Shown: piece by piece, positions 1-64,000 of the stretch | Layout: the number at the start of each line of letters is the position of its first letter | How positions within the stretch are numbered: the stretch's first letter is position 1 | Assembly: GCA_007833815.1 (NCBI GenBank) | Contig: CP033464.1 | Span: 5,129,501 to 5,193,500, forward strand | Direction: 5' to 3' | DNA: 64,000 nt | Source of the DNA: Brevibacillus laterosporus | GTDB lineage: Bacteria; Bacillota; Bacilli; Brevibacillales; Brevibacillaceae | Notes under the pieces: generated by a model | What the model was told of the DNA's origin: nothing | What the model saw: only the letters and a program-made list of their open reading frames with translations | The model's database searches: none | Program-made: the position numbers and the translations under genes

Positions 1-23
1 GTTGATGTGGAGCTGTTTTTCAT
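1..23 (-). CDS. 5' end of a downstream tail gene, cut by the window edge
   Basis: An ATG on the minus strand at 23-21 opens a reading frame (MKNSSTS) that runs off the left edge. It starts 8 bases after the previous tail gene stops, and an AGGTGA-like site lies about 13 bases upstream. By position in a PBSX-type operon it would be a tail-fibre or baseplate-tip gene, but only 7 codons are visible, so identity is inference. Confidence 0.35.
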
Positions 24-31
24 ACGCCAAA

Positions 32-331
32 TTATTCACCTGCCTTCCATTGTAGTTCGATTGGTATGCTAAGAGTTATTTCACGGTTAGGTTTCTCCAT
101 TTGCAAGCAATCTTCCCAAACTACCTGTCCGTTGACATCTTTTACAATACATTTCGTTACTATTCCTGTCATGGAGGCTGAGAGACGGATCAAAAAAGTA
201 ACTTTATCAACACTTTGTCGTATTTTCAATAAACTAACAGGAACGATTTTATCATCCAGTTCTACCTCTGCCGAATAAAAAGCAGATTCCAAGGCATTTG
301 CCTGTCCCTCTAATAGATGGTCAGTTAGCAT
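32..331 (-). CDS. Hypothetical tail-operon protein, 99 aa
   Basis: This small protein is the last complete gene of the tail operon inside the window. It overlaps the end of the XkdU-like gene by 7 bases and has a GGAGGAGAG ribosome site inside that gene, so translation is probably coupled. The sequence shows no transmembrane segment or signal peptide and alternates hydrophobic and polar residues, as beta-rich virion proteins do. I do not recognise the family. In PBSX-like operons this slot, just after XkdU, holds small baseplate or fibre-associated proteins, so a structural role is likely by context only. Confidence 0.6.
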   Translation of the reverse strand: MLTDHLLEGQANALESAFYSAEVELDDKIVPVSLLKIRQSVDKVTFLIRLSASMTGIVTKCIVKDVNGQVVWEDCLQMEKPNREITLSIPIELQWKAGE

Positions 332-876
332 AAATCATTCTCTCCTCCGCTAAAAAAAGCACCACAATCCCTTTTTTGTGTTTCATAAAACTTTGTCAGA
401 CCTGATGTAAAGGTAATCCCTCCATGACTACTTGCAATGATTTTCTCTTTCAGAACATGAACAGGTCGTATTTTTTCAAAATCAACTGCTAGCTGCATCA
501 GATTTATTGATCGATAACCTGAGAACTCAAATATGATTTCCTTATTAGTGAAATCCTCTGTAACTTTCTTTAGATCTCCTGCCATTCTGCCTAATACATA
601 TAATGTATCTAATGTAAAATTGGCTTTTGCTATATTCTTTTTACGTATCGCTTCTCGTCTTTCTTCTACTGTACCGTTTCGTTTGTCCCGAAAATATATC
701 CAATCCCATATATCTAATCCAAAGATGGCATAGGGCAAAAGGTACTGATTTCCTAATTCTTCTATTTTATTTTTTTGAAACAAAATCTCTTCTCCTGTTG
801 ACACAAAATGGAGCCCTGCTACTTCGTTTTCATACCAATATGGCGGCAATTGCTGGCGATATCGAAAAGGAATCAT
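325..876 (-). CDS. xkdU-like: XkdU-like baseplate/tail protein, 183 aa
   Basis: The protein follows the baseplate J gene with a 4-base ATGA overlap, the position of XkdU (DUF2313/YmfQ-like) in PBSX. The length (183 aa) fits that family. It begins with a short proline/tyrosine-rich segment (QQLPPYWYENEV) and continues as a mixed alpha/beta protein with no membrane segment. XkdU-type proteins form part of the inner baseplate that connects to the fibres. The assignment is based on gene order and general resemblance rather than a diagnostic motif. Confidence 0.65.
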   Translation of the reverse strand: MIPFRYRQQLPPYWYENEVAGLHFVSTGEEILFQKNKIEELGNQYLLPYAIFGLDIWDWIYFRDKRNGTVEERREAIRKKNIAKANFTLDTLYVLGRMAGDLKKVTEDFTNKEIIFEFSGYRSINLMQLAVDFEKIRPVHVLKEKIIASSHGGITFTSGLTKFYETQKRDCGAFFSGGENDLC

Positions 877-1688
877 AGCTCAACCACCAAATTAACACGC
901 GGAACAGCCTTTATTGGTTTACTAAGATTTTCTGTTCCGTCATTTAAAGTATAGTTTGTATAATCCTTTACACCATCAACCCAAAATAGTGCACCTAATA
1001 AATGATACACAATGCTAGTACTCCCTTTTATATATTCTTGAATTCGATTTGTAATAAGTGAAGTTATCTCCGATCTCTTCGATACATCATCTAATTGAAG
1101 CTTTACCCTCACATTAAGGTTGAAAATTTCAGCAGGAAAACATTTCAAATCATGACCTGCAATACGTTTTGGCTCCAGTTGATTCTGTAAGAGAGAAGCA
1201 AATTCTAATGTAACAGGCTGACCCTTCAAATCAGTCAGATATAAATCAATCGATACATCGTGACGTTCGTGTTCAATAGCAACTGCGCCACCAACTCCCT
1301 CCATTTCTAAGGCCCATCTGATATAGTCCTCTGCGCGTCCATTTCCCTCCTCTGTTCTCTTTTTATGGAGAATGCGTTGTCGATAGACTTCCGTTTCCTC
1401 TCCCTCTTTGCGATCTACTCCTTCTGCATATCCATGAGCATCCAGAAACTCACCGTCACTCCAAACGACAAACGCCTGTAGGAGACTATATTGGGATAAT
1501 TGTTGCTGCTCCGATATTTCTTTTGCTAACGGGTACCAAAAATCGTAAAAAATCTCCCCTTCTTCTGCAGTAGGAGGAGATTGTCCGTTTTCTTTTGCAT
1601 ATGCAATAGCACGATTGGCTATACGCTGATAAATATGGTCTGGACTTTCTTGAAGAATCGGCATTTGTGGTTTCTCTATCGTTTCCAA
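873..1688 (-). CDS. xkdT-like: Baseplate J-like protein (XkdT-like), 271 aa
   Basis: This is a baseplate wedge protein of the gpJ/gp47 family, in the usual slot between XkdS and XkdU homologues. The N-terminal half contains the helical region typical of the family (YQRIANRAIAYAKENGQSPP, then an EIFYDFWYPLAKEIS helix). The centre (about residues 80-130) carries the GVDRKEGEETEVYRQRI segment that often marks baseplate J domains. At 271 aa it is shorter than many members (around 350 aa). The start appears to be TTG, about 10 bases after an AAGGTGGTGAT ribosome site that lies inside the preceding gene. Confidence 0.8.
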   Translation of the reverse strand: METIEKPQMPILQESPDHIYQRIANRAIAYAKENGQSPPTAEEGEIFYDFWYPLAKEISEQQQLSQYSLLQAFVVWSDGEFLDAHGYAEGVDRKEGEETEVYRQRILHKKRTEEGNGRAEDYIRWALEMEGVGGAVAIEHERHDVSIDLYLTDLKGQPVTLEFASLLQNQLEPKRIAGHDLKCFPAEIFNLNVRVKLQLDDVSKRSEITSLITNRIQEYIKGSTSIVYHLLGALFWVDGVKDYTNYTLNDGTENLSKPIKAVPRVNLVVEL

Positions 1689-2104
1689 ATATCTATCACC
1701 ACCTTAGTATTTCCGCGTGTCCCTTCAATTTCTAGCCTTAGGGCAATCCGATTGTCTGTATACCTACTATCGGTGACCTCTGCGCGTTCAATCTCTGAAT
1801 GAGCTTCCAACGCATCCTCCACATCGCGTTTGATTAAAGTCAAGGGCACATGCTTTGGCAGTTTTCCAATATGCTCAAAAAAGTCTACCCCCATTCGATC
1901 GCTGTAAATAGCATATTGGAAGCGCTTGGTATGCAGGATTTTTTTCGCAATCTCTTCCAAATACTCAGCATAATTGCTGGTCTTTACATGTCTACCATCT
2001 GTCCCTTTGACAAATTGATACGTAGACCAATCCAATTTATATGTCCAAGGGATTGGAGGAGTAGCATCTGTCATTTCCACAATACCTTCTAAAGTAGGAA
2101 ACAT
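1676..2104 (-). CDS. xkdS-like: XkdS-like protein (DUF2634), 142 aa
   Basis: The protein matches the DUF2634/XkdS pattern: an N-terminal PTLEGIVEM segment, the central WTYKLDW and YSDRMGVDFFEHIG region, and a C-terminal beta-rich end. In contractile tails this family is the gp25-like baseplate wedge/sheath-initiating component. The ATG directly abuts the stop codon of the XkdR-like gene with a GAGGTGAAAT ribosome site, so the two are translationally coupled. It overlaps the downstream baseplate J start by 13 bases. Confidence 0.8.
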   Translation of the reverse strand: MFPTLEGIVEMTDATPPIPWTYKLDWSTYQFVKGTDGRHVKTSNYAEYLEEIAKKILHTKRFQYAIYSDRMGVDFFEHIGKLPKHVPLTLIKRDVEDALEAHSEIERAEVTDSRYTDNRIALRLEIEGTRGNTKVVIDIWKR

Positions 2105-2359
2105 TTATTTCACCTCACCCAGCACCAGATATTGTCCCGTAGAACAACGCATCAAGGCATAGGTCGCTCCCAGTTGAAGTGCCGTGAATAGCTCACTCTT
2201 AAAAAACACCAAATCATCTTCAACTTCTTTTAACGGTATGGGGTCCTGATCTAGCTTGATGACAACAGGAGCATAATTTTGTAGGGTACCAATTTCGATT
2301 TGGGTATCACTAATGCCACTTCTCGCTTGCGTAAACAATCTGTTAATTGCTTGTTGCAT
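2105..2359 (-). CDS. xkdR-like: XkdR-like protein (DUF2577), 84 aa
   Basis: This short protein fits the DUF2577/XkdR family by order (between XkdQ and XkdS) and content. It has an N-terminal helix, then a small beta domain where a solvent-exposed PVVIKLDQDPIPL segment precedes an ELFTALQLG turn. PBSX XkdR is roughly this size. It is probably a small OB-like baseplate hub component. The ribosome site is GGAGAGGATAGGGG just before the ATG, and the gene lies 3 bases after the XkdQ-like gene. Confidence 0.7.
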   Translation of the reverse strand: MQQAINRLFTQARSGISDTQIEIGTLQNYAPVVIKLDQDPIPLKEVEDDLVFFKSELFTALQLGATYALMRCSTGQYLVLGEVK

Positions 2360-2362
2360 CCC

Positions 2363-3310
2363 CTATCCTCTCCATTCCAGTTGTAAATCCATCACAAACT
2401 CCCTATTTTTCCACCGCGTATTGCAGGAGGTCACAATCCAGCTACTTTGTTGACCATTCATCTCCAGAATTTTCACTAGCCAGCCTGCCCGCAATCTAGC
2501 AATGAGCGAGTTTGTATGACGAACGGTTATGGAACGTGTTCGTGGTATTTTAGCTAACGTAGCAAGCTGTTTGGACGCCAAAGAGGCGAGGTTCTTATCC
2601 TCACCTGCATCAATAATTTTTTGCATCCGTCCCACTTTTTTAATCAAATCACTATGTTCCTTAGTGATTCTGCCTGCCTCCCGATCTCCTTCATAACGTT
2701 CTACCGTTACTGCTGTGTACACTTCTTCCAAGCTTTCCCCTGTTGAGCTAGCCTCCAGCATTTTTGCTTGAAACACGGGAACATATGGATTGTTTCCCTC
2801 TGCCAGAACGATCAGCTTATCGCGCTCATGCTGGATAAAATAGCGAAGTCCTGTGCGTTCAAAGGCTCTCTCCGCAATATCGGTAAATAGCGAAGTATAC
2901 GGCTGGGAAGAGAGCCGCTCCTTCAAGGTAAATCCAAAGGCTGGACATTGAAACGAAATGCCTGCCCCCTTCATGATCTTCTCCAGTTCTGTCCCTGCGT
3001 CTCCATTGAGATAGGGTCTTGAGCAATCATTTTTTTGTAAATACCATGAAAGCTCATATGCTGTACCGCTCACATCTTTCGTCTTTTCATCCCGATTCCA
3101 CTCTACTAAGGGGCCATGAAAAAGCTGTTCACTTTCTTTTAACTCATTGGGAAACATCATGAGATAGCCGGCAGCAGCTAGTACAGGGGGATTGCGCAGT
3201 TGAATCTGACACACTTGGGCGACCTGTCCTCTGGAAGAAGACCAAGAGACATCCGTCACGGCAGGGGTGAGTTCAAGTCGGGTAGCATCTTTTCCGTAAA
3301 TGACACGCAT
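2363..3310 (-). CDS. xkdQ-like: XkdQ-like baseplate hub protein, 315 aa
   Basis: The 315-aa length and position downstream of XkdP fit XkdQ/YqbQ, the gpD-like hub of the contractile tail. The N-terminus carries a short beta motif (MRVIYGKDATRLELTPAV) followed by a VSWSSSRGQVAQVCQI strand pair, then the central SLFTDIAERAFERTGLRYF segment seen in this family. The start has a TAGGAGGGAGC ribosome site. It is separated by 12 bases from the XkdP-like gene and by 3 bases from XkdR. Confidence 0.8.
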   Translation of the reverse strand: MRVIYGKDATRLELTPAVTDVSWSSSRGQVAQVCQIQLRNPPVLAAAGYLMMFPNELKESEQLFHGPLVEWNRDEKTKDVSGTAYELSWYLQKNDCSRPYLNGDAGTELEKIMKGAGISFQCPAFGFTLKERLSSQPYTSLFTDIAERAFERTGLRYFIQHERDKLIVLAEGNNPYVPVFQAKMLEASSTGESLEEVYTAVTVERYEGDREAGRITKEHSDLIKKVGRMQKIIDAGEDKNLASLASKQLATLAKIPRTRSITVRHTNSLIARLRAGWLVKILEMNGQQSSWIVTSCNTRWKNREFVMDLQLEWRG

Positions 3311-3322
3311 AGCCGCTCCCTC

Positions 3323-3937
3323 CTAGGCTTTGCCCTTAGGCTCCTCAATTTTCTTTTCAATACGGTTCTGCTGTTTAGCACGCAATTCTCTATCTTGAAG
3401 AATCATGTTTTGAGCTGGGGTGAGCAAATATGGGTTGGCTTGCTGTTTCTTTGCTGTTTTTCCAGTGGTGTTTGCGCGGGCCTTTTGTTGCTTAGCCATG
3501 ATCATAGGGGGTTGGAGGAGTTCTTTGTTATTGGACCACTCTACGAACTCATCTTTGATAAAAATAGGTAATTCAATGGAACCGTAATAATCTACATTCA
3601 TTCCTTTAAAAGTCCCATCTACAGGCCCAATCAATACATTCCAAGCTAAATTCAGTTCGTCAATCGTGAGCAAAACTTCTTTCCCTGAGATACGATCTAA
3701 GCCTGCTAACCATTCACGCGGTCCCTGATATCCTTCCACTTCAATTAAAGGCGACTCTAGATCACCTGGAAGCCAAAAATCAAAGGAGATTGATTTCGCT
3801 CGATGAGCAGATAGTCTGTTTTTGGTAACAAGCGAAATGCTCGTAGATGTTTCTGCATCGTTTCCGTAGCCTTTTATTTGCACCTCTGCTGGGGTTACGG
3901 GAAACGTCAGCCGATACTTTCCCTGCATACGAATCAT
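3323..3937 (-). CDS. xkdP-like: XkdP-like protein lacking a visible LysM domain, 204 aa
   Basis: The protein opens with the FPVTPAEVQIKGYGND segment characteristic of XkdP/YqbP N-terminal domains, which bridge the tape measure end and the hub. The C-terminal 70 residues are Lys/Gln-rich (KQQKARANTTGKTAKKQQ and similar) and I cannot see the LysM repeat found in B. subtilis XkdP; the protein is also slightly shorter. The ATG overlaps the tape-measure stop as ATGA, with a GGAGGTGG ribosome site in the upstream gene. Confidence 0.75.
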   Translation of the reverse strand: MIRMQGKYRLTFPVTPAEVQIKGYGNDAETSTSISLVTKNRLSAHRAKSISFDFWLPGDLESPLIEVEGYQGPREWLAGLDRISGKEVLLTIDELNLAWNVLIGPVDGTFKGMNVDYYGSIELPIFIKDEFVEWSNNKELLQPPMIMAKQQKARANTTGKTAKKQQANPYLLTPAQNMILQDRELRAKQQNRIEKKIEEPKGKA

Positions 3938-6564
3938 GCTTTTCCACCTCTTGTCTCTAACGCATTGACGAAAGCAGTCTCGATGATACGCTTTACTTCA
4001 TTCGTAACGGAAGGGTCTTTCAATAATCGAATCATGCCTACCACATCCTGAAGTACACCATCTGCATGTAGTGTGATGGGCATAGTTGAGACCGTTACTG
4101 ATAGATTTTGAGCTGATTCCTTCTTATTTACCGCATTCGTAGCTACAGGTTTTACGGGCGGTGCTGGTGTTATAGCTAACGTATTTTGTGGTTTTCTTCT
4201 CATAGGTTTGATCTGACTAGCATCAAAATCAGTTGGAATCGGTGGCTGTGCGGGTGGCACTGGTGCAGGAGGTGGCACTGGTGCAGGAGGTGGCTGTGGC
4301 TTTTCCTTTCCCCATCCGAACCAATCAGGCAATTTATCCATTAGAAAATCTCCACCAACCGAACCTAAATACCCACCAACTACTCCACCAACCGCTGTAC
4401 CCAATCCCGGTACAATTGAGCCAACTGTAGCGCCTATCATAGTACCGACTGCTTTCATTCCGGCACTTCCGCCTAGTTTTAATAGCTCCATCGGTTTGTT
4501 GTCTGACGTAGCTAGTGAAGCGAGACCCATTGCTTCTCCTACAAAAGGAATTTTTTTCAGCAGACCTTTACCAAAGGATTTAGCTCCACCCAAACCTTTA
4601 CCGCCCAGATTCTTTAATCCATCCCACGTAGAACCACCGAAATTTTTTATCCCCTCAAAAGCTTTGCCGCCAATGTCCTTGAGTTTTCCAAAGCCGGTAG
4701 CTAGCTTGCCTTTTTTTGATGGAGCTGGAGTAGGGATGTTACCTTTTCGGTTAAGTGGTTTTGTTGATTTAGGTTGACTGTTTGGTTTATTAGGTTTTTT
4801 CTGATTGCTTGGGTTACTTGGATTGTTTCTATTTTGTTTGCTGGCTCCACCGCTGTTTTTGCCACCATTTTTGGATGGACCACGTTGCTTCTGACTCCGC
4901 TTACCTTTTCGTTTTCCTTTTGAGCCTTTCCGTTTTTTTCGTTGCTGGCCACCTGCGTCACTATCACCTGAACAACTACATTGGCAGATGACTTTTTTCT
5001 TGTCTTGTAATGTAACGTTGACCTTATTTTTGATGGTGATCTTTGGTTTCACATCGATTTTCTTTATTGTAATGTTTTTGGAATCACCTTGTTCGCCCTG
5101 TAGTGATTTTTTGGCCTTTTTTGCTAGAAAAGCTATGACTACTCCTTCTATTGCTAATCTAGCCATTTGTGGTAATTTATTAAAAGATTGGACGACATTC
5201 GCAATCCCATTACTTAAAATTTTAAAACCTGGTGCTAAATCTTTTGCAACTGTGGCTGCCAACTCTGTCATCGCTAATCGTACTTCGTTTTGTGCCTGCA
5301 TATATTCAAACCATGGATTCTGATCTTTTGCTGCCTGATATGATTTCTCCGCTTCATCATCAGCCACTTTATTAACTACTAAACCGGCGGAAATGTTTCC
5401 CGCACTCTCTATAAGAGGCTCCAGATATTGTAATAATTCTTTACCAGAGCCTGAACCGACCTCATTTAGCATCTCTTGACGCACATTATCATCTTTTATA
5501 GATGCCACATTCATAAAGATACGTCCCATAGCCATCTGATTATCGCTTTTGTTATCTGAGTGCAATAATTGAGTTACTTCTTTGGACTCAATCGTAGCTA
5601 ATCTTTTTGCTTCTTCAGGACTTTTTCCATCAGCTTCATAGCCCCGCTGTAAGACCTTGCTCATCTCACCTTGAGTAGACATTTTCAAAGCTAGATCCTT
5701 CAAAGCTTCCAAAGGTAGCCCATTTGATGGTATTCCCATGTTGCCTATTTCGCCGACTAGCATAGCCATTTTTTCAGGCGTATCCATTAATAAGCCTAAT
5801 TGTGATGTGTTTTTAATCATTGATGAAACAAAATCATCGCTAAAATCCTTCATATTGGTACTCATGTATTGAAGAGAATTAGCGAGGCGCTCGGGATCAT
5901 TAACTCCTGTGCTGTCGCGTAGTAGGGCCATCATTTTTAAGCTCTGATCAGAAGTGAAACCTGTGCTCATGCTTAATTTAGCAGCAAATTCCGCATATTC
6001 AGCCTTATTGGTTGGATTTACCTCATCGCTCCGATTATAGATCGCTGTAGCTTCTGCTTTCATCATTTCAGGGTTAATCTGTGTCATTCTTCCTACACTG
6101 CGGTCCAACTCTTGACCCTCTAGTTCAGTCTTACCCCTAGCCATAAACAGCCCACGTTCTTTGGCTGCAGCCTGAGAATCAGGTATTGCGTCATTATAAG
6201 AGTTAATTAAATAATCACCCATAGGGTCCATGACGCTTGCCTTACTGCCACCACTACTGCCTCCTCCGCTTATTACAAGAGACTGGCTTATTTGACTGCG
6301 CATCTGCGAAATCTTTTGCGTCGCCTGATCATCAATGGTCACTCGGAGCTTGGCTTGCACAGAAGTCCCCAAGCGTTTTAATTGGGAATGCAACTCTTTG
6401 ATGCGACGCTCCATCTTATCGGTTTCCCGTAAGAAATCGCGTCCCATTTGCCCCCATGCTACCTGTAAAGAGACCGCATCGCGTTTCCACTCCATCATGC
6501 CTTGTCTTACCTTATACATCTCTTTCTGGACGGAAAGTAGCTCTACGACCATATCGTTGTTCAT
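3934..6564 (-). CDS. xkdO-like: Tape measure protein (XkdO-like), 876 aa
   Basis: This is the longest gene of the tail module and lies directly after the tail-assembly chaperone pair, as tape measure genes do. The N-terminal third is helical and coiled-coil-like. Residues about 535-620 form a very basic, low-complexity linker rich in Lys, Arg, Ser, Asn, Pro and Gly. Next comes a Gly-rich hydrophobic stretch around residues 690-740 (VGTMIGATVGSIVPGLGT), which could insert in the target membrane, and a proline-rich segment (PPPAPVPPPAPVPP). I place the start at the ATG at 6564: it is 9 bases from GGAGGTGA, whereas the in-frame GTG at 6570 is too close. Confidence 0.88.
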   Translation of the reverse strand: MNNDMVVELLSVQKEMYKVRQGMMEWKRDAVSLQVAWGQMGRDFLRETDKMERRIKELHSQLKRLGTSVQAKLRVTIDDQATQKISQMRSQISQSLVISGGGSSGGSKASVMDPMGDYLINSYNDAIPDSQAAAKERGLFMARGKTELEGQELDRSVGRMTQINPEMMKAEATAIYNRSDEVNPTNKAEYAEFAAKLSMSTGFTSDQSLKMMALLRDSTGVNDPERLANSLQYMSTNMKDFSDDFVSSMIKNTSQLGLLMDTPEKMAMLVGEIGNMGIPSNGLPLEALKDLALKMSTQGEMSKVLQRGYEADGKSPEEAKRLATIESKEVTQLLHSDNKSDNQMAMGRIFMNVASIKDDNVRQEMLNEVGSGSGKELLQYLEPLIESAGNISAGLVVNKVADDEAEKSYQAAKDQNPWFEYMQAQNEVRLAMTELAATVAKDLAPGFKILSNGIANVVQSFNKLPQMARLAIEGVVIAFLAKKAKKSLQGEQGDSKNITIKKIDVKPKITIKNKVNVTLQDKKKVICQCSCSGDSDAGGQQRKKRKGSKGKRKGKRSQKQRGPSKNGGKNSGGASKQNRNNPSNPSNQKKPNKPNSQPKSTKPLNRKGNIPTPAPSKKGKLATGFGKLKDIGGKAFEGIKNFGGSTWDGLKNLGGKGLGGAKSFGKGLLKKIPFVGEAMGLASLATSDNKPMELLKLGGSAGMKAVGTMIGATVGSIVPGLGTAVGGVVGGYLGSVGGDFLMDKLPDWFGWGKEKPQPPPAPVPPPAPVPPAQPPIPTDFDASQIKPMRRKPQNTLAITPAPPVKPVATNAVNKKESAQNLSVTVSTMPITLHADGVLQDVVGMIRLLKDPSVTNEVKRIIETAFVNALETRGGKA

Positions 6565-6602
6565 TTCCACTCACCTCCGTTCATACTACATCTTGCCTTA
6601 TT

Positions 6603-6638
6603 AAAAAAAACGGCGGAGGATATCACTCCTCCTCCGCC
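6603..6638 (-). terminator. Intrinsic terminator inside the tail operon
   Basis: On the minus strand a perfect 9-bp stem (GGCGGAGGA/TCCTCCGCC, 9-base loop) is followed directly by G and eight T. The upstream arm overlaps the last codons and stop of the frameshift extension of the chaperone gene. It sits between the chaperone and tape measure genes, so some transcripts would stop before the tape measure. Confidence 0.8.
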
Positions 6639-6787
6639 TCTAATTCAATGATCTGACATGCGATAACAAATAACTTTTGCTTATAGCGATCCACGTCATA
6701 CTCGACAATTTCCGCCGGGAGACCTCTTCCATGTAGATAAGCCTTTGCGAGATGCCAGGCCTCCGCGTCGGATTGAATTAGTTTTTT
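6623..6787 (-). CDS. -1 frameshift extension of the tail-assembly chaperone (gpT-like part)
   Basis: No start codon precedes this 52-codon open frame. It is read only if ribosomes slip back one base at the heptamer A AAA AAC (minus strand, 6787-6781), which lies immediately before the TAA stop of the upstream frame. After the slip the frame continues LIQSDAEAWHL and ends in an acidic ELEAEEE tail before TGA at 6625-6623. The fusion product would be about 178 aa. The family precedent is the gpG/gpGT pair of lambda and the two overlapping XkdN-type products of contractile phages, in which the minor fusion product helps load the tape measure. Confidence 0.8.
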   Translation of the reverse strand, partial: KKLIQSDAEAWHLAKAYLHGRGLPAEIVEYDVDRYKQKLFVIACQIIELEAEEE

Positions 6788-7158
6788 GCTTCTTCAATCG
6801 CTTCCTCTTCCGTTTGACCCTGATTTGCTTTGCGAACCGTCTCTAAGAGTAGTGCATACGCATCTGGGTTTCGATCAAATAGTTTGCCTGGAAGCTCAAA
6901 TTTGTCACCTATTTTGAACGCTTTCTTTAGCTCTGGATCATTCCAGTTAAAGTCGTGTTCGGTTGCCTTCACGATGCGAGCATCATTATAGCGGTACCAG
7001 TCGAATTTATCGCCTTTATCCGCCTCCCGCTCGCAAATTCGGCTTTCCATTAAGGTAAGCTGACGTACCTTCCATACCTCGCCATCAATATTGACTTCTA
7101 CCTCATGACGTGGCGTCGTTTCACTTGCTTGTGCTAAGAATTTTTCTAATTTACCCAC
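6778..7158 (-). CDS. xkdN-like: Tail-assembly chaperone (XkdN-like, gpG-type), 126 aa
   Basis: The gene sits between the tail tube and the tape measure, the conserved slot for tail-assembly chaperones. The protein is acidic with a helical C-terminus and contains the SRICEREADKGDKFDW and KLFDRNPDAYALLLETV segments typical of the XkdN family. The start is GTG at 7158, about 6 bases after GGGGGGCTTTGA. The last codons GCA AAA AAC TAA contain a classical slippery heptamer, so a proportion of translation should continue in the -1 frame as described for 6623-6787. Confidence 0.82.
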   Translation of the reverse strand: MGKLEKFLAQASETTPRHEVEVNIDGEVWKVRQLTLMESRICEREADKGDKFDWYRYNDARIVKATEHDFNWNDPELKKAFKIGDKFELPGKLFDRNPDAYALLLETVRKANQGQTEEEAIEEAKN

Positions 7159-7169
7159 TCAAAGCCCCC

Positions 7170-7622
7170 CTATTCCTCTGTATATTCCGGTAATTTATCA
7201 AGGTAATCAGGCTTCTTGTTACTGCGCCCCTTAATTTCATAAGCCGCATGATCATTGCCGTCCGCCTTCGCTTCCCATAACGTAATTTCTTCTGGGTTTA
7301 AATAGATATCAGTTAAACGAACACGCTCTGTATTTCCGTTTTCTTTGTCGATCATCTCGCCTAAAAGCTGTGGAATAACAGGAGTTCTGCCCTCTGTAAT
7401 TTGATCCACGCAAAAATATTTGAGCAAGGCGTTAACAGATGATACCTTTAAAGTAACCTCTACGTGCCAAGAGTCAATCGTTTGTACGGAGCCCTTTTGT
7501 AGACGTTTTACATCTCCATACTCTGTTTTTAGGACAGCTTTTCCTTCCAATGTACCGTAGATTGGATCACCGTTTTCATCATATACCTGACAATTTTTTA
7601 ATTTAATATCGCTTTGACGCAT
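7170..7622 (-). CDS. xkdM-like: Tail tube protein (XkdM-like), 150 aa
   Basis: The protein is the size of XkdM/YqbM tube subunits (about 147-150 aa) and follows the sheath gene by 2 bases. Recognisable family features are the N-terminal DIKLKNCQVYDENG segment and the central SVNALLKYF helix. Tube subunits stack as hexameric rings inside the sheath. The start was placed at the ATG at 7622 because GGGAGGTGC lies at correct spacing before it; an earlier in-frame start would lie inside that site. Confidence 0.88.
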   Translation of the reverse strand: MRQSDIKLKNCQVYDENGDPIYGTLEGKAVLKTEYGDVKRLQKGSVQTIDSWHVEVTLKVSSVNALLKYFCVDQITEGRTPVIPQLLGEMIDKENGNTERVRLTDIYLNPEEITLWEAKADGNDHAAYEIKGRSNKKPDYLDKLPEYTEE

Positions 7623-7624
7623 GC

Positions 7625-8962
7625 TTACAGCACCTCCCATTCAATATCGAAAATCTCAATAGCATCAAGTGGTTTGGCCGCTAAACGGAAACCACGTTTG
7701 TCACCAATCCCATTTTTCTTATCTTCAAAAATCCATCCTTGGTCAATAGCTCCTTGAGCTTCACGCACTTCGAGATAAGTCTTTACCGCACCAACGAACG
7801 TCGCACCACCAATATCGTTGTTATCCAATTTACCTTTATACTTTTTGCCTACAGAAGTAATGTCATTAACAATCTGATCCAGCGTCATGGAGACACGAAT
7901 TTTACCAAAATCCTCTCGTTCTGCTGCTTTCAGCGTTGTTAAGGTATTGACCGCACTTTCGATCAAGTACACGTCACCATCACGCACTGCAATCAATGTG
8001 CCAGAGTTAAGTGCTGCCTGAATATCAGTATGCCCCCAGTCTTTTTCCGCTTTTTTCAACGGAACCAGCTGTGCACTCAGAGAAATGTGCGCAGGGGTAG
8101 CAGCGATCATTCCAGCAAGCCATGCTGCCCATTCTAGGCTTCCATAAGTCTTACCGTTCACATGTTGACCTGCAATAGCGCAGTTCACAACACGGCGAGA
8201 ATTGTTAGCAACAGAACGCTGTACATGCTCGTTCATGTTGTTATCTTTATCTTTCAAACCTCCGATTACTAGCGTGCTACGTTTTTTGCTAAAAAGTTCG
8301 CGGTCGGACATGAATTGTTTTGCTGCTGCTTGGATTGCAACATCAGCTGATGGCAAATACATTGCGTCAAAATCTGTACCAGAGATGGAGTTAAATAAGG
8401 TAGTAAAGTCATTAGCTGTTAGCGAAGTAATACCACTTGTTCCACCTTCGAGTGAAATCATCATTGTCTCTTCTGCTACTTTGTCACCCAACTTTTTCAC
8501 TTTGATATAAATAGATTGCTCTGCTTTTGTCACGAGCTCGTCCACGTTAGCAAAAGAGAATTTTTCTGTTTTTATCGGACCTTTGACTTGTAATTCCTTT
8601 TTACCTAATTCAACTGTGGATTCTTTGATAGAGATTTGTAGATCGTTACCAACTAATCCTGGATAACGAGCTTCTAAGGTAAAGGAATCAGATTGCGTAT
8701 AGCTGGCTGCAACGCCATTTCCGCTCGTCATACGATAACCAAGTACGGTAGCACCGCCTTCTGCTGCTAGCTCCAAGATTCCGATATGTCCAAAGGTTTC
8801 TGCTACGCGCTCTTCATAGCCTTTCATGGTGATGACTTGATCAGGAGCTCCCCATTCAGCTAGATATGGTACAAGTACCACACCGCTTTTTGGTAATACC
8901 CGTTCTTGCGCTTTTGCCTTTAATTCTACGTTTACACCTGGTCGTTCACGTTGGATTGTCAT
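7625..8962 (-). CDS. xkdK-like: Contractile tail sheath protein (XkdK-like), 445 aa
   Basis: The 445-aa length and motifs fit the XkdK/YqbK sheath family: the N-terminal RERPGVNVELKAKAQERVLP handshake strand region, the conserved WGAPDQVI turn, a variable insert around residues 95-170, and the C-terminal AIDQGWIFEDKKN domain. The sheath proves that the particle is contractile (myovirus/R-type), not flexible. It is translationally close to the tube gene (2-base gap) and to the small upstream gene (2-base gap). Confidence 0.93.
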   Translation of the reverse strand: MTIQRERPGVNVELKAKAQERVLPKSGVVLVPYLAEWGAPDQVITMKGYEERVAETFGHIGILELAAEGGATVLGYRMTSGNGVAASYTQSDSFTLEARYPGLVGNDLQISIKESTVELGKKELQVKGPIKTEKFSFANVDELVTKAEQSIYIKVKKLGDKVAEETMMISLEGGTSGITSLTANDFTTLFNSISGTDFDAMYLPSADVAIQAAAKQFMSDRELFSKKRSTLVIGGLKDKDNNMNEHVQRSVANNSRRVVNCAIAGQHVNGKTYGSLEWAAWLAGMIAATPAHISLSAQLVPLKKAEKDWGHTDIQAALNSGTLIAVRDGDVYLIESAVNTLTTLKAAEREDFGKIRVSMTLDQIVNDITSVGKKYKGKLDNNDIGGATFVGAVKTYLEVREAQGAIDQGWIFEDKKNGIGDKRGFRLAAKPLDAIEIFDIEWEVL

Positions 8963-8964
8963 AC

Positions 8965-9228
8965 TTACTTGCCTCCTCGAAATGTAGATACGTATTGACG
9001 TACTTGTTGTTCATTCATTACTTGATGGTTAGCAAATGCATGTAGCGCCCCTGCTACTTCAAAGCGCTCGGCTTGCAAGAGCGGTGCGCTCTCAATCCAT
9101 TCCTGACGAGTTCGCTTGTTTTCCTGAGCAGTAGTGTTGAGATTTAGCGCTTCAGCTTCAACACTTTGCTTTTTAGATTCAGCTTTTTTCGTCGTCTCTT
9201 CACTTGTTTGTCCTTTTAATTTAGCCAT
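8965..9228 (-). CDS. Small acidic/helical tail-operon protein, 87 aa
   Basis: The protein is Lys/Glu/Gln-rich and has no membrane segment. Its C-terminal half (LQAERFEVAGALHAFANHQVMNEQQVRQYV) looks like a small helical domain seen in proteins encoded just upstream of PBSX-like sheath genes. It overlaps the preceding gene by 8 bases. I chose the ATG at 9228, 6 bases after AAGGAGG, instead of the ATG at 9234 that abuts that site. The function is unknown; a role in tail assembly is inferred from context. Confidence 0.65.
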   Translation of the reverse strand: MAKLKGQTSEETTKKAESKKQSVEAEALNLNTTAQENKRTRQEWIESAPLLQAERFEVAGALHAFANHQVMNEQQVRQYVSTFRGGK

Positions 9229-9670
9229 GCTCATCCTCCTTCACCTCGAAGGTGTTAATTTTTTCTACCCGCTCTCTTGGTACAGGCATGAGGTATTCGT
9301 AGCGAAACGTAATCTCAGCCCGTTCCTTTTTCTCTGTATTTACATTGAATGTGCCCGGGTCGATATCAAGTAAGAGATTGTTTTTACCACGGTAACTAAA
9401 ACGTTGCTTTCTTAACAATTCACGAAGAACAGTTGTAGAAAGCGGAACCTGTATGTCTTGTTCCAAAGGATAATGCAACATGATGGTCGCTTCGCAAATC
9501 ACTTTGTAACTGGTCAAGCTGTTTCCCTTTTCCGTTACAGTCTGAGTCATGACAAAAGCGGAAGGTAGTTGGAACGTCCCCTTCATCCACTCTCCTAATT
9601 GGGAGATAATCGCTACATCGGGGTATGCCTCTTCTACCAAATCAATTAGTGTGGACAAATCTCTGTCCAT
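9221..9670 (-). CDS. Tail completion/terminator-like protein (XkdJ-like position), 149 aa
   Basis: This protein lies two genes upstream of the sheath, where PBSX/skin carry XkdJ/YqbJ-type tail terminator proteins. Its alternating strand pattern, including KVICEATIMLHYP and RAEITFRYEYLMP, agrees with the compact beta fold of tail terminators. I place the start at the ATG at 9670, just after the stop of the sigma-like gene and about 11 bases after AGGAGGTG; the longer frame would overlap that gene by 68 bases. In a headless particle this protein would cap the tail tube. Confidence 0.6.
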   Translation of the reverse strand: MDRDLSTLIDLVEEAYPDVAIISQLGEWMKGTFQLPSAFVMTQTVTEKGNSLTSYKVICEATIMLHYPLEQDIQVPLSTTVLRELLRKQRFSYRGKNNLLLDIDPGTFNVNTEKKERAEITFRYEYLMPVPRERVEKINTFEVKEDEHG

Positions 9671-9671
9671 C

Positions 9672-10547
9672 TTAGCTTTGCACCTCCTTGCGCTGTTTTG
9701 ACGAAGCTTTATCAATTTTTGGAGGAGGTCTTCCCTCAAATGTTTTTGCCTGTCTCCTTGTCTGATAAGCTTTTTTGTCTGTTGATTGTGTTTCTGTTGA
9801 CGGCTTGTTTGTAGACTGCTTACCTTTGTTAGCCAATTGTACTCTGACGACTCCTAGTAATCTTGGATGCAGGATCATTCTGGTGTGTACCTCCTTGCTC
9901 ACCGGTTCATGCCTCGCCAAATGGTCCTTACACTTATAGGTGGCTTCTGCCCCACACAAACAAACGTTCGCTATCAAGGGGTTTAACGCCCCCTTTCTCA
10001 AAAAGAAAACAGCCATCACAAGGATAGCTGTTAGATTCTTGGCAAATTCAATTTTTTGTTGGGCCCGGGAAAGCAAGGTGGATACATTCCCTCTAGATAA
10101 AAATAACATTTCAGCAACCTTGTCGTGGGTAAAGCCTCCTCCATGCACCATGAGATAACATTCTCTTTCTTTTTCCGTTACAAACTGAAGATAAAAATCA
10201 ATCATCTCCCGTTCAGCATCACTTACGCCGACTCGGCATCCTCCTGTACCCGGTGTCACATAGCTCTGCATTTTAAAAGGATCTAATAAAATTTCGCGCT
10301 GTTCCTTAGATCGTCTCTCAATACCACGTTGATTATCAGGCTGTCTTCGTGTTTCAAGCCATTCGATCGCATATTCCACATCGCGAATACTTGCAGCTAG
10401 ACTACTGCGCAATGCTTCTTGATTGGAATGATGTGCATGATCAGAACTAGCACCTTGATCCGAACTCACAACTTGGGCTAACATACTCTTTAGTTGTTTT
10501 TTGGTTCCTTTATAGGAAGTAATTAGTTTTTTCATGTTCGTTGTCAT
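9672..10547 (-). CDS. xpf-like: Xpf-like sigma-factor-like activator with a C-terminal extension, 291 aa
   Basis: Residues about 105-165 form a sigma-70 region 4-type helix-turn-helix: a DAEREMIDFYLQFVTEKERE lead-in, then the DKVAEMLFLSRGNVSTLLSR recognition helices. In PBSX, Xpf is the positive control factor that turns on the late (structural) operon. Unlike Xpf (about 170 aa) this protein continues for some 110 residues with a Cys-containing segment (VCLCGAEATYKCKDH) and a basic Ser/Thr/Gln-rich tail. The ATG follows AAGGGGGATAAAAGT. It ends 1 base before the tail terminator-like gene, with no terminase or head genes between. Confidence 0.75.
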   Translation of the reverse strand: MTTNMKKLITSYKGTKKQLKSMLAQVVSSDQGASSDHAHHSNQEALRSSLAASIRDVEYAIEWLETRRQPDNQRGIERRSKEQREILLDPFKMQSYVTPGTGGCRVGVSDAEREMIDFYLQFVTEKERECYLMVHGGGFTHDKVAEMLFLSRGNVSTLLSRAQQKIEFAKNLTAILVMAVFFLRKGALNPLIANVCLCGAEATYKCKDHLARHEPVSKEVHTRMILHPRLLGVVRVQLANKGKQSTNKPSTETQSTDKKAYQTRRQAKTFEGRPPPKIDKASSKQRKEVQS

Positions 10548-10620
10548 ACTTTTATCCCCCTTGTTTTAATCAGTCACTTTTTCAGTGCTCATATGTTTAT
10601 CTGCTTTGTTCGTAGCAGGC

Positions 10621-10782
10621 TCATCGTCTGTTCGCTGCTCTATCTTTCAAAAACTGAATACTTGTGGTATCTCCCATCAAGCGTCTCCACTCATATTCTG
10701 AGATCTCTCTAGGTTTTTTCTGTCTTGGAGTTGTTTTACTAGCTTGATGTTGCCTTCTCTGTTTTTGATTGCGGTTGCTCAT
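10621..10782 (-). CDS. Small basic phage-associated protein, 53 aa
   Basis: This protein starts MSNRNQKQRRQH and is very rich in Arg, Lys and Gln in its first half, with a helical EISEYEWRRLMGD segment after it. The ATG at 10782 has a GGAGGGAGAAC ribosome site; longer in-frame starts would read back through the upstream terminator hairpin. It lies between XtrA-like and Xpf-like genes. Small basic proteins in this position are common in PBSX-like elements but have no assigned function that I know of. Confidence 0.6.
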   Translation of the reverse strand: MSNRNQKQRRQHQASKTTPRQKKPREISEYEWRRLMGDTTSIQFLKDRAANRR

Positions 10783-10842
10783 GTTCTCCCTCCTTTTCAT
10801 TTCATTGAATGTCGATATAGGTTTTATAGATTTTTTCCTAAC

Positions 10843-10894
10843 AAAAAAGAAGGACGCCAGACACTCCCACTCGTAGTGGAAATATCCAGCGCCC
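10843..10894 (-). terminator. Intrinsic terminator after the XtrA-like gene
   Basis: A long minus-strand hairpin (outer stem GGGCGC/GCGTCC with a G-U pair, inner stem around CCACT/AGTGG) is followed by TTCTTTTTTG. It separates the short early transcript of the XtrA-like gene from the genes to its left, which then need their own promoter or read-through. Confidence 0.6.
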
Positions 10895-10928
10895 TCCCGC
10901 ATCTCGGTATCAGGCCAATATGTAGTTG

Positions 10929-11135
10929 TTAAAATAATTCATTTTCTTGGAATGCTATTTTAGCTATCTTGCCTTGGCTAGATTTGACGATAGTCTCACC
11001 GTGATGAACCAGGGACACTATTTTAACTTTCCCTTGAACAGGGTCAATGAGAACCATACTAGCTTCCCTACCGACCGGAATTGTTACCTGTTTCATATCC
11101 AGTGTTAGTTTCATCTCTGTAGACCGCATTCTCAT
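10929..11135 (-). CDS. xtrA-like: XtrA/YqaO-like small phage protein, 68 aa
   Basis: The protein matches the XtrA/YqaO pattern of PBSX and skin: MKLTLDMKQVTIPV strand, central HHGETIVKSSQGKI segment with conserved HGE and QGK residues, and a short C-terminus. XtrA lies between the repressor region and the Xpf gene in PBSX, as here. The likely start is the second ATG (11129), 9 bases after GAGGGGG; the first ATG is only 3 bases away. Biochemical function is unknown. Confidence 0.75.
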   Translation of the reverse strand: MRMRSTEMKLTLDMKQVTIPVGREASMVLIDPVQGKVKIVSLVHHGETIVKSSQGKIAKIAFQENELF

Positions 11136-11190
11136 CTTCCCCCTCTGGAACTTGCTGAATCAGCTATTTCAAGCGAAAAATTTGAGCATT

Positions 11191-11220
11191 AATCAACTTT
11201 CAATTTAATGATAGTTGATT
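11191..11220. promoter_or_regulatory. Inverted repeat, probable Xre operator
   Basis: The arms AATCAACT (11191-11198) and AGTTGATT (11213-11220) are perfect complements separated by 14 bases. They lie in the 190-bp divergent region between the XtrA-like gene and the Xre-like repressor, with further TTGATT-like half sites nearby (around 11231-11245). This is where a PBSX-type Xre repressor would bind to control both directions. Confidence 0.55.
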
Positions 11221-11243
11221 AAAACTCAAAAGTCAATCAAAAC

Positions 11244-11273
11244 TTGCTAATACCTCAACTAAATAGATATAAT
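11244..11273 (+). promoter_or_regulatory. Putative promoter of the Xre-like repressor
   Basis: TTGCTA (11244-11249) and a perfect TATAAT (11268-11273) are separated by 18 bases and point toward the repressor gene that starts at 11326. Confidence 0.55.
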
Positions 11274-11325
11274 GGGAGTAAACAGGCTAGGTATTGATCA
11301 TAAGTTAGACAAGGCGGTGATAGGA

Positions 11326-11682
11326 ATGACTCTCGGAGAACGATTAAAGGAAAAACGAAAAGAATATAAATGGACCCAAAAAGAGATTGCAGACAAATTA
11401 GGCATCGATAACACCACTGTCTCAAAATGGGAATCAAATACCTATGAACCTGATGCTACCTCTCTCAAAGAATTAGCTGAAATATATCAAACATCTACCG
11501 ATTACTTGCTCAACAAACAGCAAAAGGAAGAAAATAATTACTCCTTGGATGATAGCGATCAAGCTACGGGACTTGCCTTTATCACAGGGGGCGACTCTTT
11601 AACAGAAGAAGAAGCGGAGTACTTGAAGGAAAGTTTAGAGCTTTTTCGAAGAATGAAAGAAAAACGGGCAAAGTCTAGGTGA
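11326..11682 (+). CDS. xre-like: Xre-family repressor of the tail module, 118 aa
   Basis: Residues 1-60 form a canonical XRE helix-turn-helix (TLGERLKEKRKEYKWTQKEI, then TVSKWESNTYEPD), and the acidic C-terminal part is probably for oligomerisation. It is transcribed away from the tail operon, as PBSX xre is, and should silence it until DNA damage. No large protease-sensitive domain is present, so derepression must work as in PBSX and not by CI-type self-cleavage. The ATG at 11326 follows AAGGCGGTGATAGGA; the longer frame has no ribosome site. Confidence 0.85.
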   Translation: MTLGERLKEKRKEYKWTQKEIADKLGIDNTTVSKWESNTYEPDATSLKELAEIYQTSTDYLLNKQQKEENNYSLDDSDQATGLAFITGGDSLTEEEAEYLKESLELFRRMKEKRAKSR

Positions 11683-11960
11683 TTTGATATACCATGCTAG
11701 CCCGCTATGCTGAAATTTGATTGGACATTTTTAAGAGATATGATCTTCTCTAGAAAGGTTACGTACTTCCTAGAAACAGAGTTCCTGATAAAATAGCTCC
11801 TCCGTAAATTATCTTTACTAGAACGAGTTTCTAGAACGCTACACTTTTTTAGAACGAGTTTGATCAAAGGATTCTATAAAATAAATTTTGGGAAAGGAAC
11901 TTTAGCAAAATTTTTCCCGTTCATATAAAAAAGGCATAAGGAATCTTTCATCCCTATGCC
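11683..11960. other. Intergenic stretch with a short direct repeat and a terminator
   Basis: No convincing gene is visible here. The 12-mer TAGAACGAGTTT occurs at 11819-11830 and 11850-11861. A hairpin GGCATA-AGGA/TCCCTATGCC at 11933-11960 with six or more A before it on the plus strand is a minus-strand intrinsic terminator, serving the ABC transporter operon to the right. Confidence 0.5.
11926..11960 (-). terminator. Terminator of the Bce-type ABC transporter operon
   Basis: The minus strand reads GGCATAGGGA, a short loop, TCCTTATGCC, then TTTTTT. It lies 83 bases downstream of the permease stop codon. Confidence 0.7.
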
Positions 11961-12042
11961 CTATAACTAATACCTCAATTCTATACCTCAAATCTGATGT
12001 TCAATCCTACTCTTTTGTTATTTAACCCTCAAATGGCTTTCT

Positions 12043-14073
12043 TTAGACAATTCCCCTGTAAAGCAATTTGAGATACCGCCAGCGAATCAGCCAGAAATAC
12101 AAGAACTGGGTGACCACAAAACATCCGAGAACAATCACAGAACTTGCCATGACTGAATATGGGAGCAATTGTTGAAGAGCGGTAAATGCTACTCCACTGT
12201 GAACAATCGCTATCACGATAGGTAAAAAGAACATAATAAGCAACTGTCTTGTTACGGTTTTTCTTAATTCTTTACCAGTAAGGCCTAGCTTCCCAATCAG
12301 TTGGTATTGGGCATGCTCCCTGTCCAAATCTGTATATAATCTGAAATAAAGAAAGCTAGAAGCGAATGTGAAGAACACAAAACCAATCATTACACTTGAT
12401 ATAAGTAGTAATCCATTCTCTTGCTTAGCTTCTTTCCACTCCAAACTTAAAGCATAAAAATGATACGGTGATTCATAGTGCTGCAATCTTTCATTCAATT
12501 GATTTGATACATGTAGGGTGTTTACCCAATCTTCTACCACAAAGGCATTGATTCTCATAGGTAGCTGTACTGTCTCCGATTCAGATGATTCTTGCAAATC
12601 TTGAGATGAAGCTTGTTCAGAATTGCTAGGATGTTCTCCATTCTTTTGTGACTCTGATGAACCTTTGGACGCGTCTACACTAGCTTCCAAATGACTAGCA
12701 AGAATTCTTTCGTACGTCTGATCCGTTACTGCCACAAAGTAATCATCGCCAAAATTTTGTGGCATAACCATATGATCAACCGCTTTTTTCATAGACAAAT
12801 CAAGATTCAAGGTGCCATTTGTAAGATGGAGTTGTTGATCAAACTTCTGTTTATTGATCCCCCGTTCTTGAGCAAATCTTCCTGGGATCAGCAAAAATTC
12901 CCCTTCTTTTAATGTTTCTGTAGGATACTCAAGAGCTTGTGCCAGTTGATTATAATTTGTTACGGACATGACCAAGTTGTTATCTGTCCAGATTATCTCA
13001 GCAAAAGCATGATGATAAGAGAATCCTGCGTTAGTCAACTCTCTTTCAATTAGGGAAACATGCTCCTGTTCCTGTGGATTTTTCGTATAAGAAATATAGG
13101 TAAATGCATATGGATTTTTAATTTTAGCCAATCCTTGATTTCCCATAGCTGCACAGGTTCCTATGGCTACAAAGGCTACTGCTGAGACAACCGCTACCAT
13201 AAAAAACATGTTTGCATTGTCTCGCATGCGGTACACCAATTCTGCCATAGTCAGGATGTTCGTTCTTTTAAAAAAGAGCCTTTCTCTCTTCTGTAAAAAA
13301 CGAATGATGAATACGCTACACTGGGTGAAGAAAAAGTAGGTTCCAACGACAACAAGCCCCACCCCACTAAATAATATAGAAAACAGATGGTTACCTATCG
13401 CAAAATAGAAGACACACAGATAGCCTGTCCCAATCAAGACAACTGCAAGGATTGATAACCAAATAGAAGCTTTAGGCTCCGGCTTCGGCTTTTCACCCGT
13501 TTGCATTAGTTCGATCAGCTTATTCACTTTCATTGTTCTGGAGGTGAAGAAAGAGATAGCCAAAAACAAGACAAAAAAGGCGCCTAGAGTAATTCCGATT
13601 GCTTTATAGGGCAAATAAAATGGCAGACCTTTATTTATAGCTAGCATATCTGCACTAATCAGTAAGACAAGCTTGGCAAATACCAGACCAACCAATATTC
13701 CCAATGCCATAGAAAGTACACCAATAATCATATTCTCTAAAAACACTAGCTTGTTTAATTGCTTGTTTGTCATTCCATGGATGAGCAAAATGCCAAATTC
13801 TTTTTTCCGTGTTTGCAAAAAAGCACTAACGGAATACAAGACAAAGAAAAAAGAGAAGATAAAGATGAAGTATGGAGGCAATTTCATCGCCATTTTTCCA
13901 AGCGAATTCATTGTCACGCTCCAGCCTGTTAGATCTCCTTGCAGATCAGGATGAAAAGAGATCAGAGCATACGTGAAAAACATCATAACGGAGAAGGCAC
14001 AGCTCAAAAAATGAGCAGCATAAGCTCGCTTGTTTCGCATCACGTTATTACGAGCGTACTGTTGAAAAGTCAT
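12043..14073 (-). CDS. bceB-like: BceB-type ABC transporter permease, 676 aa
   Basis: This is a FtsX-fold permease of the peptide-7-exporter (Bce) type. It has 10 predicted membrane segments and one large extracellular domain of about 220 residues between segments 7 and 8 (roughly residues 310-570), rich in Ser, Glu and Gln around the middle. Bce permeases both detect antimicrobial peptides such as bacitracin or lipid-II binders and relay the signal to a partner histidine kinase. The ATG at 14073 follows GGGGGAGAGGCGC and overlaps the ATPase gene by 26 bases. The four-gene order regulator-kinase-ATPase-permease supports the assignment. Confidence 0.88.
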   Translation of the reverse strand: MTFQQYARNNVMRNKRAYAAHFLSCAFSVMMFFTYALISFHPDLQGDLTGWSVTMNSLGKMAMKLPPYFIFIFSFFFVLYSVSAFLQTRKKEFGILLIHGMTNKQLNKLVFLENMIIGVLSMALGILVGLVFAKLVLLISADMLAINKGLPFYLPYKAIGITLGAFFVLFLAISFFTSRTMKVNKLIELMQTGEKPKPEPKASIWLSILAVVLIGTGYLCVFYFAIGNHLFSILFSGVGLVVVGTYFFFTQCSVFIIRFLQKRERLFFKRTNILTMAELVYRMRDNANMFFMVAVVSAVAFVAIGTCAAMGNQGLAKIKNPYAFTYISYTKNPQEQEHVSLIERELTNAGFSYHHAFAEIIWTDNNLVMSVTNYNQLAQALEYPTETLKEGEFLLIPGRFAQERGINKQKFDQQLHLTNGTLNLDLSMKKAVDHMVMPQNFGDDYFVAVTDQTYERILASHLEASVDASKGSSESQKNGEHPSNSEQASSQDLQESSESETVQLPMRINAFVVEDWVNTLHVSNQLNERLQHYESPYHFYALSLEWKEAKQENGLLLISSVMIGFVFFTFASSFLYFRLYTDLDREHAQYQLIGKLGLTGKELRKTVTRQLLIMFFLPIVIAIVHSGVAFTALQQLLPYSVMASSVIVLGCFVVTQFLYFWLIRWRYLKLLYRGIV

Positions 14074-14818
14074 GCGCCTCTCCCCCCAATAACGACAACA
14101 CATTCATGATTTTCTGGTAGAATGCCTGACGGTTGTCCCCACGATATACTTCATTAAAAAGCTTGCCATCTTTAATGAAAACGACTCGATTGCAATAACT
14201 AGCAGCTAAAGCATCATGCGTAACAAGCATCATGGTCGTTTGATCGTTCTTGTTGTATGTAGACAACAGTTGCATGACATCTCTAGCTGCCTTTGAGTCT
14301 AAGTTCCCTGTCGGCTCATCAGCTAGCAGTAATTTCGGTTGATGAATCATGGCCCTCGCAATCGCTGTACGTTGTGCTTGTCCACCTGAAATCTCATACG
14401 TACGTTTATTCAAAATCGGGGTAATACCTAATTTGTCAGCAATAGCGGCAACTTTATGATTCATCGTATCCAAGCTAGTGCCATCAAGCGTTAACGGTAG
14501 TAAAATATTCTCTTTTACTGTCAATGTGTTCAAGAGGTTAAAGGATTGAAAAACAAATCCCAGCTCCCGTCTACGAAATAGCGCCAATTGATCTGGCGAG
14601 AGAAGGTGTGGGTTTTGATTATTAATCAAAACTTCCCCTGATGTGGGTGAATCAATCGTAGACACCATGTTAAGTAGGGTAGTTTTTCCACTCCCCGACG
14701 GGCCCATGATCCCAACGAACTCCCCCTCTTGAATGGTCAAATCAATATTGGACAATGCTTCATAGGAAATCTTTCCTTGATAGATTTTGCTCAGTGCACG
14801 AGCCTTTACAATATCCAT
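14048..14818 (-). CDS. bceA-like: BceA-type ABC transporter ATP-binding protein, 256 aa
   Basis: The protein has all ATPase motifs: Walker A GPSGSGKTT, Q-loop VFQSFNLL, signature SGGQAQR, Walker B LLLADEP and the switch His in VTHD. It belongs to the MacB/LolD-like subfamily that works with BceB-type permeases. I prefer the ATG at 14818, 6 bases after GGGGAGC, over the in-frame GTG at 14824. A BceR-type box lies about 90 bases upstream, so the pair is probably induced by its own two-component system. Confidence 0.92.
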   Translation of the reverse strand: MDIVKARALSKIYQGKISYEALSNIDLTIQEGEFVGIMGPSGSGKTTLLNMVSTIDSPTSGEVLINNQNPHLLSPDQLALFRRRELGFVFQSFNLLNTLTVKENILLPLTLDGTSLDTMNHKVAAIADKLGITPILNKRTYEISGGQAQRTAIARAMIHQPKLLLADEPTGNLDSKAARDVMQLLSTYNKNDQTTMMLVTHDALAASYCNRVVFIKDGKLFNEVYRGDNRQAFYQKIMNVLSLLGGEAHDFSTVRS

Positions 14819-14850
14819 GTGCACGCTCCCCTTTCCATTTCATTCTGTTA

Positions 14851-14872
14851 CCCAGTGTAATCAACTGGGGGA
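14851..14872. repeat. Small inverted repeat in the bceA-like leader
   Basis: CCCAGT and ACTGGG flank a 7-base loop between the BceR-type box and the ATPase start codon. There is no following T run, so it is not a simple terminator; an mRNA leader hairpin is possible. Confidence 0.35.
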
Positions 14873-14903
14873 GATGTTCATATAAAACATTCTTTCATTT
14901 TCC

Positions 14904-14917
14904 TTACATGTTTGTAA
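14904..14917 (-). promoter_or_regulatory. BceR-type operator upstream of the ABC transporter
   Basis: The sequence TTACA-N4-TGTAA matches the published BceR-family consensus TNACA-N4-TGTAA exactly. It sits in the 118-bp gap between the histidine kinase stop and the ATPase start, followed by a TATATG -10-like element on the minus strand. This predicts induction of the transporter by the adjacent response regulator. Confidence 0.75.
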
Positions 14918-14942
14918 GATTTCACGTAAGTCCATACCTAAT

Positions 14943-16040
14943 CTAAGGGCGACGAGACGCGTACGGAAAAATAACCCGCACAATCGTTCCCCTCCCCTCT
15001 TCTGACTGTATTTCTACCGCATGATTCAATTTATCTGCTACTTCCTTGACTAAATAAAGACCCATTCCTGTTGACTCCTTGAACTCTCTCCCATTATCTC
15101 CCGTAAAAAAGGAACGGAACACACGTGGAAGATCAGCAGAGGGAATGCCTACCCCTCTATCCTGTACTGCCAAAACAACGGCCTCACCCTGTGCATAGGC
15201 AGAAATCGTCACCTTTTCTCGCGTGCCTGCTGAGTATTTAATCGCATTCGTTAACAACTGATCTAGCATAAAGACAAGCCATTTCGCATCTGTTTCCACG
15301 GTTAATGTAGCTTCTATTTTTACGTCGGGATAGACATAATTTCTGATGAAAAAACCCTTGTTATCGTGAACAACCTTATTTACAATTGGCAAAAGTTGTA
15401 CGCGATCCACGCTAAAATCCTGTTCAAACGTATCCAGTCTTGAAATGTATAATGCCATTTCCAACCCTTTGCGTAGCTTATCCGTCTCTTCAGAAATACT
15501 TTCAAACCGCTCGTCATCTTCCTTTTGCGTAATTAATTCAATGACAGATAAAGGAGTTTTCATTTGATGTACCCACTGATTCATAAAGGTAATGTGACCT
15601 TGATGCTGTCGTTCCCAGTTCTTTATCTGTTCTTGATACCGTCTATATTGGGCCTCCAATAAGGTTTCTAAGGCTTCCGGGAGCGGTGCATGGTTGTATT
15701 CTGACATAAACTCATGCATCGTTTCGAGTGGTTGAGATAGACGCAGATAAAAAGAACGGTGGCTCACATATCGGTACGTAAGATACATCATTAAAAAAAA
15801 GGTTCCTAAAAAAATAGCATATAAAGCCGTCAGAACATGGTCATAGCCATCAAACCAAAAGACAAGCAAAAGAAGGAACATTAAGATATAAGAGTACACA
15901 ATAAGCGGAACATGCTCACGTAAGAATAGCCGTACATGTTGTTTGTATATAGGTGAACATGAAAGGGAGGGCGTGTTCATATCTGCTCGCACCTCGTTTT
16001 CCCCTAGTGGATTCTCTTGTTGTTTTCCCTGTTCCTTCAC
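14943..16040 (-). CDS. bceS-like: BceS-type intramembrane-sensing histidine kinase, 365 aa
   Basis: Two transmembrane helices lie close together at about residues 47-65 and 70-90 with almost no extracellular loop, the hallmark of BceS-like kinases that sense through the transporter. The phospho-acceptor His is in WVHQMKTPLSVIEL (about residue 163), and the ATPase domain shows DQLLTNAIKYS (N box), DRGVGIP (G1) and GMGLYLV (G2). The start appears to be GTG at 16040, overlapping the regulator stop as GTGA, with GGAGGTGATAG 9 bases upstream; an alternative start lies near MNTPSL. Confidence 0.88.
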   Translation of the reverse strand: MKEQGKQQENPLGENEVRADMNTPSLSCSPIYKQHVRLFLREHVPLIVYSYILMFLLLLVFWFDGYDHVLTALYAIFLGTFFLMMYLTYRYVSHRSFYLRLSQPLETMHEFMSEYNHAPLPEALETLLEAQYRRYQEQIKNWERQHQGHITFMNQWVHQMKTPLSVIELITQKEDDERFESISEETDKLRKGLEMALYISRLDTFEQDFSVDRVQLLPIVNKVVHDNKGFFIRNYVYPDVKIEATLTVETDAKWLVFMLDQLLTNAIKYSAGTREKVTISAYAQGEAVVLAVQDRGVGIPSADLPRVFRSFFTGDNGREFKESTGMGLYLVKEVADKLNHAVEIQSEEGRGTIVRVIFPYASRRP

Positions 16041-16747
16041 CTTCTATCACCTCCATTGTTCCACGTGACCTGTAAGCGATATCCTGCCCCCCGGACCGTC
16101 TCAATTACATCTTCAATCCCTAACTCAGCCAGTTTTTTTCGCAAACGAGTGATATTCACGCTCAACGTATTATCATCTACATATGCCTGATCATCCCATA
16201 GTTTGTCTAAGAGCTTAGTCCGGCTGGATACACGAGGAAAGGCGTTAAGCAAAGCCTCCAGCAAGATCGCTTCCTTTTTGGTTAACAAAATCCCCTCTTC
16301 TTTCAACCTTACTTCTAATCTTTCTGGATAAAGTCTCAGACCTGTCTGCTCGATCATTCGTTCCTCCATCTTGGGTGCATAATCACCATAGGCTCTGCGT
16401 AAATGACTACGAATTTTAGCCATAACCAGCTCATAATGAAAGGGTTTGGTAATATAATCGTCCGCACCGTACTCAAGTGCCATCACCTGATCCATCTCTG
16501 TACTCCGAGCCGATATAAACAAGATCGGGCACGTCGAAAGCGTTCGAAGCTGTCGACACCAGTAATAGCCGTCAAAGCTAGGCAAATTAATATCTAGCAA
16601 CACAAGATCTGGATTCCATTCCGTAAAATTATCGATAATGTGATCAAAATTTCTAACCACAACTCCTTGATATTTATACCTCTCTATATGCGCTCGCAAC
16701 ATTTCCGCAATTTTAGGATCATCTTCAATAATCATGATAGTAGTCAT
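16037..16747 (-). CDS. bceR-like: BceR-type OmpR-family response regulator, 236 aa
   Basis: The receiver domain carries MIIEDD (acidic pocket), VLLDINLPSFDG with the phospho-acceptor Asp at about residue 52, the conserved SARS Thr/Ser region and KPFHYELV Lys. The C-terminal OmpR winged helix contains NTLSVNITRLRKKL. The start at 16747 follows GATAAAGGAGGAAAGCTT; the longer frame overlaps promoter DNA. It should bind the TTACA-N4-TGTAA box ahead of the transporter genes. Confidence 0.9.
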   Translation of the reverse strand: MTTIMIIEDDPKIAEMLRAHIERYKYQGVVVRNFDHIIDNFTEWNPDLVLLDINLPSFDGYYWCRQLRTLSTCPILFISARSTEMDQVMALEYGADDYITKPFHYELVMAKIRSHLRRAYGDYAPKMEERMIEQTGLRLYPERLEVRLKEEGILLTKKEAILLEALLNAFPRVSSRTKLLDKLWDDQAYVDDNTLSVNITRLRKKLAELGIEDVIETVRGAGYRLQVTWNNGGDRR

Positions 16748-16946
16748 AAGCTTTCCTCCTTTATCTTTGTAAAAGAAAAGCTCTGCGTATCTTTCCTTTA
16801 CACTCTTCTTCATCTTTTGACGAAAAAGGTCCCTTTTCCGTCACTATCTCAATGTTTTACCCTTTTTGTTGTATTATTTGTATTTCACCACTTTTATTTG
16901 TTGTATACTTATAAGTAAGCCTAAATAAGGAAGGATGATCACCTAT

Positions 16947-17495
16947 ATGACCGATAAAACAGCACTGGTTATTGTAGACACCCAGAGCATCATTACTTAT
17001 CATTCTTATCATGGGGAAGAAATAGTTGGCAAAATCAGTTCATTACAAGCAAAAGCTCGTGAGCTCAACATTCCTGTCCTGTTTGTTCAGCATATTGGTC
17101 CAGCTGGCACTCCTTTTGAAGAAGGAGCGCATATGACTGAAATTCATCCTAACGTTGCACCTCTTGAAGGTGAGACGGTTATCAAAAAGACGGCATGCGA
17201 TTCTTTCTATGAAACGCCTTTACATGAAGAACTTACAAATCTGGGCATTACGCATCTCATTATCGTTGGCTTTCAAACTCAATTTTGCATAGATACAGCT
17301 TGCCGTAGCGCTGTCTCGCGTGGCTATGATGTTACGCTAGTGAGCGATTGCCATTCAACGGCGAATACGCCTACCTTGGATGCCATCTCTATCATTGACC
17401 ACCATAACGAAACATTGAATGGACTAGGTACCCTACACAACCAAATCAATGTAAAAGATTCAAGTGAGATTTTCACCTCTGAACCAGCTCTCTAA
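16947..17495 (+). CDS. Isochorismatase-family cysteine hydrolase, 182 aa
   Basis: The protein has the cysteine hydrolase fold with the catalytic triad Asp in ALVIVDTQ, Lys in TVIKKTACDSF and Cys in GFQTQFCIDTACRSA. Members hydrolyse isochorismate, nicotinamide, N-carbamoylsarcosine or similar amides or ethers, and the substrate here cannot be decided. The start at 16947 lies 11 bases from AAGGAAGG; the ATG at 16935 abuts that site. It is a monocistronic gene, divergent from the bceR-like gene and followed by a terminator. Confidence 0.85.
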   Translation: MTDKTALVIVDTQSIITYHSYHGEEIVGKISSLQAKARELNIPVLFVQHIGPAGTPFEEGAHMTEIHPNVAPLEGETVIKKTACDSFYETPLHEELTNLGITHLIIVGFQTQFCIDTACRSAVSRGYDVTLVSDCHSTANTPTLDAISIIDHHNETLNGLGTLHNQINVKDSSEIFTSEPAL

Positions 17496-17529
17496 TTTGA
17501 TATATCAGTGCTACTATTCATCATAAAAA

Positions 17530-17562
17530 ACTTGGCTTTGCCAAATCTCTGGCAAAGACCAT
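17530..17562. repeat. Inverted repeat downstream of the cysteine hydrolase
   Basis: The arms around TTTGCCA and TGGCAAA (6-base loop) form a stable hairpin with no following T run. It may be an mRNA 3' end structure or a palindromic repeat. Confidence 0.35.
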
Positions 17563-17615
17563 GCGATAGTTGCGTTTCCCTTAGATAGTAATTTGTTACA
17601 ATTTTTATTAGTCAA

Positions 17616-17656
17616 ACAAAAAACAGACTTCCCTTAATCAGGAAGCCTGTTTTTTC
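17616..17656. terminator. Bidirectional intrinsic terminator
   Basis: AAAAAACAGACTTCC and GGAAGCCTGTTTTTT form a hairpin with A- and T-tracts on both sides. It serves the hydrolase (plus) and the converging ferredoxin gene (minus). Confidence 0.75.
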
Positions 17657-17719
17657 ATTATGTGTATGGTAGGAAATGAATGGTTTCACTATAACCGAGA
17701 TACCGAGAGTGGTTATCAC

Positions 17720-18076
17720 TTATTTTTTTACGCCAAGCGCTACCTTTTCATTTCGTACAAATCCATCACCGCGATACCGATGGCTAATTTTATCCTGATA
17801 ATACTGTCCCTGAACAAGTTTTCCTACAATTTCTCCCGCATCCTCAGGCTGAACATTCTGATACCAAATTCCATCTGGATATACCACCACGACACAGGCA
17901 TCCTCGCAACGTCCATTACACTTCGTACGCGTTGTATGAATTTGTTCATCTGCTTGTAGCCGCGCTATCTCTTGACGAATCGCCACGGTGACTTCTTCGC
18001 CACCTTTTTGCATGCAGCTACCTCCATTGCAAAGCAAAATATGATGCTTTGTTTTCGATAAATCCCATGTTGCCAT
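17720..18076 (-). CDS. Thioredoxin-like [2Fe-2S] ferredoxin, 118 aa
   Basis: Four cysteines in the arrangement ILLCNGGSCMQKGG (two Cys) and TKCNGRCEDAC fit the thioredoxin-fold [2Fe-2S] ferredoxin family, which includes the CbiW/CobW-associated and NuoE-like small ferredoxins. The protein is an electron carrier of unknown partner. The ATG follows AAGGGGGAAGGTT. It is a single gene, convergent with the cysteine hydrolase and divergent from ureA across 230 bp of AT-rich DNA. Confidence 0.8.
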   Translation of the reverse strand: MATWDLSKTKHHILLCNGGSCMQKGGEEVTVAIRQEIARLQADEQIHTTRTKCNGRCEDACVVVVYPDGIWYQNVQPEDAGEIVGKLVQGQYYQDKISHRYRGDGFVRNEKVALGVKK

Positions 18077-18099
18077 AACCTTCCCCCTTTTAGTTTCCC

Positions 18100-18308
18100 C
18101 TTATTGTACCAGCATTCCACTGAAAATGATTCTTTAGATTCAACATTAAAATTCCAAATTCTTTTTCTTGATAGTAATAATGCGCTGACAGAATCTAACA
18201 TAAAAAATTTAAAAAATAAATTTACAAATTTTATATTATTTTGATATATTTTATAATACAACTTATTCGTCTTTTACATAATGTAATTTTAAAATAGGGG
18301 GTTACCAA
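18100..18308 (+). promoter_or_regulatory. AT-rich promoter region of ureABC
   Basis: The DNA is strikingly AT-rich. A TATAAT lies at 18252-18257, with no clear -35 at correct spacing, and a 13-bp palindrome TTACATAATGTAA occupies 18274-18286, just upstream of the ureA ribosome site GGGGG. I do not find a clean TnrA/GlnR box (TGTNAN7TNACA). The palindrome could be an operator for nitrogen or stress control. Confidence 0.45.
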
Positions 18309-18626
18309 ATGAGATTAACACCAGTTGAGCAAGAAAAACTATTAATTGTTGTTGCTGGTCAACTTGCAAAAGACCGTAAGGAACGTGGTGTTTTACTGAA
18401 TTATCCAGAAGCAATTGCATATTTGACATGTTTTGTTATGGAAAGAGCACGTGATGGTAAAGGGGTAGAGGAGGTAATGAAAATGGGACAGCATGTGCTT
18501 ACCTCAAATGATCTAATGGAAGGTGTACCCGAAATGATTGAGAGTATTCAAGTTGAAGCAACATTTTCAGATGGTGTAAAGCTTGTAACAATTCATCAAC
18601 CAATTTCAATGGAGGCTAAAATATGA
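18309..18626 (+). CDS. ureA: Urease subunit gamma, 105 aa
   Basis: The protein is collinear with Ure[21 protein letters not shown] at the N-terminus, [10 protein letters not shown] in the centre and a C-terminal [11 protein letters not shown] strand. The length (105 aa) is close to typical (100 aa). It forms the trimeric urease core with UreB and UreC in the cytoplasm. Its stop overlaps the ureB start by 4 bases (ATGA). Codon use is more AT-rich than that of neighbouring operons. Confidence 0.96.
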
Positions 18627-19000
18627 AACCAGGGGAAATTCAAATTAAAGAGGGCACAATTACAATTAATGAAGGGAGAGAGACATGCGAATTAATGGTT
18701 AAAAATACTGGCTCACGTTCAATCCAAGTAGGTTCCCATTTTCATTTTGCAGAAGTGAATCGGGCACTTTCCTTTAATAGAGAAAAAGCAATTGGTATGC
18801 GCTTGGATATCCCTTCCGGCACATCAATTCGAATTGAACCGGGAGAAAAGAAGAAAGTGAACCTTGTTATGCTTGGTGGACGAAAAACTGTATACGGTTT
18901 AAACGGTATGGCTGAAGGGTTTATGGATGCTAGAGGAAAAGAAAAGACCGCTACTAAACTAAAAGAGTTCGGTTGGTTAACAAAGGAGGTTTTATCATGA
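18623..19000 (+). CDS. ureB: Urease subunit beta, 125 aa
   Basis: UreB hallmarks are present: [18 protein letters not shown], the [19 protein letters not shown] segment and the [18 protein letters not shown] loop. It is slightly longer than the 101-110 aa of many UreB proteins because of a charged C-terminal extension. The last base overlap with ureC (ATGA) indicates coupled translation. Confidence 0.96.
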
Positions 19001-20706
19001 AACTTTCAAAAAAGAAATATGTTGAGTTATTTGGACCAACTGTTGGAGATAAAATACGTCTTGGAGACACTGATTTGTGGATAGAAATAGAAAAAGACTG
19101 TACGGTTTACGGTGAAGAGGTTATCTTTGGTGGCGGAAAAACAATTCGAGATGGAATGGGACAGAATGGAAAAATAACTGGAAGAAATGGTGCTCTTGAT
19201 TTAGTCATTACAAATGTTGTTGTATTAGATTATACAGGCATTATAAAAACAGATGTTGGTATAAAAAATGGAAGAATTGTCGGAATCGGTAAGAGTGGTA
19301 ATCCTGATATCATGGATAATGTAGATAGTCAAATGGTAATAGGTGCAGGAACCGAAGTCATTTCAGGGGAAGGAAAAATATTAACTGCTGGTGGTGTGGA
19401 TACACATATTCATTTTATCTGTCCACAACAGATGGATGTAGCACTATCCTCAGGAGTAACAACACTAATTGGAGGAGGTACCGGACCTGCTACTGGCAGC
19501 AAAGCTACTACCTGCACTTCAGGAGAGTGGTATATTCAAAGAATGCTCGAGGCAGCTGAAGAATTCCCTGTCAATGTAGGTTTTTTAGGAAAAGGGAATG
19601 CGTCTCATAAGGCTCCTTTGTTTGAGCAAATAGAAGCCGGAGCCGTTGGGCTTAAACTTCATGAAGACTGGGGCACAACTCCTAGGGCAATTCAAACATG
19701 TATGGATGTTGTAGAACAAACAGATGTTCAAGTTGCCATTCATACAGATACACTAAACGAAGCGGGATTTCTAGAAACGACACTTGAAGCAATTGGAGAT
19801 CGGGTTATTCATACGTACCATATTGAGGGAGCTGGTGGTGGACATGCCCCTGATGTTATGAAGTTAGCTTCTTACTCAAACATTTTACCATCTTCTACAA
19901 CTCCGACAATGCCTTACACAATTAATACAATGGCAGAACACCTCGATATGATGATGGTATGTCATCATCTAGATACAAATGTTCCAGAAGATGTTGCTTT
20001 TAGTCATTCGAGAATTCGTGCAGCTACAATTGCGGCCGAAGACATTTTGCATGATATTGGAGCTATTAGTATGATGTCTTCAGATTCTCAGGCCATGGGA
20101 CGTATTGGCGAGGTTATTATTCGCACTTGGCAAACAGCGGATAAAATGAAAAAGCAAAGAGGACCTCTTTCTAAAGAAGAAAGAAACGATAATCTCCGTG
20201 CAAAACGTTATATTGCAAAATATACAATTAATCCTGCTATTACGCATGGGATAAGCCATGAAGTAGGTTCCATTGAAAAAGGGAAATTGGCAGATCTTGT
20301 TTTATGGGACCCAATGTTCTTTGGTGTTAAACCAGATCTTGTCTTAAAAGGTGGTATGATTGCACGAGCACAAATGGGAGATCCTAATGCTTCTATTCCA
20401 ACCCCAGAACCAGTATTTATGCGTAGAATGTATGCTTCATATGGAAGAGCAAATTACTCTACATCCATTACATTTATGTCACAAGCAAGTATTGATCTTG
20501 GTGTTCCACAGAGGTTAGGACTGAAGAAAATAATCTCACCTGTCCATCATATAAGAAACGTAAGTAAATTAGATATGAAATTGAATAATGCCTTACCTAC
20601 TATTGAAGTTGATCCAAAAACGTATCAAGTATTTGCAAATGGTGAAGAGCTTTCATGTCAACCGGTTGCTTATGTGCCACTTGGACAACGTTATTTTATC
20701 TTTTAA
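18997..20706 (+). CDS. ureC: Urease subunit alpha (catalytic), 569 aa
   Basis: This subunit carries the bi-nickel centre that hydrolyses urea to ammonia and carbamate. All metal and catalytic residues are visible: the HIH pair in [12 protein letters not shown], the carbamylated Lys in [10 protein letters not shown], His in [10 protein letters not shown] and [12 protein letters not shown]-like [10 protein letters not shown], the flap CHH in MVCHHLDTN, and Asp in [10 protein letters not shown]. The ATG at 18997 follows AAAGGAGG inside ureB. No ureEFGHD genes follow; nothing related to nickel insertion is visible within the window. Confidence 0.97.
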
Positions 20707-21004
20707 TAATGTGATCTGGTGGTTCCACATATGGCGAGATGCACGCTTTGTTCGGTTTTTACATGAAAATTAGGATGAGTTGCGTCCAACAACCAGGAGT
20801 TTTTTGTTAAAAAAGACGAACGACTTTGAATCGAAGTTGTTGGCCAACTTAATTTTTTGGGGTGAACTGCTTATTAAATTTGGTTATTCTTTCAATTTCA
20901 TCGTAAGTGACCCCACTTAATTCCCGATTTATACCAATCATATTGACGATTATTCCTTTCTAAAATTTTAGACTGGTCACATCCTCCAGAACCTCCCTCA
21001 CCCT
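20707..21004. other. Intergenic stretch after ureC
   Basis: Apart from the possible peptide gene on the minus strand (20849-20941), no gene, clear terminator or repeat is evident. The expected urease accessory genes are not here. Confidence 0.4.
20849..20941 (-). CDS. Possible 30-aa peptide gene between ureC and the lipoprotein gene
   Basis: A short frame (starts MIGINRELSGVTYDEIER) has an AAAGGAATAATCGTC site ahead of its ATG and ends at TAA. I do not recognise it; it has no signal sequence. It could equally be noise or a decayed gene end in this otherwise empty 300-bp stretch. Confidence 0.25.
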   Translation of the reverse strand: MIGINRELSGVTYDEIERITKFNKQFTPKN

Positions 21005-22072
21005 TTAGTCTTTTTTAACATTACTAGACACGAGCATAAAGTTATTGATAAACCCGTTCTTCTGTAAAAAGATAGGTTGCCTATTCTTTGTCGCAAAATC
21101 ATAGTAATAAATCCCACGACCCTCGTTCAAGTCTTTTGTGGAAGTACTGCCAAGGTAATAGATACCCTTGCCGTCGTGGGAAAGATAGACATCACTTCTA
21201 GAAGAAATGGGAAGATCTAGCTTGGTTCTCTTACCGGACATGATATCTACGAGACTATACTCTATAGGAGAAAGATTGATACGATGAGAGGTAACAAGTA
21301 ATAACTGATGACCACTGCTGGTCAAAGAATTAATTTGTTCATTCTTCAAAGAAATGACGGGTCGCTCTGTTTTCGTTTCGTTATCTAATTCAACAACGGT
21401 ATAATCGGGTGGAACCAGTGCTATTTGCTGCTTATTCGAGATACCTTGCTGCTTTTTCATTGCGTTCTCTGAATAACGGGCAAGATAGGTTTTATTTACC
21501 TCTTTATTGTAAGAAACAGCCCAAGTGTTGCCATCAAGGTCTTCATCATGTATGAACTCTATCTGATGGTTCTGTTTGTCATACAAAACGGTCTTGAGGA
21601 CACGATCGCCTTTTTTTACCGCTGCCATCACGATAGGTCCTTTTTCAGTCGTAGGTACAATATAGTTAATGGCAAATAATTCGTCTGATAACTGTTCTGC
21701 CTTTTTCGTCTGTAGATCATACGCGAATAATTGATCACCTTTATTTTGTACATCTGCTGAGTAGTAAATTTTATTATCCATAAGTGACGCAATGGAAAAT
21801 GGATATTGAGATGTATAAGGAATATCAGCCAGCTTGGTCATGACCTTAGACTGTAAATCAAAGGTCGTTACTCGCATCATCATCCCATTAGTTGTATCCT
21901 GACCATTAACATATTCGGTGTATGTAATAGATAAATAGTCACCCTGTTTTTTAGTTTTTTCACTTTGGGAAGTCTTAGTTGGGGGTACGGGATTTACAGT
22001 AGGTTTCGTACATCCTGAAAGAACGAAAGTCAATATAGTTACAATCATTAATAAGAATTTCTTCTTGCTCAT
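21005..22072 (-). CDS. Lipoprotein with predicted beta-propeller-like repeats, 355 aa
   Basis: A lipoprotein signal peptide ends in a lipobox VLSGC at about residues 17-21, so the mature protein should be anchored to the outer face of the membrane. The remainder repeats a strand pattern with segments such as NKIYYSADVQNKGDQLFAYD and GKGIYYLGSTSTKD, resembling WD/TolB-type propeller blades. I place the start at ATG 22072 after AAAGGAAAG, not the GTG at 22078. It may be co-transcribed with the secreted protein gene upstream (gap 60 bp with a weak hairpin). The function is unknown. Confidence 0.7.
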   Translation of the reverse strand: MSKKKFLLMIVTILTFVLSGCTKPTVNPVPPTKTSQSEKTKKQGDYLSITYTEYVNGQDTTNGMMMRVTTFDLQSKVMTKLADIPYTSQYPFSIASLMDNKIYYSADVQNKGDQLFAYDLQTKKAEQLSDELFAINYIVPTTEKGPIVMAAVKKGDRVLKTVLYDKQNHQIEFIHDEDLDGNTWAVSYNKEVNKTYLARYSENAMKKQQGISNKQQIALVPPDYTVVELDNETKTERPVISLKNEQINSLTSSGHQLLLVTSHRINLSPIEYSLVDIMSGKRTKLDLPISSRSDVYLSHDGKGIYYLGSTSTKDLNEGRGIYYYDFATKNRQPIFLQKNGFINNFMLVSSNVKKD

Positions 22073-22132
22073 GTCCACTTTCCTTTCTTTACATATAAAG
22101 AGGATAGGGCATAAAACCCCATCCTGAAATTT

Positions 22133-22954
22133 TTAAAACTCATAATAATATCTACCATTAAATGAAAGGCTTTTATCCCATTTCAGTCCAAAATTTTCAA
22201 CACCTGTTTTCCAAATGTCCAGCACAGCATCTGGTAACTTACCATTATCCTTCTTGTTTACCGTAGCTGCTTTATCATTATCCAAATTGCGCGCATAGAT
22301 AACTGTATTATATTTCGGATTATCAATGTCGCCCTTTGTTGCACAATCCCCTTTTTCCAATGTATTGCTATTTTCACCTGTTGTATCCGTAAAATTTGTA
22401 ATCCTTCCTGTACCTAGAACACTGCCTGATTTTGATCCCGAAATCACAATGGAATTGTCATTAGCACCGTACGTATATGTACCAGCAGCTTTACGCGTTC
22501 CTCTCGGCAGAGCTTTGTAAGCTAGTGGTTTTACCTCGTCAGCTTCCTGAATTGAAGTGGGATAGACAATATCTTTAATGAACCCCTCACCGTCGTAGAT
22601 AACTTTCATGCCTGGCTGAGGTGCTGGATTTTCTATATGATAGACAGGAAGCTCTTTAGCCTCATCCAAAATTTTCTGAACAAAAGCTTCTTCTTCTTTC
22701 AATTTTGCTAGTTCAGATGCAGAAAGTTCCTCTTTTTGAACCCCATGAATTCTCTTATTTGGGGCAAGTTCTTCTCCTTCTTCAATCACAATCATATTGT
22801 TAGAATCGTCATACTCAATCACTGTTCCAGACAGCATTTGATCTGGAATTTTTCCAATACCCTTTTCAGCATAAGTACTTGGTGCTGAAATCAAAACGAG
22901 TGAACCTACAATCGCTGTAGTAAGTACAAGATGAGGAAGAACCTTTCTTTTCAT
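22133..22954 (-). CDS. Secreted protein of unknown function, 273 aa
   Basis: An N-terminal signal peptide (MKRKVLPHLVLTTAIVGSLV, cleavage likely after STYA) directs export. The mature part has an acidic/helical region to about residue 120, then a Gly/Ser/Thr-rich domain (ANDNSIVISGSKSGSVLGTG) with a single Cys, and ends WDKSLSFNGRYYYEF. I do not recognise a family. The AGAGGGAGG ribosome site is strong. The gene is upstream of, and in line with, the lipoprotein gene. Confidence 0.65.
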   Translation of the reverse strand: MKRKVLPHLVLTTAIVGSLVLISAPSTYAEKGIGKIPDQMLSGTVIEYDDSNNMIVIEEGEELAPNKRIHGVQKEELSASELAKLKEEEAFVQKILDEAKELPVYHIENPAPQPGMKVIYDGEGFIKDIVYPTSIQEADEVKPLAYKALPRGTRKAAGTYTYGANDNSIVISGSKSGSVLGTGRITNFTDTTGENSNTLEKGDCATKGDIDNPKYNTVIYARNLDNDKAATVNKKDNGKLPDAVLDIWKTGVENFGLKWDKSLSFNGRYYYEF

Positions 22955-23076
22955 AAAATAAACCTCCCTCTATTGAACAAAACTAGTAAAAATAACCTAT
23001 CAATTCCATTATATGTTAATCGATGTACTTTTACAAATGTTTTTTAGGACGAATACTAGATATATTAAATTGCATC

Positions 23077-23114
23077 AAAAAAAGCTGCCACAACATACGT
23101 GACAGCCTTTTCCT
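23077..23114 (-). terminator. Terminator of the RND efflux operon
   Basis: GCTGCCAC and GTGACAGC form a hairpin with A- and T-tracts on both sides. It lies 44 bases after the membrane-fusion-protein stop on the minus strand. Confidence 0.7.
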
Positions 23115-23157
23115 TTTCAACATCACTCTATTACCTTCAGTTAGTTCCTTTTATGCC

Positions 23158-24402
23158 TTATTTCTGGATAGTCACCTTACTACCGTCTTTCAACAGTGTC
23201 TGTCCTTTCACTACTACCTGTTGATCTGCTTTTATTCCAGTCAGGACTTCGATTGCTTCGGTGGAACCTTCTCCTGTGGTTACCTCGATTTGTTTTGCTA
23301 CTTCACCTTCCACGACGTAGATATACTGTTTGCCATCGCGATCAAAGATAGCCTTGCGTGGAACAACTACCTTTTCCTGCCCTTTTCCTGATTGACCTAA
23401 CAGCTTCATATTTACAACCATGTCTGCTTTCAATTCGTTGTTTGGATTAGGAATAGAAATTTCGATAGGATACGATTTAAGCTGTGGATCCATCACCGGA
23501 CTGACAGCCGTTACTTTAGCTGTCATTTCTTTTCCAATTGCAGTAATATCCACTTTTACCTCGTGGCCCACTTTTACCTGTGTAATATCCTGTTCCGACA
23601 GATTTGCTTTCACAACAAGCGGATTGGTATTAACTAACGTAACAACCGGACTTTGCGGAGAAGCCACCTGACCGATCGTACCGTTGACACTAGAAATGTA
23701 GCCGCTAAACGGGGCCTTTACTACTGCATTTCCCATTTGTGTCCGAGCATTTTCCAAGCTCACAGCGGCTTGTTTCACCGAAGCCTCTGATACACCTACC
23801 GCTGACATTTGATTAGCTGACTTTACGCTTTCTTGAGCATTGGCAAACGCCGTTCTTGCATTGGCAAGTTGTGTATTTGCTTGTTCATATTGCTGAAGAG
23901 AGATGGCACCTTGATTAAATAACGTTTGCATACGCTGTTGGTCTCGTTCTGCGTCCTGCAAAGCTGTTTGCGCTTGACTCAATCCATTTTTTGCTTGTTC
24001 AAGACCTTGGCTGGAGCTATTACCTGCTTGGTTCAAACTCGCCTTGGCTACCTCATATGCTGCTTCCGCCTGCTTAATAGAATTAATCACATCTTGTTCA
24101 TCTATACTAAACAAAGTTTCCCCTTGCTTTACATATTTCCCTAAGCTCACGGGCAGGGACGTAATTTTCCCAGACAATTTTGGGCTTAGCTGTACTTCTT
24201 GACTAGGCGCCAATTTCGCCGTAAAACCTGCTTCAGAAGAAACGTTTCCTAATTTAGACATTTCTATTTGAACAGGGGTTACGCTCTCCGTCTGTTCTGC
24301 GGGAGTATTCTCCGCCGATTGATTCGAGCATCCCGCTACTAGAAACAGAGCGGATACTGCTACTATGATCATTTGTTTATTCATTTTTGCTTTCACTTTC
24401 AT
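23158..24402 (-). CDS. RND efflux periplasmic adaptor (membrane fusion) lipoprotein, 414 aa
   Basis: The protein has a lipobox (FLVAGC) at the end of its signal peptide, a beta-barrel/lipoyl domain (AKLAPSQEVQLSPKLSGKIT) and an alpha-hairpin with heptad repeats (AYEVAKASLNQAGNSSS and the following coiled-coil), then barrel and C-terminal domains. It pairs with the RND pump gene upstream. In Gram-positive bacteria such adaptors work with SwrC-like pumps. The start at 24402 follows GGAGGAGGGGGAA, which overlaps the longer frame. Confidence 0.9.
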   Translation of the reverse strand: MKVKAKMNKQMIIVAVSALFLVAGCSNQSAENTPAEQTESVTPVQIEMSKLGNVSSEAGFTAKLAPSQEVQLSPKLSGKITSLPVSLGKYVKQGETLFSIDEQDVINSIKQAEAAYEVAKASLNQAGNSSSQGLEQAKNGLSQAQTALQDAERDQQRMQTLFNQGAISLQQYEQANTQLANARTAFANAQESVKSANQMSAVGVSEASVKQAAVSLENARTQMGNAVVKAPFSGYISSVNGTIGQVASPQSPVVTLVNTNPLVVKANLSEQDITQVKVGHEVKVDITAIGKEMTAKVTAVSPVMDPQLKSYPIEISIPNPNNELKADMVVNMKLLGQSGKGQEKVVVPRKAIFDRDGKQYIYVVEGEVAKQIEVTTGEGSTEAIEVLTGIKADQQVVVKGQTLLKDGSKVTIQK

Positions 24403-24428
24403 TTCCCCCTCCTCCATCTCTTACGCCA

Positions 24429-27400
24429 TTAAGATTCCATTATCTGAATCGTTGCTTGTTGTTTCTTTTGTCGTTTCTGTTCTTTCTTTTGTTTTCGTTT
24501 AGAAGACCAATCATCGAACCAGGTATAAACGACTGGAACCAACACCAAGGTAATGAGGGTAGCAAAGCTTAAACCGAAAATAACCGTGATGGCCATCGGA
24601 GCTTGAGATTCACTACCAGAACCTGTGGCAAAAGCTAACGGCCCAATTGCCAGAATGGTCGTCAATGTCGTCATCAGAATCGGACGCAAACGTACTGGCC
24701 CTGCTTCCAAAATAGCATCCTTCACACTCATGCCTTTGTCTCGCAATTGGTTCGCATAATCGATTAATACGATGGCGTTGTTTACCACCAAACCAATTAA
24801 TAGAATATATCCAATAAACACGGACACGCTGATCGGGGTATTGGTGACCAATAAGCCCAGCATTACACCTGCAAAGGTAGGCGGGATCGAGAACATGATA
24901 ATAAACGGCGTAAATAGAGATTCAAATTGAGCAGCCATTACCATATACAGTAAAACCACTGACAAGATGACAGCCAAGCCGAGACTACTAAATGACTCCA
25001 TCATATCTTTGCTCTCTCCGCCATAGTCAATTTTATAGCCATCTGGTAGGGAGAGATTGTTTAGCTTCGTTTTTACCTCAGTAGTAACTGAGTTCAAATC
25101 ACGACCCGCTAACTCACCTGTAATTTTTACTTCACGAGTCTGATTAGAGCGATTAATAGATAGCGGTGCCTCTACTTTATTAATCACAGCCACAGAAGAC
25201 AAGGCCACCTGTGCTCCACCTGGTGCAGTCATTCGCAAGTTATTCAGGTAATTCGTGTCTTCCTGATATTGCTCAGGCCATTTTAATTGCACATTGATTT
25301 CATCATCGCCAGTACGATATCTTGTCACCGTTTGTCCGTTAAACGCAGTGTTAACAGCGGTGAGAATCTGTCCAGAGCTAAGTCCGTACATACTTGCTTT
25401 TTCCGCATCAATCTTTACTTCAAATTCTTGTTGGGTGTCATCCAATGTAGTAATGACATTGCTGGTTCCCGGAACGCTGATCACTTCTTGTTTAATAATC
25501 CCGCTCACATCTTTTAATACTTCAATATCATCACCACGTAAAGTAATTTGCAGTGGAGAACCTGTCGACATACCAGCTGACTGTTCTTTCACCTTAATTT
25601 CAGCACCAGCAATGGAAGCTACTTGTGTCCGCAAATCTGCCATAATCTCTTCAGTGGAACGTTTGCGCTCACTTACTTCGACCAATTTTAAATCAACGGT
25701 TGCCTTGTTAGAGGTAGAAGTTGCTACTGCTGCCGAACCACCACTACCAATTGAGGTACTAAGAATATCTAGCTCCGGTACTTTTACCGCTATCTTTTCC
25801 ACTTGTAGGGCCACTTTTTGTGTTTCTTCCAAAACTGTACCATTTGGCATCTTAATATCGATAGTGACTTGTCCCTGATCCATTCCTGGCATAAATTCTG
25901 CACCAACCAATGGCGTCAGCGCTACCGAACCTACCAGCATGGCAACAGTGACAATCGTTACCGTTTTGCGATGACGTAAAGAAATGTCCAACAGCTTTTT
26001 ATAGCCATTCTCTACCTTGTGGAAGCCAATGTTAAACCAGATCACTGGGTTCATACCACGATATCCGTCCCGTTTGTTATGTTCCGGTACTTTTTTCAAA
26101 ATCCGTGAGCTTAACATCGGTACTAGAATAATCGAGAAGACCAAAGCTGCGATGTGGGAATACACAACAGTTAAAGCAAGTGGTCTAAAAATTTCTGCCG
26201 CGATACCATCAACGAGCGCAATCGGCAAGAATACACATATCTGTGCCAGGGCAGAAGCCATAACAGCTGTACCTACCTCTTTAGAACCATCCAGAGCTGC
26301 TTCCACCATACCCTTGCCTTTTTCCCTTTGACGGAAAATGTTCTCTAGCATTACGACCGCAAAGTCAACGAGCGACCCTAGACCGAGCGTCAAACCCGAT
26401 AAGGAAATCAAGTTAATCGTCTGACCTGTCGCATACATCAACAAGAATGTCGATATGATTGAGATGGGTAGCACGATAATCGCAACGATCATCGATTGGA
26501 AGCTACCTAAGAAAAAGAACAGAATGATAATCCCAAACAAACCACCTAACAGCGCATGTTCCGCTGTGGTATAGATTGAATCTTTAATGAACGTGGACGA
26601 GTCCAACGTGGTTGTTACTTTCAGATTGGAAGGTAATGTTTTCTCAATCTCTTTCATTTCTTGTGTAACGGCATCCGCTACTTGAATCGTATTTCCGCCA
26701 GATGCTTTTGTAATGGTTATACCTAGACTAGGCTTTCCATTGACGTAGCTAAACTGACTTATTTTTGCGGTTGTATCATTTAAGGTAGCAATATCTTGTA
26801 AGCGAAGTGAACCCGTACCTATGCGAATCGGGGTCAATCCAATCTTAGCAACGCTATCGTATTCACCTTGGACACGAATATTAAATTTCCCGTCTCCTTC
26901 GCGTACTGCACCACCTGAGCCAGACAAGTTGTTGCTAGCAATCGCCTGTTGAATTTGATCAATGGTTAATCCGTAGGACGAGATTTTTGCCGGATCTAAC
27001 ACCACATCTACCACGCGATCCTGACCGCCGACCAAATTTACCCCAGCCACACCATCAATTCTTTCCAAGCGGTTTTGAATGGTGTCTTCTGCTATCTTCT
27101 TCAATTGGTTTACATCATCTTCACCTGTCAAGGCAAACGTCATGATCGGCATACTGTTTGGATCAATACGCAGAATTTGCGGCGATTTGGCAGAGGATGG
27201 CAACTGTTGGCGCACCCGATCCACTTTATCACGTAATTCCAATGTAGCTTGATCCAGATCGGTGCCCCAATTAAAATTGAGAATAACCTGCGATGCTCCT
27301 TGGATTGAAATAGATGATACTTCTTTTAAATTTGAAACAGTCCCTACCGCACTTTCTATCGGTTTGGTTACCAGCTTCTCCACTTCGCTTGGCGCCGCGC

Positions 27401-27557
27401 CGTCCACGGACGTTACGACAACTGCGACGGGAAAATTTAAATCTGGGTATAAATCAATCGCCAATCTTGGCAGAGATACCATCCCAAAGATCATGACTGC
27501 AATGGTCAACATGATAATTAGAACAGGTCGTTTTACCGACACTTCAGATATATTCAC
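24429..27557 (-). CDS. RND family efflux pump (HAE1/SwrC-like), 1042 aa
   Basis: The 1042-aa protein has the standard 12 transmembrane helices with two large extracellular loops. Conserved segments include IDLYPDLNFPVAVVVT near the N-terminus, GLTLGLGSLVDFAVVMLEN in TM4 (with the proton-relay Asp), and AQFESLFTPFIIMFSIPP and NNAIVLIDYANQLRD near the end. The start is GTG after GAGGTGAAAAGA. In Bacillus the closest relative, SwrC, exports surfactin, so self-resistance to a lipopeptide is a reasonable guess. A MarR repressor gene lies just upstream in the same direction. Confidence 0.94.
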   Translation of the reverse strand: MNISEVSVKRPVLIIMLTIAVMIFGMVSLPRLAIDLYPDLNFPVAVVVTSVDGAAPSEVEKLVTKPIESAVGTVSNLKEVSSISIQGASQVILNFNWGTDLDQATLELRDKVDRVRQQLPSSAKSPQILRIDPNSMPIMTFALTGEDDVNQLKKIAEDTIQNRLERIDGVAGVNLVGGQDRVVDVVLDPAKISSYGLTIDQIQQAIASNNLSGSGGAVREGDGKFNIRVQGEYDSVAKIGLTPIRIGTGSLRLQDIATLNDTTAKISQFSYVNGKPSLGITITKASGGNTIQVADAVTQEMKEIEKTLPSNLKVTTTLDSSTFIKDSIYTTAEHALLGGLFGIIILFFFLGSFQSMIVAIIVLPISIISTFLLMYATGQTINLISLSGLTLGLGSLVDFAVVMLENIFRQREKGKGMVEAALDGSKEVGTAVMASALAQICVFLPIALVDGIAAEIFRPLALTVVYSHIAALVFSIILVPMLSSRILKKVPEHNKRDGYRGMNPVIWFNIGFHKVENGYKKLLDISLRHRKTVTIVTVAMLVGSVALTPLVGAEFMPGMDQGQVTIDIKMPNGTVLEETQKVALQVEKIAVKVPELDILSTSIGSGGSAAVATSTSNKATVDLKLVEVSERKRSTEEIMADLRTQVASIAGAEIKVKEQSAGMSTGSPLQITLRGDDIEVLKDVSGIIKQEVISVPGTSNVITTLDDTQQEFEVKIDAEKASMYGLSSGQILTAVNTAFNGQTVTRYRTGDDEINVQLKWPEQYQEDTNYLNNLRMTAPGGAQVALSSVAVINKVEAPLSINRSNQTREVKITGELAGRDLNSVTTEVKTKLNNLSLPDGYKIDYGGESKDMMESFSSLGLAVILSVVLLYMVMAAQFESLFTPFIIMFSIPPTFAGVMLGLLVTNTPISVSVFIGYILLIGLVVNNAIVLIDYANQLRDKGMSVKDAILEAGPVRLRPILMTTLTTILAIGPLAFATGSGSESQAPMAITVIFGLSFATLITLVLVPVVYTWFDDWSSKRKQKKEQKRQKKQQATIQIMES

Positions 27558-27580
27558 TCTCTTTTCACCTCATCAATGTC

Positions 27581-27997
27581 TTAACTAGTTACTCTTTTTT
27601 TGGTCGTATACATTTCTTGCAAGACATGGAGGGATGAAATCATCTGTGTAGTCTTTTGCTCAAACGTCTCCATTTCCGTCTGGTGTACCGCGAAATCATT
27701 CGCATGATCAAATCGTTGGGACATCGCTACCCAAACCATTCGTTTATCCTTTTTATCCTTGAGCCTTTTGACGATGTTATCTCGTTCAAGGCGATCAATT
27801 AATCCAGATACCGTACTGTACGAAAGACTAACAGCCTTGCTGATTTCCCCAATGGTTTTCGGGCTGTGTACAATTTGCTCTAGAATCAGCACCTGCTGCC
27901 AGGTAATATCCTTGCTCTCTAGTTCTTCACGTGTGATACATGTAAAAAGAGCACTCGCTTCTCTGAGAAGTTTCGCCATGGTAATCAACTCTTCCAT
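27581..27997 (-). CDS. MarR-family regulator of the RND operon, 138 aa
   Basis: Residues about 45-110 form a winged helix: TIGEISKAVSLSYSTVSGLIDRL and the DNIVKRLKDKKDKRMVWV wing with the Asp/Arg signature. It is first in the operon, 24 bases ahead of the RND pump gene, so it probably represses it and itself in response to a small ligand. The start at 27997 follows AGGAGGTGGCTTGG; an in-frame GTG/ATG earlier has no site. Confidence 0.88.
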   Translation of the reverse strand: MEELITMAKLLREASALFTCITREELESKDITWQQVLILEQIVHSPKTIGEISKAVSLSYSTVSGLIDRLERDNIVKRLKDKKDKRMVWVAMSQRFDHANDFAVHQTEMETFEQKTTQMISSLHVLQEMYTTKKRVTS

Positions 27998-28115
27998 CCA
28001 AGCCACCTCCTGCCGTTGGTCAATTGTTCGCAATACGAAATGTCATAATTCTCATTGTAATGGCAATGCCGAATAGACAAATCTATCGAGGGATGGAAAA
28101 ATTAACACCAAGGCG

Positions 28116-28131
28116 TCTATCTAGAGATAGA
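28116..28131. promoter_or_regulatory. Inverted repeat upstream of the NarL-type two-component operon
   Basis: The perfect repeat TCTATCT-AG-AGATAGA, extended by GTCT/AGAC-like flanks, lies about 70 bases before the kinase start. A 15-of-16 match lies just after the response regulator stop at 30118-30133. It is a candidate binding site for the LuxR-type regulator encoded by the operon. Confidence 0.5.
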
Positions 28132-28199
28132 AGACACCCCATGCTACAATAGAATGTGAACAAGTTGCAGAGAAACTTTCCAGAAGGGTGGGCTTATAT

Positions 28200-29381
28200 T
28201 TGATTGCTAACATAATTTTCGCCCTCCGCAAACGACTCCTGTTGGTCTGGTTCTTAGCCCTATCTCTTTTGACATGGCTACCTAGCTCCTATAACCATGA
28301 ATCGCCCATACAATTTATTTTTTCCGTTATATTGTTCTGCTGGTATCTGATTTTGTTTTGGACATCATCTATTCAATTGCCTTCTAAAAAAATGACCTTG
28401 ATTCTATTGCTGGTTGGGGGCGTCACCCTGTTTAAAGGCATCTATCTAGGACCAGAAGGGTTTGGTATGATCATCCTACTTGGGATCATCATTGGTCTTC
28501 GAATTGATAAAAAATATTCGCTACCCTTAGCTATCTTTTTCGGTGTGGTTACCAGTGTTTTACTCATCTGGAGCACCCATAGCTACACCTCACATGTTGC
28601 TCCTTTTTTACTTTCCTTTATCGGATGCTATTTGGGAGCGCGAGGATATCGTTCTCATCATGAGGCGTATCAATTAAATCAACAGCATTTAAAAGAATTG
28701 CAACAAGCACATAATGAATTGCAGAATGCGCATAATGAATTGCAAGAAATGGCTGTAAACACATTACAAGTAGCTGTGTTGGAGGAACGAAACCGGATTG
28801 CACGCGATATTCATGACTCTTTAGGTCATAGTCTGACTTCTCTTATTGTGCAGCTACATGCGCTTACATATATGTTGAAGTCTGGTCCAAACGATGCTCA
28901 AATGGCTGTCAATAATATGCTGGATGTAGCAAAACAGAGCTTGGAGGATATTCGTGGTTCCGTTCATACACTCGCAGTCGACAAAAGGACATTTGGCTTA
29001 ACACCTTTGCAAGCTCTTTTGTCCCAAACAGAGAAAAATACGGATTTGTCCTGTATATTTGTTACAAATGAAGAAGAGATGGATTTAACGAACGAAGTAA
29101 CAATTGTTTTTTATCGAATCCTACAAGAAGCCATCACTAATACATTGCGTCATTCTACCGCTACAGCTATTTGGGTTGAAATTACAAAGACGGCTGATTC
29201 TATCGTTTTAGCGATTCACGATAATGGCCAAAATCCTTCCCTGGAAGGATTTATACCCGGTTTTGGTTTATCTGGTATGAAGGAACGTATTACTAAATTA
29301 CATGGAACGCTGCGATATCAGATTAGGGAACCCTTTGGTTTTGAAATTACAGCAACGGTTCCTTACCACCATTCATCTTAA
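28200..29381 (+). CDS. NarL-type (LiaS/DesK-like) sensor histidine kinase, 393 aa
   Basis: Five to six membrane segments occupy the first ~155 residues, followed by a coiled coil (QQHLKELQQAHNELQNAHNE) with a repeated HNELQ unit. The HisKA_3 dimerisation motif is ERNRIARDIHDSLGHSLTS with the phospho-acceptor His, and the ATPase domain shows HDNGQ and GFGLSGMKERI. The best start is TTG at 28200, 8 bases after AAGGGTGG; the GTG at 28188 overlaps that site. It is paired with the response regulator 17 bases downstream. Confidence 0.88.
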   Translation: MIANIIFALRKRLLLVWFLALSLLTWLPSSYNHESPIQFIFSVILFCWYLILFWTSSIQLPSKKMTLILLLVGGVTLFKGIYLGPEGFGMIILLGIIIGLRIDKKYSLPLAIFFGVVTSVLLIWSTHSYTSHVAPFLLSFIGCYLGARGYRSHHEAYQLNQQHLKELQQAHNELQNAHNELQEMAVNTLQVAVLEERNRIARDIHDSLGHSLTSLIVQLHALTYMLKSGPNDAQMAVNNMLDVAKQSLEDIRGSVHTLAVDKRTFGLTPLQALLSQTEKNTDLSCIFVTNEEEMDLTNEVTIVFYRILQEAITNTLRHSTATAIWVEITKTADSIVLAIHDNGQNPSLEGFIPGFGLSGMKERITKLHGTLRYQIREPFGFEITATVPYHHSS

Positions 29382-29398
29382 GAAGGGAACTCATAGCT

Positions 29399-30115
29399 AT
29401 GGTAGATCACAGACACCAAAAGATTCGAGTCATGCTGGCGGACGATCAGAAGATGATCCGACAAGGTCTTGGGTATGTTATTAATGTTCAGGAGGATATG
29501 GAGGTTATCGGAGAGGCGGCTGATGGAGAAGAGATTACTCAATTAGCTTGCAAGCTGTGTCCTGATGTCATCCTCATGGACGTACAAATGCCCAAGTGTA
29601 CGGGCATTGAAGCGACACGTGAGATTGTTAAGCATGTGCCCAAGGTGAAAGTACTGATTTTAACCACATTCGATAATCATGATTACGTCGTTGACGGCAT
29701 TCTAGCGGGTGCGGTGGGCTACATGCTAAAAGATGCCGATTCTCAAGAGATGCTAGATTTAATCCGACGTGCGCATAATGGAGAAGCCTCTTTTCACACA
29801 GCAACAGCAGCAAAAGCGTTGGCTGAGGTATTAAAAAGTCAAAAATCCGAAGCGAACGCCGTAATCAATCCAGATGAAACAGAGACAATTCATGCGAACG
29901 GGGATAACTTGCTACTCCTCGATGAACTGACAGAACGGGAGCAGGATGTCTTGCAACAATTAGCATTCGGTTATCGCAATGATCAAATTGCCCAAAATCT
30001 CTTTATCTCAGAGGGTACTGTGAAATCACATGTACATCGTATCTTGCAAAAATTAAATGTTGATGATCGTACGCAAGCCGTCGTTCTAGCGCTGCGTCAT
30101 AAATTGGTAAAATAA
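29399..30115 (+). CDS. NarL/LuxR-family response regulator, 238 aa
   Basis: The receiver domain shows MLADDQKMIRQGL, the phospho-acceptor Asp in PDVILMDVQMPKC, and the conserved Thr/Lys segments TTFD and YMLKDAD. The C-terminal LuxR helix-turn-helix is LTEREQDVLQQLAFGY with IAQNLFISEGTVKSHV. The linker between the domains is unusually long (about residues 150-175). Its targets are unknown, but the palindromes on both sides of the operon suggest autoregulation. Confidence 0.9.
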   Translation: MVDHRHQKIRVMLADDQKMIRQGLGYVINVQEDMEVIGEAADGEEITQLACKLCPDVILMDVQMPKCTGIEATREIVKHVPKVKVLILTTFDNHDYVVDGILAGAVGYMLKDADSQEMLDLIRRAHNGEASFHTATAAKALAEVLKSQKSEANAVINPDETETIHANGDNLLLLDELTEREQDVLQQLAFGYRNDQIAQNLFISEGTVKSHVHRILQKLNVDDRTQAVVLALRHKLVK

Positions 30116-30117
30116 AT

Positions 30118-30133
30118 TCTATCTAGAGGTAGA
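30118..30133. promoter_or_regulatory. Second copy of the TCTATCT-AG-AGRTAGA palindrome
   Basis: This 16-base element differs from the one at 28116-28131 at one position (AGATAGA to AGGTAGA). It begins 3 bases after the response regulator stop codon. Confidence 0.45.
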
Positions 30134-30159
30134 TGACAATCCATTTTTGTTACAAACGC

Positions 30160-30197
30160 AAAAAGGACGGGAGCCATTATGCATCCTGTCCTTTTTG
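30160..30197. terminator. Bidirectional intrinsic terminator
   Basis: AAAAAGGACGGG and CCTGTCCTTTTTG form a hairpin between the converging response regulator and MFS transporter genes. Confidence 0.75.
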
Positions 30198-30221
30198 CCT
30201 TTTATCTATCAAAAAGTAGAG

Positions 30222-31427
30222 CTACTGAATACGCAATGTCGCTGGAGATTTCTCTACATGAGACAGCTTCATCAATAAAATGAAAGCAAGCACGATGAAT
30301 CCACCAATCATTCCGACAACGCCGGTCCATCCAAATAACAACCAGAATAAACCACCAACCGTTCCACCTACACTGGAACCGGCATAATAAAAGAATAAGT
30401 ACAAGGAAGAAGCCTGTGCCTTATCATGAGTGGCTAATCTTCCTACCCAACTACTGGCGATGGAATGACCACCAAAATACCCAAATGTAAAGACTGCAAT
30501 TCCAGCAATTTTACCAAATAAATGGGGTTCTAATGTAAGTCCAATTCCCCCAAGCATGATAAACAAAGACATCCAAAGCATTTTAGCACGCCCAAGTCTG
30601 TCCGCCATCCTCCCCATCCACGTGGAGCTAAACGTTCCGACCAAGTACACAATAAAAATCCAGCCAACGATGGTTTGAGAAAGAGAATATGGCGGTTCCA
30701 TTAACTGGTATCCGATGTAATTGTATAACGTAACAAAACTACCCATTAACAGAAATCCAAGCCCATACAAATAAAGCAATCGATGATCCGTGCAATGGCT
30801 CCAGAGCGATCGTGCTAATGTCTTCACCTCTAATTTACGTGGTGCAAAATGTTTAGAAGGTGGCAGCATGACCCAGAACAAAATCGTACACAATAAGCTC
30901 AGCACACCGATTCCAATCAAAGCTACATGCCAGTTAAACAAATCGGTTAAAGTTCCAGTGATGATTCGTCCACTCATTCCTCCAATGGAATTCCCGCTGA
31001 TGTATAGCCCCATCGCTACTCCTAAACTACTGCTATCAATTTCTTCGCCCAGATAAGCCATCGCGATGGCAGGCAATCCAGCAAGCACCATACCGACCAA
31101 AACGCGGAGACCAAGTAACATTTGGAATTGATAGCTAAACGCCGTACATACTGCCAGCAGAGAGGCAGCAATCAAGGAAACCATCATGATCGGTTTGCGT
31201 CCCCACGCCTCTGACAACGAGCCGAGAAATAATAAACTAATAGCTAAAGCCATCGTAGTCACAGATAACGAAAGACTGGCAAGAGTAGGGGAAATCTGAA
31301 ACTCCTTGGTAAATTCAGGTAACAAAGGCTGCATGCAGTATAGGATAGCAAATGTATTTAATCCTCCCGCAAATAACGCTATATTGGTACGGCGAAATGC
31401 GCGCGAGCCTTGCTTGATATAACCCAT
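30222..31427 (-). CDS. MFS transporter (YnfM/YybF-like), 401 aa
   Basis: Twelve hydrophobic segments and the MFS signature loops are visible (GSLSEAWGRKPIM between TM2 and TM3, GRMADRLGRAKML between TM8 and TM9). The sequence pattern resembles the arabinose-efflux/YnfM type of proton-driven exporters. The substrate is unknown. It follows, in the same direction, the LysR gene 64 bases upstream, and such LysR-MFS pairs are usually regulator and target. Confidence 0.88.
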   Translation of the reverse strand: MGYIKQGSRAFRRTNIALFAGGLNTFAILYCMQPLLPEFTKEFQISPTLASLSLSVTTMALAISLLFLGSLSEAWGRKPIMMVSLIAASLLAVCTAFSYQFQMLLGLRVLVGMVLAGLPAIAMAYLGEEIDSSSLGVAMGLYISGNSIGGMSGRIITGTLTDLFNWHVALIGIGVLSLLCTILFWVMLPPSKHFAPRKLEVKTLARSLWSHCTDHRLLYLYGLGFLLMGSFVTLYNYIGYQLMEPPYSLSQTIVGWIFIVYLVGTFSSTWMGRMADRLGRAKMLWMSLFIMLGGIGLTLEPHLFGKIAGIAVFTFGYFGGHSIASSWVGRLATHDKAQASSLYLFFYYAGSSVGGTVGGLFWLLFGWTGVVGMIGGFIVLAFILLMKLSHVEKSPATLRIQ

Positions 31428-31491
31428 GATGTAAATCCTCTCTTTTGTTCAGATAGGAAACAGATGTAAGTCAGGTGTACTTACACACAAA

Positions 31492-32367
31492 TTAGATATA
31501 GTGCGCTTTTACAAAAGAAATGAACCTTCTAGACACAGGCGATAAATAACGCTTTTCTTTCCAAGCTATCCCAATGATCCGTTTGCAGGTTGGATTTGTC
31601 ACACGAAGGAGCGAAATCTTTGATTTATCTAGCACGTTTACATCTGGAACAAGGCTTACTCCCAATTTAGCAGCCACGAGACCAGCAACAGTAGCAATCT
31701 CCTCTCCTTCAAAGGTTACATCAGGAGTAAAGCCTGCTTGCATACAAAGTGTATCTGTCAACGTCCGAAGTCCATAGCCCTGCTTAAAGGAAATAAAGGG
31801 TTCATTCGCAATCTCTTTTAAATCAATATGTGTGCGATTTGCTAGCGGATGGGTCTTGGAAACAATGAGATACAAATCCTCCGTAAGTAGAGGCTCCCAA
31901 TGTACTTCGTCCATCGGTTCTATCATGGAAAAAAGGGCAATATCAATTAAACCCGTTTTTAATTGCTCCACAATCTGCTCAGTAGCTGCTTGATGTAAAT
32001 GAAAACTAACCTGTGGATATTGCAAACGAAACGAACGAATGAATTCAGGTACTACTTCAATTCCTAGTGAATGTAAAAAGGCAATACGTACCTTACCGCG
32101 ATCTGGGTCAATCAAGTCCTGAATTTCTTGTTTGCCCTCCTCGATCTCCTGAATAGCTCGCTCCACTCGCTTTAAAAACAGCTCACCGTATTGATTTAAC
32201 ACGATATTTCGCCCTTTTCGTTCAAACAAAGGCGTGTTTAACTCTTCTTCTAAACGTGCAATTGATCTACTTAAAGCAGGCTGAGACACATTTAACATTT
32301 CTGCCGATTGTGTAATGTGCTGCGTCTGTGCCACTTTGCGAAAATATAACATTTGTTGCCATTCCAT
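31492..32367 (-). CDS. LysR-family transcriptional regulator, 291 aa
   Basis: The N-terminal winged helix is classical: MLYFRKVAQTQHITQSAEML, SQPALSRSIARLEEELNTPLF and ERKGRNIVL. The remaining ~200 residues form a two-lobed ligand-binding domain. It is probably the regulator of the MFS transporter downstream; ligand unknown. Start ATG follows CGGAGACGTACG. Confidence 0.9.
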   Translation of the reverse strand: MEWQQMLYFRKVAQTQHITQSAEMLNVSQPALSRSIARLEEELNTPLFERKGRNIVLNQYGELFLKRVERAIQEIEEGKQEIQDLIDPDRGKVRIAFLHSLGIEVVPEFIRSFRLQYPQVSFHLHQAATEQIVEQLKTGLIDIALFSMIEPMDEVHWEPLLTEDLYLIVSKTHPLANRTHIDLKEIANEPFISFKQGYGLRTLTDTLCMQAGFTPDVTFEGEEIATVAGLVAAKLGVSLVPDVNVLDKSKISLLRVTNPTCKRIIGIAWKEKRYLSPVSRRFISFVKAHYI

Positions 32368-32491
32368 ATCGTACGTCTCCGTTTTGTTGTTTTGTTTTAC
32401 CTTTTATGTATCATACTGCAAGTTAGTTATGACTTCAATTTACGTATTTGCATGATTTTCATGCATACAGGTTATGAATCAACAAAATGTA

Positions 32492-32548
32492 AAAAAGTCA
32501 CCTGTTACCACCCCTTACTCCGGATGATAATCAAAGTGACTTTTTTTA
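32492..32548 (-). terminator. Terminator after the surface protein gene
   Basis: AAAAAGTCAC and GTGACTTTTT form a long-loop stem (loop about 33 bases) 46 bases downstream of the minus-strand stop at 32594. The flanking A/T tracts make it usable in both directions. Confidence 0.55.
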
Positions 32549-32593
32549 AAAAGAAGCTAGTAAAGGAAGAACAACAAATAGGTAGTAGCTGTA

Positions 32594-34384
32594 CTAATCA
32601 TTACTAATAATGACGGCATTCGAGTATCCATCCCAAGCAACTTTGGCACCCAATGCTTCACTGACAAATCGAATTGGAACCATGGTCGTATCTCCGTTAA
32701 ACAACTGCGCAGGGACGTCCAGATTTAGCTTCTTACCATTTTTATAAGCGACTTTGGAACCAATGGTAAGCTTAATGGTCGTGCCATCCTTCATTGCAGT
32801 CACCGTCTGGGTCGCTTCATCCCAGTCTACTCTAGCTCCTAGGGCCTCAAAAATGGCTCGTAATGGAACCAAGGTTCTTCCATTGATTTCTACTGGTGCC
32901 TTTTTAAAAATCTGTAACTCTCCATCAATAAAAATGACAATATCTTTGCTTTGATTAATCGGAATAAAAGTAGGCAGTGTGCTTGCAGACATCCCACTAT
33001 CAGGATCAACAATTTCAATAACAATGTTATATCCTCCTGTAGATAAGCCTAACTCCTTATAAGAGATCATTGGATTTTTACCAGTGATAGGAATACGTTT
33101 TACAACATCTCCGTATAAATCATAAACCACTATATTAGCATGATAGGAAGAATAGCTAGTTTTCCATTGCAAGTTGATGGTAATCGTACCATTGGTATTC
33201 ACTTTTATTCCACCGGGAAAGGCTTGTCCAGTCGGAACTGAAAATACATGGCTAGTTTCCCAAGACCATGATGCAGCACTTGAATAATATTTTTTCCCTT
33301 GCAACACCATTTCAAGTAGAATTTCATAGTTACCCGTAGACAAGGATAGTCCTTTTGTAGAAATTTTCGAATTCTTGGTGCTGATCGGGATTCGTTTTAC
33401 AATCTTACCGCTGTCGTTTTTAATAACAACGTTAAATTTGGCCTGTTGATATTCAGCGGTGATTTCCAGGTTAATCGTAATCATTCCATCCTCAGATACT
33501 TTTACATATCCAGGGAAATCGTCGACTCCAGAACTTAGCTTGCTACTGTCTGGTATTACAAGCGTAACCTGATTAGAATTAGCAGAGCCTTTCACATCAG
33601 AAACCTCTATATAGATCGTATATGTACCGGAAGCTAGGTTTAAATCTTTGCTTGAAATCGTACGTTGCTTCGTTTTCAGACTGATTCGTTTAACTTGTCG
33701 ATTCTTTTCATCCATCACCACTAAATAAAACGTGGACTTATCATAGATAGACGTAAGGTTGAGTGTAATAACGATATTTCCATCATTATCCATTTCTAGA
33801 ACACCAGGAAAAGAAGCTGGAAAGGAAGTTGGAAGTACCTTTCCCCCTTGAATGTCAATGGTCTGTTTTTCAGAATATTGGTATTCCGTATGCTCCATCT
33901 CAATAACCGTATTGCTAGTTTTAACTCTTACCTCATATTCATTTGGAGATAATTCGAGATATTTGGCTGGCACAGTAAACGAAATAATCGTAACTTTTAC
34001 TGATCTGAGCTCACCATCGACGCGTACCAGTTTTGTATTGGTACTGATTTTCCTTTTGATACCAGAAGGAGCTTGTATACCTGTTTTAGAATCGTTTACA
34101 AGTTCAATTTCTCTTATCACCTCACCGGTTACATTACTAACTTGTAGCATGACACTGGTTGCATATCTAGAATCCACCATAACTTCCCCTGTGATACTTC
34201 CATCCTTGTTACTAATTACCTCAAATAATTCAGGTTGATAATAGACCGGTTCCTTTATGACCAGTGTACCTCTCATAGTTTCTGACTGTGAAATCTCCAT
34301 AGCTTCTGCCGGTGATATCCCCATCGTTGTAAACATAAATACAACCGCGAGAACAATCGCTACTATTTTTTGAAATCGCTTCAT
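32594..34384 (-). CDS. Secreted surface protein with three repeats and a copper amine oxidase N-terminal-type domain, 596 aa
   Basis: A signal peptide (MKRFQKIVAIVLAVVFMFTT, cleavage after AEA) leads an N-terminal beta region. Then come three imperfect repeats of about 90-100 residues (roughly 190-285, 290-385, 390-485), each starting FPG(V/Y/G) and containing KRI-plus-SxKxLxLSxGxY blocks. The C-terminal ~115 residues are a copper amine oxidase N-terminal-like (stalk) domain, with INGRTLVPLRAIFEALGARV and TMVPIRFVSEALGAKV, common in Bacillales cell-surface proteins. The start at 34384 follows AAAGGAGAGCCAATT. It is probably an exported wall-associated structural protein. Confidence 0.75.
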   Translation of the reverse strand: MKRFQKIVAIVLAVVFMFTTMGISPAEAMEISQSETMRGTLVIKEPVYYQPELFEVISNKDGSITGEVMVDSRYATSVMLQVSNVTGEVIREIELVNDSKTGIQAPSGIKRKISTNTKLVRVDGELRSVKVTIISFTVPAKYLELSPNEYEVRVKTSNTVIEMEHTEYQYSEKQTIDIQGGKVLPTSFPASFPGVLEMDNDGNIVITLNLTSIYDKSTFYLVVMDEKNRQVKRISLKTKQRTISSKDLNLASGTYTIYIEVSDVKGSANSNQVTLVIPDSSKLSSGVDDFPGYVKVSEDGMITINLEITAEYQQAKFNVVIKNDSGKIVKRIPISTKNSKISTKGLSLSTGNYEILLEMVLQGKKYYSSAASWSWETSHVFSVPTGQAFPGGIKVNTNGTITINLQWKTSYSSYHANIVVYDLYGDVVKRIPITGKNPMISYKELGLSTGGYNIVIEIVDPDSGMSASTLPTFIPINQSKDIVIFIDGELQIFKKAPVEINGRTLVPLRAIFEALGARVDWDEATQTVTAMKDGTTIKLTIGSKVAYKNGKKLNLDVPAQLFNGDTTMVPIRFVSEALGAKVAWDGYSNAVIISND

Positions 34385-34602
34385 AATTGGCTCTCCTTTT
34401 ATGTCATAAATTAGGATAATTATTCCCTTCATTTATATATCGGTATGACACTACTTTCGTATTAGGTTAATATAACTACTATTTTCTAATAAACTCCAAT
34501 TAATCGCTACATAACAACAACCAAAGACCTATTTCACAATAAATCTAAAGCGATGGTATAAACGCGAGAAGTTGTCAGCTTCAGCGATGTTTTCGATTCA
34601 TT

Positions 34603-35295
34603 CTATTTTTGGTTTTGAATGACCACTTCAGATACAATCAAGCGTTGTCTTGGCTTTACATTTGCCATAATAACATCGGCAACATCATCTGGTTCCATCA
34701 GATGCTTCATGCGTTCTTCTGTGAAAATACCGTTCCAGAATTCCGTTTTCATTCCGCCCATGTAAATACCAATTACCTGAATCGGCGTCTCTTTTAACTC
34801 TATATATAGACTCTCAGTAAAACCTCTCACACCGAATTTGCTGGCACAGTAAACAGACTCATTTGCTTTCCCTACTTTACCGGCTGTAGACACGATATTG
34901 ATGATCGTTCCTCTATTTTGTTCTTTCATTTGTTTTAATACTTCCTGTGTACTAAAAATGGTTCCTTTCAAATTGATATCAATCATCTGATGAACAGCTT
35001 CCTCGGTTAGATTTTCAGCCAAGTCAAAGCTTCCTGTTCCTGCATTGTTGATCAAAACATCAATACTACCGTGCTTCTTTATAATGGCCGTCATCATCTC
35101 CATGATTGCTTGTCTACTAGCTACGTCTCCAACGTGAATGGAATTGCTACCAGCCAACTGCTCAGCCGTACGCTCTAGCTTTGCCTTCGTTCGACCAAGC
35201 AAACAGACATGATAGCCTTGCTCAGAATATCGTTTCGCCAAAGAAGCGCCCAAACCGCTCCCTGCTCCTGTAATAACAACTACTTGTTTATCCAT
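34603..35295 (-). CDS. Short-chain dehydrogenase/reductase, 230 aa
   Basis: The Rossmann motif GAGSGLG, the NNAG segment (INNAGTGSF) and the catalytic Ser plus YxxxK (STAG..., VYCASKFG) define a classical SDR. Substrate is unknown; the closest functional analogues are 3-oxoacyl reductases and general ketoreductases. It is divergent from a second SDR gene, and both may be controlled by the tandem operators at 35377-35420. Start chosen at MDKQVV (35295), since the longer frame includes only three extra codons. Confidence 0.85.
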   Translation of the reverse strand: MDKQVVVITGAGSGLGASLAKRYSEQGYHVCLLGRTKAKLERTAEQLAGSNSIHVGDVASRQAIMEMMTAIIKKHGSIDVLINNAGTGSFDLAENLTEEAVHQMIDINLKGTIFSTQEVLKQMKEQNRGTIINIVSTAGKVGKANESVYCASKFGVRGFTESLYIELKETPIQVIGIYMGGMKTEFWNGIFTEERMKHLMEPDDVADVIMANVKPRQRLIVSEVVIQNQK

Positions 35296-35376
35296 GATAA
35301 TCATCCTTCCTGAATACAGTCTTACTCCTCATTCACTTATACAAACACATTATGTACATGACCTCATCCGAATTCG

Positions 35377-35420
35377 TGTATAATGGGCTCATACAAATCA
35401 GTGTATCATGATCTTATACA
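35377..35420. promoter_or_regulatory. Two tandem operators TGTAT-N9-ATACA
   Basis: Perfect copies at 35377-35395 and 35402-35420, 25 bp apart, lie between the divergent SDR genes. The first overlaps a TATAAT (35379-35384) that reads toward the plus-strand gene. Such a pattern is typical of TetR- or MarR-like repressor sites; no regulator gene is adjacent, so the regulator is encoded elsewhere. Confidence 0.6.
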
Positions 35421-35514
35421 GCTGAAGCTACCAGTTACACTTACAAAATTGACATGACAAAAGAAATTTACGCATCATTTGTTATTCCAAGTTAAAAATG
35501 GGAGGATTGCCAAC

Positions 35515-36234
35515 ATGGACTTTCAAGGAAAAAAAGCGTTAATTACGGGAGCAGGAAAGGGAATTGGTCGTGCTATTGCGATTGCTTTGGCGAAAGAAGG
35601 AGCACATCTAGGTTTGGTTGCTCGTACAGAATCTGATCTGCAAGATTTGGCTACTGAACTACAGAAAACATATGGTATCACAGTCAGGATCGCAACTGCT
35701 GATATCTCCAATCGTAGTGACGTAGAAGCTGCATATGCTAAAGTAAAAGCTGAGCTTGGCTCTATCGATATTCTCATCAACAACGCTGGTACCGCTTCTT
35801 TTGGGACAGTCACTGACATGGCACCAGAAGAGTGGGAACGTATCATTTCCGTCAATTTGTTTGGTACCTACTACATGACATACGCTGTATTGCCTGATAT
35901 GATCGCCCAAAATAGTGGAAATATCATTAATGTCGCTTCCACTGCTGGAGAACGTGGTTTTGCAACAGGCTCCGCATATTGCGCCTCCAAATTTGCCGTG
36001 ATGGGCTTTACAGAATCCGTACTGCAAGAAGTACGCAAACATAACATTCGTGTCACAGCCCTTACTCCAAGCACTGTAAACACCGAATTAGCTGTCAATG
36101 CTGGGCTAAAAATTGGTGGAGAAGACCACATGATGCAACCAGAGGATGTAGCGGAACTAGCATTAGCAACTCTGCGTTTGCCTGAACGCGTATTTGTAAA
36201 AGCTGCTGGAATTTGGACAACCAATCCACAATAG
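35515..36234 (+). CDS. Short-chain dehydrogenase (3-oxoacyl-ACP reductase-like), 239 aa
   Basis: The protein has TGAGKGIG, a central NNAGTASFG, and the catalytic ASTAGERGF-plus-YCASKFA motif. It resembles FabG-like ketoreductases and the B. subtilis YgcW/YkvO group. I place the start at ATG 35515 after GGGAGGATTGCC; an earlier ATG has no ribosome site. It is divergent from another SDR and followed by a strong terminator. Confidence 0.85.
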   Translation: MDFQGKKALITGAGKGIGRAIAIALAKEGAHLGLVARTESDLQDLATELQKTYGITVRIATADISNRSDVEAAYAKVKAELGSIDILINNAGTASFGTVTDMAPEEWERIISVNLFGTYYMTYAVLPDMIAQNSGNIINVASTAGERGFATGSAYCASKFAVMGFTESVLQEVRKHNIRVTALTPSTVNTELAVNAGLKIGGEDHMMQPEDVAELALATLRLPERVFVKAAGIWTTNPQ

Positions 36235-36258
36235 TTTTCCATACACGATAATTATTCG

Positions 36259-36300
36259 AAGTCCCCTCTTTTTCTTATAAAAGAAGGGACTTTCTTTTTT
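36259..36300 (+). terminator. Intrinsic terminator of the SDR gene
   Basis: AGTCCC-TCTTTT and AAAAGA-GGGACT form a hairpin followed by TTCTTTTTT. Confidence 0.8.
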
Positions 36301-36383
36301 ATCTATCTGTTAAAAACTCTTTTTGCTTGTTACAATGATTTTCGGTAGAATAACCTGTATTACTTACTCAGGAGGTAAGCGAG

Positions 36384-37742
36384 TTGCTGCTCTCTTATAA
36401 AAAACGGCGCTTAAGCTCCGTACAAATTATCGTAATGTTTTATCTTAGCAGTGTTATTCTCGCTGCGTTACTCCTCTGGTTACCCATCTTTCACCAACCT
36501 GGCAAAACTATATCGTTTGTAGATTCTTTATTTACTGCTGCCAGTGCGATTAGCGTAACGGGTCTAACCGTCATTCAAATTAGTGAAGTGTTTAATCAGA
36601 GTGGAATTATCTTACTCACCTTGTTCTTTCAAATAGGTGGGATCGGCATTATGACCTTAGGTACCTTTTTGTGGATGATGCTCGGACAACGAATCGGTTT
36701 AGAACAAAGAAAATGGATTGCCACTGACCACAATCGTCCCACACTATCGGGATTGGTCAAATTGACACGGAGTATTTTATTACTGACCATTTTAATCGAA
36801 CTAATCGGTACCTTATTACTAGGCAGTTATTTCTTATGGACTGGTTATCAGAGTGATTGGTATACCGCTTACTATTACGGTTACTTTGTTTCTATTAGTG
36901 CATTTACCAATGCTGGATTCGATATATTCGGCAACTCTCTATTAGGTTTTTCGGGGGATTATTTTGTTCAGAGCATAAATATGATCCTCATTATCTGTGG
37001 AGCGATCGGTTTTCCCGTACTGATAGAGCTTGTCAGCTACGCGACTCATCGAAGTGGTCAATATCGATTTACGTTTTCCCTATTTACTAAAGTGACAACG
37101 TTGACTTTCTTCACACTGATTGTAGTTGGAACACTACTCTTTTTCTTTTTTGAAAAAGATGCCTTTCTACAGAATAAAAGCTGGCATGAAGCGCTGTTTT
37201 ACTCGCTGTTCCAATCTGTTTCTACACGGAGCGGCGGCTTGACTACCATGGATATCGGCTTACTGTCTTCTCCTACCCTAATCATGCTTTCAGGCATGAT
37301 GTTTATTGGGGCCTCTCCTAGCAGTGTGGGTGGCGGGATTCGTACAACAACTTTTTTCGTCTTAATTGCGACCGTGTATACCTACATGCGTGGACAAAAG
37401 GATGTAAAAGTTTTTGGGCGTGAGTTAGTACAAGAGGATGTAATCAAATCATTTATGGTGTTCTTTGTCGCAATCACTCTCGTGTTTACAGCGGTTATTT
37501 TCATGGTGTGGTTTGAGGATCTATCTGTCCAGGCCATTCTGTTTGAAGTATGTTCGGCCTTTGGTACAACTGGATTGTCAATGGGAATTACATCGGAGTT
37601 AAGCACACCTGGTAAATTTATTTTAATCGTCATGATGGTGATTGGACGTATTGGGATTATCAACTTGTTGCTATTCTTGAAAAAGGATGCCCCATCAGTT
37701 CGTTATCACTATCCGAAAGAACGGATCATTATTGGTCAATAG
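36384..37742 (+). CDS. ktrB-like: KtrB/TrkH-family potassium transporter, 452 aa
   Basis: Four repeated M1-P-M2 pore units are visible with selectivity-filter glycines in SAISVTGLTV, FTNAGFDIF, VSTRSGGLTTMD and AFGTTGLSMG. The N- and C-terminal halves are all membrane-spanning, as in KtrB/KtrD of Bacillus. It imports K+ coupled to Na+ or H+ and works with a cytosolic RCK subunit (KtrA/C) that is not in this window. Translation starts at TTG, 8 bases after GGAGG. Confidence 0.92.
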   Translation: MLLSYKKRRLSSVQIIVMFYLSSVILAALLLWLPIFHQPGKTISFVDSLFTAASAISVTGLTVIQISEVFNQSGIILLTLFFQIGGIGIMTLGTFLWMMLGQRIGLEQRKWIATDHNRPTLSGLVKLTRSILLLTILIELIGTLLLGSYFLWTGYQSDWYTAYYYGYFVSISAFTNAGFDIFGNSLLGFSGDYFVQSINMILIICGAIGFPVLIELVSYATHRSGQYRFTFSLFTKVTTLTFFTLIVVGTLLFFFFEKDAFLQNKSWHEALFYSLFQSVSTRSGGLTTMDIGLLSSPTLIMLSGMMFIGASPSSVGGGIRTTTFFVLIATVYTYMRGQKDVKVFGRELVQEDVIKSFMVFFVAITLVFTAVIFMVWFEDLSVQAILFEVCSAFGTTGLSMGITSELSTPGKFILIVMMVIGRIGIINLLLFLKKDAPSVRYHYPKERIIIGQ

Positions 37743-37749
37743 GAAGAGG

Positions 37750-37782
37750 AAAAGGGTGCTTGCAAAGAGCGCCCTTTTTGCT
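37750..37782 (+). terminator. Intrinsic terminator of the potassium transporter gene
   Basis: AAGGGTGC and GCGCCCTT flank a short loop, followed by TTTTTG. Confidence 0.75.
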
Positions 37783-37904
37783 TAGATGCTGGAATCATTT
37801 TTAATTACAAGTTTCAGAGGACCAAAAACGGTCGTTTATGGAACTTGTTATATAGAATTTAACGATAATTATAAAGGTATCAAAAAAAGTCTTTTACCCA
37901 AATC

Positions 37905-37983
37905 ACTTAAAGAAACTTAAATTGAAAGATATTTACGCACCGAATTACTTAAACTTACTTGAATATCAACTTATATTAACTTA
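37905..37983 (+). promoter_or_regulatory. Array of ACTTA repeats upstream of the DeoR-type gene
   Basis: ACTTA occurs at 37905, 37915, 37947, 37953, 37969 and 37979, plus ACTTG at 37957. Three pairs (905/915, 947/957, 969/979) are spaced by exactly 10 bp, one helical turn. It lies directly upstream of the DeoR-family gene and is a strong candidate for its operator. Confidence 0.5.
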
Positions 37984-38006
37984 AAATAACCTTAAGGAGG
38001 TTACTT

Positions 38007-38771
38007 ATGAATCAAGAAGAACGATTGATACGAGTCCTAAATTATTTAGAAACACATAAAACCATGAATATTAAACAAATGTGTGAAATGTTTCATATCT
38101 CACGAGATACTGCAAGAAGAGATATAGTAAAACTTTCACAAAATAAAGAAGTATCTAGAACCTATGGTGGAGTAGCTTTAGCCACTTTTCATAAGAAAAT
38201 TGATAATTATCAAGTGCGATCACAGACTGAATTAGAAACGAAAAAATTAATTGGAATGAAAGCTGCAAATATGATAACGACTAGTGACATGATTTACCTA
38301 GATGTTTCAACTACAGTCAATTTTGTAGCACAATATTTACAATCAAAGAACGTAACTATTGTGACGAATTCGATCGATAGTGCTTATATGTTAGCTCAAT
38401 CTGAAGATACGACTATTCACCTTTTGGGAGGAACACTAAATAAAGCCTCTCGACATGTTACTGGGTATTCTACCACTGAAAAACTCAAAGATTATCACTT
38501 CAATAAAGTGTTTATTGGAGCCGCGGGTATCACAGAAGACGGTATATACTATGGTTTTGAAGAAGATATTTATTTCAAGCGTGAATTAATAAAACATGCT
38601 GATCAAGTTATTTTAGTGGCGGATCACAACAAATATAATCAACGCCAGAATTATAAGGCTTTAACGTTTGAATCTATTGATACATTTGTTACAAATCAAG
38701 TTATGCCTAGTGGTTTATATAACACTTTGAAAGAAAATGGCATTGAAGTAGTAATTGCAAGTAAAGAGTGA
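38007..38771 (+). CDS. DeoR/GlpR-family transcriptional regulator, 254 aa
   Basis: The N-terminal HTH is RVLNYLETHKTMNIKQMCEM with HISRDTARRDIVKLSQ, followed by the DeoR-C sugar-phosphate-sensing domain (DYHFNKVFIGAAGITEDGIYYG). It should bind a phosphorylated sugar or nucleotide. The gene directly overlaps the HAD hydrolase frame region, and the pair is AT-rich relative to flanks. The ATG follows AAGGAGGTTACTT. Confidence 0.88.
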   Translation: MNQEERLIRVLNYLETHKTMNIKQMCEMFHISRDTARRDIVKLSQNKEVSRTYGGVALATFHKKIDNYQVRSQTELETKKLIGMKAANMITTSDMIYLDVSTTVNFVAQYLQSKNVTIVTNSIDSAYMLAQSEDTTIHLLGGTLNKASRHVTGYSTTEKLKDYHFNKVFIGAAGITEDGIYYGFEEDIYFKRELIKHADQVILVADHNKYNQRQNYKALTFESIDTFVTNQVMPSGLYNTLKENGIEVVIASKE

Positions 38772-38791
38772 AAAAATTGGGAGGTTTTATT

Positions 38792-39412
38792 TTGATTACA
38801 TCTCTTATTTTTGACGTGGATGGTACAATTTTAGACACAGAAAAAGCAATACTAAAATCGCTACAAAAAATTTTAAAAGAGGAATTAAAGGAAGATTATG
38901 CGTTACACGACTTAAGATTTGCATTAGGGATTCCAGGAAAAGAAACGTTAAAAAAATTAAACGTACCAAATATAGACGTTGTTCATCCTAAATGGTCCAA
39001 AGCTGTACTAGATTTTTCTCATGAAGTTTCCGTATTTGAAGAATTAGAAGACGTTATTAAAGAGTTATCTCTTAGTAAATTAAAACTAGGTATTGTTACA
39101 TCAAAAACTAAGCAAGAAGTAATAGAAGAGTTCGAGCCATTTGGTTTAAGTGGTTACTTTGAACATACAATTTGTGCATGTGATACTGATAAACATAAAC
39201 CACACCCTGAACCATTATTAGCTTGTTTACAACAATTAGATGTTCCTAATAATGAGGCAATTTACATTGGGGACTCTATATACGATATGCAATGCGCAAA
39301 AAGTGCTGGTGTAAAATTCGCACTCGCTTTATGGGGTTCAAAGACAAGGGAAGGGTTTGAAAAAGCTGATTATGTATTAAATACACCAAAAGATATTTTG
39401 GATTTAATTTAA
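38792..39412 (+). CDS. HAD-family sugar phosphatase (phosphoglycolate phosphatase-like), 206 aa
   Basis: HAD motifs are clear: DVDGTILDTEK (motif I), VTSKT (II), KPHPEP (III) and IGDSIYDMQCAKSAG (IV). The cap is a helical C1 domain. The TTG at 38792 is preceded by TTGGGAGG at good spacing, while the longer frame begins inside the DeoR gene end. Its link to a DeoR regulator suggests that it dephosphorylates a sugar phosphate that is the regulator's ligand. Confidence 0.85.
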   Translation: MITSLIFDVDGTILDTEKAILKSLQKILKEELKEDYALHDLRFALGIPGKETLKKLNVPNIDVVHPKWSKAVLDFSHEVSVFEELEDVIKELSLSKLKLGIVTSKTKQEVIEEFEPFGLSGYFEHTICACDTDKHKPHPEPLLACLQQLDVPNNEAIYIGDSIYDMQCAKSAGVKFALALWGSKTREGFEKADYVLNTPKDILDLI

Positions 39413-39449
39413 CCAAGCTTGAATCTAATAAAGACATCAAGTTACTCAT

Positions 39450-39492
39450 TAAAAAGTCGATTCCTTAACGTACAGGAAATCGACTTTTTATT
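39450..39492 (+). terminator. Intrinsic terminator of the DeoR-HAD operon
   Basis: AAAAAGTCGATT and AATCGACTTTTT form a strong hairpin with A/T tracts on both sides. Confidence 0.8.
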
Positions 39493-39744
39493 TATAAAAT
39501 TATGCTTAGCGTACGAAATTCAGGTTTAACTTAACTAGTCAGAATGGGTGACTTTACAGTATTCAATGTAGAGTTGCCCATTCTTTTTATTTCATCAAAT
39601 ACTAGATATCTATATTCAATTTTATAGTATTCATAGTACATTGAGTTAGGTGTTTAAGATGGAGGGTGTAGCCCAAGCGAAGACGCGGGTAGCAATCTTT
39701 TTCAATGAACCAAAGAAACGGCTTTATGCAACAGGAGTGATTTT
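39493..39744. other. Left flank of the Tn554-like remnant
   Basis: An imperfect hairpin AGAATGGG/CCCATTCT (around 39542-39590, 30-base loop) with a following TTTTTATTT is visible. The rest holds no gene. The recombinase frame starts at 39745, and the left transposon end cannot be recognised because Tn554-type elements have no inverted repeats. Confidence 0.4.
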
Positions 39745-40704
39745 ATGAGAGTGGCTACCCTTCTTACTAAAGAAGGTAAAACTCGCTACATGCTGATGGA
39801 TCATAATAGTGAGCCAGTTCAGCCAGTCATGCAATATTTAAAGTTTAAGGATAATAGTGGTGCAGCTCGTAATACATTACGTTCCTTTTGCTTTCACTTG
39901 AAGCTATTCTTCGAATACCTTGAACAAACAAATAAGGATTATCGAACAATAGGGCTAGACGAAATGGCCGAATTCATGCGATGGCTTCAAAACCCATACC
40001 AGGATGCAAGGGTTTCTCCCATCCTCCCTACTCAACCAATCAGGAAAGCTAAAACGGTGAATATTATCATCAATACTGTAATTGGCTTCTATGACTATCT
40101 CATGCGTCATGAAAATTATAGTATCCAATTGGCTGAACGTTTAAAAAAGCAAGTATTAGGATCACGGAGAGGATTCAAGGATTTTCTATACCACATTAAT
40201 AAGGATAAATTGTTTTCGACCCATATTTTGAAGTTAAAAGTCCCAAAGCAAAAACCAAAAATCATGCCAAAAGATGACATCGCTGCAATCATGAATGCTT
40301 GCGAAAATCAACGGGATCTGTTCCTCATCCAGCTACTATGGGAAAGTTCGATGCGTATTGGTGAAGCTCTTGCTCTCTGGCTTGAAGATTTTGAAATTGA
40401 TGCTAGAAGAATTCATATAAGGGATCGTGGTGAATTATCCAATCTAGCTGAAATTAAAACGGTGTGACGTCTTCGTAAGAAAACGGGCATTTATCTTACT
40501 CCACATATGTTGCGGCATACATCGTTAACGGAACTTAGAAAGGCTGGTTGGCGTGATGAACATTTAATGAAACGAGCAGGCCATGCTCACATTCAAACAA
40601 CTATGCAGATGTACATTCATCCTTCGGATGAAGATATTCGTAAAGATTGGGAAAAAGCTCAAGAGAACTTGAAAATCAACAAAGAATCTAAGGATGGATT
40701 GTAG
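39745..40704 (+). pseudogene. tnpA: Broken Tn554-type tyrosine recombinase TnpA
   Basis: The N-terminal part (to 40464) matches TnpA of Tn554-like elements: core-binding domain with MQYLKFKDNSGAARNTLRSF and the catalytic Arg region in LLWESSMRIGEALALW. A TGA at 40465-40467 interrupts the frame. The same frame then resumes with the C-terminal catalytic block TPHMLRHTSLTELRKAGW and HIQTTMQMYIHPS. Roughly 60 or more residues between these blocks are missing, so an internal deletion joined the ends and left a stop. It could not encode an active recombinase. Confidence 0.85.
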
Positions 40705-42003
40705 ATGAATTTAGCTATTAAAAACTTGCCTACAGCAAGCAAAGTCCTCGAAATAAATCAATTTATCACTGGGTACTGGGAAAACGATATTTGGGATGCA
40801 GATGACTCGATTTTTAACGATTTTAGAAAAGTAAGTTCTGAAAAATCTCATCGTAAGATGAACTTTACTTTCTTCTCACCCAGCTTAAAAAATGAGGTTA
40901 AGTTCTTCATTATCAATCGTATCCAGAACGATGATCTACAATTGTACTCGGCAGTCCATAACTATTGTAGGTGCTTTAAGCAACTCGCCATATTTTTAAA
41001 TAAATTCTACCCTGATATAAACAGTTTTGTTGAATTAGACATCGATAAAGTACTGATGCAATTTCGTTCATATTTAAGCGAAAATGGCTTTAGTATACGC
41101 ATTCATGGCAGAAAAAAACTTTCCAATTATGAAAATTTGTTGAATCGTTTGTTCTTGTTCTATCAAAAGTACTATGACACGAGAAGTGAATTTGAAAAAG
41201 ATATCTGGGATGTAAGGAACATTCCTGGTGCAAAGTTTGCTGACTACGTATCAAACCAAACTTTAAATTTCAAGCATATTTCAGATCCATTTCTAAATTT
41301 AGCAAAAAGATACTTAAAGTTTCGAATAAGCTATCTATCATTTGGCCAATGTGCTCTTGACCTAAGAGTGATGAATCTGTTCATGACCTTTATCCATAAG
41401 AGATATCCTCTATGGAGCGATTTAAAAGCCCTTAATCGTAGAGATATGGAAGATTATCTTGTTTGGCATAACCAAGTATTACACGACAAAATCCCCTCCA
41501 AAAGATACTATCTAATCACATTACATGTGTTTTTGGAAAATATAGAGAAACTACAATTTGATGAAGCACCTGATTTACCCGTGAGTGTATTATTGTTCAA
41601 AGAAGATTTTCCTCGCAAAGTAACAAAAACCGAAAATGATATTAAATATATCCCTGAAGGAGTCCTTCAACAAATTGAGGAACGATTGGAATATTTAACT
41701 CCCGCAAGATTTATTCCAGTCGTAATATTGTTGCGTGCTACTGGTTGGAGAATATCAGATATTCTTAATCTGCGCTACGATAGCTGCTTAGAGCGTTCTT
41801 CTCAAGGATGGTACTTATGTGGTGATATTAAAAAGACACAAGTGTTGAACCATCGTGTTCCTATAACCGATGAGGTCGCACTGATTGTTCAAACCCTATT
41901 AGAAACCATAAAGGTACAGAGTACCCAGAGTAACAATCCCAAAAAGTATTTATTTGTTCAACTTGAAACGCCTGCAGTATGGCTGCTTCCGCCTGAACCT
42001 TGA
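40705..42003 (+). pseudogene. tnpB: Truncated Tn554-type tyrosine recombinase TnpB
   Basis: This frame starts one base after TnpA and shows the TnpB N-terminal and core regions, including the first catalytic Arg in LLRATGWRISDILNLRYDS. It ends at about codon 420, where the sequence runs into the IS231-like transposase remnant near 41960 (the last ~15 codons are foreign). The C-terminal His-x-x-Arg and Tyr of the active site are missing (usual length about 620-650 aa), so it is inactive. Confidence 0.85.
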
Positions 42004-42437
42004 TAATGTGAGGAAAATTTATCTGGAAGTTGAAACGTTGTAGAATCTAGGATGCGAATACGTTTAAAAGTCGTGGTGTATGGATGAAGTATTTCGTGTG
42101 CTGAATGAATTCTTTGAGTTAAAAGGTTAGCTAAAACTTGTTGAAGAAACTGTACTGCTGAACTATTAAATCGTTGATTAAGTCCTTCGGGACTCATGGG
42201 GACACCTGTAGATGCTTCGAGACAGCTACATAATTGTGTAAGTGGCGTACTCGCAACTTGTTGACTAAGCCATACACATAAAGCAATTAATTCTTGCGCT
42301 TGATATTTACTTGTACGTTGAACAAAACCAACTTCTTTAGCTAGTTGTTGAAGAAAAGATGGAGATAAGTAGTTTTGAAGTTCTTGAGAGAATAGATTCA
42401 TTTCATCTGTAAGAGAAAAACTCATAGAAAACGCCAT
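41958..42437 (-). pseudogene. Truncated IS231-like transposase
   Basis: The frame begins MAFSMSFSLTDEMNLFSQEL and includes the conserved PEGLNQRFN and RILDSTTFQLPDKFS segment with the first Asp of the DDE triad. It ends after about 145 of the ~480 residues where the element is fused to tnpB. It cannot be functional. Confidence 0.8.
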
Positions 42438-42516
42438 CCTTCCTGTCTATTTCTACAAAAAGAATAGCGTTTTTTTCGTTATGAGGATATAAATTCGCCT
42501 TAGCTTGATGGCGATG
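41958..42516 (-). mobile_element. IS231-like (IS4 family) insertion sequence fragment
   Basis: The fragment covers the first ~145 codons of the transposase plus the 80-bp promoter-proximal leader. The outer end has a sequence reading CATCGCCATCAAGCTAAGG on the minus strand (42497-42516), resembling the IS231 terminal inverted repeat. The other end is lost; the element joins directly to the truncated tnpB at about 41960. Confidence 0.75.
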
Positions 42517-42610
42517 TGGTGCTACCCCTTATATAATATAATTTATGTATATCAAAAAAACTTATATTGGTATTATTTTTCATCTCATCATAAACTAGAA
42601 ATAGATCCCC

Positions 42611-42627
42611 GGTAAAGAAATTACCGT
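42611..42627. repeat. Small palindrome before the O-methyltransferase gene
   Basis: CGGTAA and TTACCG are separated by 5 bases, about 27 bases upstream of the start codon. It could be an operator or an mRNA hairpin. Confidence 0.35.
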
Positions 42628-42654
42628 GGTCAAGTTGAAGGAGGGGTTATGTAC

Positions 42655-43326
42655 ATGGAATCAAAAATAAAATGGAATGAAGTTGACCAGTATTTTAATA
42701 GTAAGCTACTCCCATCTGATTCAGTTCTGGATGCCGTTCTGCAAGCTAATGCTGAAGCTGGTTTACCTGCTATTGATGTCGCACCAAACCAAGGGAAGCT
42801 ACTTTACCTACTTGCAAAGATGAAAGGAGCACGAAACATTTTAGAAATAGGAACACTTGGTGGATATAGTAGCATTTGGCTTGCCCGTGCCTTACCACAA
42901 GATGGACAACTTATTACGCTTGAGTATGAACAAGCGTTTGCTCATATTGCTGAAGAGAACCTTAAAAAAGCAGGACTCGATGAAAAAGTACAGATACTTG
43001 TAGGCCCAGCCCTTGAAACACTGCCTACCCTTACAGACAAAGGAATGTCAGGCTTTGATTTCATCTTTATTGATGCTGATAAATTAAATAATCCTCACTA
43101 TTTGAAATGGGCTCTAAAGCTTTGCAATCCAGGGGCCATTATTATTGTAGATAATGTCGTACGTGATGGAGAAGTGATTAAACAAGAGAGTGATGATGAT
43201 GGGGTGCAGGGCGTTCGTCAACTTTTTGATTTACTAGCTTCAGAGCCACGTATTGAAGCAACTGCTATCCAAACAGTTGGTAGCAAAGGATATGATGGAT
43301 TTGTGCTTGGCGTCGTGAAAGAATAA
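42655..43326 (+). CDS. Family 3 O-methyltransferase (CCoAOMT-like), 223 aa
   Basis: The SAM-binding motif ILEIGTLGGYSSIWLA and the IDADKLNNPHYLKW catalytic/metal region define the cation-dependent O-methyltransferase family, whose members methylate catechol-type hydroxyls. I choose ATG 42655, 8 bases from GGAGGGG, over the ATG at 42649. It stands alone between the IS fragment and the signalling cassettes; whether it decorates a product of this island is unknown. Confidence 0.87.
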   Translation: MESKIKWNEVDQYFNSKLLPSDSVLDAVLQANAEAGLPAIDVAPNQGKLLYLLAKMKGARNILEIGTLGGYSSIWLARALPQDGQLITLEYEQAFAHIAEENLKKAGLDEKVQILVGPALETLPTLTDKGMSGFDFIFIDADKLNNPHYLKWALKLCNPGAIIIVDNVVRDGEVIKQESDDDGVQGVRQLFDLLASEPRIEATAIQTVGSKGYDGFVLGVVKE

Positions 43327-43341
43327 AATAAAGATTTGAAT

Positions 43342-43375
43342 AAAAAAAGCACTCCTTTTTTCAAAGGAATGCTTC
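43342..43375 (-). terminator. Terminator after signalling-peptide gene 1
   Basis: The minus strand reads AGCATTCCTTT, a 4-base loop, AAAGGAGTGCT, then TTTTTTTA. The plus-strand side has too few T for strong use, so it chiefly ends the peptide transcript. Confidence 0.75.
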
Positions 43376-43397
43376 TGTAACTAAATAAAAGAAGTTT

Positions 43398-43520
43398 TTA
43401 ACCACCTACTCCATGTTCGTATTGAATCACTCTATCTTCTACTTTTGCCACTTCTACATCTGCCGCTTGACTAAACACTCCAAAGGCCATTACTAGCGAT
43501 AGAAAAAATACCTTCATCAT
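43398..43520 (-). CDS. Exported signalling pro-peptide 1 (Alo/Phr-like), 40 aa
   Basis: This small gene starts inside the end of the HTH-TPR regulator gene (50-base overlap, different frame) after a strong GGAGGAGGTGAGAA site. It encodes an N-terminal signal peptide (MMKVFFLSLVMAFGVFSQA), a short acidic linker and a C-terminus ending QYEHGVGG. This is the layout of pro-peptides of RRNPP systems, which are exported, trimmed and re-imported by an oligopeptide permease. The mature signal is probably the last 5-8 residues. The C-terminal HGxGG resembles SHGRGG, the Alo peptide of Paenibacillus as I remember it. Confidence 0.8.
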   Translation of the reverse strand: MMKVFFLSLVMAFGVFSQAADVEVAKVEDRVIQYEHGVGG

Positions 43521-44883
43521 TTCTCACCTCCTCCATCAATTTTTTATACTCTCTTTTTTGTTGATCTGTTGCGTGATATCTATGTGCTTCAAAAAGTGTT
43601 ACACATCGTATGAATTTCTTTTGATTATTCATTACTATGGATAAATCTAGACATCTAAGGGTATCGATTATTCCATTCTCAAAACGATCATTTTGAAAAT
43701 GATAAATAGCCAAATCATATCGAAACCGAAGATGACGGTCTACATTAATTGGATCATGAGAGTCGTCAAAGGAACGGATTTCTTCTGAAAATCTCTCTAA
43801 TAGATGATCTATGAAAAAGCCATGCTTGTTAGCTGATGTCATGATTGTTACTAAGCCAGATAATATTTCTGTAGGATAGTCTTCAAGAAATGTAATGTAG
43901 TCAGCAAGAACACTTGTATTTCCCATGAGAATATCTAGCGTATACAAGTTTGCTGTAGCCCACAGCTTAAATTTATCAACCTCTGCTTGTCCAGATTCGT
44001 CAAGAAGCTCGAACCAGCTGAGATCAGCATAGCCAGAAACAAATTCTTTTGCTTCTTCATATTGCCCTTGTTTTTCCAATGCTACCGCTTTTAAAAGATA
44101 TCCCTGTCCATAATAAACAACTAAATGACGCTCTGTTTTAAGTGGTTGAAATACTCTATTATTCTGCTGCTTGCAACGTTCATTTCTATAAATCAAGGTA
44201 GCTAATTTCCTTAATTCATCACTGTACTTCTCCACTTCTTTCCACTTATGTAATGTAAAACATACATTAGCGAGTTGTAGTAGCGCATCCAATTGATGAC
44301 GCTCGGATAATCTTTTTCGATAAGATTCGAATCGTATAACAGCCTCCCAATTCTCCTCTATATCTGTTTCCTGTAATGCTCGAAACAAACGATAGTGACT
44401 CATAATAAATCGCTCTGAGAAGCTGTCTTTCTCGTTATCGATAACTAACTGATAAAAATAGGTTGATTCTTCATGTTTCCCTTTTTGAAATAACTGCTCA
44501 GCCACAAAAAAGAGAATTTCTAGGTTTTTGCGATTCTCCAATAAGATAGAGACAACGGGCGTAATGCAGTCATGTCTGCCGATTTCAACACATCGGATCA
44601 GATAAGGACATACTCTTCGCCTAGATACTCTTCCCTTTGGAAAACATTCATCTGCATATAGCTCGTACAACCAACCAGAAGGCTCTTCAAATACATTCGC
44701 AATAGCATCTAGTTGTGCAATCGTTAATGCCCTTGAAGGATTCCCATTCAAAAAACCACTCAAATGTCCATTATTGATATGAGTTAACTCACTTAGTTTA
44801 CTAAGCGTGTAGTCAAATAAATGGAGGCGATTTTCAATTTCAGATTGTATGGATCGCACCATAACATGATTACTAGCAACCAT
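43471..44883 (-). CDS. HTH-TPR peptide-sensing regulator 1 (RRNPP/Alo-like), 470 aa
   Basis: Residues about 20-80 form a variant HTH (YTLSKLSELTHINNGHLSGF), followed by roughly 380 residues of helix-turn-helix TPR repeats, for example in the ESTYFYQLVIDNEKDSFSE and LVVYYGQGYLLKAVALEKQG units. This architecture is that of RRNPP receptors, which bind a short peptide and change DNA binding. The start at 44883 has AAAAGGAGTGATTAC. The peptide gene overlaps its 3' end. It is about 70% identical by eye to the regulator at 62577-63989, which has the same length. Confidence 0.8.
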   Translation of the reverse strand: MVASNHVMVRSIQSEIENRLHLFDYTLSKLSELTHINNGHLSGFLNGNPSRALTIAQLDAIANVFEEPSGWLYELYADECFPKGRVSRRRVCPYLIRCVEIGRHDCITPVVSILLENRKNLEILFFVAEQLFQKGKHEESTYFYQLVIDNEKDSFSERFIMSHYRLFRALQETDIEENWEAVIRFESYRKRLSERHQLDALLQLANVCFTLHKWKEVEKYSDELRKLATLIYRNERCKQQNNRVFQPLKTERHLVVYYGQGYLLKAVALEKQGQYEEAKEFVSGYADLSWFELLDESGQAEVDKFKLWATANLYTLDILMGNTSVLADYITFLEDYPTEILSGLVTIMTSANKHGFFIDHLLERFSEEIRSFDDSHDPINVDRHLRFRYDLAIYHFQNDRFENGIIDTLRCLDLSIVMNNQKKFIRCVTLFEAHRYHATDQQKREYKKLMEEVRNDEGIFSIASNGLWSV

Positions 44884-45045
44884 GTAATCACTCCTTTTAG
44901 CCAACATTTCTTCTCATCCCGTACATATCTTTATGTGAACGGACTATTCGGACTTCGAATAACTGAGCAACGGCTGTTTTTTCCAACTAGTATTCCGTAC
45001 AGTCTATTCTTTTGACCGATCGTCCCTGTGTTTATTCCTTTTTTT

Positions 45046-45080
45046 ATTACAGGGGCGCTCTTCACATACGCCCCTGTAAT
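45046..45080. repeat. Perfect 12-bp inverted repeat between cassettes
   Basis: ATTACAGGGGCG (45046-45057) and CGCCCCTGTAAT (45069-45080) are exact complements with an 11-base loop. There is no T run on either strand after the stem, so it is not a standard terminator. It lies between peptide gene 2 and regulator gene 1, where it may be an operator or an RNA-processing hairpin. Confidence 0.5.
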
Positions 45081-45112
45081 GAATTACTTACAGCTTCCAT
45101 TCAATCAACTTC

Positions 45113-45256
45113 TTAATACCCCGGGTCATAATCATATGGTGATATTTGATTTGTTTGATTGCTTATCCCAGTTTGTGAGTGAATCACAGAATCAGAGATT
45201 GTTACAGTCACAAGCATCGTCACCGACATTAGAAGCATTCCCAACACTTTTTTCAT
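45113..45256 (-). CDS. Exported signalling pro-peptide 2, 47 aa
   Basis: The ATG lies 3 bases after the stop of the HTH-TPR gene at 45260, with AAGGGGTGC as ribosome site. The product has a signal peptide (MKKVLGMLLMSVTMLVTVTI), an Asn/Gln/Ser-rich linker and a distinctive C-terminus SPYDYDPGY. The sequence differs completely from peptides 1 and 3 except in architecture, so it should form a separate specificity with the neighbouring regulator. Confidence 0.75.
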   Translation of the reverse strand: MKKVLGMLLMSVTMLVTVTISDSVIHSQTGISNQTNQISPYDYDPGY

Positions 45257-45259
45257 ACA

Positions 45260-46558
45260 TTATGCACCCCTTATTTGATAGTTTTCAGAAATAATTTGTT
45301 GATACACACGTTGCAGTTGTTCAATTTGTTTTACAGTAATCGCTTTGGAGCATGTTGCAAAATGTGTCAAGATATCATTAATACATTCATTCATTTCGTA
45401 AAAAGCATTTAGTTTCGCATAGACGAGCAGACTCTTACTGTAGCTCTCAAGTCCCGCATCAACATGGCCTATCTTGATTTGATGAAATCCTTTAAACCGA
45501 TAATATTTCCCTACCGATAAATGCTTGTAAGGTGTTTGCAGATTCATATACAACCACTCTTTCTCTTGGTGAAATAGCTCATCGCAGGCTTCCACATTAT
45601 TGGTAGTAAGAAATATATCTAGAAGCTCATTTACCACATGAATTTTGGAAGACGGACTACTTGTGACTAGACACTGTTTGAGTAACGGAATAGCAAGCTG
45701 ATACTCCTGTCTTCTTGCGTGTAGGATAGCTTTCGTTAACACGGTAGCCTCCGTTACAAATGAGTATGGAAGTTGTTGAAATTGTTCTAGGTGATGCTCT
45801 ACAGCTTCGTAACGCCCCAGACGTGAAAGGGAATTAATCATAGCTAGGTAGCCTCTCGCTTTAAACTCGCTACTGCCTTGATCCTCTCGAATTCCTTCTT
45901 TACTGAATGCGATACATTTCTCATACTTTTTTAATGCATAGGCCTGCAGGGCTAATTTGTAAAGGAAATCAATCCTTTCCTCCTGCGTCAAAAAATTGAT
46001 GTAATGCAACACCTCCTCTCCTATTTGAAAGGATTCTTCCAGTTGCTTTAAGTCCTGTCGTTGTACCAGATAGATTTGCAAAAGACCTTTGGCTAGGTAT
46101 TTTTGCATACCTCTTTCTCTAGCGTAGCTTACAATCACATTGAATAAAGTGAATCGGATGGGAAGATCATCAACCTGACCAGAGCGCTCATATAGCTGTT
46201 CCATAAGTACATAGCTGTCCTCAGTCGGTAGTTGAACAAAACGTAGCGCTACTTTTTTAATCAGTGAGGTATGTTTCAGTGAAATGGATTTGGAGAGCAA
46301 ATCTAGTAAAATCTTGGAGCGCCGTTCCACGTCTGCATAGTAGCTAATTACTTCTTCCCACGGAATCTGTAGTGAAATAGCTATTGGTTTAATGGTCCGC
46401 CATTCAGGCTTTCGCGTTTCTCCACACTCTATTTTTGAAATCACCCCCTTACTGATGCCAGTCATTCTGGATAGTTGCGACAGGCTTAAATTCCTGTCCT
46501 TTCGACGTCTTCGCATCCCTTCTCCCAACGCTTCATTTTGTAAAGCCGTTCCTTCCAT
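45260..46558 (-). CDS. HTH-TPR peptide-sensing regulator 2 (RRNPP-like), 432 aa
   Basis: A canonical XRE HTH at residues about 10-65 (MRRRRKDRNLSLSQLSRMTG, KGVISKIECGETRKP) is followed by about 10 TPR-like helical repeats. The combination matches PlcR/NprR-type regulators and the Paenibacillus peptide receptors. The start follows GAGGTGGGGAATGG. The peptide 2 gene follows it after 3 bases. It is only distantly related to regulators 1 and 3. The ligand is presumably SPYDYDPGY or a trimmed form; the target genes are unknown. Confidence 0.8.
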   Translation of the reverse strand: MEGTALQNEALGEGMRRRRKDRNLSLSQLSRMTGISKGVISKIECGETRKPEWRTIKPIAISLQIPWEEVISYYADVERRSKILLDLLSKSISLKHTSLIKKVALRFVQLPTEDSYVLMEQLYERSGQVDDLPIRFTLFNVIVSYARERGMQKYLAKGLLQIYLVQRQDLKQLEESFQIGEEVLHYINFLTQEERIDFLYKLALQAYALKKYEKCIAFSKEGIREDQGSSEFKARGYLAMINSLSRLGRYEAVEHHLEQFQQLPYSFVTEATVLTKAILHARRQEYQLAIPLLKQCLVTSSPSSKIHVVNELLDIFLTTNNVEACDELFHQEKEWLYMNLQTPYKHLSVGKYYRFKGFHQIKIGHVDAGLESYSKSLLVYAKLNAFYEMNECINDILTHFATCSKAITVKQIEQLQRVYQQIISENYQIRGA

Positions 46559-46610
46559 CCATTCCCCACCTCTGTAGGTTCTACCGTTATTGCCGATGAT
46601 TCTTTCTCTC

Positions 46611-46850
46611 TCAAGCTGTTTTAGACTGTGTCATAGATTTTATAACTGAATCCGTTAGTTTATCATTAAAAAAAATGCCTGGCTCAACACCTAAAACTTT
46701 TGCAATAATCTGCAATCGTTCTACATCAAGTCTCACATGTCCGCACGTAATATGTCTGTAACCCTGCAATGATAGACCAAGCACCTTTGCCAGATGTGTC
46801 TTGGTGATTCCTTTTGCTCTCCTGACTCTCTCAACATTCTGATGAACCAT
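46611..46850 (-). CDS. Small XRE-family regulator, 79 aa
   Basis: A stand-alone HTH (MVHQNVERVRRAKGITKTHL, LGLSLQGYRHITCGHVRLD) with a short C-terminal tail. The ATG at 46850 follows GAGAGGTGC. It is divergent from the XRE gene at 47011 and upstream of regulator 2. A decayed copy of its 3' part and the shared promoter occurs at 57.4 kb. It may control the adjacent cassette or its own divergent partner. Confidence 0.75.
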   Translation of the reverse strand: MVHQNVERVRRAKGITKTHLAKVLGLSLQGYRHITCGHVRLDVERLQIIAKVLGVEPGIFFNDKLTDSVIKSMTQSKTA

Positions 46851-46898
46851 TGTAGCACCTCTCATTCCAATTTTTAGGAACCTATAGCTCTATCATAA

Positions 46899-46913
46899 TA
46901 ACGGAAGACGTTA
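46899..46913. promoter_or_regulatory. Palindrome TAACG-N5-CGTTA between divergent XRE genes
   Basis: The perfect 5-bp arms lie in the 160-bp divergent promoter. The same element with a different spacer occurs in the decayed copy at 57465-57479, and a related TAACGTAAC at about 61066. It is a candidate operator for these XRE proteins. Confidence 0.5.
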
Positions 46914-47010
46914 CTGTCAATGCTGTTTTTTCGTCACACTCTCAATTTTCGTTAGTAAACTACCTAAATGCGTTAGTTACTGGTATTATTTTGAAAGAGA
47001 GGTGACGAGA

Positions 47011-47376
47011 ATGTCTTTGATCGGACTACGAATCAAAGCTCTGCGTATAAAGAAAAAATGGACGCAACAAGATTTGGCTGCTCGTGTAAACGTCTCATCA
47101 CAAGTAATTTCTAACTGGGAGAGAGCCTACACGAACCCCAATCATGATGATATTTCGCGTCTATCAGAGGCGTTAGAAGTTTCCGCAGATGCCATACTTT
47201 TTGACAACAAGCGAGCTAATTTCGTTAAAGAAGCTACTAACTCCTATTCTGATTTGGAAGCATTATTTTTCTCCGAACTAGAACAGTTATCAGAGGAAGA
47301 CAAATTAAAAGCCCTTGAACATGTACGTTTCCTGCGCCATCTGGCAGAACAAGAGCAGCAGGGGCACGACAAGTAG
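47011..47376 (+). CDS. XRE-family repressor, paralogue A, 121 aa
   Basis: The HTH (GLRIKALRIKKKWTQQDLAA, SSQVISNWERAYTNP) occupies residues 3-62, and the acidic C-terminus ends in a SEEDKLKALEHVRFLRHL helix that could mediate dimerisation (SinR/ImmR type). It is about 80% identical to paralogue B at 61179-61544 and to a decayed fragment at 57635. The ATG at 47011 follows AAGAGAGGTGACGAGA; a GTG at 47002 is less likely. A terminator hairpin follows directly. Confidence 0.85.
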   Translation: MSLIGLRIKALRIKKKWTQQDLAARVNVSSQVISNWERAYTNPNHDDISRLSEALEVSADAILFDNKRANFVKEATNSYSDLEALFFSELEQLSEEDKLKALEHVRFLRHLAEQEQQGHDK

Positions 47377-47402
47377 GCCCGCATGTTACATGCGGGCTTT
47401 TT
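47375..47402 (+). terminator. Intrinsic terminator after XRE paralogue A
   Basis: GCCCGCATG and CATGCGGGC with a 3-base loop are followed by TTTTT. The same hairpin, slightly diverged, follows paralogue B. Confidence 0.85.
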
Positions 47403-47434
47403 CTCTCTAGGAGGGTAGCTTCTATTTGAAGTCC

Positions 47435-48325
47435 TTATTTATAAACGATGCATCCTCTTTCTTCTAGTTCAATCAAGCATTTTGTCACTTTCAAGGTTTT
47501 ATTCCATCTTAGGTCTAGTTTCTCTAACTTTTCTAGATTCAAGACTGAACTCGGAATTTCTTCAAGATTATTATCTCTCAAATCTAGTTCAATTAGATTG
47601 CTCAATGTACCTATTTCTTCTGGAATTTCATTCAGTTTGTTTTTTCTCAGATGTAATCTTCTTAGTTTATTCAATTTACCAATTGATTTAGGTAGCCCTT
47701 GTAATTTATTGTCACTTACATCTATTAGACGCATTTCTTCTACATCTCCTATGGCGTCTGGCAAGCTGATTAATTGGTTCCCATATAAATGAATTTCTCT
47801 TAAACCTTTTATGGTAGTGATGGATTCTGGAATATTCTCAAGATGATTATGATATAACCGTAACTCTATTAGACTTTTTAATCCCCCTATATTGGCGGGT
47901 AGCTCTTTTAATTGATTATCCGTTACATTCAAGTATTTGAGCTGCTGAAGATCACAAATCTGGATCGGTAGACATTCGAGCTGATTATTACTCAAATAAA
48001 GAAACGAATCCAAACTTCTTAATAGTCCAATCTCTTCTGGTAATTTCTTTAACCTATTATGGCCCAGATCAAGCATTCTTACATTGCGTAAGCTTTTGAT
48101 TGTCGCAGATAGCTCTTCTATTTCATTCCCTGCAAAGTTTACTACTTCCAATTCTTGATGATGATAGAGTCTTTCCGGTATTTCCTTTATTTTGTTGTTA
48201 TACACACTTAATTCTACTAGATGATCGGTTTGAAATACGACTTCTGGTACTTCAGTAAGTCCCTTTCCGTCAAAGTTATGCCTCAAGTAACTCTCTCCCC
48301 TCTTGATATGCGTGCTGCTCATCAT
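47435..48325 (-). CDS. Leucine-rich repeat protein, 296 aa
   Basis: About 10 tandem bacterial LRR units of 22-23 residues with consensus LxxLxLxxNxLxxLPxxI make up most of the protein (for example LRSLDSFLYLSNNQLECLP and KLEKLDLRWNKTLKV). No signal peptide is present, so it is probably cytoplasmic. Such proteins act in protein-protein binding. It shares no operon with the LAP genes (next gene on the same strand is a pseudogene). The start has no strong ribosome site, so it may be a nearby downstream start. Confidence 0.78.
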   Translation of the reverse strand: MMSSTHIKRGESYLRHNFDGKGLTEVPEVVFQTDHLVELSVYNNKIKEIPERLYHHQELEVVNFAGNEIEELSATIKSLRNVRMLDLGHNRLKKLPEEIGLLRSLDSFLYLSNNQLECLPIQICDLQQLKYLNVTDNQLKELPANIGGLKSLIELRLYHNHLENIPESITTIKGLREIHLYGNQLISLPDAIGDVEEMRLIDVSDNKLQGLPKSIGKLNKLRRLHLRKNKLNEIPEEIGTLSNLIELDLRDNNLEEIPSSVLNLEKLEKLDLRWNKTLKVTKCLIELEERGCIVYK

Positions 48326-48362
48326 CTAATTTTCTTACAATATAAACCGTTTGAGTTACAGG

Positions 48363-48690
48363 TTACATTAAAATATATCCACCTTCAATATGAAGAGTGG
48401 TTCCAGTAACAAAATCATTATGAATCAGATACATTACGCCCTTTGCTACATCTACTGGTTGTCCTATGCGTTTTACTGGGAGCTTATTTGCTAGATTGGC
48501 ATAAAAGCTATTGCGCGCTTCTTCCGGCATTTTACTGCGTGATGGCGTATCAATAATGCCTGGAGAGATCATATTTACTCGGAATAACAATCAAGTGATC
48601 AAGCGTACCTACTTGTTCGAAATAAGATTGAACCTGCTGTTCTTGCGTCGTATCTAGTATATAAGCTGTTACATTTCAGAAAGTTTTTTT
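48363..48690 (-). pseudogene. Short-chain dehydrogenase remnant
   Basis: The C-terminal part of an SDR is readable (FRVNMISPGIIDTPSRSKMP, DVAKGVMYLI, TLHIEGGYILM). Upstream, in a different frame, lies an N-terminal fragment with QVQSYFEQVGTLDHLIV. The NAG and YxxxK catalytic regions between them are gone, so an internal deletion destroyed the gene. Confidence 0.75.
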
Positions 48691-48916
48691 GATAGCAAGG
48701 AAGAAGAACGCAGAAATTTTTTGCTAGATTCCTTCACGTAACAAAAAAAGACCCACCGGTCCTTTTTCCTTGAAAAGCATTTAACGATCCTGTGCAGTTT
48801 TTTAAAGGAAAAAACCTAGAAGAAGCATTCAGTCATTTGCATCGAGTGCAGGAATTTCTCAGACTGAAACCGTTGAAGAGCTTCGCTTGTTATGATGTAG
48901 TCAAAAATCCAGGGAG
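48691..48916. other. Debris between the SDR remnant and the LAP operon
   Basis: A short hairpin GACC-CACC-GGTC with T/A tracts lies at about 48739-48765 and may terminate the LAP transcript or an old gene. The plus strand at 48787-48905 has a 40-codon open fragment (reads FFKGKNLEEAFSHLHRVQEF) without a start; it looks like a piece of an unknown gene. I see nothing else. Confidence 0.4.
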
Positions 48917-50020
48917 TCAGCCATTAACCAGTCTTCTATAGAATAAAATCATGACATACATCATTAGAAAAAAATAAGCAACACTCAATACCGTGTACAA
49001 ACTATACTGTATCCTTTTTTCTTTAGGTAAATAAACCAAGTAATTTGGCAACGGTCGAAACGTGACCTTACAAAGAAAATAATGAAGTGCCCTTCTACGC
49101 ATATTTAGTTCTCCCATTAAGGCTTCAATCGTATGAAATCCATCACTGGGTAACAAAGGATTCAAGTTCAATAAAAAAATAGCAAATTGAATTTTATATA
49201 CGATTTGGAATTGATTTGCCCACCACATGTTACCCCAAAGGCAAATGGATACGGATATCGCTACTCCTATCACATCAAATAGGGGCCCCGCTAATGCTAC
49301 TGCTGCCCGTTCATATTTACTGCGTAAACGGTAGGCATCTGTTGTATCTACATAGGCTATAGGAAGAATATAATATAGTAGTCCTATCCCTGCTTGACGA
49401 ATGTTAATTCCAAACCTTTGTAAAATGGTGGCGTGAGTCAATTCATGTAAAATTAAGTGCAGAACAGTAGCAGCAATAATAACCACCCATGATAAAGGTT
49501 CATTAGTTATTGGTAATCTATTACTAGAAAAAAACAGCGCAATCATACAGGTAGCTAGTAAAAAAATACACGCTCCACTAATAAAAATTCCCCGTGTCGA
49601 AAACATCCCCAAGAGCTTGGAAAATGGATAGGTGATTACCTCAGTGGAAGAAAGTAAAGGTATTCGAAGCACAGGATGCCCTCTAAGATACCTGATGGAA
49701 CGTCCAATTCTATCTTGAGGAATTGGTTCTACGTTTAACATACTCGCTTGTCTCAATTGCGCTAGAAATTGATTAACCACTGGTCTAACCTCTTCACGTG
49801 GTTTTTGATAATCAGTAGCAAGTTGTTCAATAATCTCTTCAATGGTAAAAGAGTTGTTCAACCACTCCACTACTTTTATACCTAGGGAAGATATTCTGAC
49901 ATAATTTCCGATTATTGGATTATATAACATAGGCTGATCATTGATCCCGTAAATAAGTTCCACACCATCTGCAAGTCTAGTTTCATGATTCGATAATTCT
50001 TGTAATCTCGCTACTTGCAT
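48917..50020 (-). CDS. M50 membrane metalloprotease with PqqD-like N-terminal domain, 367 aa
   Basis: Residues about 10-95 resemble a PqqD/RiPP-recognition element (NHETRLADGVELIYGINDQP, IVEQLATDYQKPREEVRPVV-like). The rest is a site-2-protease core: zinc motif HELTH (HExxH) in a transmembrane helix, and the third ligand region NLNPLLPSDGFH (NPxxPxDG-like). This would cut a membrane-proximal leader peptide after recruitment by the PqqD-like domain. It is the last gene of the LAP operon, immediately downstream of the two precursor genes. ATG follows GGGAGGTCTTACTCT. Confidence 0.8.
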   Translation of the reverse strand: MQVARLQELSNHETRLADGVELIYGINDQPMLYNPIIGNYVRISSLGIKVVEWLNNSFTIEEIIEQLATDYQKPREEVRPVVNQFLAQLRQASMLNVEPIPQDRIGRSIRYLRGHPVLRIPLLSSTEVITYPFSKLLGMFSTRGIFISGACIFLLATCMIALFFSSNRLPITNEPLSWVVIIAATVLHLILHELTHATILQRFGINIRQAGIGLLYYILPIAYVDTTDAYRLRSKYERAAVALAGPLFDVIGVAISVSICLWGNMWWANQFQIVYKIQFAIFLLNLNPLLPSDGFHTIEALMGELNMRRRALHYFLCKVTFRPLPNYLVYLPKEKRIQYSLYTVLSVAYFFLMMYVMILFYRRLVNG

Positions 50021-50138
50021 AGAGTAAGACCTCCCAATTACGAAGAGAATTCTAAATCGAAAATGCTTTCAGGATAGATAATGCATATCATACCTGAAAG
50101 CACCATTTCGAAAGCATTATACGGTTAGAACTAATGAA

Positions 50139-50297
50139 TTAATAAGAACCGTAAGTACCAAACGTACCTGCTGTACCGCCAAGAGTTCCTGCTGTACCCG
50201 CTGTACCTAAACAATCGTAGACAACAGCAGCATCCATTTGTTCAGAAAGCTCCTCTGCAAACAGATCTAATTCTAACATTTCCTCCATTTTTTCCAT
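50139..50297 (-). CDS. LAP precursor peptide A, 52 aa
   Basis: The precursor has an acidic leader (LDLFAEELSEQMDAAV) shared almost exactly with precursor B. Its core after YDC is built from Gly-Thr-Ala-Gly-Thr-like units. Cys29, Thr32, Thr35, Thr38, Thr42, Thr45, Thr48 and Ser51 fall at every third residue with one extra residue in the middle, each preceded by a small residue (Gly) or Asp. These are ideal for cyclisation to thiazole and (methyl)oxazole. The start ATG at 50297 (or 50300) follows GGGGGAGGAA. It probably arose from B by duplication. Confidence 0.85.
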   Translation of the reverse strand: MEKMEEMLELDLFAEELSEQMDAAVVYDCLGTAGTAGTLGGTAGTFGTYGSY

Positions 50298-50332
50298 CAT
50301 TTCCTCCCCCTTCTTGTTACAATTATGAAGAA

Positions 50333-50494
50333 TTAGTAACAACCATAAGTACCAAACGTACCTGCTGTACCGGTTGCAGTACCGAGAGTTCCTGCTGTAC
50401 CTAAACAGTCATAAACAACAGCAGCATCCATTTGTTCAGAAAGCTCCTCTGCAAACAGATCTAACTCTACATTTTTCTCCATACCTTTTTTCAT
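50333..50494 (-). CDS. LAP precursor peptide B, 53 aa
   Basis: Leader and core resemble precursor A. Potential heterocycle residues are Cys30, Thr33, Thr36, Thr39, Thr41, Thr43, Thr46, Thr49 and Cys52, with symmetrical spacing 3-3-3-2-2-3-3-3. The terminal Cys takes the position of Ser51 in A, a C/S exchange that suggests that this position is also cyclised. ATG at 50494 follows AGGAGGTGAAAAA. It lies about 200 bp after the SagB gene, so it may have its own promoter. Confidence 0.87.
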   Translation of the reverse strand: MKKGMEKNVELDLFAEELSEQMDAAVVYDCLGTAGTLGTATGTAGTFGTYGCY

Positions 50495-50574
50495 TTTTTC
50501 ACCTCCTAGATACAGGAACTCAATTCCCCCCAAGTTGTGAAATAATCGGCTCATAATGGTCAGATATATATTTA

Positions 50575-50643
50575 CCTCCAAGTAACAGAAAGTTCTTGGT
50601 TAGACTTCGCAAAACGATGCTAAATGTACCACTAACTTGGAGG
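50575..50643 (-). repeat. Long-range inverted repeat in the precursor leader
   Basis: CCTCCAAGT (50575-50583) and ACTTGGAGG (50635-50643) are exact complements, 51 bases apart, in the 200-bp gap upstream of precursor B. The ribosome-site-like GGAGG is part of each arm on one strand. It may be an attenuator or a regulator site controlling precursor expression relative to the enzymes. Confidence 0.45.
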
Positions 50644-50692
50644 GAACTTGTATAGTTTACATAAAGGTTGCATTCACGAAAGATTGAAGCCG

Positions 50693-51397
50693 TCACATCT
50701 CCAGTAGGTTGCCAAAGGAATATGCAACAAGTTGCATTTCTTTGTAGCCATCGATTCCAGCTGTTTCATAGAGATATTTTTGGACAATTCCCGCAAATAT
50801 GCATCCACCGTATCCCAAGCCTATGGAACTTAACCATGCTCTTTGGGCAGCCATTCCCCCTCGTACTAATAACTGACGATGTCCTGGGCTACCATGGCGA
50901 CAAATAGAAGCTCCCAATTTTCCAGTGATCACTAGAATCACCGGCGCTAATGCGAATTCTCGTTGCAAAACCAAATGCTCCATCTTGTAAAGGTCTAATT
51001 CACCTATCATGACCAAATCATGACGTATTGGACAATATCGATAGATGGCAGGGGTTACCTTCTCCATATTTCTGACGTATACAACAAATCCGATATCCAA
51101 TCCAGCCAAATGCTCTGATTCCCAATCTGTGGCATCACCTTGATACGCAGATTGAAGAATCGTTAAGACATCTTCTTTTTGAACAGATAGCTCTCCCCAA
51201 TGTCTTACAGCTTGTCTTTCTTCTATAGTCTGATAGACAGGAGCGCTTTCTTGTATGGAAGAAGGAGTTTTTTGAAACAAAAGATTATCTTCTTTTCCTA
51301 ATAAAGAGGAAGGAATCTCTACATATGGCTGTTTCGTCAACGTTGTCTTGGTGTCGTCCATTAAAGAAAGAACAATGTTGTATGGCTCAAAGTTCAT
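50693..51397 (-). CDS. SagB-type nitroreductase-family dehydrogenase, 234 aa
   Basis: This is an FMN-binding SagB-like domain: the RQAVRHWG-type N-terminal motif (EERQAVRHWGELSVQKEDVL), the ALAPVILVITG strand, and the C-terminal RAWLSSIGLGYGGCIFAG segment. In LAP pathways such enzymes oxidise azolines to azoles. The cluster has a second copy fused to an E1-like domain. The two may act as a heteromer or on different residues. ATG follows TAGGAGATG. Confidence 0.85.
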   Translation of the reverse strand: MNFEPYNIVLSLMDDTKTTLTKQPYVEIPSSLLGKEDNLLFQKTPSSIQESAPVYQTIEERQAVRHWGELSVQKEDVLTILQSAYQGDATDWESEHLAGLDIGFVVYVRNMEKVTPAIYRYCPIRHDLVMIGELDLYKMEHLVLQREFALAPVILVITGKLGASICRHGSPGHRQLLVRGGMAAQRAWLSSIGLGYGGCIFAGIVQKYLYETAGIDGYKEMQLVAYSFGNLLEM

Positions 51398-51408
51398 ATA
51401 TACATCTC

Positions 51409-53133
51409 CTAATAAACAGCTAAACCCCCAGAAACCGTCTCATTTTTTTCTGAAAGTCTTAATCTGTTTGCAAGTATATGATCATCCCAGCTCGTAATCA
51501 CTTCACCATATAAGTTCAATCCATTAGCAGTGGTATTCATTTGGGATATGGAAACCCCCGCATCCAAGCAAGAAATTCGATAACCAAAGAAATGATATTT
51601 CGCCGAAACCTTTCCAACATTAGATGCAGCCACTATTAACACAGAAGGTATATTCATGCTTTGTGTTTTAACAGAACTACGGATTACTATCGCAACTTGC
51701 TCCTCTGACAATGCTTCAATAAAAGATAAGGAATGATTAGCAGGTTGATAGAAATATATTCCTGATTCAAGCGATTCTACATGGTGAACCATTAGATAGA
51801 GTTCTGTTGAACCTAAATTACCACCAGTTGGAGACCAACGCTTTAGTTGCCCATTTGCTTCAAATTGTTTAATTCCAGCTCCGTACAGAACGAGTACAGC
51901 TAGTTGAGCAAGTGTAAGAGGTCGGTTAGGTAGTTGTAGCCTACGCTCATTTATCATACTGTGTAATACCTCTTTGTCTGGTTTTGGAAGGTCATCGTAC
52001 TGTGGCAATGTAACAACAGGAAAATTGAGCATCTTTTTAAAATGATGAGCAAGCTCCATATTACTCGCTTTATAATGCATTTGATGACTTTTTGGCGTAT
52101 TCAAATGAAAAGATGGGAAAGCTACAGAATTCTCATAGGCTGCTGCCAGCGGTACCTCTTTGCATTCATAATTGTCAATCGGACGACAACTGCAACCAGG
52201 AACAAAAGGAAGCCGGAGCTGTTTATTAGTCCAGTTTTGGAAATACAATTGATAAACATATTGTCCAGAGAAAAGGGGATTAATTCTGCTCAAACAGTAC
52301 ATTAGCTCCTGAACTGTGAAATACATCCAAAATTCTGCCATATAGTGATTAGGCTTATTCGTTTTAGCTGATTGGTTCTGCTTATGTACCTTTTCTATAC
52401 ACGAATAGCAAGGGGTTTCCCCCCGCTCCAAGTAAAATAGTTCTCCCTTCTCATCAGACACTTCGCTTAGTAGCCAACGAATATTATTTTCTGCACATAA
52501 TGTATCTAATTGTCGAAGTTTTTCCGTAACGATCATGCCATCGTTAAAGACGATTACCAAGGACTCATCATTAAAACAAATTTCATCCTCAAATGACTGA
52601 ACGTGAACATTCGTGATACCCACATGTTCCAGTTCCTTTTTAAAAACAATTCCCCATTCTTTACGAGCAAATACCTTCACCTTGGCTTGTAGCATTTTGT
52701 ACATTGCTTCTGCACCACTTCTGTGTACTCTAGTAGTATCAACATGTCTTTGAAAGTAGTTCAACGTTTCTTGCTCAAATTGGCTGGTTTCTATGTTGAC
52801 ATCTACCGATGCGTCCTCCAACAGTCCTCTTGCATACAACAAGACTATAGCCTGGTACAAAGTTTCTTGACTGTAAGCGGGAAGGGCTCTATGTAGTTCC
52901 TCTAATGTTTTGGTACCATCGAGTAATGGTAAAAGTAGAGGAAATAAGCTACTTGTTGATTTTCCACCTAGTATCTGCCGCTCTTCCGTTCCTTCAAAGA
53001 GAAACTTATGCTCTGGAAGTGGAATTACAGCTACTTCTTTCAGAAAGCGTGGGTGAATAGGAATGTGAAATTGCAAATCGTGTTGAATTGCATTTGCCAT
53101 ATACGTAGCACTGATCTTGTTAGCTGTGATCAT
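51409..53133 (-). CDS. Fusion of an E1-like cyclodehydratase partner (with RRE) and a SagB-type dehydrogenase, 574 aa
   Basis: Residues about 25-115 resemble the winged-helix RiPP recognition element of LAP C-proteins. Residues about 130-340 form a ThiF/E1-like partner domain with a Cys pair (CYSC, about 240) and PGCSC (about 300) that may bind zinc. Residues about 350-574 are a SagB-type flavin dehydrogenase (RRLQLPNRPLTLAQLAVLVL, GNLGSTELYLMVHH, VSKNEIT-like end). Such fusions combine leader binding, cyclodehydration and oxidation. The start at 53133 follows AAGGGGTCGATTGT. Confidence 0.82.
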   Translation of the reverse strand: MITANKISATYMANAIQHDLQFHIPIHPRFLKEVAVIPLPEHKFLFEGTEERQILGGKSTSSLFPLLLPLLDGTKTLEELHRALPAYSQETLYQAIVLLYARGLLEDASVDVNIETSQFEQETLNYFQRHVDTTRVHRSGAEAMYKMLQAKVKVFARKEWGIVFKKELEHVGITNVHVQSFEDEICFNDESLVIVFNDGMIVTEKLRQLDTLCAENNIRWLLSEVSDEKGELFYLERGETPCYSCIEKVHKQNQSAKTNKPNHYMAEFWMYFTVQELMYCLSRINPLFSGQYVYQLYFQNWTNKQLRLPFVPGCSCRPIDNYECKEVPLAAAYENSVAFPSFHLNTPKSHQMHYKASNMELAHHFKKMLNFPVVTLPQYDDLPKPDKEVLHSMINERRLQLPNRPLTLAQLAVLVLYGAGIKQFEANGQLKRWSPTGGNLGSTELYLMVHHVESLESGIYFYQPANHSLSFIEALSEEQVAIVIRSSVKTQSMNIPSVLIVAASNVGKVSAKYHFFGYRISCLDAGVSISQMNTTANGLNLYGEVITSWDDHILANRLRLSEKNETVSGGLAVY

Positions 53134-53145
53134 ACAATCGACCCC

Positions 53146-53787
53146 TTACACACGTAAGAATATTTCGTCATATTTCTCTAAAAGATAGTCATAGCTTCTC
53201 GTTGATTCTTCTCGTTGTAATCCGCATTGTGGACATCCGTGAAAACCAACCACTTTTCCCATTCGAGTAGTTCCCCGAACCACATTGCACTCGTAGACCG
53301 TACCAGCTTCCTTAACCAAATCCTCTTGCAAACGCTGATTCACATGTAAAAAGAGGTGAACAGCCATACCCACATGCACTCGCAAGAAGCCTTTGGGGCC
53401 TAGTTCAAAGTTTTGCTTGTATACATCTTGGGCTTGTTGCATGTATTTTCCAAACACAGAATGCTGGATTTGACGTTTTGAAAAACATGTGTAACACCCT
53501 TCTTCTTCAGGAATAACTACTGGTCCGATAATCAGACTCGTGTGATCCATGACAATCTGTACCCACGGCTTTTTCCACGCAGAACATAACTTGTCCATCA
53601 ATTGACATAGAGAAGAAACCGGTCTCCATGAAGCAACAATATGAATCCTAGCATGTGGCCAATTTGCTGGATAGAACACTCCGCTCTCATCCGATTGGGT
53701 AATAATAACTCCTTCCATTTTAGTTTGAAGCATGTTGGCAACCTCTATTCCAAAAGCTCCAACAGCTATCACATGAACGGTATTCAT
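53146..53787 (-). CDS. E1-like (ocin-ThiF-like) cyclodehydratase partner protein, 213 aa
   Basis: The protein has an N-terminal Rossmann-like segment (NTVHVIAVGAFGIEVANMLQ), and two CxxC pairs (CYTC near 100 and CPQC near 190) that can chelate a zinc ion as in E1-like LAP partner proteins. It would help YcaO bind the leader and cyclise Cys, Thr and Ser. The start at ATG 53787 lies after GAGGGGTGAGGG. It lies 3-15 bases after the YcaO gene. Confidence 0.8.
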   Translation of the reverse strand: MNTVHVIAVGAFGIEVANMLQTKMEGVIITQSDESGVFYPANWPHARIHIVASWRPVSSLCQLMDKLCSAWKKPWVQIVMDHTSLIIGPVVIPEEEGCYTCFSKRQIQHSVFGKYMQQAQDVYKQNFELGPKGFLRVHVGMAVHLFLHVNQRLQEDLVKEAGTVYECNVVRGTTRMGKVVGFHGCPQCGLQREESTRSYDYLLEKYDEIFLRV

Positions 53788-53802
53788 CTCTACCCTCACC
53801 CC

Positions 53803-55080
53803 TCAAGCAAATGGTTGTGGCCAAATGTTAATCTCTTCTTCCATTCGAATCGGATACCCATTTAATCTAGGTGCCTCATATAAACGAGGAGTACCTAAAA
53901 ATCTGGCGCGATAACTAAATGAAAGAGGCATTAATGTTGGAATAATTACACGGACAATATGCAAATTGGCTCGCCGTGCTTCATCGGTTGTCAAATCTAG
54001 AGCAAAAACCTCATGCCCCTTTTCTTCTAAGCGTTTTACTAGCTCCACAAGGTCCTTTTTGGGATTTCCCGTTTCTATGTTCTTCATTTCCGAAATTTTC
54101 TTATTTTTAGATGTTTGAAGCAGAAAATGATATGCTGAAGCTCTTTCTGGTGCTCCCATATACGTAGCACCGTCATAGACCTTGATAAAATCATCTAGAT
54201 TTTCAGGATGCTTCAAGCCGTTTTGCAGTGCAATGCGAGAGGATGCTGACTCCTTCATTAGCTTTGTAAAAGAATGGTAGGGGTTGAGTTCCGTGGAGCA
54301 CATAACCATAGTGGTAAGTTGAGGATTATGAGGAGCAAGCTGAATGCTATACAGTGTAGGTATTTCTAAATCGCTCGTTGCGTCATAAAAGATTTGCTGG
54401 ATGTGTTTATTTCGATCTAAATTTTCCAAATAGGGCTGTACCCATTGCGGGTAGCTATCTACCGAAATTTTCGGTAACTCCAATTGTTGTAACCATGTAA
54501 TTGCGATGGCGTCTCGTTCAATTACTTCACAAATTGCTCCAAGTAGGGCTTGCTCTAGTGTAGTATGGGCTGCACATCCTGTTGATATTGGTAACCATAT
54601 TTTTTCACCTTTACTCATTATTTCAAAGTTTAGATAGACCATAATCGCTGGTAACCAAACCGATCGCTTATGGGTTAACGAGATGCCTCGTACCCACCTG
54701 AGAGGAAGATCTTTATCAGGTTTAATAAGCGGGCAACGGGGATGCTGTAATTCTTTGTCAGAGCACCTTGGAATCATATCTAAATCCAATGCTTCCTCCC
54801 CAAGCTCCCTGCCAGTCGCCCAAATCATCTGTTTTTCATTGTACATACAGCTGGAATAGCGTTCTACCGTTTCCGCAATTGCTTTTCGTTTTGCCTCTTC
54901 CTCTAGAGTACTGTTACCTGCACCATCAATGGAAAAAGCTATGGTTGGAATGACATGAGAGAGATTCCCCATAATCCCGCTATAAACATGGTAAGATGGT
55001 TCTCCAGGTAGTGAGGGTATAGGAACAACATTTTGTAGTAAACCACCAATAGGCTGCACTAACTTATTTACAAAACCCAT
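53803..55080 (-). CDS. YcaO-type azoline-forming cyclodehydratase, 425 aa
   Basis: The YcaO fold shows the ATP-binding acidic segments EAKRKAIAETVERYSSCMYNE and GAICEVIERDAIAITWL, followed by the central catalytic region, and ends PYPIRMEEEINIWPQPFA-like, with a proline-rich C-terminus as in azoline-forming members. YcaO uses ATP to activate the peptide carbonyl and form thiazoline and oxazoline. Start follows GGAGGATAGCA, 2 bases from the ABC permease stop. Confidence 0.92.
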   Translation of the reverse strand: MGFVNKLVQPIGGLLQNVVPIPSLPGEPSYHVYSGIMGNLSHVIPTIAFSIDGAGNSTLEEEAKRKAIAETVERYSSCMYNEKQMIWATGRELGEEALDLDMIPRCSDKELQHPRCPLIKPDKDLPLRWVRGISLTHKRSVWLPAIMVYLNFEIMSKGEKIWLPISTGCAAHTTLEQALLGAICEVIERDAIAITWLQQLELPKISVDSYPQWVQPYLENLDRNKHIQQIFYDATSDLEIPTLYSIQLAPHNPQLTTMVMCSTELNPYHSFTKLMKESASSRIALQNGLKHPENLDDFIKVYDGATYMGAPERASAYHFLLQTSKNKKISEMKNIETGNPKKDLVELVKRLEEKGHEVFALDLTTDEARRANLHIVRVIIPTLMPLSFSYRARFLGTPRLYEAPRLNGYPIRMEEEINIWPQPFA

Positions 55081-55082
55081 TG

Positions 55083-56234
55083 CTATCCTCCTATTCTAAA
55101 AAAATGATGTTTTTTTCTCCTTTTATCCTTGCGAAGCTCCCCTCTTTTCTCAGAAAGGTCATCCCATTTAAAGGTATACAGAGAAATGAATATGAATAAC
55201 ATAGACGTCACAGTCATTACTAGATAGTCAATTAACAGAGGAGCAACAGCTTCAGCACCGGAATCAATAAAGTGGCGCAAGCTATCCCCAAAATAGGTTA
55301 ATGGAATAAATCTAGCCAATGAGCTGATGAAAGACGGCATCCATTCTAGTGGGTAAAACAATCCACAGACAATCATCAATGGTCCCATCATCAAGCCAAT
55401 CACACCATTAACAGCTTCTTGAGAACGCAAAATTCCCCCAAGCATATATCCTAATGAAAAAAACATCAGTAATCCAAAAGCAGAAGCCATAATAATCCCT
55501 ACTATAGCATTTGATGTGAAAATTCCCATTTGCAGACCATAGATGGTCATGATCGACAATTGAACCATTGCTATCCCTGCTCTAACCAAAATCTGTGAGG
55601 CAATGAGACTAAGTCTATGAATTGGTGTTAGAGCAAACAGCCTCAGGTTTCCTCTTTGTCTCATTTGAATGAGTGGAACGGCTGTACCCGTAAGACTTAA
55701 TGAAAGAAAAGCCAAAATCAAAACAGAAGGAAACGTAAATTGTAACACGTTAAATTTTTTCGTATCTCCAACTGAGGTAGCAACAAGGTTTAGCTCACCA
55801 GGCTTGCGTAGCATCTCGGATAAAACACTCTTAAAAATGAGTAACATATCTTCCTGTTTTGAATCGTATAGCAGTTGAATAGATGTTTGTTGATCTAATG
55901 TCGGTGGCAATAAAATGGCAACATCCAATCTTTTTTCTTTAAATTTTCCTTTTACCTCATCCTCTTTCATCTCTGCTATACGAAACTTGCGTTCTTGTTC
56001 CAACTGTTTCTTTAAATCATGTACTGTTTTGTCACTGTTAACATCCATGACAATTCCAACCCTTACCTGTGTAGGTTGAGATTGATGAGAAATAAAAGCA
56101 AACAATCCAATAAACATAAATGGAAAAATTAACACAAAGAAAAAGGTGGATTTATCTCTAACCAATTCACGGTAATTCATAAGAGTTAGCTGTACGAACG
56201 TGTTCCATATCACCTTTCCATTTTGTTTGTTCAT
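55083..56234 (-). CDS. ABC-2 type export permease of the LAP cluster, 383 aa
   Basis: Six transmembrane segments, with a long extracytoplasmic domain between the first and second (residues about 45-175), fit ABC-2 drug/peptide exporters. The cytosolic loop MRQRGNLRLFALTPIHRL is typical of this class. It works with the ATPase encoded just upstream (4-base ATGA overlap) and very likely exports and confers immunity to the mature azole peptide. The permease ends with a basic tail (KDKRRKKHHFF). Confidence 0.87.
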   Translation of the reverse strand: MNKQNGKVIWNTFVQLTLMNYRELVRDKSTFFFVLIFPFMFIGLFAFISHQSQPTQVRVGIVMDVNSDKTVHDLKKQLEQERKFRIAEMKEDEVKGKFKEKRLDVAILLPPTLDQQTSIQLLYDSKQEDMLLIFKSVLSEMLRKPGELNLVATSVGDTKKFNVLQFTFPSVLILAFLSLSLTGTAVPLIQMRQRGNLRLFALTPIHRLSLIASQILVRAGIAMVQLSIMTIYGLQMGIFTSNAIVGIIMASAFGLLMFFSLGYMLGGILRSQEAVNGVIGLMMGPLMIVCGLFYPLEWMPSFISSLARFIPLTYFGDSLRHFIDSGAEAVAPLLIDYLVMTVTSMLFIFISLYTFKWDDLSEKRGELRKDKRRKKHHFFRIGG

Positions 56235-57175
56235 ACCTCTACTCCTTTAAGAGATTTACCTGTCAGTGCTAAAAAAACGTCCTCTAAGTTTCCACGCCGT
56301 ATCAATAGATTGCTCCAGTTATGGAGATTAAGTTGACCATTACACAGTCTTTTCACCGTTACATCGGTTTGCGTGGAAACGACAGTTACCCTTTTCTTAT
56401 TTAATACGACTTCTTGAGATGCTTGTTCAATCTCAGCAAATGACTGAAGCAGGCTTATGTCACAACTCTCTTCCGTGTCAAATAGAATGATCTTTTTCGG
56501 ACAATATACATCTATTAATTCGTCAGGGGTACCTAATGCGATCATTTTTCCTTGGTTCATGATTGCCACCCGATCACACAATGTTTCTGCTTCTTCCATC
56601 GAATGAGTGGTTAATATGACCGTCCGCCCTTTTTTTCGGTATGCCAGAATCGCTTCCCATAAATGACGCCTTGCTTTTGGATCTAGTGAACTGCTTGGCT
56701 CATCCAAAAATAAGATCTTCGGATCGGAAATCAAGGCTACCGCAACCAAAAGTCTTTGCTTTTGTCCGCCTGACAATTTTTTGACTAAGGTATCTGCCTT
56801 ATCTTCAAGACCGATCTGTGAAATCATATCCTTTGGAGCAAGTGAATTGGCATAGAAACTAGAGAAAAGCGTAAGTGTTTCCATTACCGTTACATTAGGC
56901 AATAGATTCGCTTCTTGAGGTTGAACACCTATCATTTTTTTTATCGAAGTACGGTCCTTTTGAGCGTCCCACTCGAATATTTGAATATGACCACTGGTAG
57001 GCTTTCTCAATCCAACTATGCACTCTATTGTTGTTGTTTTTCCAGCACCGTTCGGCCCCAGAATACCAAAGATTTCGCCTTTATCTATCTGTAAATTTAC
57101 GTTTTCAACAGAGGTGATATCCCCATACTTCTTTGTAAAAGTAGCTATTTGTATGGCATGCATGTGATTAGACAA
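56231..57175 (-). CDS. ABC transporter ATP-binding protein of the LAP cluster, 314 aa
   Basis: All ATPase motifs are present: GPNGAGKTTT, QPQEANLLPN Q-loop, LSGGQKQRL signature, ILFLDEPSSSLDP and TTHSMEEAE. The C-terminal ~90 residues are the usual DrrA/CcmA-type extension. It is the first gene of the LAP operon. The best start is TTG at 57175 after AGGAAGTGAT, although the ATG at 57163 is possible. It should power export and self-immunity. Confidence 0.9.
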   Translation of the reverse strand: MSNHMHAIQIATFTKKYGDITSVENVNLQIDKGEIFGILGPNGAGKTTTIECIVGLRKPTSGHIQIFEWDAQKDRTSIKKMIGVQPQEANLLPNVTVMETLTLFSSFYANSLAPKDMISQIGLEDKADTLVKKLSGGQKQRLLVAVALISDPKILFLDEPSSSLDPKARRHLWEAILAYRKKGRTVILTTHSMEEAETLCDRVAIMNQGKMIALGTPDELIDVYCPKKIILFDTEESCDISLLQSFAEIEQASQEVVLNKKRVTVVSTQTDVTVKRLCNGQLNLHNWSNLLIRRGNLEDVFLALTGKSLKGVEV

Positions 57176-57386
57176 ATAAATATCACTTCCTATTTTTGTT
57201 ATTTATTGTAATAATATTACATTTAATCATGTTAGACAAGTGCTTCTATTATTTTAATAACTTCTATTACCTATTTTACTATTTTTAAATTTTTATACTT
57301 CCTTAACGAATTGTAAAACGTAAACACAATGACGCTCTCCTTGTTATCTGGACACCACTATAGGTATTGTCTACAACTGAATTATT

Positions 57387-57629
57387 ACATTTATAACTTA
57401 ATCCGTTATTTTTCAATTAAAAAAATACCTATCTAGCTTTCAGGAAAAGATAGCTCTATCTTAATAACGTAAAACGTTACTGTCAATGCTATGTTTTCGT
57501 CACACACCCAATATGAGAGCATACATGAGGAAAAATAAAGCAAATACACTCTTAGTGTCCACGTTTATTAAGGGGCTCCTCGCTTAAGCCGTTATAGACT
57601 GGACTATACATTTATAACTTAATCCGTTA
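57387..57629. repeat. 22-bp direct repeat, two copies
   Basis: Identical 22-mers at 57387-57408 and 57608-57629 bracket the decayed XRE locus. They derive from the 3' end of the minus-strand XRE gene and suggest a local duplication or recombination event. Confidence 0.65.
57465..57479. promoter_or_regulatory. Copy of the TAACG-N5-CGTTA palindrome
   Basis: The element equals the one between the XRE genes at 46899-46913 in both arms, with a different spacer. It remains intact in the decayed locus. Confidence 0.5.
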
Positions 57630-57920
57630 ATAAACAAGAGTTGGCTACTCGTGTAAATGTTTCATCACAAGTGATTTCTAACTGGGAAAGAGCCTAGATG
57701 ATCTCTCCTCTATCAGAGTCTAGATGTCGTCATATGAGTAAATAAATGGAATATATAGCCACTAGCTAGGAGTAGTAAAAAGGTTCGTCCTAGATAGTTT
57801 GTTAATGCCATACGCCCATAAGATTTTAAATGAAGCAACTGCTCACTACGGGCAGCTGCTTTTCTTGTCATACCAACTATTCATATCTCAAAATAAGAGA
57901 CAAGCTACTTTTGCCATGAA

Positions 57921-58577
57921 TTAAAACAGAGTGTTAACCGCAATCACCAAAAGCATCACTCCACTTATGATGGTACCGAATTGACCTAAGGTGAAAGAAG
58001 CAATCCGAACCGAGGCTACTTTTCCACCTAAAGCAACTCCTGCCCAAACTGTTATGAAGCTACCTATCGCGGCGGTTATTGAGATAGCGTGCGGCGATAA
58101 GCCAATCAAACCGGCACTTAATCCGTTGGTAACCGCATTTGCAGCAAGGGCAATTCCCAAAATACATGCTTCCCCTATTCCAATTTCTCCTGACTTGTCG
58201 AAATCCACCTCTTCTGGATTTTTTAGGATTCCTTTGATTCCTTTGATTCCTTTGATGCTTTTGGTGCTCACGCCAACTTCACTTGATGTCGCCATAGCCA
58301 TACTCCGTTGTTTGCGTGGGACCGCCAATAATATGATTCGTATACCGATCACGAACAGGAACAAGGCTCCTATCAGAACGGGAAGTATTCCAGGAAGTAT
58401 GGCTGACAGCAGCTGCCCGAAATAAATTCCGATTTCACTCAAAATAAAGCATATGCCAGCTATCACACAATTGGAAAGAAAGCCGATGCGAACATTGCGA
58501 ATGCCGTAAGATATCCCTACACCAAAATTATCGAGACTCGATGAGACAGCAAAGCCTAGTATAATAAGCCAATTCAT
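57921..58577 (-). CDS. ytaF-like: YtaF/MntP-like membrane protein, 218 aa
   Basis: The protein has six membrane segments with the family motifs FAVSSSLDNFGVGISYG near the N-terminus and ALAANAVTNGLSAGLIG in the second half. YtaF is a sporulation-associated membrane protein and MntP-like members export Mn2+. The middle loop (about residues 110-145) is charged and includes an IKGIKGIKGI repeat. ATG at 58577 follows AGGAGTGATTTA. The longer frame would add 31 codons over promoter DNA. Confidence 0.83.
   Translation of the reverse strand: MNWLIILGFAVSSSLDNFGVGISYGIRNVRIGFLSNCVIAGICFILSEIGIYFGQLLSAILPGILPVLIGALFLFVIGIRIILLAVPRKQRSMAMATSSEVGVSTKSIKGIKGIKGILKNPEEVDFDKSGEIGIGEACILGIALAANAVTNGLSAGLIGLSPHAISITAAIGSFITVWAGVALGGKVASVRIASFTLGQFGTIISGVMLLVIAVNTLF
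58227..58253. repeat. 9-bp tandem repeat, three units, in the ytaF-like gene
   Basis: GATTCCTTT is repeated three times exactly and encodes IKGIKGIKG on the minus strand. A unit change keeps the frame, so slippage would alter loop length only. Confidence 0.8.
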
Positions 58578-58760
58578 TAAATCACTCCTAAACACTATTT
58601 CTGTCATTGTATTAGGAATGTTGAAAAAAAGTGTCATTTTGTTCCAAAACTGTTGAGAAAATCTCAACACTCTTGTTCCATCTGTTTAGCTTGCGTTAAA
58701 TCAACTTACCCACGTAATTGTACAACCCGAGCGCATAGCATAGTTATGACCAATCAATTC

Positions 58761-60314
58761 TTACTGAACATTCTTGTTCATTTGAGCACTAAATAAAACA
58801 CCTTCGTTTGTATTTCTCATCGAATAATCAATAGATAAGGCTTCACACACAGTTTTAACAATATATAATCCTAAACCACTGCCTCCCGTATTCCTATTTC
58901 TAGATTTCTCCACTCGGTAGAATGGTTCAAATATTTGTTTGATATGTTCTTCCTGTATATATGCTCCAGTATTTAAAACTTCAAATTTCAACGTTCCATT
59001 ACCATTATCTATTAAGTGAATGTGAACCTGTTCGGAATGATTGGAATATACAATGGCGTTATGAATAACATTCCCTATTACTTTTTCCAATAGTTGTTTA
59101 TCTGTGTTGATAAAAAGTTCTTCCTGTACTTCGTTAATCACTTGAATATTTTTTTCAGTAGCGAAAAAACCAAGATTATTTATCGTAGTACAAACCAAAG
59201 TAGATATATTGACCCTTTCATATTTGGAAGTAAAACCAAGTTGTTCAAGTTTTGATATTTGAAGAATTTGACGAACGAGTGATTCCATCGTTTCCATGAT
59301 TTGATAAGACCGGTTTAAGTACTTTTCCCGTTCTTTGTATACTCCTATATTGTGAAGCATCCCTTCTAATTGCCCTTTTACAGCTGTAATAGGTGATTTC
59401 AACTCATGTGAAATCGTTGCAAATAACTCTCTGCGTTTTGCTTCTGCTTCCTGTTTTTTCTCCATGTCACTTTTCAATGCTTCATTGGCTGTTTGTAACT
59501 CTTGCATCGTTCTTTGCAAGTTTGCTGACATTTCATTTAAACTTCTGGACAGCTGACCGATCTCATCTGCTGAATCAAGATTTATTTTAGCTGTAAAGTC
59601 CAAATTAGCCATTTTCTGAGCTACATGATTAATAGTGATTAGTGGTTTTGAAAAAATCTTGGAGTAAATATAGGCTCCACTAATCGAAATAATAAAAATC
59701 ACTATTCCAATATAAGGAATAAGCAATAATAATACTTGAGAAGCCTCGTCAATTGGCTGCAACGTTGCATGTATGTTTAGAGTTAATGTTTCATCTTTAA
59801 ACACAATTGGTACAGAAATATTATGGACCTTTGGCAAGTTATTCATAGTAATAATTCCAGCTTGAGAAGTTGAAGCAACTCCAACTTGAGCAGTTAAAGC
59901 AACTCCAACTTGAGAAGTTGATTCTTCTATAGCTAAAATTTCAACTTCTTTATCTAAATCTACTTTTTTATCTAACATTTGAGCTTTTGATAAAATGGGA
60001 TAATTAGGAAAAACGATTTTGCCTGTATTGTCAGTTAATGATGGATAAGCATTGAAATTTTGTTCAAATTTATCGAAAAGTATTGTAGCATCATCCAAAT
60101 AAAGATTTTTTGCTTTCTCTACTAATCTATTACTCTCTACTTCTAAGCTGTTTGTTTTGTATTTTTCATAAAAAATAGGGAGATAGAAGTAGAGGGTTAG
60201 ATAAATAGTACTGGCGGAAACTAATAGAAGAATCAGGGTTACAAGAAAAATTTTAAAAGATATACTTTTTCTGTTTATGATCTGAAGAAGTTTATGTGCC
60301 AATTTTATAACCAA
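58761..60314 (-). CDS. HAMP-type sensor histidine kinase (VanS-like), 517 aa
   Basis: Two membrane helices flank an extracytoplasmic sensor domain of about 150 residues (about 45-195). HAMP (KPLITINHVAQKMANLDFTA region), HisKA with ISHELKSPITAV, and HATPase with NVIHNAIVYS and GGSGLGLYIV follow. The start codon looks like TTG at 60314 and overlaps the regulator end by 23 bases, and no ideal ribosome site is visible there. The sensor domain contains an 8-residue tandem repeat (see 59861-59921). The stimulus is unknown. Confidence 0.85.
   Translation of the reverse strand: MVIKLAHKLLQIINRKSISFKIFLVTLILLLVSASTIYLTLYFYLPIFYEKYKTNSLEVESNRLVEKAKNLYLDDATILFDKFEQNFNAYPSLTDNTGKIVFPNYPILSKAQMLDKKVDLDKEVEILAIEESTSQVGVALTAQVGVASTSQAGIITMNNLPKVHNISVPIVFKDETLTLNIHATLQPIDEASQVLLLLIPYIGIVIFIISISGAYIYSKIFSKPLITINHVAQKMANLDFTAKINLDSADEIGQLSRSLNEMSANLQRTMQELQTANEALKSDMEKKQEAEAKRRELFATISHELKSPITAVKGQLEGMLHNIGVYKEREKYLNRSYQIMETMESLVRQILQISKLEQLGFTSKYERVNISTLVCTTINNLGFFATEKNIQVINEVQEELFINTDKQLLEKVIGNVIHNAIVYSNHSEQVHIHLIDNGNGTLKFEVLNTGAYIQEEHIKQIFEPFYRVEKSRNRNTGGSGLGLYIVKTVCEALSIDYSMRNTNEGVLFSAQMNKNVQ
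59861..59921. repeat. 24-bp tandem repeat in the kinase sensor domain, about 2.5 units
   Basis: The unit CTTGAGAAGTTGAAGCAACT plus CCAA appears at 59861-59884 and 59885-59908 (3 mismatches), and the start again from 59909. It encodes (T)(S/A)QVGVAx repeats in the extracytoplasmic loop on the minus strand. Unit number could vary by slippage without frame loss. Confidence 0.75.
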
Positions 60315-60954
60315 TCCCCTTTACTGTTTTAAGATAGGGTAGATTAAGCTTTTTTCTTATGTTTTTCATATGAGTATCTAATATTCTAGAATCTCCGTAG
60401 TAGTCATATCCCCAAAGTTTATCCAACATGGCTTCTCTCGAAATGACTTTGCCTTTAGCTTCTAATAATGTTTGAATAATTTCAAATTCTTTAGTAGTTA
60501 GGATTACTTCCTCTTCATTTACAAAGGCTCTATACGTATCACAATCAATTTTTAACTCTTGAAATGTATAAATATGATTATGCTCTTTGTTTCTGCTTCT
60601 TCTTAGTATCGCTTCTACTCTTTTAATTAAAATATCAAATGAAAATGGCTTCGTAATATAATCATCAATTCCTGATTCAAAGCCTTTAACTTGGTCTTGT
60701 TCTTCTTCTAAAGCAGTTAACATAATAATAGGTACGTTCGATGTACTTCTTATTATTTTAGAAGTTTGATAGCCATCTAAATTTGGCATCATAATATCTA
60801 ATACAACGAGATCAAACTCTTGTTTGTTAAAGAGTGCCACTCCTTCTAACCCATCTGAAGCAGTTTCAACCAAAAAGCCATGTGCTAATAAAAATTCTTT
60901 TATTACTTCCTGAATATCTATGTCATCTTCAATGACCAGGATTCGATAAGACAT
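60292..60954 (-). CDS. OmpR-family response regulator (VanR-like), 220 aa
   Basis: Receiver motifs are VIEDDIDIQEV, the phospho-acceptor Asp in VLDIMMPNLDGYQ, and conserved TALE and KPFSFD. The C-terminal winged helix contains TKEFEIIQTLL and DTHMKNIRKKL. It overlaps the kinase gene and is co-transcribed. The pair lies between the YtaF-like gene and the second signalling module, and its targets are unknown. Confidence 0.9.
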   Translation of the reverse strand: MSYRILVIEDDIDIQEVIKEFLLAHGFLVETASDGLEGVALFNKQEFDLVVLDIMMPNLDGYQTSKIIRSTSNVPIIMLTALEEEQDQVKGFESGIDDYITKPFSFDILIKRVEAILRRSRNKEHNHIYTFQELKIDCDTYRAFVNEEEVILTTKEFEIIQTLLEAKGKVISREAMLDKLWGYDYYGDSRILDTHMKNIRKKLNLPYLKTVKGIGYKIGT

Positions 60955-61178
60955 TTTTCATCACCTAAAAGAATTATATCAGAACAATCTGGAGTTTATC
61001 TGTATAGAAAAAATTGGAATTTGAATGAGCTAGCTAAACAGAAAAGTATTTCCAAAGATGAATTACAATAACGTAACTCGTTTCTTCAAGTGTTATTTTT
61101 TGTAAAACTCTCAATTATCGTTAGTAAACTACCTAAATACGTTAGTTCTTGTTATTATTTTTGAAAGAGGTGACAAGA

Positions 61179-61544
61179 ATGCCAACGATTGGACTACGAA
61201 TCAAAGCTCTACGGAAACAGAAAAAATGGACGCAACAAGAGTTGGCTGCTCGTGTGAATGTATCATCACAAGTGATTTCTAACTGGGAAAGAGCCTACAC
61301 TAATCCTAATCATGATGATATTACCCGTCTAGCAGAGTCGCTAGAAGTATCCGCTGATTCTATTCTTTTTGGTAAACAGCGACCAGATTTAGTCAAAGAG
61401 GCAACCAGTCCCTATTCCGCTTTTGAAGCACTATTTTTATCCGAATTAGAAAAGCTCTCGGAAGAAGATAAGCAAAAAGCTCTGGAACATGTCCGTTTTC
61501 TCCGCTATCTAGGTGAGCAAGAACAGAAAAATCACGACGAGTAG
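61179..61544 (+). CDS. XRE-family repressor, paralogue B, 121 aa
   Basis: This is a close copy of paralogue A (47011-47376): the same HTH with QVISNWERAYTNPNHDD, and the same C-terminal KLSEEDKQKALEHVRF helix. The promoter DNA is also duplicated, including the CGTTAGTAAACTACC block about 60 bp before the start. The ATG at 61179 follows AAAGAGGTGACAAGA. It differs in several surface residues, so it may have a changed partner. Confidence 0.85.
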   Translation: MPTIGLRIKALRKQKKWTQQELAARVNVSSQVISNWERAYTNPNHDDITRLAESLEVSADSILFGKQRPDLVKEATSPYSAFEALFLSELEKLSEEDKQKALEHVRFLRYLGEQEQKNHDE

Positions 61545-61570
61545 GCTCGCATATTGGATGCGGGCTTTTT
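61542..61570 (+). terminator. Intrinsic terminator after XRE paralogue B
   Basis: GCTCGCAT and ATGCGGGC with a short loop are followed by TTTTTACTT, equivalent to the hairpin after paralogue A. Confidence 0.8.
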
Positions 61571-61649
61571 ACTTTGGTAGTAATGTTGTACCCCTCTTTG
61601 CTCAATCATGAAGTTTTTTACTCCCTTTTCCTCCAGAATTTTCTGATAT

Positions 61650-61960
61650 ATAATGATGACGTAAAGAATCTAAAAGTTACTAATCTTATACCACTAAAAA
61701 AATCCTTAGCTATTCAATTGGCAAAACTCATGGGGGCTGGAAAAGTTATAGGGGTAGTTAGCAATGGCATAAAGCTACTATTGTGAGAGAAGTGGGCGCT
61801 GACCATGTTATTTGCACAGATACGCGAGATATTGTTCAAAAGGTACATGATTCGACAAATGAGAGGGGCGCCCATGTTATTTTGGAGCTCATGCGTGGAT
61901 GGAAAGTAGACAAAGCACTGGAAAAGTCTTGCTAATGTTAGGAGAAACGGGTTAAAGTTT
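61650..61960 (+). pseudogene. Remnant of a zinc-type quinone oxidoreductase/alcohol dehydrogenase
   Basis: Two fragments of a medium-chain dehydrogenase Rossmann domain are readable in different frames: AIQLAKLMGAGKVIGVVSN (cofactor glycine region) and VREVGADHVICTDTRDIVQK followed by GAHVILELMRG. Frameshifts and stops at 61785 and 61935 show decay. No start or catalytic domain is left. Confidence 0.75.
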
Positions 61961-61972
61961 GTCCAGCAGCTT

Positions 61973-62269
61973 CTAATGTTTGTAAGCTTTGATCCTTTTT
62001 TGCATGTGAACAATATACTCATCTAATCGTTGACTCATCTCTAGCACTGCAAGGCTTGAAAAGGTACCTTCTTTGCAAACCAACTCTACCAATTTTTTTC
62101 TGAGAATCTCTGTATCCGTATGTAGATCATTCTCATCTTGGCAACTTTGGATGCGTTTTGCTGATAAGGGACTAATTGATTTGATGGGGGCTGAGTATTT
62201 TACTCCTGTTCTTGGCGTTCTTTTCCTATGGTAGAGTAGAACGTCCTCAACCTTTTTTAAATCCTTAAT
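61973..62269 (-). CDS. Spo0E-like aspartyl-phosphate phosphatase with an apparent ATT start, 98 aa
   Basis: The frame has no ATG, GTG or TTG before its conserved core, but AAAGGAGGAGG lies 8 bases before an ATT codon at 62269-62267 (ATT AAG GAT). The C-terminal half shows the Spo0E family pattern: paired helices with LRKKLVELVCKEGTFSS, then LEMSQRLDEYIVHMQK with the SQ-LD signature. Spo0E proteins dephosphorylate Spo0A~P and delay sporulation. The N-terminal ~45 residues are an extension relative to typical 50-85-aa members. An alternative is expression from an internal GTG/TTG, or a decayed gene. Confidence 0.6.
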   Translation of the reverse strand: MKDLKKVEDVLLYHRKRTPRTGVKYSAPIKSISPLSAKRIQSCQDENDLHTDTEILRKKLVELVCKEGTFSSLAVLEMSQRLDEYIVHMQKRIKAYKH

Positions 62270-62442
62270 ATCAACCTCCTCCTTTATGTATAAAATGTAT
62301 TACTTACACTATATCTCATTATCCCAAAAAAACCATTTTGAGAAAAACTGTAAAAATCATCTATTTTAACCAAATTTTAACATTAAAATAGATGATCATT
62401 GTCTTCCTCTCATTATCCACATTATCTCATTCTTTCAACCAC

Positions 62443-62475
62443 AAAAAAAAGCACCCTTCTTTTAGAAGGTGTGCT
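62443..62475 (-). terminator. Terminator after signalling-peptide gene 3
   Basis: The minus strand reads AGCACACCTTCT, a 3-base loop, AGAAGGGTGCT, then eight T. It occupies the same place as the terminator after peptide 1. Confidence 0.8.
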
Positions 62476-62503
62476 CTGTAGCATTAAGGAAATGATTATT
62501 TAT

Positions 62504-62626
62504 TTAGCCACCAATCCCATGATCGTATTGAATCACTCTGTCCTTTGCCATTGCCACTTCAAAATCCATCACCTGACTACACAACCCAAAGATCATTACC
62601 AGCGAAAGCAAAAAGACTTTCATCAT
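62504..62626 (-). CDS. Exported signalling pro-peptide 3 (Alo/Phr-like), 40 aa
   Basis: It has the same layout as peptide 1: start inside the regulator 3' end (50-base overlap), GGAGGAGGTAAGGA site, signal peptide MMKVFLLSLVMIFGLCSQ, linker and C-terminus QYDHGIGG. Against peptide 1 the presumptive signal changes only E to D and V to I, conservative exchanges that could set specificity or allow cross-talk. It is flanked by its own terminator. Confidence 0.8.
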   Translation of the reverse strand: MMKVFLLSLVMIFGLCSQVMDFEVAMAKDRVIQYDHGIGG

Positions 62627-63989
62627 TCCTTACCTCCTCCATTATTTTTTTATAATCCTGTTTCTGTTGCAGTGTTGCGTGGTATCTATGTGCTTCAAAA
62701 AGTGTTACGCATCGTATGAAATTCTTTTGATCATTCATAGCTGTAGATAAAGCTAGGCATCGTAGAATATCGACTATCCCATTATGAAAACGTTCATTTT
62801 GGAACTGATAAATAGCTAACTGATACCTAAACCGAAGATGGCGTTCTACATTAATAGTATCTTGGTATTGATCAAAGCAACGTATCTCTTCTGAAAATCT
62901 CTCTAATAGGTTGTCTATCGAAAAGTCATATTTATTGGCTGATTCTACAATGGTCACTAGACCAGCAAGAATCTCCTTTGGATGTTCATCAAGGAAAGCG
63001 ATATAATCTGGAAGAATATCTGTAAGTCCCAGTAGCAAATCGAACGTATATCTATTGGCTTGGGCCCATAATCGGAATTTCTGAACCTCTTTTTGTCCTA
63101 CATCATCAAGATTTTCAAACCATCCTAAATCAGCGTAACCAGCAGCATACTCGTTTGCCTCTCTATACAAGCCTTGCTTTTCCAATGATTCCGATTTCAA
63201 TAAATAGGCCTGTCCATAATAGACAACCAAATGGCGTTCCGTTTTGAGAGGTTCACCTTTTCTATTACTTTTTTGTCTATTTTGTTCATTATCGTATACC
63301 AAAGTAACCAATTCTCTTAACTCGTCTGCGTATTTCTCTACCTCTTTCCACTTATGCAAAGTAAAGCTCACATTTGCTAGCTGTAATAATGCATCCAATT
63401 GGTAATTCTCAGAGAGTCTTTTTCGAAAAGGTTCGAATCGAATAACAGCTTTACCATTTTCCTCTGCATTGGTTCCCAGTAGTGATCGAAATAAACGATA
63501 TTGACTCATTACAGCTCGTTCTGAGTGGCTATTTCTTTCATTATCAATCACCAATTGGTAAAAATAAGCTGATTCCTTCTGTTTTCCCTTATAAAATAGC
63601 TGTTCAGCTACAGCAAAAAGAACTTCGATGTTTTTAGGATCCTCTAACAACTGAGAGATTACCAACTGAATACAGTCATGTCTACCTATTTCGGCACACT
63701 GAACAAGATACGGTCTAACTCTTCTCTTAGATACTTTTCCTCTTTGAAAGCATTCCTCTACATATAAATCATACAGCCACCCAGTAGGCTCTCCAAATGC
63801 TCGTCCAATAGCATTTAATTGATGGACAGTTAATGCTCGGATAGGATTCCCCTTCAAGAATCCGCTCAAGTGCCCGGCATTGATATTAGTCAATTCACTG
63901 AGTTTACTTAAGGTGTAGTTATATGATTTGATGCGATATTCAATTTCCGACCGTATCGATCGCACCATCACATGATTACTTCCGACCAT
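62577..63989 (-). CDS. HTH-TPR peptide-sensing regulator 3 (paralogue of regulator 1), 470 aa
   Basis: The architecture is the same as for regulator 1: atypical HTH (YTLSKLSELTNINAGHLSGF) in residues 20-80, then TPR-like helical repeats. Length is identical (470 aa), and conserved blocks such as DALLQLANVSFTLHKWKEVE and CVTLFEAHRYHAT recur. The ATG at 63989 follows GGAGTGTTTAT at the window edge. Its peptide gene overlaps the 3' end by 50 bases as in cassette 1. It marks the right flank of the island. Confidence 0.82.
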   Translation of the reverse strand: MVGSNHVMVRSIRSEIEYRIKSYNYTLSKLSELTNINAGHLSGFLKGNPIRALTVHQLNAIGRAFGEPTGWLYDLYVEECFQRGKVSKRRVRPYLVQCAEIGRHDCIQLVISQLLEDPKNIEVLFAVAEQLFYKGKQKESAYFYQLVIDNERNSHSERAVMSQYRLFRSLLGTNAEENGKAVIRFEPFRKRLSENYQLDALLQLANVSFTLHKWKEVEKYADELRELVTLVYDNEQNRQKSNRKGEPLKTERHLVVYYGQAYLLKSESLEKQGLYREANEYAAGYADLGWFENLDDVGQKEVQKFRLWAQANRYTFDLLLGLTDILPDYIAFLDEHPKEILAGLVTIVESANKYDFSIDNLLERFSEEIRCFDQYQDTINVERHLRFRYQLAIYQFQNERFHNGIVDILRCLALSTAMNDQKNFIRCVTLFEAHRYHATLQQKQDYKKIMEEVRNDESLFAFAGNDLWVV

Positions 63990-64000
63990 ATAAACACTCC

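Follow-up and report, generated by a model that had tools for sequence, protein, structure and literature searches.

A predicted berninamycin-type azole synthetase without an adjoining LanB dehydratase and with Gly-Thr precursors in Brevibacillus laterosporus

Introduction

What kind of peptide can an azole-forming enzyme set make when no LanB dehydratase lies beside it? This question is raised by a minus-strand operon of Brevibacillus laterosporus whose enzymes resemble those of certain thiopeptide clusters. In geninthiocin B and berninamycin, azole formation involves a short E1-like protein, an E1-dehydrogenase fusion, a second dehydrogenase and a discrete YcaO protein (PMC6306032), and SulD-SulG of sulfomycin have the same four-enzyme layout (PMC10634744). 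We consider it about 80% probable that the operon encodes a SulDEFG-like synthetase without an adjoining LanB, which makes linear peptides with azole rings only.

Results

The operon occupies positions 48917-57175 (minus strand) of the window, by which we mean the whole 64-kb stretch of DNA analyzed. All nine of its genes are present with open frames, and the sequence-only reading of this stretch as an azole-peptide operon was borne out, since exporter, YcaO, E1-like protein, fusion, SagB, precursors and protease were all found:

56231..57175, minus: ABC exporter ATPase (DrrA-like), 314 aa, TTG start, first gene (family matches)
55083..56234, minus: ABC-2 permease, 383 aa (PF12698, 123 bits)
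53803..55080, minus: discrete YcaO cyclodehydratase, 425 aa, SulD/GenG2 position (TIGR03604, 312 bits, cut-off 219; PF02624, 216 bits)
53146..53799, minus: short E1-like partner, 217 aa, SulE/GenG1 position (TIGR03882, 42 bits, cut-off 37)
51409..53133, minus: RRE/E1-SagB fusion dehydrogenase, 574 aa, SulF/GenE2 position (TIGR03605, 106 bits, cut-off 78)
52792..52977, minus: predicted leader-binding RRE in the fusion, about residues 53-114 (profile match)
51595..51600, minus: Lys512-Tyr513 pair in the SagB domain of the fusion (alignment, 53 rows)
50693..51397, minus: second SagB-like protein, 234 aa, SulG/GenE1 position (PF00881 above cut-off; TIGR03605, 50 bits, below cut-off)
50333..50494, minus: precursor A, 53 aa (NF033482, 39 bits, cut-off 25)
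50336..50407, minus: putative core of precursor A, from Cys30, CLGTAGTLGTATGTAGTFGTYGCY (sequence pattern)
50139..50300, minus: precursor B, 53 aa (NF033482, 40 bits, cut-off 25)
50142..50213, minus: putative core of precursor B, from Cys30, CLGTAGTAGTLGGTAGTFGTYGSY (sequence pattern)
50063..50103, minus: strong hairpin in the mRNA, separating precursor B from the protease gene (folding versus shuffles; stem ends from dot-bracket)
48917..50020, minus: PqqD (RRE-like)-M50 intramembrane metalloprotease, 367 aa, last gene (PF05402 and PF02163 above cut-off)

The locus thus combines a YcaO protein and an E1-like/RRE partner (TIGR03604 and TIGR03882 above cut-off, with an RRE match in the fusion) with short precursors that have a leader and a Ser/Thr/Cys-containing core, as in a linear azole peptide (LAP) system. 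The 101-nt stretch 50040-50140 folded more stably than all 200 of its shuffles (z -4.5), and its hairpin is a possible attenuator or stabilizer; a second candidate at 48720-48850 gave a z of only -0.45. Scans of 48600-57800 found 22 promoters versus 26.8 expected from shuffles and 2 terminators versus 5.5 expected. A truncated SDR gene adjoins the operon. A search of a phage collection returned no match.

The YcaO protein aligned with the YcaO domains of MusD and LynD in phmmer, also matched TruD, and ends in WPQPFA. The short E1-like protein carries CxxC motifs at residues 102-105 and 189-192, and Foldseek matched its AlphaFold2 model (pLDDT 83) to TruD/LynD, a McbBCD chain and MccB, while the model of the fusion (pLDDT 91) matched LynD/TruD/MccB and ThcOx/McbC. 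Family matches to the E1/RRE part of the fusion were weak, and its assignment is supported by profile search and structure; the RRE region gave profile matches to N-terminal parts of LynD (4v1t) and to PbtF (8t19). Lys512-Tyr513 of the fusion is invariant in 53/53 aligned rows, and such a pair is catalytic in other TOMM dehydrogenases. In the second SagB-like protein, the pair (residue 207) was found here and in the Paenibacillus locus L026 and in none of the other five of the six relatives examined, which leaves the role of this protein uncertain; it is likely a dimer partner of the fusion. The PqqD-M50 protein has HELTH at residues 192-196 and scored 95 bits, below cut-off, against the daptide HExxH protease family NF041824.

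It had been proposed from the sequence that this enzyme layout matches no known system. This proved wrong: the layout is that of the four-protein azole synthetase of the berninamycin, geninthiocin and sulfomycin thiopeptides, and we reject a new layout on the published descriptions and on gene-by-gene homology to two geninthiocin-type loci (L075 and L076). The short E1-like protein, the fusion, the second dehydrogenase and the YcaO protein measure 212, 543, 234 and 448 aa in geninthiocin B (PMC6306032), and 217, 574, 234 and 425 aa here. Each of the four is homologous to its counterpart in L075/L076, the loci used for this comparison, whereas the likeness to SulD-SulG is one of described layout; identities to L075/L076 were 37-39% for YcaO, 23-26% for the E1-like protein, 26-28% for the fusion and 27-28% for the second SagB. 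The precursor of L075/L076 is of BerA type (NF033401, 54 bits in L076). Unlike the operon, geninthiocin B has LanB-like dehydratases, a pyridine-forming enzyme (PMC6306032) and a Ser-rich core, L075/L076 gave no PqqD-M50 match, and sulfomycin uses a second YcaO protein (PMC10634744). What is new here is the absent dehydratase together with the Gly-Thr core.

Precursors A and B begin with the ATG codons at 50494 and 50300, preceded by the ribosome-binding sites AGGAGGTG and GGGGGAGG, respectively, and not with the upstream TTG codons of the ORF list. The two precursors share the leader ELDLFAEELSEQ and both match NF033482, 'thiocillin family RiPP', above cut-off. In their 24-residue cores, 7/9 and 7/8 of the Ser, Thr and Cys residues are preceded by Gly, and this Gly-Thr pattern exceeds chance, being reached by 18 and 32 of 200,000 shuffles; the Ser content is 2%. 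Of the earlier description of Thr-rich, period-three cores, the two Thr-rich precursors stood, but the period is broken once in each core. In the part of the source available, the LAP precursors printed for B. laterosporus are Cys-rich, unlike A and B, and those mentioned for other Brevibacillus are Cys-rich, or Val-Ala- or Ser-enriched.

No LanB dehydratase was found in the operon or the 64-kb window, as had been noted, and the sole LanB match of the genome lies on the same contig at a distance of about 3.2 Mb (C4:2004293-2007271 of G000). The only match to the pyridine synthase family PF14028 in the genome is the C-terminus of this distant LanB, in a search that a very divergent synthase would escape. 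The earlier exclusion of a thiopeptide therefore holds, with no LanB in the window and no separate PF14028 protein in the genome, and we reject that identity. A Dha-azole LAP of the spongiicolazolicin or goadsporin kind would call for a split LanB and a Ser-rich core, and neither occurs at this locus. The distant LanB, like the full-length LanBs elsewhere in three Paenibacillus genomes with the same gene set (L026-L028), leaves room for dehydration in trans (Dha/Dhb) and a goadsporin- or thiopeptide-like product. We regard this as very unlikely, since the LanBs of relatives are split and the distant one is full length (1066-aa frame), which makes it likely of the lanthipeptide kind, since the cores have almost no Ser to dehydrate, and since two Actinoplanes genomes (G105 and G106) that share the enzymes and protease gave no PF14028 match anywhere.

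A single-protein scan of genome contigs returned no relatives. An alignment-profile scan of genome contigs, an incomplete survey, gave at least 80 pattern matches, of which at least 40 were confirmed. Among the matches listed, 41 loci have both YcaO and the PqqD-M50 protease, and LanB is present in 31 of these, including that of Streptomyces CWH03 (L051). The LanB-containing relatives, in which the same enzymes and protease are accompanied by a split LanB, include loci from CWH03, Bacillus, Anoxybacillus and other actinobacteria. L026-L028 have the same nine-gene set with two precursors and no LanB, at 57-75% identity to the operon, and six Actinoplanes loci have the enzymes and protease without LanB, with no ABC pair found. 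Soil homologues (P0004-P0035; 34-46%) are nearer to the window than Bacillus proteins are.

The final tree supports two separate LanB-less lineages (AU p 2.5e-5), with 2 label changes needed. L075/L076 were left unlabelled in it, and L028, L042, L055, L059, L066, L067, L073, L077 and L086 were dropped as near-copies, long branches or incomplete rows. An earlier tree needed 4 changes; it included L067, L077 and L086, which lack M50 and showed no LanB within the stretch fetched, and it counted L075/L076 as LanB-less because our own search found none there, while PMC6306032, from which we take their LanB, reports it.

Core composition varies with LanB. Among the matches listed, Ser makes up 0-10% of the core in 9 LanB-less loci versus 18-42% in 29 LanB-containing loci, and the share of Ser/Thr/Cys preceded by Ser or Thr is 0-12% versus 27-60%; the Gly-preceded shares are 43-100% versus 3-45%, ranges that touch. 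These counts cover the 41 M50-containing loci except L049 and L053 (with LanB) and L055 (without), where the leader profile found no precursor, and include near-copies such as L046/L069 and L048/L074; the profile, whose seeds came from both kinds, failed to recover some known precursors, finding 1/4 in L051. An earlier count on 19 hand-picked loci agrees. Because L068, which has LanB, has one precursor with a Gly-Thr-like core and the Gly-preceded ranges touch, the link holds strongly for individual loci yet is not absolute. In two separate lineages, lack of LanB is paired with cores nearly free of Ser.

The same data bear on whether the operon could be what is left of a degenerating thiopeptide-type cluster, with essential genes gone and no product made. 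LanB is present in other Bacillota relatives (L023, L029, L030 and L068), and the truncated SDR gene next to the operon would fit decay. Against this, all nine frames are intact with their motifs kept, the LanB-less set recurs in three Paenibacillus genomes at the identities given above, and cores vary in step with LanB, so that we consider a remnant very unlikely.

The spongiicolazolicin producer Streptomyces pacificus CWH03 (L051) shares the YcaO, E1-like, fusion, second SagB and PqqD-M50 proteins and has four precursors, of which the one tested belongs to NF033482 like A and B, but it has a split LanB and Ser-rich cores; no ABC pair was found within the stretch fetched. Two of its precursors have C-terminal stretches of 29 and 28 residues (GNC... 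and GNV...), which from the reported product lengths appear to be the spongiicolazolicins (PMC8838263). The Anoxybacillus amylolyticus plasmid cluster L023 and the Bacillus atrophaeus locus L029 match the operon in enzymes, protease, leader family and ABC genes, but each has a split LanB, and their Ser-rich precursors number three and five, respectively. Microcin B17 has Gly-preceded azoles in a linear peptide, but is made by McbBCD with one E1-like protein and one dehydrogenase, and its leader is removed by TldD/E.

The layout is indeed unlike those described for goadsporin and heterocycloanthracin, as first read. Goadsporin is likewise a linear azole peptide, and its system shares with the operon a precursor leader, cyclodehydratase and dehydrogenase enzymes and an ABC protein. 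It differs in having a single cyclodehydratase (GodD) with a single dehydrogenase (GodE), in an ABC protein that bears a peptidase, and in a split LanB (GodF/GodG) and an acetyltransferase (PMC5303826). We rejected the heterocycloanthracin type, which by description has a fused E1-YcaO and ocin-ThiF, because YcaO here is discrete (425 aa), and the dehydrazole class because the dehydratase there is, in the part of its description available, a LanM-type enzyme. A separate YcaO lies elsewhere in the genome, in a 740-aa frame (G000:C4:5355582).

Discussion

In the pathway that we propose, the shared leader likely docks on the RRE of the fusion, and YcaO and the short E1-like protein would cyclize Thr after Gly, and the C-terminal Cys or Ser, to azolines. 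Oxidation of these to methyloxazoles and to oxazole or thiazole would be the task of the fusion together with the second SagB-like protein, and each precursor would likely come to carry about seven Gly-derived rings, most of them methyloxazoles. In the next step, leader binding and cleavage would fall to the PqqD-M50 protease, and export of the product to the ABC pair. Since no dehydratase is present at the locus, no dehydroalanine is expected, and hence neither a thiopeptide pyridine nor a goadsporin-like Dha-azole pattern.

The core might instead be cyclized only in part, with some Gly-Thr left open or as azoline, giving a sparsely modified peptide that is perhaps a signal and not an antibiotic. 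YcaO systems can modify a subset of residues, as in carnazolamide (8/20 Ser/Thr/Cys; PMC10676384), and in the assays reviewed no antibacterial activity was seen for the spongiicolazolicins (PMC8838263). We hold this to be unlikely, but the most credible of the alternatives, as the operon keeps two dehydrogenase-like proteins and the Gly-Thr spacing is kept in the three Paenibacillus genomes and in the database match P0096. For the azole-only product that we favor, a role as growth inhibitor or signal for neighboring bacteria is a guess by analogy with related compounds.

A broader reading, for which we find the case evenly balanced, is that an all-azole Gly-(Thr/Cys)-X LAP subfamily arose from the berninamycin/spongiicolazolicin set without LanB on two or more occasions, among Bacillota and in Actinoplanes, the Dha-forming Ser of each three-residue unit being mostly replaced by Gly. 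If so, nature would here provide an example of an enzyme set and its substrate changing in concert, with new peptide antibiotic scaffolds as the result. The matched changes in two lineages point to the dropping of one enzyme as a likely route to new peptide types, and the paired absence of LanB and Ser provides a testable rule, that the presence of LanB predicts the core. Descriptions of the berninamycin/sulfomycin synthetase come from thiopeptides, and dehydratase and pyridine-forming enzymes belong to those clusters as well; because in this operon a repetitive Gly-Thr core is left to the synthetase alone, its azole-forming step is open to study without competition from a dehydratase, and it may be usable for writing poly-methyloxazole peptides. 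If the product is active, it would represent a compact type of azole peptide from Brevibacillus and Paenibacillus.

Organization of the operon and its predicted product

The operon comprises nine genes, and matches to NCBIfam and Pfam bore out the families that the sequence-only reading had assigned to them; for the 234-aa SagB-like protein, nitroreductase PF00881 was above cut-off and SagB TIGR03605 below it.

Genes of the operon in order, 57175 to 48917, all on the minus strand (NCBIfam and Pfam)
ABC ATPase
ABC-2 permease
YcaO
E1-like protein, 217 aa
Fusion protein (RRE/E1-SagB), 574 aa
SagB-like protein, 234 aa
Precursor, 53 aa, ATG at 50494
Precursor, 53 aa, ATG at 50300
PqqD-M50 protease

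Each precursor start has a good ribosome-binding site upstream. A strong hairpin at approximately 50063-50103 (a 101-nt stretch folds with a z of -4.5) separates the second precursor from the protease gene, where an attenuator would raise precursor relative to protease, a role that it may have.

The AlphaFold2 model of the fusion (pLDDT 91, 53 sequences) matched LynD, TruD and MccB, as well as the dehydrogenases ThcOx and McbC, the latter being a 6grh chain whose identity was taken from its chain letter, as named for 6gos. Profile searching placed the RRE at about residues 53-114, with matches to LynD and PbtF, and the Lys512-Tyr513 pair (511-512 in the alignment, where the row lacks Met1) was invariant in 53/53 aligned rows. 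The 217-aa protein, which carries two CxxC pairs, was modeled as an E1-like domain (pLDDT 83, 15 sequences) matching TruD, LynD, MccB and one chain of the McbBCD complex. YcaO aligned to MusD and LynD across their YcaO regions and also matched TruD, while the protease contains a HELTH motif and resembles the daptide and epipeptide protease families, both below cut-off. In the mechanism we propose, the RRE would bind the leader, YcaO and the E1-like protein would cyclise Gly-Thr sites, the fusion and second SagB would oxidise the rings, the PqqD-M50 protease would cut the leader and the ABC pair would export the product. Counting Gly-preceded sites predicts that each precursor gains seven rings, six of them Thr-derived and the other from Cys (precursor A) or Ser (precursor B), giving computed full-length [M+H]+ values of 5417.4 (A) and 5464.3 (B).

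Known relatives of the enzyme layout and the core pattern

The enzyme layout had been claimed to be unmatched, but it is already known from sulfomycin SulDEFG, in the available part of PMC10634744, and from the homologous geninthiocin-type loci L075 and L076. That source lists SulBC, SulEFG and SulDEFG as makers of thiazole, methyloxazole and oxazole, without assigning rings complex by complex, and describes RRE, E1 and dehydrogenase parts in SulF. The two loci were found among 18 stretches from 246 searched genomes (the genus of the genome carrying L047) plus one from genome G019, and are called geninthiocin-type from their BerA-like precursors, that of L076 being the one tested (NF033401, 54 bits). 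Their identity to the operon (L075/L076) was 37/39% for YcaO, 26/23% for the E1-like protein, 26/28% for the fusion and 27/28% for the second SagB.

The nearest CHARACTERISED peptides to the predicted product are spongiicolazolicins A and B, of 29 and 28 residues, from Streptomyces sp. CWH03, for which the available part of PMC8838263 reports that the assays reviewed showed no antibacterial activity. In nostatin A, each three-residue unit consists of a dehydro-residue, an azole and an unmodified residue, and spongiicolazolicins, goadsporin and phazolicin closely resemble it in pattern (PMC11583998, in part); the period of three is also that of the operon's cores. Locus L051 of S. pacificus CWH03 encodes YcaO, E1-like, fusion, second SagB and PqqD-M50 proteins and, unlike the operon, has split LanB genes. 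Since two of its four precursors end in fitting 29- and 28-residue stretches, starting GNC and GNV, and the remaining YcaO genes detected in the same genome are on contig C13, close to another precursor rich in Ser/Thr/Cys, L051 is likely the spongiicolazolicin cluster.

The B. laterosporus LAP precursors printed in the available parts of PMC6510442 and PMC12503217 are Cys-rich, another kind than the operon's, and those of LAP clusters in 11/11 Brevibacillus isolates are Cys-rich or Val-Ala- or Ser-enriched (PMC9867215, in part). Because the portion of PMC5100339 available counts LAP clusters without telling their type (one in a single B. laterosporus genome, four in B. atrophaeus), earlier tallies may already include clusters like this one. 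Neither Brevibacillus nor Paenibacillus appears in the main text of PMC4603692, and we recognised no published account of this operon in the available parts of the literature searched, a scope outside which most subscription papers lie.

Origin and spread of the operon

The fusion shares 98% identity with a protein of Brevibacillus laterosporus, and a database search with precursor A returned four proteins: A itself, B lacking its initial Met, an A variant carrying two changes, and the distant P0096, which has a similar Gly-Thr core. Across 100 genomes, including the window's own (5.76 Mb), another full-length fusion match was found only in G019 (locus L068, with LanB), and the five other same-genus genomes gave weak partial matches only. 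Four same-genus stretches (L095-L098) were compared at the operon site, which L096 and L098 do not resolve; the other two lack the operon there, L095 (genome G002) having 1.26 kb where the window has 48.57-57.92 kb and L097 (G004) 0.94 kb where it has 48.68-57.93 kb. At 48363-48675 the window has a fragment of an SDR gene whose intact form is present in L095 (related species; 13674-14402); the fragment adjoins the operon and likely marks a site of insertion or rearrangement. The operon was likely acquired, since the site is operon-free in these two relatives and the SDR gene is left as a fragment.

Two gene pairs flank the operon on both sides, XRE-type regulator copies (46889-47402 and 61062-61576) and larger gene copies (43471-44907 and 62574-63989), the members of each pair matching the same relative sequences. 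Two adjacent phage-integrase-like genes, the second below the Pfam cut-off, lie at 39745-42003. Elsewhere in the genome, a second TOMM YcaO (G000:C4:5355582-5356733, in a 740-aa frame) probably belongs to a heterocycloanthracin-type LAP cluster.

Absence of LanB and composition of the cores

That no LanB-like dehydratase accompanies the operon held within the window, where none was found; the genome's single LanB is full length and approximately 3.2 Mb away. Paenibacillus loci L026-L028 hold the same gene set without LanB (identity 74-75% for YcaO, 61% for the fusion, 57% for the protease), as do six Actinoplanes loci (L031, L033, L034, L036, L037, L055), in which no ABC pair was detected and L036 gave one weak ABC ATPase match. 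The Actinoplanes cores are long Gly-Cys repeats, and polythiazole peptides are a possible product. Whole-genome searches gave no match to PF14028, the family of the C-terminal part of LanB, in two of three Actinoplanes examined (G105 and G106), the third (G107) having two matches away from the cluster; in the three Paenibacillus genomes its matches were in full-length LanBs only. No LanB was found in the fetched stretch of a Streptomyces plasmid cluster (L067, 8971-16435), which has YcaO (annotated in two pieces), E1-like protein, fusion, second SagB, a 43-aa peptide and a GNAT acetyltransferase.

In a 30-row tree built from YcaO and the fusion, the window and Paenibacillus formed one group (100/100) nested in a Bacillota group (100/99), whose other four members all have LanB. 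Actinoplanes was separate, and a single group of all eight LanB-less rows was rejected (p-AU 2.5e-5). Loss of LanB is the simpler reading of this unrooted tree.

Core composition was scored on the last 26 residues of precursors, identified by leader profile in 38 of 41 M50-containing loci (31 with LanB, 10 without). In LanB-less loci (n=9), Ser made up 0-10%, and Ser/Thr/Cys followed Gly in 43-100% and Ser or Thr in 0-12%; with LanB (n=29), the corresponding ranges were 18-42%, 3-45% and 27-60%. The ranges for Ser content and the after-Ser/Thr share do not overlap, while those after Gly touch, and the independent contrasts number two, since the loci are kin and some are near-copies. One precursor of the LanB-containing L068 is an exception, being Gly-Thr-like. 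Several LanB-containing relatives (L029, 12479-13440; L040-L043), clusters uncharacterised as far as we have seen, have several precursors apiece, many with an SCP-containing core. Across these loci, LanB and core composition covary: the cores follow the enzyme set.
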